Source: Beroe forskalii (taxonomy: Eukaryota > Ctenophora > Nuda > Beroida > Beroidae). From it: a DNA stretch of 64,000 nt. The stretch is taken from contig WFMF01000037.1 of assembly GCA_011033025.1 (NCBI GenBank), forward strand, positions 248,001-312,000, in the 5' to 3' direction. Position numbers and translations under genes: made by a program. Numbering within the stretch: the stretch's first letter is position 1; each line of letters opens with the position of its first letter. Under the pieces are notes generated by a model. That model saw nothing but the letters and a program-made list of their open reading frames with translations. It had not been told where the DNA came from and did not search any database. Shown here in pieces: positions 1 through 64,000 of this stretch.

Positions 1-66
1 TTCAACTGGATACTTAAAAAGGATTCAATCATACTTCACTAAGCTCCAGATCAGGAAATAAAATAC

Positions 67-400
67 TTGCAAATCCAACTTCGCTTCCTTGCTAAACACG
101 TAGGGCCGAAGCGCCGCGCGCGTATATACACTCACCTATTCGGGCTTAAGAAGTACGCGCCGCGCCGAGCACTATCCTGTGCTGGGGAAGCGCGCGGCGC
201 GCGCCGCGCGAGCATGAAAACAGGGATGCAATGTACAATGTACGTGTTCAGCAAATGCAGGTTTACAAAAAGCAAATACTTTAATAGCATAGGATTTTAC
301 CCTACCCTCCGCCGCGCCGCGCGTCATTTTTTTTCCGTGACTCCGTGTAGCTGCAATACGACCCTCCAAATTTCATTTCCGAGTGTTGCGCGCTAGGGAT
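67..400. repeat. GC-rich dispersed repeat (copy 1)
   Basis: CpG-dense sequence with GCTAAACACGTA, GCCGCGCGCGTA and CGGGCTTA(A/G). The same order recurs at 25778-26070 (several units) and, shorter, at 7558-7605. Short open frames here are by-products of the GC content. No gene is supported. Confidence 0.6.
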
Positions 401-514
401 GCAATGGGTGAAATTCATCTACAAAGAGTTTAAAATCATGATATTGGAATTTTAACACGACCTTTTTACAACCCTTTTTTACCGCTGTTTTTTCGTAGGA
501 TGTTACCCTATCCA

Positions 515-625
515 CGCGGGCGGCGCAAGGTTCCACATGATCTGACATTTGGACGTCACTTTGCGCTCTCGATAGCCATCCAGTCAGAAGAAGTAGACGG
601 GCAACGTCCGTCGACTGTTTTTCAC
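515..625. repeat. Dispersed repeat shared with 37.5 kb
   Basis: TTTGGACGTCACTTTGC followed by GATAGCCATCCAGTCAGAAG and GGGCAACGTCCGTCGA. The same string of motifs is found at 37565-37680, and partial inverted and direct copies near 37800-37860 and 38150-38205. Confidence 0.75.
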
Positions 626-1163
626 TGATGACAGATGAGCATAGTATGTAGTAGCATACATAGATCACTTATAGTCAAATGTTGATCATCTCAAATTTCC
701 TCGATTACTGTAGTTGTACAATTTGTTATTCATTTCAAATTATATTGATGCTGTTTTGTGAAATTGTGATACACTAATGGTGATGCACTTTTAGTGCTTT
801 CTCAAACTATAATCATAGCATTTCATTCTCTTTGGAGATTTTTCAAAAAATGGAACTCTTCACTGTAAAATGCTTTGGTTTATTGCTGTAATTTGCATTT
901 GTAAATAATTGTGTTTTTAATAAGTTTTATTGTTTTAGTTTTTAATTTATGTTGTGAGGTTGAATGCATTTGGTGGGTGCCCAAATATCCCCTTGCCATT
1001 TATATAGCCAGATTCTCATGTGCACATGGCATGTACACAGGAAGAATAGAGTGCTGGTTAATTTCAGAAGCTGCAAGTTCATCATAGAAAATAAGTTCAC
1101 CAATTTCTTTTCCCAGTATAGGGAATCTTAAGTTCCATCTGGTTCAAACAAGATCAAAAGATT

Positions 1164-1348
1164 AAATTGTTTCTCTGGTTCATTCTTGTCTCTTTGGAGA
1201 TGCAGCCTGATTTATGTTTACAAGTCAACAATGTAGAGAGCAAGTTAAAACGTTAAATGATACGAAAATGTGTCAACAATGTGTTAACTTGTAAACATAA
1301 ATCGAGCTGCAACTCCAAAGAGACAAGAATGAACCAGAGAAACAATTT
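1164..1348. mobile_element. Foldback/MITE-like element
   Basis: The left arm AATTGTTTCTCTGGTTCATT continues through GTCTCTTTGGAG and TTTATGTTTACAAGT. It is mirrored by the right arm ending AATGAACCAGAGAAACAATT. Arms of about 70 bp around a short centre, no coding potential. Confidence 0.8.
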
Positions 1349-2092
1349 GTCTCCATTCTGGGCGACTTCACCCTTGCTTGCAAGGTTAAAAATGTATTCT
1401 TAGTTGAACAAGTACATACATCTTTGTAGTCAAGCTACAGAACTCTCCAACAGCTCCAACTGTAGTCTTTGATGGGATCCATGAAAGAAATATCTTCATT
1501 AGAGAGCTAGGCAGATCCAAATATAGCATGAGACACCAAAAATGATCTGGTGTAATGAATGGTCACACTGTGGCACATGGACTAGTGACCATGTCGTGGA
1601 GTATTAATTATTGTTTTAAAGTTTTAAGAGGGTCCTACAGTTTATTTTTCATAATTGATTTCCAAGATAACTAATTTAGCATTAGAAGATTAGATAAATC
1701 TCAATAGATATTACAATCTTAACAAGTGAATGTTATGCCTACGTGTAGAGGTTCGATAGTACTTGTACTATTCTGATTTAATAATAATAATAATGTCGTG
1801 GAGTTGAATACATTTGGCCCACACCCAACACTCCACCTAGAAACATAAATTTGCTAAAAGAAAATAGTTTGACAGCTGATGTAAATTAGTTTAAACTTTC
1901 TTTGATACAAAACCAAATTCTTTGACATCTATCTCTGATGAGGAAGGAACTTTTGATTGGTATGCTTTCCAAAATAACTTTTGAGTCATATTACTGAGTT
2001 TATGTGACTGAGATGTTGCTACATCTGAGATTTCCTCAATACCAATACTTCTATTTGTGTAATACTGATTTGACAGTATACCCAGGGTTGTA

Positions 2093-2284
2093 TATGGTGC
2101 CATGTGAAATATCAGAATGATTCTCATTTCTTGAGAGTGCCTTAATGCAGTTATAAATCATAACATTTAAAACAGTTTAAAAATCATAGATGATTTTTAA
2201 ACTGTTTTAAATGTTATGATTTATAACTGCATTAAGGCACCCTCAAGAAATGAGAATCATTCTGATATTTCACATGGCACCATA
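2093..2284. mobile_element. Near-perfect 192-bp palindrome
   Basis: TATGGTGCCATGTGAAATAT at the left is mirrored by ATATTTCACATGGCACCATA at the right. The arms remain almost exactly complementary to the centre near 2189, with one or two mismatches. A recently formed foldback or MITE. Confidence 0.85.
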
Positions 2285-2471
2285 ACTATTACCACTACTA
2301 TAACTACTATAACTATTACCATACCATTGCAATATGGCATCATTGGTGATTTCCTGAAGTATTTAGCTGAACTGGGTCAGCATGCCTTGGGTTAATCTGT
2401 TTATATATGAAAGCATCTTCTCATCCAATCTTTTATCTTTCATTTTCATAAATTTTCACCCTTTCAATCAG

Positions 2472-3109
2472 GAACGTATGTCAATACTCCAAGGGAAAGC
2501 TGTGCCCAGGAATTCCATAACAGAATCTGAGCACTTTCACAAGCCTTTTCTGGTCAGAAACTTACCATTTATGATGAGAGAAGTTTGTCCTCGTCAAAAA
2601 CAGACCATTGAAGGTATTTTCGTTATTTCTGAATTGCAGCCCTTTGATCTTTATAGTTAGGATAGCTATACAATTATGGGGTTGTTGATGGGACATAACA
2701 CCACCTGAGAGCAAAAACTGTGTGTTGGGAACGCTCATGCAGACCATACATCCTCACCCTAACCATAAAATTGTGTCACAGGATTACCCAAATGGGTGTC
2801 CCTTTCGCGCAATTTGTGCTCAAAGGTGGTGTTTTGTCTGAATGGTGTTTTTCTGCACACCATGGGGGTGCCCCTGTCCCCATATTTTCCATAAATCAAG
2901 AAAAATTTAATTTCAGAAGGATGAAACTATGCTTCTAGAATCAAAAAATTTTTTCCTGGATTTACATTCCAATACTTTGCGTACAAACAGTAATATCTTG
3001 CTGTATTTGCTTTTCAGGAAAACTGATGGCTCTCCGGATAAAGTTTTCCAAAGTTCACATTCCAAAAGAGAGGACAAAGAAGAGAACGAGATCCTCAAGT
3101 GGATCATGA
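2472..3109 (+). CDS. Possible last two exons of an unrecognised gene
   Basis: Exon 2472-2613 has a good acceptor (TTTCAATCAG) and donor (GAAG|GTATTT). It encodes 47 codons containing HFHKPFLVRNLPFMMREV. Exon 3018-3109 follows a TTTTCAG acceptor and continues in phase 1, ending in a basic tail (KERTKKRTRSSSGS) and TGA. An alternative frame of the second exon stays open to a possible donor at 3114, so termination here is not certain. I recognise no family and see no convincing first exon upstream. Partial gene or chance open frames both remain possible. Confidence 0.35.
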
Positions 3110-3113
3110 GCAG

Positions 3114-4028
3114 GTTTGTTTTAGATGTGTTGCTTAGGAGCTAGAACAGCTGAGAATTACAACTGTTTCGAGAATAACAGCTGTCATTCACAGCTGCCAT
3201 TTGTGACTAAAATGTGACGTAATTATCCTGGTTCGTAAATTGAATTATGAATGACATCAGGAGCAAGAGCTCAACAGATGGCTTATATCTTATGTGTTTT
3301 AGTATCAGGGCACAAACCGAGTTGCCAGTAGCCCGATACCGTATCTAGATAGTGAACTTCTTCCCTGTCTGAATGTCTACATACTCTGTAGTGTCTAATA
3401 TGTATGTATGTATGTCTAATAACGGCAAGGGTTATCGATAATCTTCGTATGTAATGTCTAGCATTGTGTCAAATGACATACGAGGTGTCAAGTTGAACCT
3501 TTGTGATTATGCCAATACAGAAAATTGCATCATTAAACGGTTTTATAATGACTTCTGAACTGTGGTATTATATAGATGTAAATATAGTACTGTTAACCTC
3601 GAAAATACCCTCACTTTTAATGTCTGTACTCGGTAAGTCTGTAGATGGTATAAACATTAAACACTTTCATCAGCACGAACACATAACAGCCGATGAGAGG
3701 TTTTCATGACTCTCTCCTTCATAAAACGAACTGCGTACGTGATTCTGTCTCAGTATGTAGTGTTTGCTGTGACCAATGCGCTGTGCAATGTCATTGACTA
3801 CTATTAGGTTTCATATATTAATTAACTTTGCAAGGTATACCTACATTGCGATTCAAGACACACATACAAACTTTAGTGTGGAAATTAGCGAAGCTTGAAC
3901 CAACAGTTTACAAGGCACCCAGCGACCAGAGTATAGGAGGATTTAAAAAAGGAGAAAAAATGTTTGCAATATATTTCCAATATCACAACAAGTACAAACC
4001 ATTGAACTATTAAAACGTATCCTACATA
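3114..4028. other. No gene recognised
   Basis: Contains only short chance open frames, a TATGTATGTATG run near 3400 and ordinary AT-rich sequence. Confidence 0.5.
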
Positions 4029-6303
4029 CCACATCTTCAGTACGTCATACAACGTGTCTCTGACACCAGTACGTCACACTGCGTGTCTCTGACACCAGTC
4101 CGTCACACTACGTGTCTTTAACACCAATACATAACACTACCTGTCTCTGACACCAGTACGTCACCATACGTGTCTCTGACAACAGTTCGTCACACTACGT
4201 GTCTTTGACACCAGTACGTCACACTACATGTCTCTGACACCAGTACGTCACACTACGTGTCTCTGACATCAGTACGTCACACTACGTGTCTCTGACACCA
4301 GTTCGTCACACTACGTGTCTCTGACACCAGTTCGTCACACTACCTGTCTCTGACACCAGTACGTCACACTACGTGTCTCTGACACCAGTACGTCACACCA
4401 CGTGTCTCTGACACCAGTACGTCACACTACCTGTCTCTGACACCAGGACGTCACACTACGTGTCTCTGAAACCAGTACGTCACTCTACGTGTCTCTGACA
4501 TCAGAACAGAACACTTCGTGTCTCTGACATCAGGACGTCACACTACGTGTCTCTGACATCAGTTAGTCATACTACGTGTCTCTGACACCAGTACGTCACA
4601 CTACATGTCTCTGACACCAGTACGTCACACTACGTGTCTCTGACATCAGTTAGTCATACGTTCTGACACCAGTACGTCACACTACCTGTCTCTGACACCA
4701 GGACGTCACACTACGTGTCTCTGACATCAGTTAGTCATACTACGTGTCTCTGACACCAGTACGTCACACTACCTGTCTCTGACACCAGGACGTCACACTA
4801 CGTGTCTCTGACATCAGTTAGTCATACTACGTGTCTCTGACACCAGGACGTCACCATACGTGTCTCTGACACCAGTACGTCACACTACATGTCTCTGACA
4901 CCAGTACGTCACCATACGTGTCTCTGACAACAGTTCGTCACACTACGTGTCTCTGACATCAGTACGTCACACTACGTGTCTCTGACACCAGTACGTCACA
5001 CTACCTGTCTCTGACACCAGTACGTCACACTACCTGTCTCTGACACCAGGACGTCACACTACGTGTCTCTGACATCAGTTAGTCATACTACGTTTCTCTG
5101 ACACCAGTACGTCACCATACGTGTCTCTGACACCAGTACGTCACACTACATGTCTCTGACACCAGTACGTCACCATACGTGTCTCTGACAACAGTTCGTC
5201 ACACTACGTGTCTCTGACACCAGTTCGTCACACTACGTGTCTATGACACCAGTACATAACACTACCTGTCTCTGACACCAGTATGTCACACTACGTGTCT
5301 CTGACACCAGTACGTCACACTACGTGTCTCTGACACCAGTACGTCACACTACGTGTCTCTGACACCAGTACGTCACACTACGTGTCTATGACACCAGTAC
5401 ATAACACTACCTGTCTCTGACACCAGTACGTCACACTACGTGTCTCTGACACCAGTACGTCACACTACGTGTCTCTGACACCAGTTAGTCACACTACGTG
5501 TCTCTGACACCAGTTCGTCACACTACGTGTCTCTGACGCCAGTACATAAAACTTAGTGTCTCTGACACCAGTAAGTCACACTACGTGTCTCTGACACCAG
5601 TACGTCACCATACGTGTCTATGACACCAGTATATAACACTATCTGTCTCTGACACCAGTACGTCACCATACGTGACATAATCTGACACCTTAGAGCATAA
5701 AATTAAAGTCTCGTGACACCAGTACGTCCACTAATGTAACATTGCGTCAGGACACCAGTGTCGTCACCATACGTGTCTAATGGGGGATGTCCGGGTGGTG
5801 TTTTTGTCCGCGAATATGAAACCAGTACTATCTGTCTCCCCTGACACCAGTTCGTCGTTCTACGTGTCTCTGACACAAGTACGTCACACTACGCGTCTCT
5901 GAAACCAGTAGTCAGTACAAAACACTACCTGTCTCTGACACCAGTACGTCACACTACGTGTCTCTGACACCAGTTCGTCACACTACGTGTCTTTGACACC
6001 AGTACGTCACCATGCGTGTCTCTGAAACCAGTGCGCCACACAACGTGTCTCTGACACCAGTACGTCACTCTTTGTATCTCTACGTGTCTCAGCGTCACAC
6101 TACGTGTCTCTGACACCAGTTAGTCACACTACGCGTCTCTGAAACCAGTAGTCAGTACAAAACACTACCTGTCTCTGACACCAGTACGTCACTCTACGTG
6201 TGTCTGACACCAGTACGTCACCATACGTGTCTCTGACACCAGTACATAAAACTAAGTGTCTCTGACACCAGTTAGTCTTGATATGCCTTTCTGACACCAG
6301 TAC
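4029..6303. repeat. 29-bp satellite array
   Basis: About 75 tandem copies of a 29-bp unit, consensus TACGTGTCTCTGACACCAGT then ACGTCACAC. Variants carry TTCGTCAC, TAGTCATAC or CATCAGG. The array degrades towards 5680-5830. No gene inside; arrays of this kind are not CRISPR since there are no unique spacers. Confidence 0.95.
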
Positions 6304-7830
6304 TAATTAACGTTGTGCACTTATGTACGTGTTTTTGTCGGAGTGAGATATTTGCTATGACAATGCTATTACCTACTCTCAGGTTTCCTAGATCTATTTA
6401 CATTGCTGCCAACTAATGCGTCGTCACACCAATTTTCCTGTCTAACTCAATAGATATATTGCTAGTTGACTGTTTGCATAATGATGAGCATAAATATGAG
6501 CGTGATAAAAAACAAAGTCGTTCGATTTTAATCCTACTTTTGCGCACGCGCGTAAAATGATTTTGTGGGTGCTTTTAACAGCAAAACGCGCGCACGTACC
6601 AACTTATTGTTTTCATTGTAGATTTCTACTGACAGAATTTTTAAATTATATTTCCCGATCGTCCAGCTAAAAACCATTTTCGCTGAATGGAATCTCTTTT
6701 CAGATCAAACCCTCGCCGATTTCCAGACAACTACAGTGTGCTTCAGAGGATTCCTTCACTGTGAAACGTCCTCATTGCGTTTTTAAAGAACTAAATAAAA
6801 CTTATTACCAAACATGACTGAAAATTGGTTTTAAACAGACAGTATTGAGCTGTATAGAATATCTTTGAAGGTTGAAACCTATGCCCTATCCAATTTGTGG
6901 CCCTTTCCAGTTTCCAACAATCTCGCGTTTTGATTAACTACTAACCTTATTTCTCTATTTGCGTATGTGACGGTTTTATAAAGGGTGAGTTTATGGATGT
7001 TTAAACGTAAATATAATATGTTATTTTCAATAAGGTCTGATTTGTGACCAACTATCTATACTTGTAAGACAGATTAGAGACCGCTAGTATTGCGTTGTGA
7101 ATATCACTACTTCCCAGTTTGTTAGTTTTGTTTTTGTTTTTTTCAAAATTTCAGCATCTAAAATCGAAAATGCCACCAACGCAATGTTAGCTTAGTCTTA
7201 CCTTATTAACTACTTTTGTATCAGTGATTCTATTTATACATTGTTTTGGATAATTGTTTATGATAAGCTATATGATTATCAAAGTTATTTGATAATATGG
7301 TTTAGAAATCCTCTAAATGATATTAGAGGGGGGCAACCCTGGGTGAAGATGGAAATTGGCAAATGATGGTTTAATTTTCTGGGGTTTAGCGTGGTTGCCT
7401 CCCTCCTATACACAGACTACGGTAGCTGATTCATACTTTAACGTGATTTTTATGAAAGTATCGTGTATTGTGGAATCGGGTAGGATCTGATTCTACTCTA
7501 ATTTACTCAGTCTATGAAATAGTATTGGATGGTTTAAGAAGTTTATTAATTATAGTTGCTAAACACGTATATCCCTGTCTGCGTTAAATTATGCGGGCTT
7601 AGGAATAATTATAGAGTGTTTTGCCACGGCTCTGGCTAAAACCACACTCTGCTACTAAAACTAGGTCGCTGGTCGAAGTGAGAGGGGCTTAGTCACACTC
7701 CACAATACCTTATTCATCTGGCCAGTCAGTGTTATATTTGAAGTTGTTCCCTAAATAAGAGAATCAGGTTTTGACCGATTCTAAGGCTTCCCCGTTTTCA
7801 TGCTTTATGTAGGTGGAGGTCGTATTAATA
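6304..7830. other. No gene recognised
   Basis: AT-rich intergenic sequence after the satellite. A short copy of the GCTAAACACGTA...GCGGGCTTAGGAA dispersed repeat lies at 7558-7605. Confidence 0.5.
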
Positions 7831-8108
7831 CTAGGGGCCATCCATAAAGGACGTCCGCAAAATTTCGGCCATTTCAGACCCCTCCCTCCCCCTGTCGCAA
7901 ACAGTGCAATTAGAAACCCCTCCCCTCCCCGGACGTCCGCATTTTACTCAAAATCTTTTTAGGTCATTTTGGCCAGAAATTTCATGATTTTCTAATGAAA
8001 AGAAATCTAAAATTTTGAATTGCGGATTCTTTGGCCAAACACTCCCCCCTACGTTTTGCAAACGTCCGCATTGGTGGAGGTCGGACGTCCTTTATGGATG
8101 GCCCCTAG
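7831..8108. mobile_element. 278-bp MITE with long terminal inverted repeats
   Basis: CTAGGGGCCATCCATAAAGG at the left is exactly mirrored by CCTTTATGGATGGCCCCTAG at the right. Complementarity extends into GACGTCCG. The interior is C/T-rich then A/T-rich without open frames. Confidence 0.85.
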
Positions 8109-10930
8109 CCATTGCTGTGTGAACCCCGACTAGTAGCCAATTACGTATTTGTGAAGGACTTGTTGATGTTTGCCAGAAATACCTTCTCCAAGCTCTTGAG
8201 TTATACTGTTTCTATTACAAAAGGTTTATTGTGGTTATCTGTGAAGCAGCATTAGAAACACCCTTCTTTTTGTGTCATCAAGTTATGATGTAGTTTCTTG
8301 GGTTACCCGGGATTAACAAATTCAAGTGTTTCACTTTGATTTGAATATTGAGTACATGATAGATTTAATAGCATCAATCTGGTGTCGATGAAATGTGGTC
8401 ATTGCGCGCATACACTTTAAAATAAAGAATTGTAATTAAAATATCTTTCGTAAGTCATATACATTCAAAAAAAAGTAAACGCTCTTTGATTTCGCAACAA
8501 GTACCTTCAGTACTTAAAATTACAATGATAATACAAATAACATAATGATATACAGCATTAACACACAAATATAGTATATACTGCAATGAGTTCTGTTAGT
8601 GTTTGAAAACAATCAATTTCAAAAATATCCAATTTATCGATGTAGGCAGTTTTTTAAACTTAAATAGTACGTGAAAATGTACTGAAGCGATCTCATTCTA
8701 TCGAAGCTATTTGAAACGATACAATTTTCTTGATATTGATTATTAAGCCGGGAATTGTGCCGGAGGCATCAAGAAGCGTACGATATGACCTTTGACCCTT
8801 GCTTTGATACATTCTTACACCTAACAACGCCTCTGTTAAAATATGCTTATGAATTACGGTGAATCACTCACAAAATCCTTCAATAATTATGCAACTCCAG
8901 GATAAAGCAAACAATAATACCAAATCTTGTATCGCCATGATAAATCACTCAGTCACAATTGTGATAATCTTTCAAGATCAAAGATGGCTCAAAAGTAAAA
9001 TATTAGTATGAAATCAGTATGAGCCGAAAAACGAGGGATAAATCAATCCTTTCAACTTCACATTACACAGCCTCTATTGACAGTATGACTAGTTAAATTG
9101 GGAGTTCTGTGTCTAGTTCAATCAATTAAGTATGATTATGTCGCTTCCAGTCAATATTCAGTACACAGCTAGATATAGTTCTAGTACAGTCCAACTCCAT
9201 GTATATTGTATATGAAGTCCAATCGGTGAGTTTTATGTACGCAGTATGGTTGATAATGGCATCTTCTAACGTCTTGTATCTACACTGAAATAAATGTGTA
9301 TTATCAAAATACAACATGCTATTCTAATGAGAATAGATATTTCAAATAGTAAATACAAATTCTTGATAATCCATGGAAAATATCAACGCGTCTCAAGATA
9401 AGATATCAACTCACAATTTACTGAGATAAAATCGTTATCTCCGAGTTGATGTGATGCTAAAAGCACAAATGTTCAGGTGGTCACACAAGTCGTTGATCTG
9501 AAAAACATTTTACTATGAATCAAATGGTTTTTCAATATCAATCGTATCGTCTGTTTCGTTTATTATGGCACATTTGAGAGAGCTGTAGCAGGGACATGCT
9601 TTTAGTTTTGATGTCGACTGATATCACCCTGATGGAGCTAATAGATGAACATTTGATGTTCAAAAGTTCATTTCATGAATTTCAAAATTGTCTGGTAGTT
9701 GTGAAGATTTTATTCTAAGTAGGAAAAAAGAGGCTTTCAGTGAGGTTATTTTACCATGTTCCCTGATAGCAGTTAGACGACCGTGGCGACACATTTTGCT
9801 CTTCCCCAATGAAAACCTCGACCATATTTTGACTCTTAGGAATATTTTGAACAAACTTGAGGCCCATAGGTTATTTTCAAACATATGGAACGGCAAGAAA
9901 ATGGTCATTTAGTCAAACCATTCAGAGAGTGAGAACAAAAAAGGCAGCTCACTATTTTGGCAGAATCCAGAAAACTCGCAATTTTCACTTGAATGTTGGA
10001 GAATATTTCGTGCTAATCATCAACAAAATCACAAGATATGCAAAAGTTCTTAAAAAGTCAACTGAGTACCACGAACAGGCCAGAGTTGATGCGAGGTCAG
10101 CTTCGCTAAGACACTAGAGAATATAGCCTCACTAATGGTTTACAGGTTTTTCATGGGTTGTGTTGGTTGGAAATGGCTAATTGGAGTAAGGATAATGCAA
10201 TACAATGCCTAAGGAAGCTGAGTAACCCATTGAGTCACATAGCAATGCTGGTTTGGGGTGTTGTTTTGGCCAAAAGCCTGATTTTCCTTGATCATTTCAC
10301 CATAATGGAGCTCAAATGGCTCTAAATCAGCACTCAAATTTGAAGTGAGTGAAGTTTTCCCGCAAAAGCCTCAAATCTAGCTAGAATCCAACCTGATTAC
10401 AACTCAGGAGCACTGGAGTGACCCCCCATGCCTCAATTTTGACCAAAAAATAATTTAAGCGATTTTGATGACAAAATGATGAGTAAAAACTTTCCAGCTC
10501 TATGGCCTCCCTACTTGCCCAAATATATTACCAGTGGTTCCTGGCTATGGCTAGCATTTAAGACGATGATATTCAACGGGAAAAACCAACCCTGACCCTT
10601 AAGCGAGTCCTTTAACTCTTTAAGAGAGCATTCACCACTTAATTCAAGAAACTTCAACACTGGAATTGGGATAACATCAGTTTAGCAGTTGTTGAGCGCC
10701 TGGGACTTTGTCAAAAAAGGATAGACTTCATACCATGGATTTTCGAAAATGTTCATCTATTTCACGAATTGTGTGCATAATTTCATAGCTCAAATAATTT
10801 CCGTTTTCCTCTGATAACAATATAAAATATGCCATGATAAACGTTACGTAGTATACGATCCAAATTGAATACAATTTGATGTCGGTAAATATTTATCACT
10901 GATTAATTGATCATTGATTAATTGAAAATT
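8109..10930. other. No gene recognised; 3' side of the EPT1 gene
   Basis: Open frames of up to 86 codons around 9660-10117 overlap on both strands and show no recognisable motif. The part next to 10930 would hold the EPT1 3' untranslated region, but I see no AATAAA there on the minus strand. Confidence 0.5.
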
Positions 10931-13900
10931 TTAAAAAGAAGTGCGCGTGTAGACTTGGCATTCAATACAAATCAGCATATCATAGATCAAAGCCTGATAT
11001 CTTTTTTCACTGATCACGACATATGCGTAGTGGAAGAAGGAGCACATGGAGAAAACACTGTAGAGAGTAAGGACATTCCCGGGGTTAACCCCCACAACCA
11101 CACTGAGAAACCACATGAGGAAGAGGGGGATCAGAGGGGGCTCTATCAGGTTACACCGCGTGCTAGACATCTGGTTTATCATCAGCCGGCACTGAGGGAG
11201 ATGGGGTTAGAAGGAGGGTTAGAGGGGAGTGAGTTAGAGGGGAGAGCTTGGAAGGGAGGGGGTAAGAGGGGAAGGGTTGTGGGAGGGGTTTAGAGGGGAT
11301 GGGGTACAAGAAGAGAGGATAACCCCCACAACCACACTGAGAAACCACATGAGGAAGAGGGGGATCAGAGGGGGCTCTATCAGGTTACACCGCGTGCTAG
11401 ACATCTGGTTTATCATCAGCCGGCACTGAAGTGAGATGGGGTTAGAGGGGGATGGAGTTGGAGGGGAGGGGTTAGAGGGGAGTGACTGAGAGGGGAGGGG
11501 ATAAGAGGAAAGGGGGTTAGACAGGAGGGGGATAGAGTGGAGGGAGTTAGAGGGGAAGTTATGAGCCCATCATGCACGAAAAAGTAAAAAGATGGATTAC
11601 CACAACGTTTGAGAATGTGAAGCCGTAAGCTATAGTCCAGATCCTAGGATGGGACATATAAGTGTCAGTACAGAACACCGGAAAGGAGCACAGCAGGAAG
11701 TTAAGGATGAAGTAGGGCACCCAGGGTCGGAACATCTCCAGCCATGTGTTCTGTTTGTGAGTCCCTGCTTTGATGGCCCTGAGAAATTAAATGGGTTTTA
11801 GAATTTTAGATCCTAATTAGAGATGCTGTCAGCTTGCATAACTGTATGTCTATTCAAGGGTAAACGATACCGTGAAAGCCTAAAATTCAAGGTTATGTCA
11901 TCGGTCATCGAGTGATGATCGCCTGATGATGAACAGATGAGAAAGGTTGAAGAATGCCGGAAGTGAGTAACATTCAATGGAAAGCGTGCATTCTGCGCGC
12001 GTCAACCGCGCGCTATTTCGCGCACAGTCTATCACAAATTTCTACTCGCGGCGAACGCCAAAGTCGAATGAAATTTGATACGAAAATGTGACATCATGTC
12101 GTGATGAAGTTGAACTTCCATTTGCTCATCTGTGACGTGCTTGTTAACATGACGTACTAGTAAGACATGATAATGTAATCAGTAATGACGACAACAGATA
12201 ACTTACAAGTGCACGTTAAGACAGCTGAGACCGAGCGAACCTAGCATTCCAACTGAAAAATGGAAGTTCAAAATGTGTTATCAATAAAATGCAACTTCAA
12301 AATTGCAATTTTTTAGGCATATAAGGAGAAAGTTGTGGTAAAAACATGCGATTGAATAAATTAAAATCCGCTGTTACAGTCACTTCAAGAAACACTCGAG
12401 ATGAAGATTAATTGGATACCTCCATAGAAATATAAAAGGAGATTATTATTCTCCCGATCTTAAAAATGAGTTAATAAAAGCTTCTTACCCGGCAGTAATA
12501 GATACATGATGTGGTTCAAAGGAATAAAGTTATCTGCAAAGAAGTTCTTCAATCCAACTGGAGTCATGAATCCAGCAAAGAAGAACAGTGTTACCACAAT
12601 CTGCGGCGATTGAGCGATAAGAAAATTTCGATATTTTGTTGATAACCGATCAACTGAACGATCACATTTATGACATGATAAAATTTTGAAAATATAAAAG
12701 AATCAAGATTTACGAGACTCGAGTCAAATAATAATAAGAATTTGCAGAATTTAAGTAAGAACAAAAAGGAGAGAAAAAGACCGTCCACCCCACTACATCA
12801 CTTACACACTGTGCGATATCAAATAGCCATGGTAGGTACAGGACCCCAGTGTTGTATTTCTCCCAATGAGAAACCCAGAAATTAAAGGTGAGACTGAGCA
12901 GTAGGAAAGGAGCGTAGTATAGGTTTATACCGCCACTTTCTGGATCCGTGCCAAATACACCTGGGATAAAGTGCAGTGAATATTTTTGCATCATTTTACT
13001 GTTCATTTGAAATAGTTTGACGAAATTTCCAATAGAAGAAAATAGTGGAGTAGAGGAGTAGCTATTATTTATTTCAGTTGCTATGCGTGAATTAACCTCC
13101 GCGGTGTGAATAAAAAGCTATTAAAGCGTACTCTTGTTCTCTTGAATCCAGGAGCCGCAATATTGCGGTGAATTAGTGCCTTTGTATAATATTATCATTA
13201 TTCCATATTTTTAACAAAATATATAACGTTAGTGCCCTCAATCTCAAGACCTCGATCATGTGTCTAGAATAAAACATTCGCTGTTTCGGAGTTTATAAAT
13301 AACTCTTTTATTTACCATCGGTCCATCATGAAAGATCTAACACAATAATATGACAATGAATACAGTTGCTGCTTCATGTGGGCTAATAACATATGCGGTG
13401 AATAAAACAGTTGGTATTCGTGGCGAATGGATGGTGATGCGTCATCAACTGATCACTTTGAGGCATGATAATGACGTCACTCTCAACCACTTACTTTCCG
13501 TGATCAACCCACATTATGAGAGTATGTTCAACACTACTTCTGCAAGTGACAATACATTTCGTAATGTATATACATACATGGTACGGAGTTCCCTACTGGA
13601 GATGATAAGAAGAGGTGGAGAGGTCTATGTTGTATGTTGAACACGATAGGTACACGGGTGAGAGAGAGAGAGATGTCCACATCAGATCGCATGGTAATGT
13701 GGGGCGCCGTACCACCTATTGCTATCTGCCTATTGTACACGGTGTAGATTATGTATAGCGAGGTGTATTTCTGTCAGAGCAAGTGTTGGGTACCGAATGA
13801 CAGCAAATATATCATCAGAGTGCTAGTGAGGGGAGAGCAGAATAGAGAATGTGTGTCAAATGACACCTTTTATTACCAATCAATCTTTATTCTTTATTAG

Positions 13901-16900
13901 CTGTTCAGTCAAATGGCTGAGACGAGTACTTTTTCTCATGATCTAAAACTTAGATAGAAGGTATAGGGATCGTTCATATATAACCTTATTAGGCAGGGTA
14001 CATTACCTTATTTGGCAGGGAGTTTTCAAATGATGACGCTACACGTTGTTGCCCTATTGTCACTGCTATTGTCAGCTGTACATGGAGAGGTGCTTAAAAT
14101 CGGACAGAAATTTATTGCTTATATTATAATGTGAACGATCCCGGAGTCGGTCCATTAGCTGACATTGTCCGATGCAGCAGACAATAGTTACATTTGAATC
14201 GAGTACAGTGCGAATGTGTTAACAATTGACAGACCATGGTTCAGACATTTGAAGATTAATGGGGGTTTCTAAAAATAGAAAATTGTAAATCTAACTGTTC
14301 TTAAACATGTTGATGGAATATTGAAATACGAATTTTAAATGGAATGCTATTCATTACTTCATTAATTAGCCGATTTAAGTTCACATCATTGAAGCAAGTA
14401 TTGGTGATTTGTTGATATCTTACAGCTAGCATGAGCAACACTTACTCATTAGGGGCACTTACTCATTAGGGACACTTACTCATTACGGACACTTACTCAT
14501 TAGGGACACTTACTCATTAAGGGACACTGGTAACATGATTTGTTGATATCTTACAGTTAGTTGATACCTAACAGTTAGTATCACTTACTCATTTGTAACA
14601 CTTACTCATTAGGGACACTGGTAACATCCACATGCAGTTACTGTCAATCCCGTGATCCATCAGCTCTCCCAGCGGGGATCCGGAACCTGAAATAATGCAT
14701 GAAATATGAAATGATGCATTAAATAATGCATGAAATGATGCATTAAATGATGCATTAAATGATGCATTAAATAATGCATGGTGTTAGAATTAAGGAATTT
14801 CAATAGCGACTCAGAATTAGACAGTGCACGGTAATTCAGATTCATATGTAAATCGATGAAAATGTAATTTTAACAATTGGTATTGGGAATTTCAGACGAA
14901 ATTTTATTGTATTTCTATCTCCAAACCACAGCTTGCTACAACTCTATCCAATGTCCGCAAAATGCAGTTTTATTACCCAACAATACACCAATTTAAATTC
15001 TATTTATCAATCTGCCAATGAAAAGCTACATAAGTACACAGCTAGGTGTCACTTTCATTGTTCATGATACGATGTTGTATTGCCATTACGTTATAACACA
15101 CAGTAGATCATTGAGTTTAAATAGAATTGTGCGATCAAACTTTCAGTTTCTTGTTGTGATGTTGTAACATTGGTTTTAAGTTTCATTTCACATCAAATGG
15201 AATTGGAATTTGGTGCTAAACTGCCAAATTCATTTTCCTTTTAAAGTTTTTACATTATTATTGATAAAGATGATCTTGAAATGATAAGATAACACTATAA
15301 TAGGACTTCCCATCTTAATCTAATAACTACCGTCCTTTTCCCAAACGGGAAAATTGCAAGTTTTGCCTCGAAAATGAATCCTCAATGTTTATTAACCAAA
15401 CTGCAGGACAATTGACTTAAGTTGAATTCATGAATTGAAATTAATTTTTACAGGGTTCCAGGACTCTGGATGACTGAAGGAATGGACATGGCAAAAGTAG
15501 AAGCAGCTCACAGGGCACTACTGTTTCAAAACAAAGAAGATCCTAGTTTAGTTGAGAGGAGCGATGAAATACCTTTCTGCCATAGTCTCGGTGAGTTAGA
15601 GATAGCATCAGAAGTTTACTTTTCATGGCAATCATTACATTTACAGTGCTCGACATTCAATCCCCAATCTTAAATCTTTTTCGACATCCACAGAACGCAT
15701 CGATAGATAAGGTAATTACTTCAAGGTCTCTGTATCTTCCTCCTATTTCCAAACCCCACCACCCCTCCTTCCTCCCATAGCCCCCTCCCCCGAATCAGTT
15801 GCTCCTTCTGGACTCTCCAAGGGTTATTCCCCCTCCCTTCTCCCAAAGTTAACCAACCCTCCGTCTAATTCACTCCTCCCCTCCACTCCTCCAATCACTT
15901 GCCCCTTTTGAACTCTCAACCTCCCTTTCTCCAGGAAGTGACGGTAGGGTTTACCCTTCTCACAACTACCACGGGGGTACCTGGTCAGACAGACTGGCGT
16001 CATGTGACCTCTTTCAGTCACGTGATACCGACCTCTTCATCTGCTGCTTTCCCAGATCAGGTAATCAGGTATATGATCCACCACTCCGCTAAAGTTGAAA
16101 TCTATTTCCCACAGGGTGCAAGCACGGGAGTACTTGCCTCGGCTAGTAGCTTCCTCTCCTGGGCGCCGCCTGGGCCCTCGCAGGCCCATGCCCCTTCTAG
16201 TATAGTAGAGTAGTAGAATTAGCGAGGATAAGACACAGAGCGACGATAAATTTCTTTCGAAAAAATTTGCAAAGATTTGGAAAAATGAACCAAAATTTGG
16301 TGATGAGTAGTGAAAGAATCGTGAAATTGTCAAACCTTTTCAAGATGTATCTACCTACTTGAAACTAAATTATGAAATCCTTCGCTTTTCCGGGATGAAT
16401 GATGATCTTCCCTTCTCCAGAAGCATAAAAGTTAAACTTGTGAGGTTAAAGGAATCCGAAGATAAACATCTGCTGCTTCCCCAGATCAAGAGCAACTCAA
16501 ACCTGCATATCCCATTACATGGGTCAATAGGGCAGAGAAGTAGTAAAATGGCAGATCCGGCAGATCCAATCATTCGAACACTCAAATCTCAGAAGCAAAT
16601 TGCAGGTCTTTAAAGTTCAAACAAGTGGTCAGGGCATATTATGGTACTTATTAATCTCTTCACCAGGGTTCCAATTGGTGTCAGAACATGATAAAACACA
16701 TCCTGAACAAGCCTCTGGAGATGGTGACCATTGATCTGGTGCGGTGGTTTGAGGGTCACTCCAACACCCAGCTGGAGGAATTCTCTTCACCCAGATTCTT
16801 CAAGTCACAGTGAGTACTAAAAACAGCTTGAAACAACGTATGTATACATCTATTGAATAAGACATTATATCCCTGACCAGAGCAAATATCTTATGATCTT

Positions 16901-19900
16901 ACTAAGCTAAATCTAACACTAAAATAATGATTGCAAATTCCAATCATCTAATGAACACTGAACTGCCATCCCTGACCAGAGCAAATATCTTATGATCTTA
17001 CACTAATCTCACACCAAAAGAATGGTTTTATTTCCTGGGGGCCACAATATTGAAATAAGGAGTCAATTGCAAATTCCAATCATCTAATGATCACTGAACT
17101 GCCATCACCCTCGTAGCCTTATGATACTCATTACATTTCTCATTTCCTCTACAACCTCACATTACCCTCCACTCAGTCTGCACTACAAGAAGCTGCCGGA
17201 GGGTGCTAAGTCCATCTACATAGTCAGGAACCCGTGGGATAACTGTGTAGCTACCTTTGAGGTGCTCAGAGGCTACTGTACATTTGGAGCAGAGGGTTAG
17301 TGAAAGTCACATTAAATTACTATCTTAGTACAGGAACCAGCTACTATACACTTTTGCATTTCCAATCTTGACTCTTGTAAACATTTAACGATGAAATTTC
17401 ATAACATTAATTGAAAATTCCACATTGAATTCATGATCCAAATGACCAAATATGGCCCGGAAGTTTTAACCCTTTATTCTTTCACCATTTTACTCCAGGA
17501 CCATCGATTGATATCTCAATAAACTCTGAACCTCTTCAGATCTAACGTGGGATGACTATGTCGAGTTGTATCTGAAGGGTAAAGTGCTGTTTGGTAGCTG
17601 GTTCGAGCATGTGGCACAAGCCTGGAAACACGCCTCAAACAACCCTCATAACACTTTATTCCTGAGGTAAGGTAGAAGTAACTAAGTTACCATTCTTTAT
17701 GTTACTTTATTGCTGAGTTACTAAGTTACCATTCCTTTTTGTTACTTAGGTACAAACTCCCATTCTTTTCATTCCTTGATAGAAGCTACCATTCTTTTCA
17801 TAAATTCTTAAGAGGAACCTTCCATTCTTCTTATGGTAGATCTTCCCATAATATGCTTGGAAACGATAGCCTATTGTTACATTATCAGAACATAGGAGGA
17901 ACATGCATAATATCCTAATATGCACGGGATATGTGGGGGACCTAATAATATGAGCCATTATGTATACAATATACATATGTAATGTGTAGTGACTAGTGTG
18001 TACACTATCATGTTATTATAAACCGACGATACACATCATATTGTGTAGAACTGGTGTCCTTTCCGAAACAGATTTAAGTCAAAAAACCAATTCAGTAGAA
18101 AGTTAATTGCAGACTCACACTACAATTTCGACTTAAGTAAGTTTTTGACTTTTGTCTGTTTCGGAAAGGACCCTGACTTCGTACCATTGCACATATTGCC
18201 TATTCTAGTTAGCAGCGATCCTCTAGGTATATAATTACACTGACAGCGCCACCACTCAAATCATCATTATGTTTGTCTAATTACACCACTGCGCCGCATA
18301 CATAATCATGGATAGTCTCATATTTATGTATTTCAAGGTTAATTTCATAATTGATATTTTGATTATCAATCGTAACTCTAAATACCAGCTAGCAATGTCT
18401 CCTCTTGAATTGCTCCCTCAGTACACGATAGTGCAACATTTCTGTACTGTGGCTGTGGATGTAAATAAACATAAACAAATTATAATGCTGTGATTAACAA
18501 AAATCAGTGAATGCATTTACTGCATCTCATTGCACGACAAAACTAGACTATAGGCTGTATTATTTGGGTATTTCTGCGATCAATAGAAAACATGTTATTC
18601 AAGGTTGCGGGTACCCACTAAAGAGTAAAGTCGGCTTTATAACTCCATAAGTATTGTTCGAGTAAATTGTATATTTCGCACTTAACATCGTCTCTATTGA
18701 GGTTTCATTGAAAACTTTAAAATAGATTTAAACTTATCAAATGAATTCAGGCCAAATCAAAAGGTTAATATCTGCATAGGCATACTCATGGTCCTCCTCA
18801 ACATCCTTATTAAAATCCATTGATGTCATCCTTGCTGTTGTCACGCCTTCTGGAGTCGTGTCCGCTGTTGCCACGTCTGCTGTTGTCTTGCCAACCGTTT
18901 CCATTAATGACGCTTTCACCTTGCCGGTGTCAATATCATCTGTAAGAACGTCCTTGATCCCAGTCTCAATCTTATCTGTCGGACCTATCTGTCTCTTTGA
19001 CATTAATCTCCCTCCCCAATACACAATCACGCAGCCAACTGCAATCATTGAGATGCTTGCAGCAATCACCGACATAACCACGCTAACAACGGCTAAAATA
19101 TCCATGGTGTTACTGTTGTCAATGACACTGGTGTCACTGTTGTCATTGGCACCGGTGTCACTGTCGTCAATGACACCAGTGTCACTGTTGTCAATGACAC
19201 CGGTGTCAGCAGGACTCACCACGCACAGACCTCTGTGAGCAGTAAATCCCTCCGGACACTCATGACAATAGAACTCCATCTCCGTGAAGGTGGTCTGGAC
19301 ACACGAGACACTTTTTCTCGACTCTATACTCTCCCAACCCACACTTGTGACAGGAAGCTGATCCGGGCTCTGAGAAGCGTAGTCCTGGACACCTCTCACA
19401 GACATCAGACGTGGCGGTGCTGTAGGAATCCGCCGGGCATTCCTCGCACGTTCCATCTCTTCTGCCGTAGCCCGGCCAGCACGTGCACGCCGAACTGTTA
19501 CCAGGGCTCCCAGAGTGCGCGGCGCACGCGCGGCACTGCCCTGGACTCCAGAATGTGTTTTTGGGACAAGTCTCACACGTGGCTGAGTGAGTTGAATGTG
19601 TGACGGAGTACAGAGGACATTCCATGCAGGTGTAATCCCCCGAGCTGGCATTCCGGGAGAGGTAGGAGTTGGGTTGGCAACCTGAGCAGGATATCTTGGC
19701 TAAGTGACTCACTCCAGAAGGGACGAAGAAATCTTTCGAGCATTTTTTCAATAGATTTTCGAGAGATAATCGTATCTGCAGGGTTGTGACAAGCAGTTTG
19801 TGAAAAGAATCTTGACGGATGGTAGCCAATCATCAAAGGCACTGCTCTCATCTATCGCTGCATTGGTCACAAAGTCGAGTTTTTTAAAGTTCATGATCTC

Positions 19901-22900
19901 ACAGATCGTGGTATAATCGACTGATAAATCTTCCGTTATCATATCACGACATATGGAATATGGTGTACCTGACATATAGGCAATGAGAATTCCAGTGTTA
20001 GACTTTACCGGAACATCTATTCCTTCCCTTAAATTCCAAATCTCAAACTTTTCTAAAGGCTCGGAAGTGTCAAAGGCGTGTGGCGTGAAGTGGAAGTATG
20101 CTGATGCTGCTAGCAAAAGAATTATCTTGAAGAGTTTCGCCATACTGCAACAACTTCGTTTCGAATAACAGCGAAAATGAAAAATAAGAGATGAATAAAG
20201 GACTAATCTTGACAGTTTACTGGACATAATTTCATGCCATTAAAGTTCATGTGACTTCTCGCAACTCATGACTTCTGCTTTCATTCGACTGTCATGAATA
20301 ATCAAACCGAACAATGAACAGACAGGCATGGCTGAAATGGTGGTGAGTTGGAGTAATGGCCATAAATGAGGCTCGTGACCGAAAGTAGAATTTGGATCGA
20401 TTCCTGAGACATTCCTTATGGCTACAGTGCTAATCCCTCGATTTCCGAATAGATGTAGCCTATACTACATAAGTCTTCAAAATAAAGTCGTACCAACATT
20501 CAGGGCCACAATTTTCTGAAAAGGCGCAGATAGTGTAATTTCTAGTTTGGTGCTATGTAAAAGGAACTCGAAGGTCCGTAAAGGACATCCCGGTCATGTC
20601 TCTCCCACTCCCCCTTAAGTTTCCCACCTCTCTAATCCCCCACTCCCTCCATTCTCACTTCCATCCCTCTTCCCACATCTCACATCTATATCTACAATCC
20701 CTGGGACCACTACAAACCCCTCATCTTTTTTAAGGCATGAGAGGGAGGACACACCTAAATATTCTCATATTTCTAGAACGCTGTCCATCACAGGGAATGA
20801 TAATACAACGGACTTATGGTGGGATATACTTCCTCAAAGTTAGTTTAGGATATATAATGATATAATTACTATAGTGACATGAGATAAGTGACATGAGATA
20901 AGGGCAGCAACCATTGACATACATAGAACATACTTAGCTATGATAATTATATCATGTCGACCAATATTATTTGTCTTCCAGAGACCCGCAGAAATATTAT
21001 GTAATTATAACACTAATTACAGCCCATTTACATTGTTCATATGTAAGCTGTACAGGACAAGCAATATTGCTGTGTACATTTGATATAACTACACACTCGA
21101 AGGGTACATGTAGTACATGTAGAATAGTACACGGTATACATTATACATTAAATAACAGGGTTACATGTAGAACAGTACACAGTATACACGATATACATGA
21201 GATAATTACAAGAGTGGGAGTGAGCATGGTACAATACTAGCTCTCTAGATCACACATCCCTCTAATTGCAGCATTATAGAGTTACTAGCGTTTGCCCGCG
21301 AAGATTCGCGGAAACAATCAACCTGATACCTTTGGTTCATCTTGTATCCAGCTACTTGCTTCATGACCTCATCTTGGAATTTGTTAAGTAATTGAATCAC
21401 CATTACCGCTTACCGAGGATTACAGATATTCGCGGAAATGCACCGCACAACATACTTTGTAATTTGAGATCACCTATATAGTATTGCCTTTCCATAGCAT
21501 ATATTAGCGTTAGTAAACGCATGATATTTATTATGCAAATAACTAATCAACGGATGGTCCAATTCAAATTTTCCTTAAATAGTAATAAGCCCCTTAATTG
21601 GGAGAAGATTTTCCCGAAAAAAACGATCAAAACTATCAAATGCACTTCTTAAATAGTCATTTTACACAGACAGACAGACAGATGCACGAACACTCTGAAA
21701 TTATTAATATAGATAGGGAATATTTAGCTCTGCAGTGTGCTGGAGCCTCTTTAGAAGATCCAAACATCAACCCACTTACTCAGGAGTAAGGGAGAATTAG
21801 AATTCCTTCTTAAGGATAAACTCCAGATTTACTCATCAGAATGCATAGGAAAAGTAAACTGTGATGAACAATTTCTGTCGTATGAAGAGCAGGTGTATTC
21901 ACCATATATTTCAGTCCAATCCGGTCAAATCGTAAATACATTGACATTATTCTGGCACTTGAACTGCTTTTGAACTCCCAAGCTGACTACAGCGACTGAT
22001 CTAATTCCTCTTATAACACGATATAATAACGTCACTACAAGGCCGTCTTTCAACGCTACCACGCACAAAATGCCGTCCTATTTCACTGCAAAAAGCCATA
22101 TAAAAGTTAATAAGGCACTGCGCGTGTGTCTGTACATTGTACACTTGTAACACTATCGCATACACGAGGCGACGTTGTGCTGTATTGTACTGTATATCAT
22201 GTTCCCGTCACTTGGAAACAAACGGCTTATCAGTGGGCGGCTCAGATGGGCGTAACTGTATCCATTCGGGGAAGTTATGTCTTAACTTTTTGATAACCAC
22301 ATCACGTAAAAACCATCTTAAAATGTATTGACCATTGAAATTTAAAGGAGTGCCTCAACTCTAACAATTCCGTCATTGTTACGTGCAAGTTGCAAGCAAG
22401 GTGTTCACTGTTCAATGAAAAACTATATAATTATGCATACTGTATTCAATATTCAATAACCATGTGTAAAAATTATTGTAACAGTGCTCAACTTATTGTA
22501 ACAGTGCTCAACTTCATTTATAATTAATTTGTTTTCAAGTTTTATTATGGTGAAATAAGAAAAGCATGTGCATTTTGCTTGCAAGCATATTGCATAATAG
22601 AGAGCGAATAAAAGTACAAGTAAAGAAAGATAAAAGCAAATTGCGAAATTCTGAGACTCCAGTGTATTTTAACTCTTCTCCTTTAACTCTAACTCTGGCT
22701 GTTGCAGGTATGAAGACATGAAGACTGACGAGACGGGTACTGTCCTAAAACTATCTGAGTTCCTAGGCACCTCTGTAACTGAAGCAAGAGCTAAGGAAAT
22801 TGCTGACATCACCACTTTCAAAAGCATGAAGAGGGATCCTACAGCTAACTTTGAGGTTAAATTTCTCGTCAGAACTCGAATCTCGATCCAGCATTCTATA

Positions 22901-25057
22901 GATACCACAGTAAACAATTCTAAACATCATTCCAAACATACATTATATGACTAAATTCAATACCTGTGTTCGAATTCTTCAATCTACCTTAAAAACCACA
23001 AGTCTCTCATATCAAATAAAGAAATTTCGATTTTACATAATAATTTTTTTGCAGTGGACATCTTTGTTCTTTAATGAAGGATTCCAGTTTGTGAGAAAGG
23101 GAGAAGTGGGTGATTACCAAAACTACTTCAATGAGAGCCAACTATTGGATTTCAAAGAGAAACTTAAAGAAATATCTAATGATGGATTTCACCTATATGA
23201 TGACTTCATATAAACTTTATTAGAAAAGGTGATATTAATCTATTGGATTCCAGATAGTGAATGATTAGAATCAAAATATTATGACATATGTAGTGTGGAT
23301 TTTTGCAAACTTATCGTTTACTAACCTGTCCTTCTTGCCTGCTTTCCATCCATTCCATCCAAATGATGTGATGCTGAGTGTAAAATAGCAGCAACAAACC
23401 ACACCCATATTGGAATGATAACCTGCATAGACAGGCAATAAATGGGAATTTAGATATAATCATGGCTTATTCTGGTTTATAATCATTATTATAGATATAA
23501 TGCACATGGATCTTCCTATTTATTAGGTTCATCCTATTTATAAGGACTAATATCTGTTTCAAAATATCAATCTTTGAACTTAAAACTTTAAAAGAAAGAC
23601 AGCTGGTAATATGGAACTTCTTCAAACTTTCATAGGACTATTATACTTGTACATAATATATTTAATGCAAAATCATTTTTGGTATTGAAGATACCGCCAA
23701 CTTAAAAATGCAATCAATTACATACCTTATCTGGGTCATTTCCAGCACTGAAGTTCCAATCATAGTGGGCTAGGAGGCAGTAGTATGACAGAAGGCATAT
23801 GTAGCCAGTAAATGTCATCACATTTGGAGCAACCCATGTAGGGAAGAACTGAAAGGTTTCAGTGAATAAAAAAGTAGTTGGCAATCCAAATGATCACCAG
23901 AAACATAAAAAGCATATAAGATATTTTTGGATCAACCAAAAGAGATTATAATAAGAACCACAAATTCCATGGAATACATTAAAAACTTACAGTAACACCC
24001 CAGTCCCATAATGGGTGCATGACATACTTTGATAGAGGAGAGGTATCTATAGCAGCATACTTATATGATTTTTATGCTGATAATAAGTTGAAGAAATCTT
24101 GTTCAGTCATTGATGGCTTATGGAAATGATTGTTATATACCTTATTGGCCTTTATTTAGCCGGCCTTTTTTTTAACCGGCCCTTTTTTTAACCGGCCCTA
24201 TGGACAAAAATCGAATCAATTTTGAACCATTTTAGCCAGCCCCTTGGACAAAAACTTTTCTAGTGGTCACCAGACCAAAGATTTTTTGCTCTGAAATGGA
24301 CATTAAAACCCATTTATACTTAATAAATTACACCAAAAGACCCAAATCCCGATCTTAAATGATGATTAAGGTCATTATCTTGTTATATAATGACTTTCAA
24401 TAGAATAAAAGGCAAGTCATAAAAGTTTCATTTGACCTAAATTAACTGGCCTTTAATTTGACCGGCCCCACTTTAACCAGCCTTTTTTTTAACCGGCCCT
24501 TTGGACAAAAATCTCGAAGTCATTTTTGTCCTTAAGGGCCGGTTAAATAAAGGCCAATAAGGTAATAAAACAAATAAGTTTAATAAAACAAATAAGTTTA
24601 TATTTAGTAGCACATTACACCATAATTTGAACAGTTGAATTCTTTCTGGTCATATGACAATTGTGATTTAGATTAAATTAATATGAACATAATATACTGA
24701 TATAATAATTTAAAAACTGAAATAATAAAATAAAGTAAAGTCAGGATATCCTAACAAGCTGCATAACCATTATAGTGAACCATTATAGATCATTAAGCAA
24801 TATTTAACAAATTAATATCACTGAATTTCTGAATAGTTCTGGTCTTACTCAATAAGCAGTTATAATATCTTCTTGTTTAAGTTCACAGCCCAGTGCATTA
24901 CAGGTTAACTTACCTTATATTTTGAGAAACCATTAAGTTGTTCAGTACTGAGATTTGGCATTTTGTAACAATATAACTTGTCAAAAATACTATTCTTGCT
25001 CTGTGAATGTATTTCTTCTTCAGGTACTTCTGTTCCTTTCTCTACATCTTCAACCAT
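10931..25057 (-). CDS. SELENOI: Ethanolaminephosphotransferase 1 (SELENOI/EPT1-type), multi-exon
   Basis: CDP-alcohol phosphotransferase that transfers phosphoethanolamine from CDP-ethanolamine to diacylglycerol in ER or Golgi membranes (family knowledge). Exons seen: 24914-25057 (ATG, 48 codons), 23991-24059, 23726-23848, 23326-23422, 14642-14686, 12806-12960, 12489-12600, 11601-11778 and 10931-11191 (TAA). The full catalytic motif D-x2-D-G-x2-A-R-x8-G-x3-D-x3-D is present, split between the exons at 23.3 kb (LDGMDGKQARR) and 14.6 kb (GELMDHGIDS). SHWEKYNTG and QMSSTRC are typical of EPT1 rather than CHPT1/CEPT1. Hydrophobic segments run through most exons. Phases fit except that two small exons seem missing from my model: one between 12961 and 14641, one between 11779 and 12488. 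The C-terminus ends at TAA without the Sec UGA of vertebrate SELENOI. The 8.6-kb intron 14687-23325 contains another gene on the opposite strand. Confidence 0.88.
11196..11565. repeat. G-rich simple repeats flanking the exon duplicate
   Basis: Irregular units of the form GGGGTTAGAGGGGAGTGAG occur at 11196-11319 and 11429-11565, on both sides of the duplicated exon block. They lie inside the EPT1 gene (pyrimidine-rich on the coding strand) and may have mediated the local duplication. Confidence 0.8.
11320..11428 (-). repeat. Duplicated copy of the last EPT1 exon's 5' part
   Basis: A 109-bp block at 11320-11428 is repeated nearly exactly at 11087-11195. Both copies carry an acceptor (CAG before TGC CGG CTG) and encode CRLMINQMSSTRC followed by a membrane segment ending VVVG. 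The 11087-11195 copy runs on in frame to the stop at 10931. The 11320-11428 copy runs instead into G-rich repeat sequence with no convincing donor. It is therefore probably a non-functional exon duplicate, though alternative splicing is not excluded. Confidence 0.8.
13965..14142. mobile_element. MITE, AGGGATCGTTCA family, copy 1
   Basis: The ends AGGGATCGTTCATATATAA and ATTATAATGTGAACGATCCC are imperfect inverted repeats. The same terminal sequence bounds the element at 42898-43064. Lies in an EPT1 intron. Confidence 0.75.
14433..14640. repeat. CACTTACTCATTAGGGA tandem repeat
   Basis: About eight copies of an ~18-20-bp unit CACTTACTCATTAGGGA, interrupted by a GTTAGTTGATACCTAACAG segment. It abuts the 3' side of EPT1 exon 5 (14642-14686). 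Confidence 0.8.
14692..14780. repeat. (AAATGATGCATT) tandem repeat
   Basis: Six or seven copies of a 12-bp unit AAATGATGCATT or AAATAATGCATG, immediately upstream (minus strand) of the EPT1 exon 5 acceptor. Confidence 0.8.
15470..23213 (+). CDS. Cytosolic-type (PAPS-dependent) sulfotransferase, seven exons
   Basis: Transfers sulfate from PAPS to small hydroxyl or amine acceptors (SULT family knowledge). Exons: 15470-15590 (acceptor at 15452-15453; ATG at 15470 is the first in frame), 15935-16060 or 16068, 16667-16809, 17177-17295, 17540-17666, 22708-22855 and 23055-23213. Visible motifs are the 5' PAPS loop FPRSG..SNW, the 3' phosphate motif SIYIVRNPWDNCVATFEV, and the C-terminal RKGEVGDYQNYF, matching the KGxxGDWKxxF signature. 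About 316 residues, normal for a SULT. The second/third exon junction is out of frame with the strongest donor (16061). A donor at 16069 restores frame but adds Gly-Asn-Gln in the PAPS loop. The whole gene lies inside an intron of the minus-strand EPT1 gene, and its stop is 112 bp from EPT1 exon 4. Subfamily and substrate cannot be read from the sequence. Confidence 0.88.
16870..17106. repeat. Direct repeat inside a sulfotransferase intron
   Basis: The block starting CCCTGACCAGAGCAAATATC and ending near GAACTGCCATC occurs twice in a row (about 16870-16974 and 16974-17106). The second copy carries a roughly 40-bp insertion. It lies in the intron between sulfotransferase exons 3 and 4. Confidence 0.8.
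18055..18171. mobile_element. Small foldback/MITE-like inverted repeat
   Basis: Ends GTCCTTTCCGAAACAG and CTGTTTCGGAAAGGAC are exact reverse complements about 85 bp apart, and subterminal TTAAGTCAAAAA is also mirrored. No coding capacity. Located in sulfotransferase intron 5. Confidence 0.75.
18737..20143 (-). CDS. Cysteine-rich type I membrane receptor-like protein, broken by two frameshifts
   Basis: No introns are needed. ATG at 20143 opens a signal peptide (MAKLFKIILLLAAS). A ~100-residue N-terminal part follows with cysteines spaced loosely like an SRCR domain (weak). Then comes a cysteine-rich block (about 19215-19690) of repeated CxxC units such as CPKNTF and CEECPADSYSTA, resembling ephrin-receptor-like (GCC2/GCC3) or TNFR-type modules. 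A stalk holds four DTGVIDNS-like 8-residue repeats (24-nt tandem, about 19108-19206). One transmembrane helix (about 19015-19105) and a cytoplasmic tail of about 90 residues end at 18737. The frame changes twice, within 19750-19829 and near 19260-19310, so this is either a young pseudogene or an assembly with indels. It sits wholly inside the 5-kb intron 5 of the plus-strand sulfotransferase. Confidence 0.65.
20580..20720. repeat. Pyrimidine-rich low-complexity stretch
   Basis: C/T-rich tract with many CTCCC and CCCAC runs on the plus strand, inside sulfotransferase intron 5. No gene seen. The remainder of that intron, 20228-22700, shows no further coding exon. Confidence 0.6.
21290..21725 (+). 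repeat. Probable old retroelement 3' end
   Basis: Starts with TAGCGTTTGCCCGCGAAGAT and ends with a CAGACAGACAGACAGATGCA run followed by TTATTAATATAGAT. This layout is common in RTE-like or SINE tails of invertebrates. No open frame of note. Assignment is by general resemblance only. Confidence 0.35.
24138..24564. mobile_element. 427-bp foldback/MITE with ACCTTATTGGCC ends
   Basis: TACCTTATTGGCCTTTATTT at the left is mirrored by AAATAAAGGCCAATAAGGTA at the right. Subterminal repeats (TTTTTAACCGGCCC and similar) recur four or more times in both halves. Located in EPT1 intron 1. Confidence 0.85.
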
Positions 25058-25659
25058 CTTTTAAGCATTGACATGACAGAACTCAAATTAATAAAGTGAA
25101 AATAAAAGCAATTATTTCTCAAAAATATATACATGACTGATAGACAAAAAGATGCCAAAAGATGCAGGCTTCTATTTTGAAAAAACTAGACCTTAAATTT
25201 TGAAGCAACTTATAATAAAAAATAATATGAACATAATGGTATTGAACCACCACACTTCACTTCACTGATAAACATAAATTGGCTTTCATTCAAAAACACG
25301 CCCTTGACACAGGCATACAATAATTTAAAGATATTATGTGATCACAGAAGTTATAAAAGATTTGGGAAATGGACGAGTGACATAACGTTAGTTCTGATCA
25401 ACAAAATTATAATACTTGTCCTTTTTAACATAACATATCATAACATAAATATTATGGCATTCAACCATCACTGATCACAATTCATTTCAATAATCAAAAC
25501 CAAATAACCAATGGCTTCCATTAAAAAACACACCTTTGAACACTGGTGCCCATTAATTCAAGAGCATTTCAAAACAAAATAAGAAAATAAAAACAGCTTA
25601 AATATTTAGCTACTTGATATTTATTCCAAAATATTTCATTATTGCCACATTTTATGTGT

Positions 25660-26100
25660 TCATGTCGGCATGTCCCTGTTTATTCGCTTGCGCGCGCAAA
25701 ATAGGTCCTACACCATAGGACAATGCAGAACCTATTTTAGCATTTTGCAGCTTGCGCGCGTGTTCAGGAGAAAAATTGCTAAACACGAATATCCCTGTTT
25801 GCGTTGTTAAACACGTATATCCCTGTTTTGCTAAACATAACACGAATATCCATTATCCCTGTCTGCGTTGCACGGCGCGCGTACGCACACCTATGCGGGC
25901 TTAGGAAATCCCTGTTTGCAATTGCGTTGCGCGCTTCGCTTCCTCAGAAGCGCCGCGCGCGTACACACAGCTACAGTACACACACCTATGCGGGCTTAGG
26001 GACGTTGCGCGGCGCGCTTCCCCAGGGAAACGCCGCGCGCGTTCACACTGCACTGCACGTCTGCACGAGGGCCTGTCAACGTCCGACAAAGTACATTGCA
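25660..26100. repeat. GC-rich dispersed repeat cluster upstream of EPT1
   Basis: Several copies of GCTAAACACGAATATCCCTG and GCGCGCGTACGCACAC, plus ACCTATGCGGGCTTAGG, related to the 67-400 repeat. It ends near a GATCGATCGATC palindrome. A CpG-rich promoter role for EPT1 is possible but not shown. Confidence 0.6.
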
Positions 26101-27144
26101 TCAGTCGATCGAATTGAATTGATCGTCGATCGATCGATCAACTTCACTTGATCGACTGAGGTGTTTTATTTTAAATATTTTACACAGAAAATCTTTGAGA
26201 TATAGTGGGGAAACAACTATTATAATGCTTATTCAACCATGTTTATTCAACCTGAAGAACAAGGAAGTCTAGTGAGTTTGAGTAGAGATAATCATTAATT
26301 ATCAATATCAACAGAATAATCTTAAATTTAATATGATTCTATCTAATTTAAGGTTAAAAATAATACACATGCACTTCATTAGGTTCAAGGATTATCATGC
26401 TAAAGTAGATATGAATTTTTCATATACTGTGACACTTAAATCAAAAAAGGAAAATATCAGGAGTTGGTACATGAGAATAAGATTGACTCTGAGAATGAGA
26501 TTGAGTCTTAAAAATAAATCCCTCAATTGTTACTGTTAGGCGTTTAGTTTTAGGTCATACTCATATTTCAGAAGTACATAGTACATACAGGGTTCAGCGA
26601 GTCAAGGATAACATGTCTCAAATTATTAAAATTAAGTAGCACAATTATGTAATTAGTCCTATAAATCATGAGGCAGCTCACGATACATGATATTGATAAC
26701 TGATAGTGATAAGAAAATGATAACCAACACGGATTCCATCAGCAATATATTAAGAAAGTGATTGATAATTAATTTAAAGAGATAATTACTGATAGACCGA
26801 ACCCATTGTAGATACCAAAACTTTCAAAATAAGTAATTGAGTAACTAGCATCTGCATCTGATGCCCAATTTTGTCATATTGTTACTTCAATGCTTCCAAC
26901 TTGCCGAAGACTGAACAAATTTCTGCATGAATGTCTGAATGGAATTGGCATTACCAAGGACTTGTCACCTTGGAATTTGAACTTTGATAGACCACTTGTA
27001 CACTGTTCAACCAATAAGACATATTTGCTCGGTTTAGAATAGTCTGATATTCCACTTCAACCATTATTCGGGAATTCCATCATCCATCATCAGGACGGTT
27101 CTATGGTTATCGTTGCCTCGTGTCATGAGTCAGTTGGTCGCTCC
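26101..27144. other. No gene recognised
   Basis: AT-rich sequence with one 68-codon open frame lacking recognisable motifs. It separates the EPT1 5' end from the 3' end of the unrecognised minus-strand gene. Confidence 0.5.
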
Positions 27145-30100
27145 TCACGATCTTTTGGAGCTGAACCACTGCACTGGCCATGTTCCATCCAGTTCTAGTT
27201 CCCTCAACCAATTCTCCACCTGCGAGAGTACAGAACATGGAATCAATAGACTCAACATCTGATTCAAAAAACAAAATTAGGAAAATAATAAGAATACAAA
27301 ACTTCTGATTAAAACTTTAGAGTATTGAAACGTTTTAAAAACCAGAGGAAGCCATTTATATCACAGCAATAAAACTCCTAAGTAAGCAGTAATTAATTAA
27401 TTACCTTGGTGTAAGAGTTGTGGGTGAGGTCCCGGTGGCCTATGATTTTGAGGAACTCCGTGTATCTCTGTAGTGTAAGTTGGGGATGTTCCTCGCCTCC
27501 CTCCGTCCGATCTGAGCTCGGTGTCACGCTTTTCTCTGTGTTCATCCTGCAGGATGGAAAGTGGTGTCAAGGGGATAGTGGTGTCAACATGACACCACTA
27601 TTCCCTGTCAAGGGAATGGTGGTTCCTGGGAACAGTGGTGTCAAGGTGGATATTGGTTCCTGGGAACAGTGGTGTCAAGGTGGATATTGGTGTCAAAGGG
27701 AAAGTAGTGTCAAGGGAATAGTGATGTCAATGGAACATGGTGTCAAGGCAAAAGTGGTGTCAAGGAATTTTGGTGTCAAGGGAAAATTTGTGCCAAATAA
27801 CTATCTAAACAAGCATGAACAATGAACATTGAACAATAATGCACCGGGGTAAGAACAAAAAGAACAGCCCAAAGAAGACAGTTGTGCGCTGCAGCTTTGG
27901 GAGTATTATAAATACTAGCATTACGTTAGTATCGATAACCAAGGAATTACACCGCAACATCTGTCACAAGTCACTCACAAACATATAGTTATAATCATGT
28001 AATTGTAACCGTATGATCGGTAAACCACTATAACAACCAAATAAATCCTTTAAAATGACCTAAATCGAAACATTAGGATTGGTACTCAAAGTTGGGATTA
28101 CGAAAATATTCAATTAAGTGAAACAAGAACCGCACACATCAGTGTACAATGTGTACAATGCACCGTGGGACAAGACAAACAAGTCTATAACAAGACCAAT
28201 CAAGTCACAAAGAACAGAGGTAATCCTGCCAAGAGTCAGGGGGCGTGGGGGATAATAGGCGAATAATAGCGGTTTTATTTCAAGGTTTAATGAGGTCAGT
28301 TGCTATCCGCAAAACGCCTATAATCCATGCGCAGTCTGGGAGAGGTTGCATTTAAACTAATCAGTCTCATGATAGGAATGGTGCCTCGTGACTCAAGTTT
28401 ATTGAGTAATCAATGGTAGTTAAAAAGATCTCTCATCAAGAAGTTTGACATGTTAACATGGTTTCAAAATTCCAAGGGCATAAGGCCTTGAATGGGTATT
28501 CAAATTTATGGGTTTAAGGCAAGATAATCTCCAAAAGGCAAGATAATCCCCAAAAAGGCAAGATCATTTCCAAAAAGGCAAATCCCCAGAAAGTAGAGCT
28601 ACCCACCTGTTGTTAGTGTAGTTGAATGTGACGCGTATTGGGGGTGGGGTAGGATGGTTCACACCCCCTCCTCCTCCTCCTCCTCCTCTGGGGCTTTCTT
28701 TACTGTTTATGGGAGGCAGGTCCTCCTGTTGTCGAGTGCTGGGTCGGGCAGGGCTGCGTCGTGAGGACGGAACCTGGACTTGGGTGCTGAAATAAACGCC
28801 AACTTAGGGGGGAGCAATTAAAACGTTCAATGATACGATAGAGTTTAAAATCAGAAGCTTTCGAAAATCATGTGATTATCGTTGTCACCAACTTTGCTAT
28901 GGTGGATTTTGTCAGACGCTGTCTGACCCCTTCGCCTTCGGTGGGCGCGCGCGTGCTTAAACCAAGTTATGGTGGACTTCACTGAAAGTTTGATGCAAGG
29001 TTTTTTTGCGTCCGGAAGATGTCGATAATTGCAAGGCAACGTTCAAAGAAAGTGAATAACTGCAAAAGTATATTATAGCTGCAAAACAATGGAAACTTTT
29101 GTAACAAAAGAGTTGATCCAGTAAAACTGAGTCTAGAGACGAAAGAGTTTACCCGGGAAAAAGACGAGAGGATCTTAAATATATGAGTAACCACTCTCAA
29201 GTATCAATCACTCTCCACTAATCACATGTAATCACTCACAAGCAATCACACACTCAACTTATCACACTCAACTTATCACGCTCAAGTTATACTAAAATAA
29301 TCAGACTCAATCACATTCAAGAGCATTCACACTCAAGCAATCACTGAAGTGATCCCACTCAAATAATTAAACTCAAATAATTACACTCAAGTGATCACGC
29401 AGTCAAACATAATTACACTCACACATTCATATTTCGGACCTCATCACGGACTAATTAACCCTAATTTATTACCCTAATCTATTACCTCTTGTTGTTAGCT
29501 GCGCTTATCACGTGATACGAAGGGGTTGGCGTTTTCCGGGTCGAATGAGTCTGTTTCGGACGAAATGGCTTTGACCACATAGGAAACGTTACCTGAGGAA
29601 ATTTATATAAAATATGTAACAACTATCCTTTTGAAAAAAACAAATAACATAATTATTTTCATTTGAAGCATGATGGTTTTTCACGTTTCTCTTACGCAAA
29701 ACGCATCGTACTTAAATAACTTTGTGATCAGCGAGGATAATATTTTATGAGTAAAAGTATAGCATAATAATTGCGATTTGTTCATTATAATACACAAATG
29801 ACAAAACAAATATACACACACGCACACATGATGTGTTTGAAGTCGTAGAAAATCAAGGAAGACTATTATAATCTACTACTGATTTATAATGTGATTGCGA
29901 TTTACTTTGTTAAACATTTCACTATAGCGACAACAAAGACTTCAACCAATATGAACCAAGTTCATTACACTTATGTGTGCAGACCGCTCGATTGGAAAAG
30001 GGCTCGATAGAGACGCGCAAAAATTGTGTGCTTTTGACGTAATTTGTGTAGAAAGTTGAAGCGCGCAGAGGAAATCCGCGCGTCTTTATCGAGGCCTCTG

Positions 30101-31027
30101 TCAATCGAGCAATCTGCACACATATGCGTAATGATCCCTCAGAAAATCATAATCAAAGGAGCTTTGTATTTCCTTGCCATTAGAAGAGTCAGCTGCAATC
30201 AGATGGACAAGCTTTTTAATGCATCCTAATGAATTTGTCTTACACATCGATATATAACGGATCAAAATCGCAGGGTAAAGCGCAAAAAAATCAACATTTG
30301 GTTCACAAAAAATATGTATTTTCGGCACTCACCCTAGAAAAAATACACCGACACAAATTGGTAGAAAAAATGCACTCGGCAAGTTGATATACAAGCAAGC
30401 TGCGAGGGATAAAACCATAGAAAACGTAATATCAAGTAGACACGAATTCCGACGAAGAAGAGGAACTTATCAAAATGTATGAGAACGACAGCGAATCAAA
30501 TTCTTTCGAATTTGAAGAATTTATATATATTGAACTACAGCTCTCACTCGCTCACTCGCATAAAAATCATCTCGCTGAATTATGAATATCTCAGCAATAC
30601 TATACAGTATACACAGATGTCACAGACATTGTTTGACGCTTGTACTATATTGCAAAAACTTTACAATTTACATTTACAACATACTCAAAATTATTAAGAC
30701 TCTTACCAGTCTTATAATACACGAGACTATAAAACCGACCTTTACCTGCTCCTTTATGGCGGCGGCGTTGGAGTTGTAGTTCGGCGCACTTTGCGCCGTT
30801 GCGCCCCTCTGCGCCGCGGCGCCGGGCGGCAACCGACCGCTGTTGTTGAGGACATTGTACTTGTAACTCTTGTAGTAGCTGGACTTGTGGAGCGGGAAGT
30901 TGCGGGAGAGGGTAGAGGTTATGTGGGTGGTTTTAGGGCGGGTGTCTTGCAGCGGTGGGTGCGACAGTTCTAGCTGAAATTTATAGGGATGTGAAAGATG
31001 AAATTTAGAGGGGTCGTGAGAGTTCAA
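27145..31027 (-). CDS. Unrecognised five-exon gene, about 261 residues
   Basis: Exons in perfect phase: 30746-31027 (ATG at 31027, or an acceptor giving a start of the exon at 30973), 29486-29592, 28607-28786, 27405-27546 and 27145-27219 (TGA). Each has AG and GT borders on the minus strand. The first exon is polar, with HKSSYYKSYKYNVLNNSG and an alanine/glutamine-rich end. Exon 3 has a poly-glycine run and PTPPPIRVTFNYTNN. Exon 4 gives LQRYTEFLKIIGHRDLTHNS. The last gives VENWLRELELDGTWPVQWF. There is no membrane segment or known catalytic motif. The conserved-looking final 70 residues suggest a real protein, but I do not recognise the family. A downstream acceptor for exon 2 in another frame would give a different reading. 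It is head-to-head with the plus-strand exons starting at 31417. Confidence 0.6.
27550..27800. repeat. Irregular tandem repeat with GTGTCAAGG units
   Basis: Many copies of GTGTCAAGG(G/T)GGA or GTGTCAAGGGAATAGTG, with spacing around 17-30 bp. Lies in the intron just upstream (on the minus strand) of the fourth exon of the unrecognised gene. Confidence 0.75.
29971..30126. mobile_element. 156-bp MITE in an intron of the unrecognised gene
   Basis: Ends TTATGTGTGCAGACCGCTCG and CGAGCAATCTGCACACATATG are inverted repeats. The inner CTCGATAGAGACGCGC / GCGCGTCTTTATCGAG pair extends the arms. Confidence 0.75.
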
Positions 31028-31416
31028 GTAGAAATTTAAACAGAGTTCAGACTGAAATGATAATTATACGCCACGTGCGAGAAATAGGCGGGTAGGATGA
31101 CGTCATTATCATAGCTCAATGTAGTGAGGTGATGACGTTGAACCGCCTATTTCTCTTACCACCCCATACGCGTGAGGTAGTCAATCGTGCTAGTACCGTG
31201 TGCGCAGTTTACGGAAGAACGCCAATTTGGCGACAAAACGGCCCAATTTCACTGCTCAATTTTGAGATTCGTGTAATTGGGCCGTGACCATTCAATAGAG
31301 CACAGTTGAAGGATTCTGATGGTGAAACGATCATCTTAATACTCCCAGTAGGTCAGAAGTAATGTACTGAAACAGCTCGCAACAGGAAACGAGTATTTTC
31401 AATTGTGGCGTGTTCC
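31028..31416. promoter_or_regulatory. Candidate bidirectional promoter with CRE-like site
   Basis: The 389-bp gap separates two divergent start codons (31027 minus, 31417 plus). It holds a perfect TGACGTCA palindrome at 31098-31105 and a second GATGACGT about 30 bp on. Inverted GAGAAATAGGCGG / CCGCCTATTTCTC sits at 31078-31155 and CCAATTTGGCGAC just after. Promoter function is inferred from position and motifs only. Confidence 0.4.
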
Positions 31417-32012
31417 ATGGACGACTGTGAAGCTCAGGAACATGATATCGAAAAAGTAAGATCAACGGGCGCTCTGAAATTTATCTAACTTGTGATTCCC
31501 AAAGTTTCAAATCTCTACCTTGAAAAATGTGGATTTCTATAAAAATAAACCACACGTATGTGTAAAAAGACCAGTTCCCGGAAACGTGAGGTAGTTAGTA
31601 ATCACGTGACTTAGTTTTGAGCGTCGCGCGCATCCAAACGGCTGAAACGCATGGAAACCATCTCACATCGCATCCTTCATTACTCACTACCTCACTTGTT
31701 TCATTTCTGTGTGTAATGGTGTACAATTGGTTACAACTTTGTTTGTAGGTACTAGATACTGTGTTTTTGTAAGTTTTTAAATTAGAATACAGTTGCTGCA
31801 CTAATTCCTCCTGAAGACTTTGTTTCATAGTTTTTCATTTGGCATCATGACTCATGTTAGCATAAAGAAATATTTCTAACATAATCATTTTTTTTCAGGT
31901 AGTAACAGAAACAGAAAAGGGAGACCAGAGTAGGAACACAGCCTATGGTCTCTCCGATCACAGTAAAAGCAGTGATCTGGGTGAGCAGAGGATAACTGGG
32001 ATCTTAATAACG
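31417..32012 (+). CDS. Candidate 5' exons joined to UBE4A-like C-terminus
   Basis: ATG at 31417 begins 13 codons (MDDCEAQEHDIEK) ending at a strong donor GTAAGA (31456). Exon 31899-32012 follows a polypyrimidine tract and CAG, is open only in phase 0 for 38 codons, and ends at GTACGT. Both are phase 0 and would splice in frame to the UBE4A-like exon at 33314. The 51 encoded residues are polar and do not resemble UBE4A. They could be a novel N-terminus of a truncated UBE4A copy or part of another transcript. Confidence 0.4.
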
Positions 32013-32128
32013 GTACGTTCAGAATATTTCGAACTTGTATTCCGATAGAAGGTGAATTACGCTGATAATCAATGATTTTATGTTTTAATATTGTCAGCAC
32101 TGGGTCAAATGACCGGAGTATTGCTGCC

Positions 32129-32306
32129 TATAGACTATATAACCACGCGTCTAGAGAGAGACTTTTGCAATTCGCCACGCGCAGCGTGGTGAATTACAAT
32201 TAGGCGCGAACGCAGTGAGTGTCTAATTGCTCATATAGTACGAACGTCAGTGAGTGCTATATGTGAAGATCAAAAGTCTCTCTCTTGGCGCGTGGTTATA
32301 TAGTAT
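32129..32306. mobile_element. 178-bp foldback element
   Basis: ACTATATAACCACGCGTCTAG with AGAGAGACTTTTG at the left is mirrored by CAAAAGTCTCTCTCTTGG and CGCGTGGTTATATAGT at the right. An inner GCGCAGCGTGGTGAATT hairpin lies between. Lies in the intron before the UBE4A-like exons. Confidence 0.8.
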
Positions 32307-32978
32307 ATACACGGCCGATTCGAAATAAGTTTAATTTGGACAGATTTAGACCCAACAGGACACCTTATGAATTATTTATATTAGTATTCACATTTGTGCA
32401 TTGACTCAAGTATTTTGAAGCTTTTTGAAGAGGCGGCGATCAGCATAAGAACATAGATTCCATCAAACGTTCATTTCCATAAACTTTTGCAAAATCAATG
32501 GTACAAACAAATCGAAAAGATACAATCACGAAGTGAATATTAAAGACACATTACACATTCTCGAGAATCCATTCACATTTGAATGATGATTGTACGATAG
32601 TAAACATAATTGGTAATGTGTAAATCATCAGCAACAGACCAATACATCGGAATGTGAACACTGAAGGACCGACCAAACAAAGTGTACAATATCAAAATTG
32701 AGAACGAAAGAACTAGGTACCACCATGGTGTAGGTACATCGACATTTGCAATTGCAATTACTTCCTAAAAAATGTATAGCAGCCTGTGTTACGAGCAGAC
32801 GTCACGTGACATACTTGTCTTAGCATATAACGGTGTGCAAATGTACACAGTAATTACAATGTTGTGTTGATTGGTATTTGGTGTTCTGTTTTGTGTACAT
32901 TTGCTAAATTCATTAAACGGTCAGGTAAAACAGGGTAAATAAAATCTACTCTTTTAAAGATAAAACATTCCTTACAGG

Positions 32979-33104
32979 GGCATGTCGAACTCATATGTGC
33001 GCGGCTTTTCCATGCGCGGCGTATTCGTGCGCGGCTCGCTGCCTGTTAATTACAGGCAGTAAGCCGCGCACGATTAAGCCGCGCATATATGAGTTCGACA
33101 CGCC
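32979..33104. mobile_element. 126-bp foldback element
   Basis: GGCATGTCGAACTCATATGT with GCGCGGCTT is mirrored by AAGCCGCGC and ATATGAGTTCGACACGCC. The centre GCCTGTTAATTACAGGC is itself a perfect hairpin. Lies 210 bp upstream of the first UBE4A-like exon. Confidence 0.8.
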
Positions 33105-33313
33105 ACCGTTACAGAGTAGTTGTACTCGCGCGATTAGTCTTGTCTATTGGTAGCAGTAAAAAGGGGGAACGGACAATGGACATCTACGGAGGGTTTTATA
33201 CGATTATGCTTCATGTAACATGTAGGGGTGGTAGAAACTAAAATTGCTAAAAGATGGAACACGTCTTAGGGAGCAAGTTTTAAACGAATGCCTAACATGT
33301 GAACGGTTTTCAG

Positions 33314-34203
33314 GTTCGTAATCTGGACGAAGTTAAGTTCAAGCCGGGAAAGTTGCTGCAGTCCATAGCTGGTATCTACATCAACCTGTCCAGTGAGCCG
33401 TCCTTTGTCAGTGCTATTCCCCGGGACGGGAGATCCTACCACCCCCAGCTCTTCCACGATACCTCCGCAAAACTTAGGAAACTCAACGCGGGGGAAGACG
33501 TCATAGCCGGCATACAACATGTGCGTAGAGGGTATTAACTATCACGTGACGTATATCGATGATACTAAAGTACTAAATTAGAAGGTTGAGAGTGATGTCA
33601 TTTCTTTCCGAGACGCTGAAAAGGGTCAGTTTTTGTTGTAATCTGGTGGGATATGTTGATTTTAAAATGTGAGACATGCGAGACATACAGTGTGTATGAA
33701 TACTCCGCACACTTTGCTCTGAGTAACTCCTCCTCCTCTTCATGTGCATGAGTTGGCAGAGGGCCAAGTGACTCAACAGCAAGACGAGGAACTCTTAGCT
33801 GAAGAGGCGCCCTCAGACTTCATCGACCCTATATTAGGTGGGTCTATAGTTTCACTTCATCGACCCTATATTAATTAGGTGGGGCAATATAATAATCGGT
33901 GTGGTGTTTTCATGCTACTGATAGTATCTGGGTTACTATGGTTTCACCAGCCGCCTAACAACCGTTTAGATTGACATGATTCTCTTCCCAGGTACGCTGA
34001 TGAGCGAGCCCGTCCTCCTGCCCACCTCCCGTGTCGTGGTGGACCGGTGCGTGATCGCCAAGCACCTCCTCAGCGACCCCATCGACCCTTTCAACCGCCA
34101 GCCCCTCCAAATGAGTGATGTCATCCCCCAGGAGGAGCTCAAAGCACGGATAGAGACCTGGAAAACGGAGCAGTTGGCGGAAATGAGAACCAAGCCCGGG
34201 TAG
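33314..34203 (+). CDS. UBE4A: UBE4A-type U-box C-terminal region (three exons)
   Basis: UBE4A is an E4/E3 ubiquitin-chain elongation factor; the U-box recruits the E2 (family knowledge). Exons 33314-33520 (phase 0), 33753-33837 (ends phase 1) and 33992-34203 (TAG) join in frame. The first carries the end of the Ufd2 core, with VPKDGRSY-like [13 protein letters not shown]. The second has a short linker with DFIDPILG. The last is the U-box: [33 protein letters not shown] and a C-terminal helix. The pattern matches UBE4A more closely than UBE4B. Roughly the N-terminal 80% of a normal ~1,000-residue UBE4A is not recognisable upstream in the window, so this is either a truncated duplicate with a new 5' end or a gene with a very long intron. 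A poly(A) signal follows at 34296. Confidence 0.85.
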
Positions 34204-34295
34204 CCAGCCGGACACCTTCGACCTTGTCCTATCCTGCTGTGTGGATGGGGGACTTAACTATCGACATCGTGGTTGGGAGATGTTCGTTACGTATC

Positions 34296-34301
34296 ATTAA
34301 A
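34296..34301 (+). terminator. ATTAAA polyadenylation signal
   Basis: ATTAAA 93 bp after the UBE4A-like stop codon, the first poly(A)-type hexamer downstream. The repeat-rich region begins about 40 bp later. Confidence 0.5.
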
Positions 34302-34731
34302 CTTTCTAAATTAAAATGAAAGGACGTGGTTGGTGGTGAATATACTGCCGTGATCTGGTAAAAGGAAGTAACTGCAAATTTTGAAGTTTTGGAGATATGG
34401 GTACCAAAATTTTCAGCTCGTTGAGCTCTACAAGATGAGCTAGGTCATTTGAATGGGAAATGCTCTTGAAAAAACTTTAAAAGAAGTAACTGACATTTTT
34501 GAGAACAATTTAGGGATTTTGTTATCTGAAAGAAGGAAGTATCTTACATAGATACTTCCTTTTTCCAGATAAATCTTGAAAATGTGGTAGTAACTTCCTT
34601 TACTGGACATAGTTTTGATGGCTGTTTCAGGATAAAAGGAAGTAACTGACAAATGTCCCAGAAAAAGGAAGTAACTGCAGTTTTAGTCTACATTTCTTTC
34701 AAATCATTAGCAATTAATCCTTTACTGTAGA

Positions 34732-36795
34732 TGCACCGGGGGATATCAGTGAGTAAGTGCACAGACATATATGGTGAGAAAGTGCATTTAGCCAAATTTC
34801 AGAGATACCACCCACCCCATATTGCAGTTACTCACAATAATCCAATTAATACTAAGTGATTTTGCAAAATTTTTCAGGCACCACCCCAAAATATCGGCTA
34901 ATATGTCTATTTAGACAGTTATGACAGAATTTTATTTCAACAAAATGCAACATTTTGATGAATGGTAGATTTTAAACGCTTGATCAGATCACTTAATACA
35001 AATTTTTACCTTGATGTAATAATAAAGTATGGCTTTCTATTGGTTGCCTTATAGACCCGCATAAACTATATAATACCCTCCCAAGCTTGTTTTTAGCAAC
35101 CGTGTAAGTTTGGTTATACGGTCTTCACTGAATTACAGTGCAAAAATGCTTAAAATTAAATTTGATTTATAAAAGGCACTCAAAAATCTACTTAAGCGAT
35201 GAATCCGGACGACAAGCTTTTTTTATCATAAACTAGAGCGTATTACATACGTTGATCTGCACACAAGAAGACAATAATAATTGCAAATTATGAATATTTA
35301 ATAACGTAACCGTTTGATTTCATTATGGGAAACACTGTTGACTGTCGAACAACGAAAAAGTACACGCACAACTTCACACGGTGACAAATAGAAAGTCAGA
35401 CTCAGTAGTTATTTTTATCTTCTACAGTACAGAACTGCTATGTAGGCTTGTAGACGTGTTATAGACGACAGAAAGCCCTATCAAAGTATCTATTCAAGAT
35501 TGGCTGGGATTAGAAAAACATTCTAATCTCATTAAAGTTACTGTTTTGCTTCAGTACCGTTCAGTATTTTGTCTCCATACCGGCGGCCAAATTCACAATC
35601 AATATATAGATATAGTTCAATCAATATCCTTTTACTTGTTATACAATCATTATCCGCGCCAAGTATACTGTAGAGAGTATAGAGATAGTAATGCTGGTAA
35701 TGTAATATGTATGTAAGATATGGTGTTATCGTGTAATCTAGAGCTCAATGGACTGGGGATCCTCCACGAACGGAGATAAGCGTACTTAAGAAATACTTAT
35801 GATCGATTTTAAGAGTGCTCATAAATATTCTGTTCACGAAACTTGAGTTAAGAAGATATTTCGCACTTATATTTTTCTTCTTAGGAACTTCCTAAATATT
35901 TAAGAAGACCTTTCATAAACCCTTCTTAAGTCTGCGTTACCCTCCATATTTGATGCGTGAGTCAAACGTGAGCTTAATTGGGGTCTTCCTAACTCACTAA
36001 GTGCACTTAACTTTCTTCTTAACTTCACTATATTTAGGTGCATCACTAAGAGCGGTTTTATCCTTCTTAACGTCTTCTTAGCGTGATCCTAACTCAGGAA
36101 TGGGATTCAATTTCAATCAAATAATTATTATATCGCCCCACATTATTGAGTTAGAACAGTTTATTGGAAATGTTTTCATAGCAGCGATAGGAAATACTAT
36201 CTTAATTAGCTTATGCTTGGCATGACACAAAATCAATTATCCTTTCTTGGCCTCTGATTGGCTTGTGCACCATGCATGTGATCTGCGTTAGCTCATTCAC
36301 GTGACACATACTACAACACTTAAGAAGGGTTTCGTGGACAAGAAAATCCATCTTAAGGACAATATTGGTTAAGAAGGAAAGTTTCATGAACAGTCATAAC
36401 TCGCGTTCCTAAATATGAAAAGTGTTCTTAACTTTATGATCACTTTAAAGAAAGAAGTTTCGTGGAGGAGCTCCTGGATAGATATAGTTCTAGATATAGT
36501 TCTATAATTAGTTGTGACTTCAATTTTGAGATACAATCATATACCACATCGAAATGCTTTGAAATACCTATATTTTCATTCCGACAAAGCTACATATATT
36601 GCGGTTTTTGCTGCACTTACTCACAAATGAGTAAGTGATATTCGCCATAACCTTGGGACACCACCCTTTTTCCAAGAATTCCCTATGAGTAACTGCAATG
36701 TGAGTAACTGCATTTCTGAATTTCGGAGCACGACCACCACGTGAGTAAGTGGGCATAAGGTCTGTGCACTTACTCACTGATATCCCCCGGATGCA
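34732..36795. mobile_element. Middle element of the nested set (TGCACCGGGGGATATC ends)
   Basis: TGCACCGGGGGATATCAGTG is mirrored by CACTGATATCCCCCGGATGCA. The arms continue with AGTAAGTGCACAGAC and more AGTAA(C/G)TGCA units over about 120 bp on each side. 2,064 bp, non-coding, so non-autonomous. It contains a third element (35758-36474). Confidence 0.8.
35758..36474. mobile_element. Inner element of the nested set (CCTCCACGAA ends)
   Basis: GGATCCTCCACGAA at the left and TTTCGTGGAGGAGCTCC at the right form short terminal inverted repeats. TTAAGAAG / CTTCTTAA subterminal motifs recur at least ten times. No open frame of note. Confidence 0.7.
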
Positions 36796-37479
36796 CTGAT
36801 TATTGAATAGAAATGTAAATGAGCTAGCGAGAATTTATGATCATTCATCTCTCAGTATATATGAATTTCACCATATTTATCCTAAAATATATTGCCGAAA
36901 AAATGTGAAACGCAAAAGTGTGATTATCTGGAAACGAAGGTCATGCTAGTTACTTTCAGTTTCCAAATCACGGCAGTATAAACGAACCTAAAAGTGGAAG
37001 AATTTTGATTTCTTTCACTATGGATACTCTGGCACGTGAAATATTCTTGCTGATGTTAAATTTCATCTATGAAATGGTTTTTGTTTGACATATTGATTTT
37101 GAAATAAAATTGGTTTAGTTTTGAATTGTTAAACATAGGTGTTGCGAGTTCGAGAAATGAGACTCTGATAATGAACCAGTCAAATCAGTATCACTCTCGT
37201 ACACTAATGGCGGACATGTGGAAATTTCAGAGGGCGTTCTCAAAACTCGCAACATCTACGTAACAATTTATTTGAATGATAATATTAAAATGTAAACAAG
37301 ATGGTATTGGTACGGGTTATATAATAACTTCGTTTACCAATGTCATTTAATTTTAAAGTAAAGCCAATAATTAAGATTTAATTTGGAAAAAGATTTTGTG
37401 AAAGGGAATATTTTACTTTGAGTTCATGACTACATTTGAATTGTTTTCAATTTGTTTTAAATGATGCCTGCTCAATGCT

Positions 37480-38640
37480 CCCCATAATGAATACGATGAG
37501 CAATTGTCAGGCGCTGCCTGACCCCCTCGCGCGCGCGAAGCGCGCTCGCCATCGTAGGATGGCGCGGCGCAACGTTCCACATTTGGACGTCACTTTGCAA
37601 CCTCGCTTTGCAACTTCACTTTGCAGCCTTCTTGATAGCCATCCAGTCAGAAGAAATAGACGGGGCAACGTCCGTCGAGCTCGCCACGACTCGCTGAGTT
37701 ATCTAAAATAAATTTTAAATAATTGGTCTGACGACGTCAGACAAATGAGCATTGAGCAAGTGACAGAAACTTAAGGGAAGTTGCTGTCAGTGAAGTCGAC
37801 GGACGTTGCCCGTCTATTTTCTCTGACATGGGGTTGATCGAAGGCGCAAAGTGACGTCCAAATTTGAAACGTTGCGCGCGCACATCCCCGAAAGACGAGC
37901 ACTTGCGCGCGCCTTTTCTCCGAAAGACGCACACGTGTGCGCATTTTTCTCCGAAAGACAAGCATTTGTGCGCGACGCTGCGACTTTTCTCCGAAAGACG
38001 CGCACTTGTGTGCGACTTTCTCCGAAAGACGCGACGCCCACTTTGCACTTGCGCGCGACTTTTCTCCGAAAGACGCGCACTTGCGCGCGCCTTTTCTCAG
38101 AAAGACGCACACTTGTGCGTTACCTTGGGCGGCGCAACGTTCCACATCACACATTTAGACGTCACTTTGCCCCATGTCAGAGGAAATCGGGCAACGTCCG
38201 TCGACGCACTTGTGGCTGGGCAGCGCGATCGCGACTTTCCGTCTAAAGACGCGCACTCGCGCGCGCCTTTTCTCCGAAAATCGTGCACCATCTTCAAAGT
38301 TGCCCTAACCAGGACCCTGGTTACGCGCACGGAGTGCGCGGCGCGACGCCCCTGGTTAGGGGAATCTTCAAAGACTTTTCGGAGAGAAGGCGCGCTGCGC
38401 ACGAAGAAACAGCGGAGCAATGCTCCGCCGGAGCATGCGGCATTGTTTCGGTGGTTTGTGGTTGATAATGTAAAAACTAAAAAAGTTAAATGTAATTGTA
38501 AATTTTTTGAAATACATGATTGATCGCTTTTGGAAAGATCAACATTACAGTAGGTTTCAGTTCAATCAAATAAATATCAATTGATTAAATAACTTGCCAG
38601 GCGTTTGCGCGCGCGAATAGAGTCGGGAAAAAAATATGGG
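37480..38640. repeat. GC-rich composite repeat with TTCTCCGAAAGACG units
   Basis: Bounded by TTGTCAGGCGCTGCCTGAC at the left and a GGCAGGCAACGTCTGGC motif at the right. The core (37895-38110) has about eight units of CTTTTCTCCGAAAGACGCGC with ACTTGCGCGCG. Motifs GACGTCACTTTG and CAACGTCCGTCGA are shared with 515-625. Open frames up to 219 codons exist in several overlapping frames, which fits repeat periodicity rather than coding. Confidence 0.7.
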
Positions 38641-38910
38641 GCAGGCAACGTCTGGCTATAAATAACATGTTAACGTTATCAAATTGATAACGTTTACATG
38701 TTAATTACATTATTGATAATCAATATGCTGAAGAAAATAATATGTTAAATAATAAACTTATATTCTAGTAAATACGTTTAAATAATTCAATATGTTCAAA
38801 CTCAATTAATTGATAAAATAAATAGTTGTATCTCAATCTCAAGGTCAGTATCAACTGTCAGGTCATGCGATTTGGTAATGGTATAATATCGACCTTAAAA
38901 ATACTTATAC

Positions 38911-40880
38911 ACAGGGGAGTGATGTCACTGCAGGGGAGTGATGTCACTGCAGGGGGAGTGATGTCACTGCAGGGAGTGATGTCACTGCAGGGGAGTGATG
39001 TGCTGCAGGGGTGATGTCACTGCGGGGAGTGATGTCACTGCAGGGAGTGATGTCACTGCAGGGAGTGATGTCACTGCAGGGAAGTAGTGATGTCACTGCA
39101 GGGGTGATGTCACTGCAGGGGTGATGTCACTGCAGGGGTGATGTCACTGCAGAGTGATGTCACTGCAGGGTGATGTCACTGCAGGGGAGTGATGTCACTG
39201 CAGGGAGTGATGTCACTGCAGGGTGATGTCACTGCAGAGTGATGTCACTGCAGGGGGTGATGTCTGCAGGGAGTGATGTGCTGCAGGAGTGATGTCACTG
39301 CAGGTGATGATGTGCTGGGGGTGATGTCACTGCAGGGGTGATGTCACTGCAGGGAGTGATGTCACTGCAGGGGTGATGTCACTGCAGGGAGTGTCACTGC
39401 AGGGGTGATGTCACTGCAGGGGTGATGTCTGCAGGGGAGTGATGTCGCAGGGGGAGTGATGTCACTGCAGGGAGTGATGTCACTGCAGGGGTGATGTCAC
39501 TGCAGGGGAGTGATGTCACTGCAGGGGGATGTCACTGCAGGAGTGATGATGTCACTGCAGGGAGTGATGTCTGCAGGGAGTGATGTCACTGCAGGGGAGT
39601 GATGTCACTGCAGGGGAATGATGTCACTGCAGGGGAGTGATGTCACTGCAAGGGAGTGATGTCACTGCAGGAGAGTGATGTCACTGTAGGGGAGTGATGT
39701 CACTGCAGGGGAGTGATGTCACTGCAGGGGAGTGATGTCACTGCAGGGGAGTGATGTCACTGCAGGGGAGTGATGTCACTGCAGGGGAGTGATGTCACTG
39801 CAGGGGGAGTGATGTCACTGCAGGGAGTGATGTCACTGCAGGGGAGTGATGTCACTGCAGGGGAGTGATGTCACTGCAGGGGAGTGATGTCACTGCAGGG
39901 GAGTGATGTCACTGCAGGGGAGTGATGTCACAGCAGGGGGTAATGTCACTGCAGGGGAGTGATGTCACTGCAAGGGGGAGTGATGTCACTGCAGGGGAGT
40001 GATGTCACTGCAGGGGAGTGATGTCACTGCAGGGGAGTGATGTCACTGCAGGGAGTGATGTCACTGCAGGGGAGTGATGTCACTGCAGGGAGTGATGTCA
40101 CTGCAGGGGGAGTGATGTCACTGCAGGGGAGTGATGTCACTGCAGGGGAGTGATGTCACTGCAGGGGAGTGATGCCACTGCAGGGGGTGATGTCACAGCA
40201 GGGGGTAATGTCACTGCAGGGGAGTGATGTCACTGCAAGGGAGTGATGCCACTGCAGGGGAGTGATGTCACTGCAAGGGAGTGATGTCACTGCAGGGGGT
40301 GATGTCACTGCAGGGGAGTGATGTCACTGCGGGGGAGTGATGTCACTGCAAGGGAGTGATGTCACTGCAGGGGAGTGATGTCACTGCAGGGGAGTGATGT
40401 CACTGCAGGGGAGTGATGTCACTGCAGGGGAGTGATGTCACTGCAGGGGAGTGATGTCACTGCAGGGGAGTGATGTCACTGCAGGGGAGTGATGTCACTG
40501 CAGGGGAGTGATGTCACTGCAGGGGAGTGATGTCACTGCAGGGGAGTTATGTCACAGCAGGGGGTAATGTCACTGCAGGGGAGTGATGTCACTGCAGGGG
40601 AGTGATGTCACTGCAGGGGAGTGATGTCACTGCAGGGGAGTGATGTCACTGCAGGGGAGTGATGTCACTGCAGGGGAGTGATGTCACTGCAGGGGAGTGA
40701 TGTCACTGCAGGGGAGTGATGTCACTGCAGGGGAGTGATGCCACTGCAAGGGAGTGATGCCACTGCAGGGGAGTGATGTCACTGCAGGGGAGTTATGTCA
40801 CTGCAGGGGAGTGATGTCACTGCAGGGGAGTGATGTCACTGCAGGGGAGTGATGTCACTGCAGGGGAGTGATGTCACTGT
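38911..40880. repeat. 19-bp satellite array (GGGGAGTGATGTCACTGCA)
   Basis: About 105 tandem copies of GGGGAGTGATGTCACTGCA, more heterogeneous in the left third (GGGG/GGG/GAGT variants) and very uniform at 40350-40870. No gene inside. Confidence 0.95.
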
Positions 40881-40899
40881 ATTAACTTTATCACAGTAT

Positions 40900-41765
40900 C
40901 AAAATAAATTGGTTCCCGCCGAAGTGTCTGACACCGAACGATTAAAACGTAAAAACTGTTTGGCATCAATAGTGTCCTTAATTAAAGAGATGAGAACACT
41001 TGTGATAGCAAAACAATATTTTTGTTTGAAAACCCATGAAGGGTACCGCAGAGGGCTTCTAAATAAAATATAATATACATTAAATAATCATAATCATTAA
41101 AATCGACCCGAAAGTTGGGTGCTGCACGCCAATCAAGGAGTCTATTGACAAGTGTGGAAGTGCTGCTTATAAAACACAAGGAAGGGTTGAAATGATTGGG
41201 GAAAACAATTAAGTTTTGCGTCCACCCACTTGAACGCCAAATTAATCTGACCACACACAAACACAAGTCTAAGTCCAAGATTCAAAATCAAGCTCAAAAC
41301 ACATAATGGTCAATATCAAATCAAACCTACCTCTGTGTGACATTTTCACCACTCCATTACAATAGCACATTTTGACCAAACTACAAGTCCAAAAGCTAAA
41401 GTGGTAATTGCCTAGCAATCTTGGAAGATTGCGCAACACATACAATTAAAAATTGAATTAAATCCTAATCATTATCACAGTTTTATTAAGGTTTACTTTA
41501 TGTGCTAAATTTATGGATAAAACCTTCATGGATAAGTTGTCACATCCAAACCCGCGGGGGGTTACTTAACTAGACCAACCGTCCAACGGTTTTGGTGGTG
41601 ATAAATTGACAGATGTATGTAGTTTGAACCCATGTTACTTGCCCAAAGGCAGTTTGGACCCACGTTACTTACCCTCACGTAGTCTGAACCCACGTAACGC
41701 ACCCTGACGAAGTCCAAAACTACTTTATTCTAACTTGGAATTGCTAGAATTGATATATTTCTCAA
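40900..41765. other. No gene recognised
   Basis: Short open frames only. Near 41610-41720 a CCCACGTTACTTACCCTCACG-like phrase repeats three times at about 30-bp spacing. Confidence 0.5.
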
Positions 41766-41769
41766 TTTC

Positions 41770-42090
41770 TACAAATCGTCCACGTGAACTCACACGGTGC
41801 TAAAATATAGCAACCGGATATAATTTCACGTGCATTAGTCGTATTTGAACTCATTTCAACGTCACCAAGTCGAAAATCCCGTGTGAAATCAATTTCTTCA
41901 AATCCCCTAAATCCTACAAAACGTCCGTGTGTACTCACGTGCTGAAATATAGAAACCAGATCTAATTTCACGTGCAATAGTCATATCTAAACTCATTTCA
42001 ACGTGATCATGTCAAAAATTCCGTGTAAATATCAATTTATTCAAATCCCCTAATTTGTATAAAACTTCCGCGTGAACTCACGTGCTTCAC
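41770..42090. repeat. ~144-bp tandem repeat, 2.2 copies
   Basis: Three starts of ACAAATCGTCCACGTGAACT-like sequence at about 41770, 41916 and 42058. Each is followed by GCTGAAATATAG..CCAGAT and AATTTCACGTGCA where complete. Confidence 0.75.
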
Positions 42091-42897
42091 TAGTTGATCG
42101 TATATTTCCCATCCCTATTCACTGCGAGACATGGAGAAACCATTATCAGTTCCCCATCGTATCACAGAACAGAACTACAGTACAAATTTTTGTCATAAAC
42201 ATAATTTCAATCAATTTGCAGTTCGCCCTGAAACTCGTTTTATAGCTAAATCTCAGGGTCTATTTCTAAAAGCAGCAGATCAAAGTAAAACATGACCTGA
42301 TGAAAACTCTTTGAGTTGGAGATGTCCAAAGTAGCATAAAATAGCGTTCTATCGCAAAATACGCTATTTTAGTGGTTTTACGCGATTTTGATGACGTCAT
42401 CACAGCACCAAAACAGCCTCGAACCAACTTCCCATATAGCCCATAAGACAATTCCGCCTTAGTACAACATACTTTGACCGGCTCATCTCAAGATAAGTCG
42501 CAGTTCTTGACATTTCAATCGTTTGAGTTTTGTCCTATAATTTGGAAATTGATTTTTCACCGTTCTTTAGAAAATCGCGTTTATATTGATGAAAAATCGA
42601 GATAGCCCAATGATCCATATGATTTTCTGAAAGCTCTTTAAATTTTCTAAAAATCAGTCGAAAAATCAGACAGCTACCCCCTTCCTTCTTGGTTAAAAGT
42701 GCGCTCGAAAATAAAATTTCGCTCAGTCAATGACGACATAGTGACGTGATAATGACGTCACCAGAACTTCTCTTTTATAGCCTACGAGAAAACCCGTTGG
42801 GTATTCTCTTTATTTCGATGTAGATTCGATTCGACGTAGGGTTAATTGGACGAATTATAGAATCGAAATTTTGAAAAGTTGAACATTTTATGGCACT

Positions 42898-43064
42898 TAG
42901 GGATCGTTCACATATTATGTAATCAATGTTTGGCCGATTTCAACCCCCCCTCCCCCTCATAATCAAGTTTACAGTAGTTGTATTTGTAACAATAACATGT
43001 AACGTAATCATTCAGAAACCCCCTCCCCCCTCAAGGTGATTACGTAATATGTGAACGATCCCTT
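42898..43064. mobile_element. MITE, AGGGATCGTTCA family, copy 2
   Basis: TTAGGGATCGTTCACATATT is mirrored by AATATGTGAACGATCCCTTA. The inner arms TGTAATCA / TGATTACG also pair. The interior has C-rich tracts. Confidence 0.85.
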
Positions 43065-43135
43065 ATGGTCATCTGGAGCAATTTTACGGAAGGTCTCCCA
43101 ATATACAAACGGCTTTGAGTGACATCACAAATCTA

Positions 43136-43240
43136 AACCTAAATCTTTTTGTATCCTAAACCTTAACCTAAACAGTAAACCTAACCACCACCCTAACCTT
43201 GATCCTCACCCTAAACCTTACAAACCCTAACCCTAATCCT
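43136..43240. repeat. Degenerate interstitial telomere-like repeat
   Basis: A run of CCTAAACC, CCTAACC and CCCTAACCCTAATCC motifs, close to the metazoan CCCTAA telomere repeat but irregular. Confidence 0.6.
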
Positions 43241-43304
43241 TATTAAAGCGCAAGATGCGCTTGATTATATTTTCCGATTGACGTCATGGCCATAGAAGGA
43301 AAGT

Positions 43305-43440
43305 TGCCACCAGTGTGAGGCATAGTTGACACCAGTAGGAGGTATAGTTGACATCAGTGGCATCCACAGTTGACACCCGTTTTGTGTATAGTTGACACCA
43401 TTTTGAGGCGCCAGCTAGTGTGAGTTATAGATGGCACCAG
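43305..43440. repeat. AGTTGACACCAG tandem repeat
   Basis: Five or six copies of a 26-30-bp unit containing (T)AGTTGACACCAGT followed by GAGG(C/T)AT. Confidence 0.7.
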
Positions 43441-43675
43441 TGTTATTTTCAATGATTTTTTCCTGTTCCCAATCGCGTTTTTGTTTTACAAAAAGGCATT
43501 GAGAAAAGGTTAGCAGAGATCGTGTTTTGTGGGGGTTGTGTGTATACTACCTTTACGCGTACTGTTAAATCTGAAATAGGTGGTGCGACGGAATTTGGTA
43601 TGTAATGTGTATGTGTGTATGTATGCATGCTCCATTTTCATACATTCAACTGCTCCTTTATAATATCACTCGCGC

Positions 43676-43762
43676 CAATATAGCTTGGTGTAGTGGCATC
43701 CGGTACGGTGTGCACTGCAGCTAGCTTACTGAGTTACTGGTATTCCGGTTCGATCCTCTGTC
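43676..43762 (+). ncRNA. tRNA-like segment, possible SINE head
   Basis: GCTTGGTGTAGTGGCATCC resembles a pol III A box, and GGTTCGATCCTC about 55 bp downstream matches a B box. A clean acceptor stem and a credible anticodon loop are not evident, so a tRNA-derived SINE remnant is likelier than a functional tRNA. Confidence 0.4.
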
Positions 43763-44629
43763 CATCCTAATGCAGAAATTTGGAAATTGATTCTTTTTCA
43801 AAATCTTCATCATATTTTACCAAATTTTACCAAAGAGGTGCACGAATGTCTAACGATTTCCTAGGAAACTCCATCAAATTTGATTGGGTTTCGATCAAAT
43901 TAACATTTTTTCCATTAAATAAGAGACAATTGACAATGAGCAATTTGAGTTCGATCAATGATGATTGACCTTAGCAATTGTACTGAGGAAAGTGAGAGAT
44001 GAAATTTACTCCCGGTACCTGATTAATTTACGATATCCGACCCTTCGATCTTGGTTAGTAATCCTTCTCTTTATCTTCAAGTTGGCAAGGTTGATCTTAA
44101 AATCACATATTTCGACGCCCAGGAAGTACATCATGCATTTGGTTGAATATCAATAGTCACCATGAGAAATCCTTGATCAAGTTTTTTTTTGTTTTTTTTA
44201 ATTTTAAAGTGAGCTCTGACTGTGATAGCTGAGCAATATAAACTCAAACTGCAGAAACTTGCAAGGACAGAAAATAATGCGATTTCGTATGATATAATCA
44301 TTGTCATAAATGGAAACGCTTGATAAATAAGAGCACGAGATATCACACAAAACTCAAAAGGAAACAACCAAGAATGAATGGGTACGCGCGTAAACGGGAA
44401 ACAGAACATGGCAGGTGTTGCGCGCAAACAGAACATGGCAGCACAATTATTGTTTTCAGTCTATACTTATGAACGAATATTTATAAAATTGATTCAATGA
44501 TATTGGTACTTTGGTATTATGATGTGACAGTGTGACACTTGATAGCAGTGTTTTATCGTCAACTCATCAGGTCAGTAAATGAGACGGACAATGGTCAACG
44601 ATCAAATGACGGCATGTTTTATACCAGCC

Positions 44630-44722
44630 CCAGGGAACAGGAAATTAAGCGCCTGCATACCGGAACAAAGGGCACAAGAAATGCGCCGGCAGGCGCAATT
44701 CTTGTTCTTCCTGGGAACCTCC
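44630..44722. repeat. Hairpin repeat with an inverted copy at 55 kb
   Basis: GGAAATTAAGCGCCTGCATA and GGCAGGCGCAATTCTTG lie on this strand here. The same two strings occur on the opposite strand at 55009-55079. Confidence 0.7.
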
Positions 44723-44859
44723 CAGCATACCCCTACAATTATGATGACGAAAGACAATCACAAATTTTATTTATCACCAGAAGTGCTAAGTATTTGAATA
44801 AAATGTTCAAACCATTCTTTTCTTTTCTTGCCGTTAATTGAGCCTCTTGTAGTAAACGT

Positions 44860-45275
44860 TGATAAATCTTCGGCCGCAAACCTTTTACCGAACTCGAAAA
44901 TTCCGCTCCGAACGTAGGTTGCGATTTTCAACAGTTGAAACGTTTCAAAAAGAGCAAACAACGAAATGGCATCTGCATCGTAAAAGTGGTGCGCGCGTGC
45001 ACGTGCACCTTGCGCGTTGCATAGCAACGCGCGCAACTGGTGAATTAAGCGGCATTAGGAGCAATTCTCAACCTTTTTTTCGCAAAGCTTTTTCCAACTT
45101 TGGACGTTAATTACGGAAAAAGTAAAGCTTAAACTTAAGATTTGAAACGGCCGTCGACACCGAAATCCATTTTTCTACCATCCTGCAAAAAATTGCGGTG
45201 TTTCTACTCCATTCGGTTCAGTTATTTGCATAAAACGGAGGCCACTGAGCGATTCTCCCTCTTTCCTTTATATTA
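44860..45275 (-). repeat. Diverged repeat, inverted partner of 52366-52760
   Basis: Reverse complement contains ATAAAGGAAAGAGG, AATAACTGA, AATTCACCAGTTGCGCGCG, GTGCACGTGCA and GCCATTTCGTT in the same order as the copy at 52366-52760. The two copies face each other across the retrotransposon. Confidence 0.65.
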
Positions 45276-45860
45276 AGGATAACATTTTCCCATCTTAGAT
45301 CAACAAAACCTGACCGCGATCATGGCTCTACCATTTCCCGTTCTTGAGATCTCAGCGTTTCAAATTTGCTCCCAATTATCATGATCTATTGTCTTATTAT
45401 GCTATCACCCTGTGACACTCGTTCGTCTAATATTATATACCCTGGCCAGTCTTTTTTTATTACCGCGGGGGGTTACCGCCCTGGCCAGGGCGGGAAAAGT
45501 TTGAAAGCCCTTAATGGTGACCCTCCCGGGGTGTTCAATCATTTCAATCAATGAATCGGGTATGAAGCCTCAGAATCACCCTCCCAAGCTCCCAGGCGAC
45601 AGGAGCGCAGGGATCCGAGAAGTTGGTAAACAAGTTAACAGAAGAATTATCAACTTTTAAAGCGGCACATACTGGCTTCCAGAAGTCTGCAATTGTTTTC
45701 TTTGTTCCAAGTGTCAAACATCTCCTTTTCCTTTGCCTGTAACTTCCTCTCTTGAAGACGGAGCAGGACATTACACTGAAACGCAGCAGGGTTAACATAT
45801 CTATCAAAGTATCAAAGTATCAACATCTACAAAGCTACAAAGCTACAGGGGTAGAGAATA

Positions 45861-46177
45861 ACCATTCCTTTCCTCAACATGTTTTGGAAAGGAATGACCA
45901 TTCCTTTCCACAACATCTGTGAAAAAGTGAAAAGGAATGCCCAATCCTTTCCACAACATCTGTGAAAAGGAATGCCCATTCCTTTACTCAACATCTGTGA
46001 AAAGGAATGGTCATTCCTTTCCACAACATCTGTGAAAAGGAATGACCATTCCTTTCCACAACATCTGTGAAAAGGAATGACCATTCCTTTCCACAACATC
46101 TGTGAAAACGAATGACCATTCCTTTACACAACATCTGTGAAAAGGAATGACCATTCCTTTCCTCAACATCTGTGAAG
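45861..46177. repeat. 35-bp tandem repeat with GGAATGACCATTCC
   Basis: Eight or nine copies of a 35-bp unit CCATTCCTTTCCACAACATC then TGTGAAAAGGAATGA. The junction GGAATGACCATTCC is palindromic. It ends about 200 bp before the retrotransposon. Confidence 0.9.
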
Positions 46178-46597
46178 CGATGGGTAGGTATAATTAATAG
46201 GTTTCCGAGTACTGTATAGTAAAATCTTTCAATAGTAGCGCTAAAGCATTGATGAGATTTATATGAATTAGAAAATGGGGTTTCCAATATAGAAATGACT
46301 AACTTGCAGTATGAATTATGAAAGCATGACTGGAACTTATGATTTGTAATTTGATAATTACTGTCCATTATGATAACTAGTCGGTTCCCGTCCTACGGAC
46401 GGTGAATGATGGCAGCCGCATGAGCTAACGGCCACATGTCCCTTTGACAGTGATTTGACCGTGCGAGTTTGGAGGGGAAATTCGAAACTTTAATTTCTGC
46501 GAAAAAAGCTTCCCACGCCCCCAACGGTAACCCAATATTGCCGACAATATTCTCAAAACCTTTACTCATCATAAGCACCTCCCTCGGAGAGGTGTCC

Positions 46598-47962
46598 ATG
46601 GCGGACGCGGGTAATTTAAATACTAATAGTTCTTCTTGCGCCACAGATTTTGTACCAAATCTGTCACAAAGCCAATCATTTTTCCGGTCAAACACTTGCG
46701 CTGCGCGCGATCATAGATTGCGCGCGACCGACTACCTTCCCGATTATTCTATCGAACACCTTATTAACACAAACTTACCCACAGAGGAGGAGATGAAGGA
46801 GGAGGAGGTGGGGGGCCAGCCCCGCCCGAGCACACCTACCGGTGACTCGATAGAGGCCAGGGGCCCCACCCCGCCACCCCCATCCCCCACCCCTACCCAC
46901 TCCCTGCCCCCCCTGCCCGCGACCCCTAGTGAGGAGCCGGCCGCGGTCTCCCCTCCCGCCCCCAGCCAGGATCACACTGGCACCACCCCACCACCACCCC
47001 CACCACCAGCCCCAAGGGTGAGAGTTGCCTCGGAGTGCAACGGGGCATCGGGCTCCTCGAGGAGCTGTCCCAAGGACAAAGGGGCCCGGTGCCCTTTGAG
47101 CGAAAGGGCTAGAGAGGCGAGGAGGGAGAAGGAGAGGAGGAAGAGGAAGAGGCAGAGACAGGAGAAGGCGGCGGAGCTGAGAGGAAAGGAGGGAACGGCC
47201 ATGCATCAGGTGCAATCCTGCAATGAAGAGGATAGAGCACATGAGTATGAGCCAGACACGAAACCCCCATCCGCTGATACAGCAACAACAACAGCAACAA
47301 CAACACCCTCCAACACACCCACCAACCCAACCCCAGCCCAACCCACACCTGCCCAAACGGCACCACCGCCCCCCATGCGGCCTAACCGGTCCCCTGTGGA
47401 GGTCTACGGAGGGGTGGGCCGCTCGCGGTTCACCCTGACGGCGACCCTACCGGGGGTCGAGGAGGGAGAGGCCAGGATGGCGATCCTGGACGCCCTGCTC
47501 CATTCCGGGGAGGAGTACACGGTGGGCATCCCTACGCGGGTGCCCGGCGGGTTTGCCTTCCCGGTTGACGAGGACGACTCGATAAGAGTCGCCAGGGGCG
47601 TCCTGGAGGCCAATGGGGTGACGGTGACCCTCACACGCACATGGAACAGGTACACCCTGCATGTTCCGCAGGAGTACCATTTGTTCCCACTTGAACGCCT
47701 GATCTCAGGCATCAATCAAAGGAACAGCCGGACGGTCCGCGGACCGACCGGCATTCCTGACAACGCACTTCGTGGTGTCAACGTGATGGAGGAGGGGGGA
47801 GGGGAGGGGAGTGGCCAGCCGCGGAGGGTACGGGCCTGGATAGATGTGTCACCAGAGGGCGAGGAGTATCTCCGAGCTAATGACATGCTACTCAGGACCG
47901 TGTCCTCGGCGATTCGGCTCTGGCCGGCCGCCAGTAGCCGCCCGGCCCCAGACAGGTCGTAA
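46598..47962 (+). CDS. Retrotransposon ORF1 protein
   Basis: ORF1 proteins bind element RNA into a particle (family knowledge). The frame is open from ATG 46469, but ATG 46598 sits in CCATGG, a better initiation context, and lies just after the repeat unit in the leader. From 46598 the product is about 454 residues. The N-terminal half is acidic then Pro/Ser/Thr-rich. A strongly basic stretch of Arg/Lys/Glu (about 47085-47190) follows, then a Thr/Pro/Gln-rich linker. The globular C-terminal ~180 residues (47390-47962) carry RFTLTATLPGVEEGEARM and VRAWIDVSPEGEEYL. I see no CCHC knuckle. The 3' end overlaps ORF2 by 119 bp in another frame, suggesting reinitiation or frameshifting to make ORF2. 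Base composition is much more GC-rich than the surroundings. Confidence 0.8.
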   Translation: MADAGNLNTNSSSCATDFVPNLSQSQSFFRSNTCAARDHRLRATDYLPDYSIEHLINTNLPTEEEMKEEEVGGQPRPSTPTGDSIEARGPTPPPPSPTPTHSLPPLPATPSEEPAAVSPPAPSQDHTGTTPPPPPPPAPRVRVASECNGASGSSRSCPKDKGARCPLSERAREARREKERRKRKRQRQEKAAELRGKEGTAMHQVQSCNEEDRAHEYEPDTKPPSADTATTTATTTPSNTPTNPTPAQPTPAQTAPPPPMRPNRSPVEVYGGVGRSRFTLTATLPGVEEGEARMAILDALLHSGEEYTVGIPTRVPGGFAFPVDEDDSIRVARGVLEANGVTVTLTRTWNRYTLHVPQEYHLFPLERLISGINQRNSRTVRGPTGIPDNALRGVNVMEEGGGEGSGQPRRVRAWIDVSPEGEEYLRANDMLLRTVSSAIRLWPAASSRPAPDRS

Positions 47963-50900
47963 GACCTGTAGGGGGTTGGGCGGGGGCCCCCTCGACTCTT
48001 TTCTCCGCCGCACCAACAAGCCCCCACAACCCCCGACCCCAAACCAAACCTTAACTTCTCCCCAACGCGGGGTGGGGCCCCTCTGCACGACCAACAGAGG
48101 AGCTACAAGTAAAGGTAAGCAAAATCTTCTATCAGTTACCCAAATCAACCTCAAGAAAAAGAAGAATGCATGGGACACGTTAATCGCGTTTAATAAGAAC
48201 AAAATTAACCCCATAATTCTTGCCACGGAGCCATACTCGAACTCCAACAACATCATCCCCAAAATCAATCCTCACCTGAAAACATACTACAGCACAGATA
48301 GGTCTAACAAACCACGAGCGGCTGTAGTAGTACACAAAGATTTAGATAACCATTGCCGAGAGCTGACACAGTTTACCACCCCAGACCTCATAGCAGTGCT
48401 TCTGAAACATGAGGACAAAGAAATCATCTTCGTGTCATCCTACATGGACATAACACACAACATACCCCCCACCAACTTCATACCTCTGGTTAACTACGCA
48501 AATAACAACAAACTTCCTATCATTATAGGCTCTGACACTAATGCACAGCACACCCTTTGGGGTAACAAAACCTGCAATAACCGGGGAGAAAGCCTTGTTG
48601 ATCTCCTCAGCAGCCTCGGCCTAAACTGGGTCAATAAGGGTACTACCCCAACTTTTCTTAACTCCAGAGGCCATGAATCTGTTATTGACCTCACCATCAC
48701 TAACAACACTGGTAACGACCAGGTCGAGAATTGGAAGGTTGATCTTAGCTACTCTAATTCCGATCATCACTACATTACATTCAACATAACTTCGAAGAGA
48801 CTCAACAAGCCTCGGCAAGTCCGGCTTACCAAAAACACAGACTGGGATGTATTTGATACCTTCCTGACAAATAACCCCACTCCCATCCAGGACATTAACT
48901 CAAACAAAGACTTGGACACTGCTGCAACCAAACTCAACGAGCATCTAATTAAGGCTTTCAATAAAGCATGCCCAATTACACACATCGCGAGCACCATCAA
49001 AAAACCACCCTGGCTGACCGCTGAGGTGGAACAGGCACACCGCGACATGAAGCGGAAACTCATGACTGCACGTTCCAGTAAAACCCAAGAACACTGGGAA
49101 TCCCTCAGACAGAGCAACAGAACTTACAACAAACTTCACACCAAAACAAAACAGGACGAATGGAGGAAATTCTGTGCCGACACTGAGACAGTCAAGGAGT
49201 CGGCCAGAATGAACAAAATTCTCAAAAATTGCAATGACAAGACAGAGAAGCTAGAATCTGTCTACAAATCAGATGGCACCCTCACGACCACACCGGAAGA
49301 GACACTCGAGGTTATGGAGAGAAGTCATTTCAAAGATGATGCTACCTCTAATCCTCATACAGACCATACTATCCCAGACACACATCTTCTAGACAATATT
49401 TACAGTGACACAAGAATGAAGGAAGCAATAATGTCCTTCGACCCCCTCAAAGCAGCTGGACCAGACACACTTCAGCCAATCACAATTCAACAAGCGTGGA
49501 AGCACATCAATATCGCTGTGAAGGCAATCATGATCAAAAGTCATGAAATGCAGCATGTTCCCAAACCTTGGACCGAATCCAACGGCATCTTCATCCCCAA
49601 ACCTGGAAAGACTGACTATAACAAACCCAACGCTTTCCGCACTATTACACTCTCACCCACTCTCCTCAAGCTACAGGAAAAGATAATCCTTTGGCATATG
49701 CAGCATGACCTCGGCATGGAGGACAAACTTAGCAAAAAGCAGTTTGGCTTCAAGAAAGGCACCTCAACTGAAACAGCTCTCCACAAAGTCATCCACAAGA
49801 TCGAGAAGAGAATAGCCAACAAGGGATATGTTCTAGGCACCTTCCTTGACATCGAAGGGGCCTTCGACAATGTGTCCTTCAAAGCTATCTCGGAAGCCAT
49901 CGACAAGTCCCCCCTAGACCCAAGCACAGCCGGCTGGATCAAGGGAATGGTCACTAACAGAAATGTTACAATTTCACTCAAAAACTCCTCAAGAAGGATC
50001 AGAATTAAAAGAGGCTGCCCCCAAGGAGGCATTCTCTCACCCTTCCTCTGGAATCTTGTACTGGATGACCTCCTTCAGTACACAGCAAAGCACATTCCAG
50101 GATATCTGCAGGCTTTTGCTGATGACTTAATGTCACTAGCAGAAGGGGATGACCTCGATGTCATCTGGCAGAGAACACAGACCACCATCAAGACTATAGA
50201 GACATGGTGTGAGTCGAAGGGACTCAACATCAGCGCTCTCAAAACCAAACTAGTCATGTTCACATGGAACAGAAAGTGGACCTTACGCCCAATCAAAGTA
50301 ATGGGCTCAATTATTGAGCTCAGTAAAGAAGCAAAGCTTCTTGGAGTAACACTGGACAACAAACTCAACTTTAACTCACACATCGACAACATTACCAAAA
50401 AATGCATAGGGACTATCTTCCAATGCAAGCGAGCCATAGGCCCCACATGGGGACTTACTCCTAAAGTATGCAAGTGGATTTACACCTCCATTGTTAGACC
50501 GGCGCTGGCATACAGCGCTGTTGTCTGGATCAAGGCAACTGACAACAAATCCAATACCAAGAAACTCGAAAGAGTTCAAGGACTCTCACTCAGGTATATG
50601 ACTGGAGCCCTACCTTCCACACCTTACAACACTCTTAACTATCTCACTAGTATACCTCACATTACCGACTACCTCAAAGGTGAAGCTGCCAAGGGAGCAG
50701 TCAGGCTCATGGGGTACGGAGATTGGACCCTAGAAACAGCCCCCACCGGCAAAGGAATCATCAAAGCTCATAGCACCATATCGAACAACCTAATTTCTGA
50801 GCTCAAAGTCCCAGGGCACAACCAATGGGACACTATTAAACCCCATCTTATTCTTGACCGCAACTATAACATCACATACCCTCAAGACGCTCACTCTGAC

Positions 50901-51824
50901 AACTACACCAACAACCTGGACAAAGATATCAAGCTTATCAGCGTCAACAACATTTGCTGCTACACAGATGGCTCTAAAACAGACCACGGGGTGGGCGGCG
51001 GCTACGTCATCAAGGACCCCCACAACGAGAACACAACCGAGTACCACTTCAAGATGAAAGATCACTGCACGGTCTTTCAGGCCGAAATAGCAGCACTTAT
51101 GCATGCTGCTGACAGACTTAAACACTACAACAACAAGCTTATCACCTTCTGGAGCGACAGCCTATCGGCACTCCAAGCTCTTTCCAACAGAATCCACAGG
51201 AACAAATCAGTTGCAGACTGTCACAAGTCACTCACCTCCCTAGCTCATGACAACACAGTCCAAGTCAGATGGATAAAAGCCCACATCGGACACTGGGGAA
51301 ACGAGAAAGCAGACCAGCTTGCCAAGGCTGGCACCAAAGATGGTAACCCCGTCACCAGCCTTGTCCCCATTTCATTCATCAAACACTTAATCAATACCAA
51401 GGTAACCAACCTCAGCCACGACAGGTGGATCACCAACAAACATGCTCACACTGACATGATCATAGGTAACCATCAGAAGAAGGTTTTTCACACACTTAAC
51501 AACAACACTGGCAACCGTATCCGGTACCGAACTGCTATCTCCATTATTACAGGACACATAGGACTGAACAAACACTTGCACAGAATAACACGTGCTGACA
51601 CACCAAACTGCCCTTACTGCACTGACACAGAGGAGACAGTGGCACACTTCATCGGACAATGCCCTGCTTTTATGAGAATCAGAGGCAACACACTCGGGAC
51701 ATACTATGACTCCATTAACGACATCATGGACAACAACAGTATGGACGCACTGATCAATTACACACTCCAAACCAAAAGACTACAGCGAACAGAGGAGGAG
51801 GCGGACAATACAGGGGTGACATAG
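47844..51824 (+). CDS. Retrotransposon ORF2: endonuclease, reverse transcriptase, RNase H
   Basis: 1,326 codons without a stop. Endonuclease (about residues 96-315): QINL, ATEPY, GSDTNAQH and SNSDHHYITF catalytic motifs present. Reverse transcriptase (about 575-860): FIPKPGKTD, FGFKKGTSTETAL, FLDIEGAFDNV, GCPQGGILSPFLW and the catalytic AFADDLMSL near residue 757. RNase H (about 1035-1165): YTDGS, FQAEIAAL, FWSDSLSAL and HIGHWGNEKADQLA keep all four acidic positions. A C-terminal CPYC-x9-H-x4-C zinc motif lies near 1255-1270. Nicking of target DNA and target-primed reverse transcription follow from the family. The start at 47844 lies inside ORF1, and the first ~90 residues before the endonuclease are low-complexity, so the true start may be later. 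Confidence 0.93.
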   Translation: MCHQRARSISELMTCYSGPCPRRFGSGRPPVAARPQTGRKTCRGLGGGPLDSFLRRTNKPPQPPTPNQTLTSPQRGVGPLCTTNRGATSKGKQNLLSVTQINLKKKKNAWDTLIAFNKNKINPIILATEPYSNSNNIIPKINPHLKTYYSTDRSNKPRAAVVVHKDLDNHCRELTQFTTPDLIAVLLKHEDKEIIFVSSYMDITHNIPPTNFIPLVNYANNNKLPIIIGSDTNAQHTLWGNKTCNNRGESLVDLLSSLGLNWVNKGTTPTFLNSRGHESVIDLTITNNTGNDQVENWKVDLSYSNSDHHYITFNITSKRLNKPRQVRLTKNTDWDVFDTFLTNNPTPIQDINSNKDLDTAATKLNEHLIKAFNKACPITHIASTIKKPPWLTAEVEQAHRDMKRKLMTARSSKTQEHWESLRQSNRTYNKLHTKTKQDEWRKFCADTETVKESARMNKILKNCNDKTEKLESVYKSDGTLTTTPEETLEVMERSHFKDDATSNPHTDHTIPDTHLLDNIYSDTRMKEAIMSFDPLKAAGPDTLQPITIQQAWKHINIAVKAIMIKSHEMQHVPKPWTESNGIFIPKPGKTDYNKPNAFRTITLSPTLLKLQEKIILWHMQHDLGMEDKLSKKQFGFKKGTSTETALHKVIHKIEKRIANKGYVLGTFLDIEGAFDNVSFKAISEAIDKSPLDPSTAGWIKGMVTNRNVTISLKNSSRRIRIKRGCPQGGILSPFLWNLVLDDLLQYTAKHIPGYLQAFADDLMSLAEGDDLDVIWQRTQTTIKTIETWCESKGLNISALKTKLVMFTWNRKWTLRPIKVMGSIIELSKEAKLLGVTLDNKLNFNSHIDNITKKCIGTIFQCKRAIGPTWGLTPKVCKWIYTSIVRPALAYSAVVWIKATDNKSNTKKLERVQGLSLRYMTGALPSTPYNTLNYLTSIPHITDYLKGEAAKGAVRLMGYGDWTLETAPTGKGIIKAHSTISNNLISELKVPGHNQWDTIKPHLILDRNYNITYPQDAHSDNYTNNLDKDIKLISVNNICCYTDGSKTDHGVGGGYVIKDPHNENTTEYHFKMKDHCTVFQAEIAALMHAADRLKHYNNKLITFWSDSLSALQALSNRIHRNKSVADCHKSLTSLAHDNTVQVRWIKAHIGHWGNEKADQLAKAGTKDGNPVTSLVPISFIKHLINTKVTNLSHDRWITNKHAHTDMIIGNHQKKVFHTLNNNTGNRIRYRTAISIITGHIGLNKHLHRITRADTPNCPYCTDTEETVAHFIGQCPAFMRIRGNTLGTYYDSINDIMDNNSMDALINYTLQTKRLQRTEEEADNTGVT

Positions 51825-51975
51825 CATCTACTCATCTCTCCGATAGCTCTGAAGTATCTGGTATTGTATTGGTAAAGGTATCCTCCCCTCGCTAGCCACA
51901 CCCTCATTTCACCCTCCACCACCTCCATCACCTTTCACCCTCACCCCCGTCGCCTCGGCGACTAGAGCCCCTTAG

Positions 51976-52270
51976 GGTGACCCAATAACTCGGACAAAAT
52001 TCTCAAAACTTTTATTCGTCATAAGCAACTTGATGGCGAAGGAATTTTGAAAAAATTCGAAAGTTTAGTTTTTGCAAAAAAAGGGCGTGGCCTCCCACGC
52101 TCCTCAGAGTGACCCAATAATTCGGAAAAAATTCTCAAAATTTTTATTCATCATAAGCGACTCAATGGAGAAGGAATTTTGAAAAAATTCGAAAGTTTAA
52201 TTTTTGCGAAAAAAAGGGCGTGGCCTTCCACGCCCCTCAGGGTGGCCGAAAAATTTTTTCAATATTTTTT
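51976..52270 (+). repeat. ~132-bp tandem units in retrotransposon tail
   Basis: GTGACCCAATAA(C/T)TCGG starts at 51977 and 52109, with a diverged third start at 52242. Each unit contains TTCTCAAAA..TTTATTC(G/A)TCATAAGC and TTCGAAAGTTTA. A related unit in the 5' leader reads TTCGAAACTTTAATTTCTGC then GGTAACCCAATAT. Confidence 0.85.
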
Positions 52271-52365
52271 TGATTTATTATAAAGTTTTTGCAACACGGT
52301 GAAAAAAGAATTTCGTAGCCTACTTGAAATCGGTATCGTTACCCAACCATATATATCTATTATAT

Positions 52366-52760
52366 AAAGGAAAGAGGCACTTCTACGTTTGTATGTGAAT
52401 AACTGACACAAATGGAGCTAAACAGCCGCGATTTTTTGCAAGGCGGTAAAAATGCCTAAACTTAAAAGATAGCATGGCTAGAATTTTAATTTAGGCTTTA
52501 GAATTTTCGGAAATAACGTCGAAAGTTCGAAAAATCGACCCTAAAAAGAAGATCGCGTTATAGGTTAAATTCACCAGTTGCGCGCGTCGCTATGGTGATT
52601 GGTGATTGCGCGCGCTAAACTGCACGTGCATTTTAACGAAGCATCTGCCATTTCGTTACTGAGTACTTTGAAAACGTTTTAACTGCTTACAGTCATAATT
52701 TACGTTCTCAATGGAAGTTTCGTAAAAAGTTTATGACATAGCACCATCAACTCTAATCAC
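52366..52760 (+). repeat. Diverged repeat, inverted partner of 44860-45275
   Basis: Carries the same ordered motifs (TATATAAAGGAAAGAGGCAC, AATTCACCAGTTGCGCGCG, CTGCACGTGCA, TGCCATTTCGTTA) in plus orientation. Begins about 100 bp after the retrotransposon tail repeats. Confidence 0.65.
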
Positions 52761-54500
52761 TATTCTAGGACTAGGAGCAAAGGTAAGACTTGAACATTTT
52801 GTTCCATTGTGAAAATCAGCAATAATTGTTTCGTAAGATATTTGTAGTTTCGAATTTCGATGGTTTGCTGCGAGAATTCGACAAAAGAAGAAGGAATTTA
52901 TTATTACTCAAGTTAGAAGTGGGTTCTAAACAGATGAAAATGCGCGCAATATTGATTCCAATGAGCTTGGATTCAAATTTGTTGCCCATCTTTTCTCCGA
53001 ATCTAAACTTTGGATTAGAAAACGGTAATTGTTCTTGAGTTCTTCTTATTTACTGTTATGTGTCCTTGACATTAATTTGCAATGGCGAAATCTGCAATAT
53101 ATTTTGATTCATATTAAAATCCTATGTAAATATTTCGTAATTTCCCTACGTTGCACCTCTACCCCCAGTAACAAAAAATTTTATCAATGATTTCGTTCAA
53201 TTTATTTTACGTCCAACTAAATATATACGTCCAATTTAAGAGAAAACCCAACGGGTTTTCTCGTATATATAGCTATAAACCGTGAGCTTCAATTTGGCTT
53301 ATAAAATATTCCATGAGAAACTTTGACTAGTGGAAGGTGGTTTGAAATTTGATACATTTTTTCAGAAGAGTCATTTTAAAGATCCAGAGGATGTATCTGG
53401 TATGATGATGGTAGGCGAAGGTGGTGTCATGCACTAGATCATTTTTCACCGTACAATCCGTTTTAAACCGTCGCCGATTTGATTTGAATCAATTCTCGCA
53501 CGATATTCAACGTGCAAATCTTTGGCACTTTTCCCAAATTATCTCAAAACGCAAATGCTCAATTCGTCTAAAATTTCGTTTGTTGGGTGAAGAACCCCCT
53601 AATGTTGGATAGGTACTATCTGTGTGTGAAAAATCCTTTCCAAATTTCAGAAAGATTCAGAAAGTATGGTAGTCCGCTTTGTAAATTACTCATCCTCTGA
53701 AAAATATTTTTCATATCTCTACTTCTCTAAAACTAGGAGTAAGATAAAAGATTTTAATTTTTCTGGAAAGAAATTTTCACGTGAAAAATTGGTGCGACAG
53801 CAATTTTTTTTCAGTTAGAGGACGAAAAATTGTCAGCGAGCACGAGCCGAGGGCCGAGTGACTCCAAACCTATTTAATCCCCAAATATAGCTTTTAGTGT
53901 GGTCAAAATAACCGGAATGACCATATAAGTCATGGGTAGGGATGAGTGTTGCATCTGCATCTGACGATTCATTTTCTTGATGTAATGCAAAAACTTATAC
54001 CTGAAATGCATATGGCAAGTATTTGCATAAGCGTAACAGAAATTTGATCATATCTCAAAAAGCAAATGCTCAATCTCTCTGAAGCTTTGTTTTTGGGTAC
54101 TATCTGTGTGTGAAAAATCCTTTACAAATTTCACAAAGTTCCATTTATTGTGTTCTGAGTTATGAGCAAATATGTCTCATATCATTCCACAGGAATTATG
54201 GTACAGAAATTGTATTAGGAGCGATCGATGACTCTTTCGGAGTTTTGATTTTATATAAATGTAAAAATACTGTTCAGAGTTTTTCCCAAGATGGACTTAG
54301 CGACTGTTTGTCGAATTGTACCGTGAAAATAAATCTAGTACCAAAATTTATGAACATTCGATTGCATCCTTACGCTAACCCTTACCTCACGGGCAGGTTT
54401 CAAGATGGGAAATTGGTTCTCCCCAGCCCAACCGAGAACCAAACTTGGCTTAGCCCAATTCCGAACCATTATTATGGTGGTGCTGGGACAGTTGGTAACT
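52761..54500. other. No gene recognised
   Basis: AT-rich. Two related stretches containing CTATCTGTGTGTGAAAAATCC occur at 53607-53650 and 54098-54140, pointing to old repeat copies. A 130-codon open frame at 54110-54502 has no family resemblance. Confidence 0.5.
53240..53265. repeat. Small hairpin GAGAAAACCCAACGGGTTTTCTC, shared motif
   Basis: An imperfect hairpin. A related GAGAAAACCCGTTGGGTATTCTC lies at 42786-42808. Both occur in AT-rich non-coding sequence. Confidence 0.6.
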
Positions 54501-54577
54501 GAACGTATTGGCCTTGAGAGTGGCACTGTCCCGTCATTCTAAAAATTACCATGGAGGTAGGGGGTCGAGTGCCATCT

Positions 54578-54885
54578 GTTACACACACATTCTTGCGCTT
54601 ACACACTCACACACTCACACACTTAACACACTCACACTTACACACTTTCAACACTCACGCTTACACACTTACATACTCACGCTTACACACTTAACACTCT
54701 CACGCTTACACACTTTACACAGTCACACTTACACACTTAATAACACACTCACGCTTACACACTTAACACACACACGCTTACACACTTACAACAGTCACGC
54801 TTACACACTTACAACAGTCACGCTTATACACTTACACACTTACGCGTACACACTTACCCACTTACACGCTCGCACTTATACACCA
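54578..54885. repeat. ACACTTACACACTCACGCTT simple repeat
   Basis: A C/A/T-rich, poorly phased repeat of CACACTTACACACTCACGC-like units. A 127-codon open frame here is repeat-driven. Confidence 0.85.
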
Positions 54886-54999
54886 GGGTAGACCCGTGAA
54901 ATTCTTGCCTTACTGGTGGTAGACCAGTGCAACTGTGGCAATTTTAAATAACTGGGGGGCACTGGACATTTGCAACTTCTAACGGCTCTTGTATCAAGA

Positions 55000-55085
55000 A
55001 AACAAAACAAAAACAAGAATTGCGCCTGCACCGACACAATTATTGTAGTTCCCGTAGGCTGTATGCAGGCGCTTAATTTCCCTCC
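55000..55085. repeat. Inverted copy of the 44.6-kb hairpin repeat
   Basis: CAAGAATTGCGCCTGCA and TATGCAGGCGCTTAATTTCC are reverse complements of strings at 44636-44707. See that entry. Confidence 0.7.
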
Positions 55086-56147
55086 CCCACGGTGCTTGAT
55101 GTAACCTTAGCATCATAATAAGATAATACAAAACGCAGTCGTTTTAAATTAATAAGAGTAAGACTGATCTGAGTATAAATATTGTTCCGATGCGGGTGCT
55201 GCGCGCAACCACCGAGAATACGAATTGGCGTGCCATTTCTTCTAAAATTCCTGCGCGCGCGTTCGTTGTTGTACTTAGGTCGTTGTAGATTTCGCGCCAT
55301 TTTGTTGAATTGGTTTACGTTTCACATCAAATTGTGTCACCGTTTATTCACGCGATGTATTTTCTTGAATGTTTATTATAAGTTGATATCACTTTTTATA
55401 TGATTTTCAAATTTCGTGCTTTTGTTTTCTGTTTCAATGCTGTCTCTTGTTCCAAAAAGCAATATTCGTCTTTCACAGCGAATAGTATTTCTCAAACTTA
55501 GTCGAAACCAGCAGAAAGTCTAATAGTTATGCAGTTTGGTACTAAACCTAGTACAAAACCGAAGCCTTTCCCTCAAATCCACCACCCAACTCACACCTAA
55601 GATTTTAACTTTTTAAGACACGAATTCTTCAACAGTCTAATTAAATTTAGAACTTATTATAATTTAGGAGTTCGAGCATGTGGCACGGATGGGCCAGATC
55701 AACCTATAAGATTTATACTTTTGACAACCGACAGCTCCATGAATTAAGAAATTCGTTATTTTGAAGATTTATGTGATATGGGGACGGACGGAGGGACGGA
55801 GGGACATTTTCGCGACTGATATTATAAAGGAGCAATCCGGGCACTTTCCAGAAATTACAGTAGTTGTATTGCAAAACTGGACCTGCTATGCACATATCCT
55901 ATTTCTCACCCTCCCAGACCACGATCTCTGCCAACCCTCTCATTTGCCTTTTTGTATACACAAAAAGGCCAATGGGGAGGGAAAAAAACCCTTATCTCCG
56001 CGTTTGGGGCACTAATTATAGTCCATAATTAAAGTATGTGACGGAATCTGCAATATAATCAAACCATATGATATTCACACAAGGTCGCAGCCTCATGCTA
56101 CACTATCAAATCAAATCAACAAAAAATATTAAATCGTCAATTGTTCT

Positions 56148-56901
56148 CTAATACTTCAGAAAAGGAAAATCTTCAAGGATTTTAGTCCTTCTTTCGCCAT
56201 AGTCAAACAAGAGTTCGTCTCCAGGAGAAATTGGATTTGCAGCCGAAAAGTAAATATGAGGCTGTCCATCGACTGCGATCTTCTTAGGGTTACAGTTTGC
56301 TGCTTCGTGAATGGTTGATGAGCCGACCCAGTGTACCATCGTCCTTCGTCGCGTCGATGCAGTAGGATTGTCCATCGTGGGAGAAGAAGAAAAGGTAACC
56401 TCCATCTTCTTCTGCACATTCTTCCCTCCGCAGTCCCTCACTCCTGGAAACTAGCTCGCCACTATATTCAACCAGGAAGTCTCCCTCCTCGAAGCGTTCT
56501 GTAGCATATACTCCACGCCCCTTTCCTCTGGAAGTTTTGACTTCTAACCCGCTGTTGTCGGGGTGCCGGATCTTCTGACACAGCTGCTCCATCTTCTCAG
56601 CTGTTGTCATCTTGGACCGTGAAGATCTTCTGATCACAGGAGCCTGAGGTGAGGAGGGGAGGGGAGGCTGCACGAGTATATTGTGTTGTTCAGTTGCTGG
56701 AGAAGGAATTGCAGCTCCGGGAGATAAGGCGGATGGTTGAAGGGAGGATTCCTTGGAGCCTGAAGTGCCGTCTCTCAATTCCCTCTGCTGCCGTCTCTTC
56801 AGTATTTTCCCTTCCCTGTCTCGTCTCTTCATCTCTTCATACTGCTCCTCTGTCTGGTTGTCTCTCCACTTCCGTGTACGATATTTTGAAGTTGTAGGCA
56901 T
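56148..56901 (-). CDS. KMT5A-like SET-domain lysine methyltransferase, intronless, one frameshift
   Basis: KMT5A (SET8) monomethylates histone H4 lysine 20 (family knowledge). Start at 56901 (MPTTSKYRTRKW) is preferred; the frame is also open from ATG 56997. A basic N-terminal region is followed by a Pro/Ser linker and the SET domain: GRGVYATERF, FLVEYSGELV, SYCIDAT, GRLINHS, DELLFDYGER, ending FPFLKY with no post-SET cysteines, as in KMT5A. Frame is lost between LINHS and NCNP: an AAA at 56296-56298 appears one base too long, creating a premature stop in the first frame. The rest of the domain is well kept in the next frame, so this is a very recent lesion or a sequence error. Lack of introns suggests a retrocopy or mobile-element origin. 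It is divergent to the decayed gene at 61938 across a foldback element. Confidence 0.8.
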
Positions 56902-58367
56902 CTTCAAACAATCGAGAGGTATCAATCTGTAGGTTTTGTAAAAGCAAAAAGAACGATGCTGCCCTCCAATTGCATTACCTTTTATCCATTTTTTCACAAT
57001 GAACTTCCTTGTTAAGTGATTGACTTAAGTGGATCATATGTCACCAAGGTGATGCTGTCTCACATGCCACATTCGTTGCTTAAATCATTTAAAATCAAGT
57101 TCTTGATGAGTGGATCACATATCACCACTTAACGACGTAGCTCGTTGTTCTTCCTTAGGGTGTATTCCATGACACCACTTTAGCACTGTGAAGTTTATGC
57201 TCCTTCTTAGCCCCCACCCAGAATGCGACATCGCCATGAAGAGCACCGACATCGCCTCAGCGGAATCAGTTATCGCCTCCTTCTGAAAATTGTCGCCAGC
57301 AATTACATCATTTGCGACAATTTTCTAAGTAGGCGACCATTTAGTTTTGTTTTTGTCGCCTACAATGTATTTTTGTCGCCTAAGTAGTACTTGATTATCA
57401 TAATTTGTCGCATGTAACAAAAAAATAATCGCCTTCTGGACTATATCCAAGTCTTGGGCAAATTTGTCGCCTCATGTAAGAAATTGTCGCTTACTCTGGT
57501 GATGTAATAAATCCGTCGCCTATAAGAAAAAAAATAATCGCGTTTGATATTTTCGTAAATATCCGAATTGTAGATTAAAATCGTCGCGTATCCAGGTTGA
57601 TAGTCGCTTCAGGAATCTTTTGAAATTTAATTAGAATATATAAATAATGTTGAAACAACGTGTGGGTTACATTTTACACATGGCAGAGAGAGAGCTTGAA
57701 TTGAAACATCTTTCTCAGTTTTACGATAGCAAAGAAATGAAATTGCGTTATTCGTAATTAATGATACACAATGAAACTATTTGAACATGATTTAATGGTG
57801 CGTGGTTTAAAACTAAAAAGTAGGCAGATACGTTGACGTTATAATCAATGGCACTATCATCATCTTTGAACTTTGATATGGACATTGGACATGCCACATA
57901 CCTTTTCCCTTCCTGCCCTCCTTAATGCAAATATGCGATCGAATTAAGTGCTGCAGCTCTCTTCCGCATCCAGTTCTGATCTAATGAAGCGATCAGTGTG
58001 TGTTTGTTTAATAGCTCGTAATGAGGTTAGAAGAAGGTCTAATTTCATACTTGCCCCTGTCTCTCAATTCTTGTGTGTAAATGTAAGTGTTGCTGTTATG
58101 TCATCTTCACGAGTAATGTAGCACATCATGATACACGCACACATTCACTGAAATACTGAGTGATTTTTTTGTCGTAGTTGTGAAGTATATCGCAAAAAAT
58201 AAAACAATTGTTAAAATTTGTTTAGCATTAAAGAATAACTTAAAACAAAATGTCAAACAATAATAATTCATATAAAAACAATTAATTTCATGAGTGAAAA
58301 ATATAAAACTTGTAAATAAGAAAATATAGGGACGCTTATTCAAAAAAAGCTGATATTATTATTAATC

Positions 58368-60040
58368 GATTCGATTCGTCGATCTGATTTGTCGATTCGA
58401 TTCGTCCATTCGATTCGTCGATTCGATTATTCGATTTGTCGATTCGATTCGTCGGTTCGATTCGTCGATTCGATTCGTCGGTTCGATTCGTCGATTCGAT
58501 TCGTCGATTCGATTCGTCGATTCGATTATTCGATTCGTCGATTCGATTCGTCGATTCGATTCGTCGATTCGATTCGTCGATTCGATTCGTCGATTCGATT
58601 CGTCGATTCGATTCGTCGATTCGATTCGTCGTCGATTCGATTCGATTCGTCGATTCGATTCGTCGATTCGATTCGTCGATTGATTCGTCGATTCGATTCG
58701 TCGATTCGATTCGTCGATTCGATTCGTCGATTCGATTCGTCGATTCGATTCGTCGATTCGATTCGTCGATTCGATTCGTCGATTCGATTCGTCGATTCGA
58801 TTCGTCGATTCGATTCGTCGATTCGATTCGTCGATTCGATTCGTCGATTCGATTCGTCGATTCGATTCGTCGATTCGATTCGTCGATTCGATTCGTCGAT
58901 TCGTCGATTCGATTCGTCGATTCGATTCGTCGATTCGATTCGTCGATTCGATTCGTCGATTCGATTCGTCGATTCGATTCGTCGATTCGATTCGTCGATT
59001 CGATTCGTCGATTCGATTCGTCGATTCGATTCGTCGATTCGATTCGTCGTTCGATTCGTCGATTCGATTCGTCGATTCGATTCGTCGATTCGATTCGTCG
59101 ATTCGATTCGTCGATTCGATTCGTCGATTCGATTCGTCGATTCGATTCGTCGATTCGATTCGTCGATTCGATTTGTTGATTCGATTTGTTGATTCGATTT
59201 GTTGATTCGATTCGTCGATTCGATTCGTCGATTCGATTTGTTGATTCGATTCGTCGATTCGATTCGTCCAATCCATTCGTCCAATCCATTCGTCCAATCG
59301 ATTCGTCCAATCGATTCGTCTCAATCGATTCGTCAATCGAATCGACAAATCGAATCGACGATTTGAATCGAATCGACGAATCGAATCGACAAATCGAATC
59401 GACGAATCGAATCGACGAATCGAATCGATCGACGAATCGAATCGACGAATCGAATCGACGAATCGACGAATCGAATCGACGAATCGAATCGACGAATCGA
59501 ATCGACGAATCGAATCGACGAATCGAATCGACGAATCGAATCGACGAATCGAATCGACGAATCGAATCGACGCAATCGAATCGACGAATCGAATCGACGA
59601 ATCGAATCGACGAATCGAATCATCGAATCGACGAATCGAATCGTCGAATCGAATCGAATCGACAAATCGAATTGACGAATCGAATCGACAAATCGAATCG
59701 ACAAATCGAATCGACGAATCGAATCGACGAATCGAATCGACGAATCGAATCGACGAATCGAATCGACGAATCGAATCGACGAATCGAATCGACGAATCGA
59801 ATCGACGAATCGAATCGACGAATCGAATCGATGAATCGAATCGACGAATCGAATCGACGAATCGAATCAACAAATCGAATCGACGAATCGAATCGACGAA
59901 TCGAATCGACGAATCGAATCAACAAATCGAATCAACAAATCGAATCGACGAATCGAATCGACGAATCGAATCGACGAATAGAATCGACGAATCGAATCGA
60001 CGAATCGAATCGTCGAGTCGAGTCGTCGAATTGAATCGAA
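58368..60040. repeat. 13-bp satellite in two opposite orientations
   Basis: The unit TCGATTCGATTCG is tandemly repeated about 75 times from 58368 to about 59270. Its reverse complement CGAATCGAATCGA follows for about 53 copies (59330-60030). The switch occurs at 59300-59345, where CCAATCCATTCGT variants appear. Because 13 is not a multiple of 3, all frames stay open, giving very long spurious open frames on both strands. Confidence 0.95.
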
Positions 60041-60691
60041 TCAAATCGGATCTATAGAAAAAATCCGGTTTACCGGAACGGATCGGACCGGATCTGGATT
60101 TTTTGGCAAGATTTTACCCTTAACCGTATCAAATCGAATAAGCAACTTTGCTTACTCAGAACACCTATACCTCATTTTTGTTTCGATATGCTGCGTTAAT
60201 ACTTTAATAATCCATCTCATAGAGTTTTTATATGTACATACTATTGTAAGTTACAGAGTCCGTAGTTCGATGCTTAGAATTTAGATAGGCAGTTAGTGCT
60301 TTATTGGATTGATTGGTTGGTACTGGAAATATGAACCACAGAAAATCACAAGTTAATGTCTAATTGGATGTTACTGGCTGTCAGGCAGTCAAACGACTAA
60401 TGGTCAAGGGACTAATGAGCCTCAATATACCTAGCAATGTATATATCTTTACAGCACTGAAAGGGATTCAATGAAAACTGAGACAGGGTAACTTGATCAA
60501 CTTGTTATTGTACGCATCAGAGTATTGAAGTATTGAATTTTCATAATTTAGGATATTCATATTTTGGTGAAACCCTCCGATACAGTAACCCTGTGATCCG
60601 GATCCAGTGAAATTTTGACCCTCAAACCGGACCGGATCGGATCGCCCAAAAAACGCCCGGATCCCGGACCGGATCTGAGATCCGGTCGGTT
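60041..60691. other. Spacer of the foldback element
   Basis: Non-coding. Both ends contain short CGGACCGGATC / GATCCGG motifs (60060-60105 and 60595-60690) that form imperfect inverted repeats. Confidence 0.6.
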
Positions 60692-61937
60692 CCTAGCGTG
60701 TATCATGATGTGCTACATATTTGCTCGCGAAGATGACATAACAGTAACACTTGCATTTGCACACGGGAATTGAGAGACAGGGGCGAGTATGAAATTGGAC
60801 CTTCTTCTAACCTCATTACGAGCTGTTGAGCAAACACGCAATTATCGCTTCATTGGATCAGAACTGGATGCGGAAGAGCTGCAGCACTTAATTCGATCGC
60901 ATATTTGCATAAAGGGAGGTAGGAAGGAGAAAGATATGTGACATGTCTATATCAAAGTTCGGAGATGATGATAGCGCCATTGATTGTAGCGTCAACGTAT
61001 CTGCCTACTTTTAGTTTTAAACCACGCACCATGAAAACATGTTGAAATAGTTTCATTGTGTGTATCATTAATTACGAATAACGCAATTTCATTTCTTTGC
61101 TAAATCTGCAATCCACTCTATCGTAATTTTCGTAAAACTGAGAAAGATGTTTCAATTCAAGCTCTCTCTCTGCCATGTGTAAAATGTAACCCACACGTTG
61201 TTTCAACATTAATTATATATTCTAATTAAATTTCAAAAGATTCCTGAAGCGACAATCAACCTGGATATGCGACGATTTTAATCTAGAATTCGGATATTCT
61301 ACGAAAATATCAAACGCGATTATTTTTCTTAAAGACGACGGATTTATTACATCACCAGAGTAAGCGACAATTTATTACATGAGGCGACAAATTTGCTCAA
61401 GACTTGGACATAGTCCAGAAGGCGATTATTTTTTTGTTACATGCGACAAATTATGATAATCAAGTACTACTTAGGCGACAAAAAATACATTGTAGGCGAC
61501 AAAAACAAAACTAAATGGTCGCCTACTTAGAAAATTGTCGCAAATGATGTAATTGCTGGCGACAATTTTCAGAAGGAGGCGATAACTGATTCCACTGATG
61601 ACTGAGGCGATATCAATGCTCTTCATGGCGATGTCGCATTCTGGGTGGGGGCTCTTCTTGTCATGAGCTGACACCATGTCTCACATGTCGATGTGTGACG
61701 AGTTGGTGATAAGGATTGACACTTAGCATCATGCTAACGAGCTAGCCAATATGGAATATATAAGCCAAGTTTAACAGGAATTTTTTTAACAGGAATTTTA
61801 AATATAATTTATAACAAAAGCATTGTTATACAAATCTCACATACAATCCAGCAGTATGTTAAATACAGTGATGTGGTGAGTTGGTTATAATATGAAGTTC
61901 AAGCCATGTTGAAGTTCAAAGAGTATCGTCTTCTATC

Positions 61938-63230
61938 ATGCCTTCATCATTTGTACAGACAACCTACAACGACTACCTCGAAGCATGCCCTCCTTCTGAT
62001 CCAGCCCTGCAACGCCCTGACCTCGATTACTACCAAGTTTCTGTGGCGGTGAGATCCCCCTCCTCCCCCATCTTGGACCTACTCCAGGCGCTCTGCAGGG
62101 AGATGGTTACCCTCTCATCTAAAGGTCCACGTACCGGAGCTGAACAGAACATTCCATCAACGTCGGTGACCTAAAAGGACCGTCTGCTGAAGCGACTCAC
62201 CTTGAAAGGATATCCCTCCTTCAAGGATCCGACTACAAGAACTCTGGTGAGGCAGACTAGACCCGTTCCTGTTAAAGTATTCCTGAAGTCCCTCCAGAAG
62301 TGCGGCGTACCTGCAGTCTGCCTCACCAATTATGGGATGAAGAACCCCCTAATGGACTCCCCTCTTCATCTTCATTCTGATGCCCTGCTGTCCCACCCTC
62401 CCCCAGCTGACTACCCCCCAAATTCCTTCGACGTGTCCTACTCCTGCTACCTCCCAACCCTTCTCACCATTAGGATCAGAGCTGCACAGTGCACCTGACC
62501 TCACCCGATACGTCCTCTTCTCACCCCTGTATCAACGTGTACCCCCACTACGGTACAACATGGGAGGATCGCTGAAGAGGGTGCTGGTGGACAATCCCGA
62601 CCCTGCTGATTCCTGCGTGGTGTCCTGCAGCAAGTACTCCCCCCTCCACCACCACGTGATCCAGGCTACTGGGAAGGGGATGCTGACGGCACCTGGGAGC
62701 ATCCGGAATGGACAGAAAAGATTGGAGACATACCAGACACTCTACAGAGACCTCCTCGACGTCGACTACCGTCGGTTGGGTGGACTGCGGCACGAGAGTC
62801 GGGTGCAAGCCCACACTCCACTCGTCGCTCTACGGCTGGTTCAGGAGACGAAGCCCTGGCAGATAGGAAACTACAACCCGGAGATTTTCAAGATGTCTGT
62901 GGAGGACTACCTGGGAAGGGGATGCTGACGGCCGAGGACGCCTGGTGGAGGAGGAGATTCAGAGTGGAAGCAGACTACGTCCCTCTTCCCCAGGTCGTCC
63001 TCCCGCCTGCCCCTGACGCGGAGAGGCCCACCACAATCCCTCCCATGGACGATGAGGACTTCTTAGGGCACCTGAAGTCTGCCATAACGAACTCTTACAG
63101 CCGGGGGAGGGTAGACTGGGAACGGGTCAGAATGCTCGTAACCCAGGTATACCCTGGCCTTACCAAAGATCAGATCTGTAATCGAGGGAAATGGTTGAAG
63201 AGGCAAGGCATTTTTGATTGGACATTGTAA
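61938..63230 (+). pseudogene. Decayed gene of unknown family with Myb/SANT-like C-terminus
   Basis: Frame starts at ATG 61938 (MPSSFVQTTYNDYLEACPP). It has an in-frame TAA at 62172, continues in the same frame to about 62480, shifts to a second frame (to 62928), then returns to the first frame and ends at 63230. Codon-like composition is continuous across the breaks: SFDVSYSCYLPTLLT, SKYSPLHHHVIQATGKG, MSVEDYLGR. The last ~60 residues (SRGRVDWERVRML..YPGLTKDQICNRGKWLKRQG) resemble a small helical DNA-binding, Myb/SANT-like domain. The third frame change coincides with a 20-bp sequence, GGGAAGGGGATGCTGACGGC, that also occurs at 62671. I do not recognise the family. Confidence 0.6.
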
Positions 63231-63540
63231 TAAGTAAACTAAGTAAACTAAGTAAACTAAGTAAACTAAGTAAACTAAGTAAACTAAGTAAACTAAGTAA
63301 ACTAAGTAAACTAAGTAAACTAAGTAAACTAAGTAAACTAAGTAAACTAAGTAAACTAAGTAAACTAAGTAAACTAAGTAAACTAAGTAAACTAAGTAAA
63401 CTAAGTAAACTAAGTAAACTAAAAGTAAACTAAGTAAACTAAGTAAACTAAGTAAACTAAGTAAACTAAGTAAACTAAGTAAACTAAGTAAACTAAGTAA
63501 ACTAAGTAAACTAAGTAAACTAAGTAAACTAAGTAAACTA
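63231..63540. repeat. 9-bp tandem repeat (TAAGTAAAC)
   Basis: About 34 nearly perfect copies of TAAGTAAAC directly after the stop of the decayed gene, with one three-base interruption near 63420. Confidence 0.95.
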
Positions 63541-63879
63541 TGACCTTCATTTTGAAAATTATTTTGAAATCATTTTTGAGAAATTTTTCTTGTCTTGACT
63601 TGAAGTTTCATAAAGCTGTTCTTCAGTATCAACAATTCATCATTGTTCAACAGTTCTGGTTCTTTTGAATAAGCTACATTGGAAATATAGTTCATTTTTA
63701 CTTTTTCACTCTCCTGCTAACAATTCAATTCCTGTAGGGAATATGCATTTCTCTTGATTTCTCCATACAAAGAGAAAAAATCCTGAGGAGTCCAGATTTG
63801 ATTATGGGGAAACTCAGCTACAAGTCTCGTGTTACTAAGTTACTAATTTGCTGCAACTACGCAGCGCGTCTGGGACATA

Positions 63880-64000
63880 ATGATCTCATTAGACCGCTTT
63901 GACCTTATTGGTGACCCGGAGATTAGTTTCAATTTTGAGAATAAGGAGTGTGGCAGGAGAATTCCTTTGGTTTTGGACTTTCATCCAAGTTATGCTGGTG
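63880..64000 (+). CDS. Partial open frame running off the window
   Basis: ATG at 63880 opens a frame that stays open to the window edge (40 codons). It contains RRIPLVLDFHPSYAG, reminiscent of the R-x-P-x3-x-x-HP phrase of Penelope-like or related reverse transcriptases. Too short to assign. Confidence 0.25.
   Translation, partial: MISLDRFDLIGDPEISFNFENKECGRRIPLVLDFHPSYAG

Follow-up and report, generated by a model that had tools for sequence, protein, structure and literature searches.

An EPT1/CEPT1-type gene on the minus strand contains, within one of its introns, a sulfotransferase gene on the plus strand, and this gene in turn contains, within one of its own introns, a receptor-like sequence on the minus strand, so that three layers lie one inside the other on strands -, +, -. 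The nested arrangement appears to be real in this assembly, and the most likely reading is that insertions into introns produced it, as an unremarkable case of two-level nesting in an animal genome. The stretch of DNA that was analyzed, a 64-kb window (C436:248001-312000), lies within a contig of 838 kb in a genome of 216 Mb and 1,134 contigs. The locus was read as DNA, open frames were listed on both strands, and exons were modelled by splice sites and phase. A first-pass annotation had proposed two nesting levels with alternating strands, and these are present in the assembled sequence. The coordinates that it gave hold for the span of EPT1 (25057 to 10931) and for the EPT1 intron at 23325-14687, as do those for the sulfotransferase coding span (15470-23213, plus strand) and for intron 5 of that gene (17667-22707; 5,041 bp). 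All of the sulfotransferase coding exons thus lie inside a single EPT1 intron, as in a nested intronic gene. The receptor-like sequence (20143-18737) sits inside sulfotransferase intron 5, where a doubly nested gene would lie, but it is frame-disrupted as assembled. The features are collected in Table 1.

Table 1. Features of the nested locus, with positions given in the 64-kb window
Feature	Position	Strand	Basis or remarks
EPT1/CEPT1-type exons 1-4	25057-24914, 24059-23991, 23848-23726, 23422-23326	-	GT-AG, phase-consistent; CDP-OH_P_transf Pfam; phmmer to CEPT1/CHPT1 structures
EPT1 intron 4 (8,639 bp), in which the sulfotransferase lies	23325-14687	-	GTTAGT...TTTCAG, phase 1 at either end
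EPT1 exons 5-10	14686-14606, 12960-12806, 12600-12489, 12252-12207, 11778-11601, 11191-10931	-	Splice sites, phase, joined frame
Possible second EPT1 terminal exon	11317-11429	-	113 nt, 99% identical to 11083-11195; copies acceptor and start of exon 10
Sulfotransferase, 7 coding exons, 316 aa	15470-15590, 15935-16068, 16667-16809, 17177-17295, 17540-17666, 22708-22855, 23055-23213	+	Splice model; Pfam; PDB matches
Sulfotransferase intron 5 (5,041 bp), in which the receptor-like sequence lies	17667-22707	+	GTAAGG...TTGCAG, phase 2
Receptor-like sequence, frame-disrupted as assembled	20143-18737	-	Hydrophobic leader, followed by ephrin-receptor-like repeats, a hydrophobic helix and a tail
High-copy repeat, ~434 bp, next to the receptor-like sequence in sulfotransferase intron 5	21282-21715		At least 40 further genomic places at 93-97% identity, among 365 candidates

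The outermost gene is modelled with 10 coding exons that join to 1,266 nt with zero internal stops, and all nine of its introns are GT-AG with matching phases. Pfam assigned the first 260 residues to the CDP-alcohol phosphotransferase family (PF01066, E 5e-9) and gave no significant family for the C-terminal 145 residues. Comparison with solved structures by phmmer, using a query without exon 8, returned five sequences, with CEPT1 and CHPT1 closest and a CEPT1 structure giving the best E-value (2.1e-24). NCBIfam gave weak matches only, far under the cut-off. The catalytic motif of CDP-alcohol phosphotransferases is DG-x2-AR-x8-G-x3-D-x3-D. Inspection by eye located it across exons 4 and 5, the residues DG KQ AR RT coming from exon 4 and the G...D...D portion from exon 5. 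Because the 8.6-kb intron 4 splits this motif and the two halves are complementary, there is strong evidence that the distant exons form a single gene. We rejected the idea that the halves come from two different genes, as they are complementary and phase-matched and share one catalytic motif split between them.

The 46-nt exon (12252-12207) was added to the model as the best-scoring among the candidates listed. It was sought because a stretch of protein was missing in comparison with human SELENOI, and because the neighboring exons were otherwise out of phase. The name EPT1, as against the CEPT1 or CHPT1 subfamily, is tentative and depends on that same SELENOI sequence. The model ends with TAA and contains no in-frame UGA, and a 53-aa piece of exon 6 was found at one place in the genome. 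The other eight introns measure 142 to 1,645 bp, and subtraction of the 7.7-kb sulfotransferase from intron 4 leaves about 0.9 kb, which is an ordinary intron size. Two further details concern the ends of exons. The possible second terminal exon, the upstream copy of a tandem duplication, reads in frame to a different, proline/serine-rich C-terminus, and its use would replace about the last 50 residues. The donor of exon 5 lies within a 17-bp tandem repeat (14415-14636, minus strand) that holds seven GTAAGT sites from 14605 to 14445; since GTAAGT recurs in the repeat units, alternative exon 5 donors are on offer.

The sulfotransferase has six introns, all of them GT-AG and with matching phases. 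Its protein matches the Sulfotransfer_1 family of Pfam (E 1.1e-45), residues 71 to 300 aligning with positions 1 to 246 of the 255-position profile, the domain expected of a cytosolic sulfotransferase (SULT). It also matches 44 sequences in the PDB, with a best E-value of 1.9e-33, and has zero matches in NCBIfam. The PAPS-binding loop of SULT proteins is usually of the PKSGTTW type. In this protein the loop reads FPRSG-NQG-SNW and is interrupted, being three residues (NQG) longer than in the two structure alignments shown. The additional NQG sits at the junction of exons 2 and 3 (16061-16068 / 16667, plus strand), and an alternative exon 2 donor 8 nt upstream would break phase. The longer loop may be either a real variant or the result of a one-base shift at this junction. 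At the other end of the first coding exon, the acceptor-like TTTTTACAG stands directly upstream of the first ATG, and for this reason an upstream exon may exist. A genome-wide search with the sulfotransferase gave 12 places, of which 7 are its own exons and the other 5 (C219, C716, C658 twice, C956) are 30 to 34% identical. Three of these five (L002, L004 and L006) lie in single open frames of 268 to 313 aa over approximately residues 65 to 306, without introns there, unlike the seven-exon gene.

If the 14.7-23.3 kb segment had been misassembled into the EPT1 intron, the nesting would belong to the assembly and not to the animal, but this is highly improbable on three grounds. Among the best candidates scored, DNA searches listed no full-length place other than this locus for 14687-17700 or for 17667-22707; the contig is long, at 838 kb; and the coding part of the sulfotransferase is entirely inside the intron, with no EPT1 exon lost. 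Repeats are found in two of the sulfotransferase introns, at about 16121-16455 in intron 2 and, as the high-copy repeat, in intron 5, which suggests that insertions enlarged these introns. RNA families at gathering scores and tRNAs were searched for across the 64-kb window and none was found. Elsewhere in the window, a LINE-type element (46454-51824, plus strand) has a 1,326-codon frame with endonuclease, reverse transcriptase and RNase H domains, and its start is overlapped by a 502-codon frame without a Pfam match. A long array of short repeats at 58320-60057 has long open frames on both strands.

The innermost member had been described as a gene, and its place on the minus strand within sulfotransferase intron 5 is borne out; an intact single frame is not supported as assembled, since the frame switches twice. 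The open stretches are 20239-19748, 19829-19260 and 19699-18737, which overlap and fall in frames 2, 1 and 2, and the changes lie between 19829 and 19748 and near 19268. The leader, helix and tail were assigned by eye. Pfam matched the middle stretch to Ephrin_rec_like (E 1.5e-8) and TNFR_ELAPOR1_6th (E 7.4e-10) and returned nothing for the first and last stretches. Three repeat stretches lie in the middle frame, and the hydrophobic helix lies in another. A relation of the first stretch to SRCR domains, suspected by eye, was not upheld: Pfam gave nothing, and comparison with family members gave a best E-value of 0.054, which is not significant. Given the base composition, the chance of an open stretch at a given place is about 7e-8 for 320 codons, 6e-5 for 190 and 2e-4 for 163. 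Because such open stretches are improbable by chance, the receptor-like sequence derives from coding sequence; as assembled, it reads as a sequence that stems from a gene but is disrupted.

Relatives within the same genome help to define the breaks. When one of them (L015) was aligned with frame shifts allowed, the alignment showed a 1-nt switch at 19268, and a second (L024) aligned over 19499-19209 without a shift, passing over a stop codon. An intron in place of the second switch is disfavored, since the alignment with L015 runs straight through it at the cost of a single additional nucleotide. At the first switch, a 41-nt GT...AG stretch (19816-19776) would restore the frame; we judge this intron the less likely explanation because it is so short. 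The middle stretch gave 25 genome matches, the best being itself, the next by E-value 37% identical, and others up to 43% identical over shorter stretches. No close paralog was found among these matches. Fourteen of the 24 other matches lie in open frames of at least 400 codons. A retrocopy origin for the receptor-like sequence is therefore unsupported, uninterrupted frames of that length being found in those 14 matches as well.

The disruption would mark either a recent pseudogene or errors in the sequence. All three genes could be intact in the animal, with the innermost switches representing consensus errors or a disabled allele, and we place this reading slightly below an even chance, as high as that because a SET-domain frame in the same window also switches and because stops are present within the covered segments of 7 of 18 control loci. 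The two switches aside, the receptor stretches keep their cysteine pattern, hydrophobic helix and tail, and the sulfotransferase exon 2/3 junction likewise looks shifted in comparison with the usual loop. The SET-domain frame (56148-57024, minus strand; E 4.2e-10) ends early, and the rest of the SET-like sequence is in an overlapping frame. Among the 18 family controls, abrupt switches occurred in 3 (4 in 31,692 nt covered) and stops inside covered segments in 7, so breaks are not peculiar to the receptor copy, although several control loci overlap and some of the switches or stops could be exon borders. The controls omit L017, which lies on one ORF with L015. Measured in this way, the receptor-like sequence has one switch and one stop in 616 nt covered, with its first stretch outside the coverage. 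This weighs against intactness, as the controls show approximately 0.13 switches per kb versus 1 in 616 nt for the receptor, whose other switch lies outside the covered part. Also weighing against it, the EPT1 gene, the sulfotransferase model and the 1,326-codon LINE frame are all unbroken in the same window.

The preferred account of the locus, two-level nesting built up by insertion, would run as follows. An EPT1/CEPT1-like gene would have gained an intron-bearing sulfotransferase, on the opposite strand, in a pre-existing intron. The sulfotransferase most likely arrived by movement of a segment of genomic DNA, because it keeps six introns. Its intron 5 would then have grown by insertions, among them the high-copy repeat and a receptor-like gene. 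The latter belongs to a large cysteine-rich family in which long uninterrupted frames are found in many members. Either decay or sequence error would account for the disrupted frame of the receptor copy as assembled. Each gene would presumably have a promoter of its own, and the nested genes would leave the host pre-mRNA by splicing. Mutual regulation would be possible, through polymerase collision or through a sulfotransferase 3' end that runs antisense across EPT1 exon 4.

The sulfotransferase stop lies 112 bp from EPT1 exon 4 (23326), as the first-pass annotation had claimed. That annotation went on to call antisense overlap of the transcripts likely, which we would lower to possible, the spacing favoring it and the position of the poly(A) signal being unremarkable. 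As a rough estimate, a poly(A)-type site turns up once in several hundred bases of AT-rich DNA. Past the sulfotransferase stop, the scan for poly(A) signals met its first one, an AATAAA, at 23437, on the far side of EPT1 exon 4, and it is plausible that the sulfotransferase transcript overlaps this exon antisense. One might imagine the overlap as a regulatory device kept by selection, transcription of the sulfotransferase holding EPT1 down by antisense pairing over exon 4, the bearer of half of the catalytic motif. The 112-bp spacing and a first scanned signal past exon 4 are consistent with such a device, but we consider it unlikely, since by the estimate above a signal in that position is unremarkable in AT-rich DNA. 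The precedent cuts both ways: in the C. elegans case as reported, transcription of the host is altered by the gene nested in it, yet the nested gene does so by inducing a short form of the host and not by restraint (PMC12274878). Less likely still is a fully working three-layer locus, in which an antisense sulfotransferase transcript over EPT1 exon 4 would tune EPT1 splicing, the receptor, co-oriented with EPT1, would be expressed from inside both introns, and its switches would be sequence errors.

The locus is a well-resolved case of genes accumulating within introns. Once relatives are sequenced it could help to date the insertions one after another, and gene annotation methods can be tested on it. 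It leaves knowledge of nested genes unchanged; because nested and doubly nested genes have already been counted in animals, it adds one more example to a known kind. Nesting seems to carry some cost, since overlapping genes in five metazoan genomes are reported to be fewer than chance expectation, with antiparallel ones enriched (PMC2330155). In C. elegans, 567 opposite nested pairs are reported, corresponding to 5% of protein-coding genes (PMC12274878). These share with the present locus a gene in the intron of an opposite-strand host; they are described as pairs and not as three layers, and in C. elegans regulation was put to the test (PMC12274878). Published counts of nested genes in sponges are 2,432 for Aphrocallistes vastus, 3,358 for Amphimedon, 5,032 for Sycon, 83 for Oopsacas and 0 for Ephydatia, and annotation settings have been suggested as the cause of the low counts (PMC10282587). 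The 2,432 genes of A. vastus are likewise nested in introns, one example being glassin, whose single exon lies within another gene; the account given of nesting there, as far as it bears on these counts, describes it without mention of double nesting (PMC10282587).

A close comparison is with the count for Hormiphora californensis, in which 2,357 nested intronic genes are reported, 484 of them doubly nested (PMC8527503). By that published count double nesting is common in one animal, and the description of two-level nesting as rare in the first-pass annotation is not supported. The Hormiphora set rests on an Iso-Seq-based annotation, whereas the present locus was read from DNA alone and its innermost copy is frame-disrupted (PMC8527503). 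In both, a gene, or here a receptor-like sequence, lies in the intron of a gene that is itself in an intron, with both strands used, and the example in the Hormiphora figure legend likewise has genes on both strands (PMC8527503).
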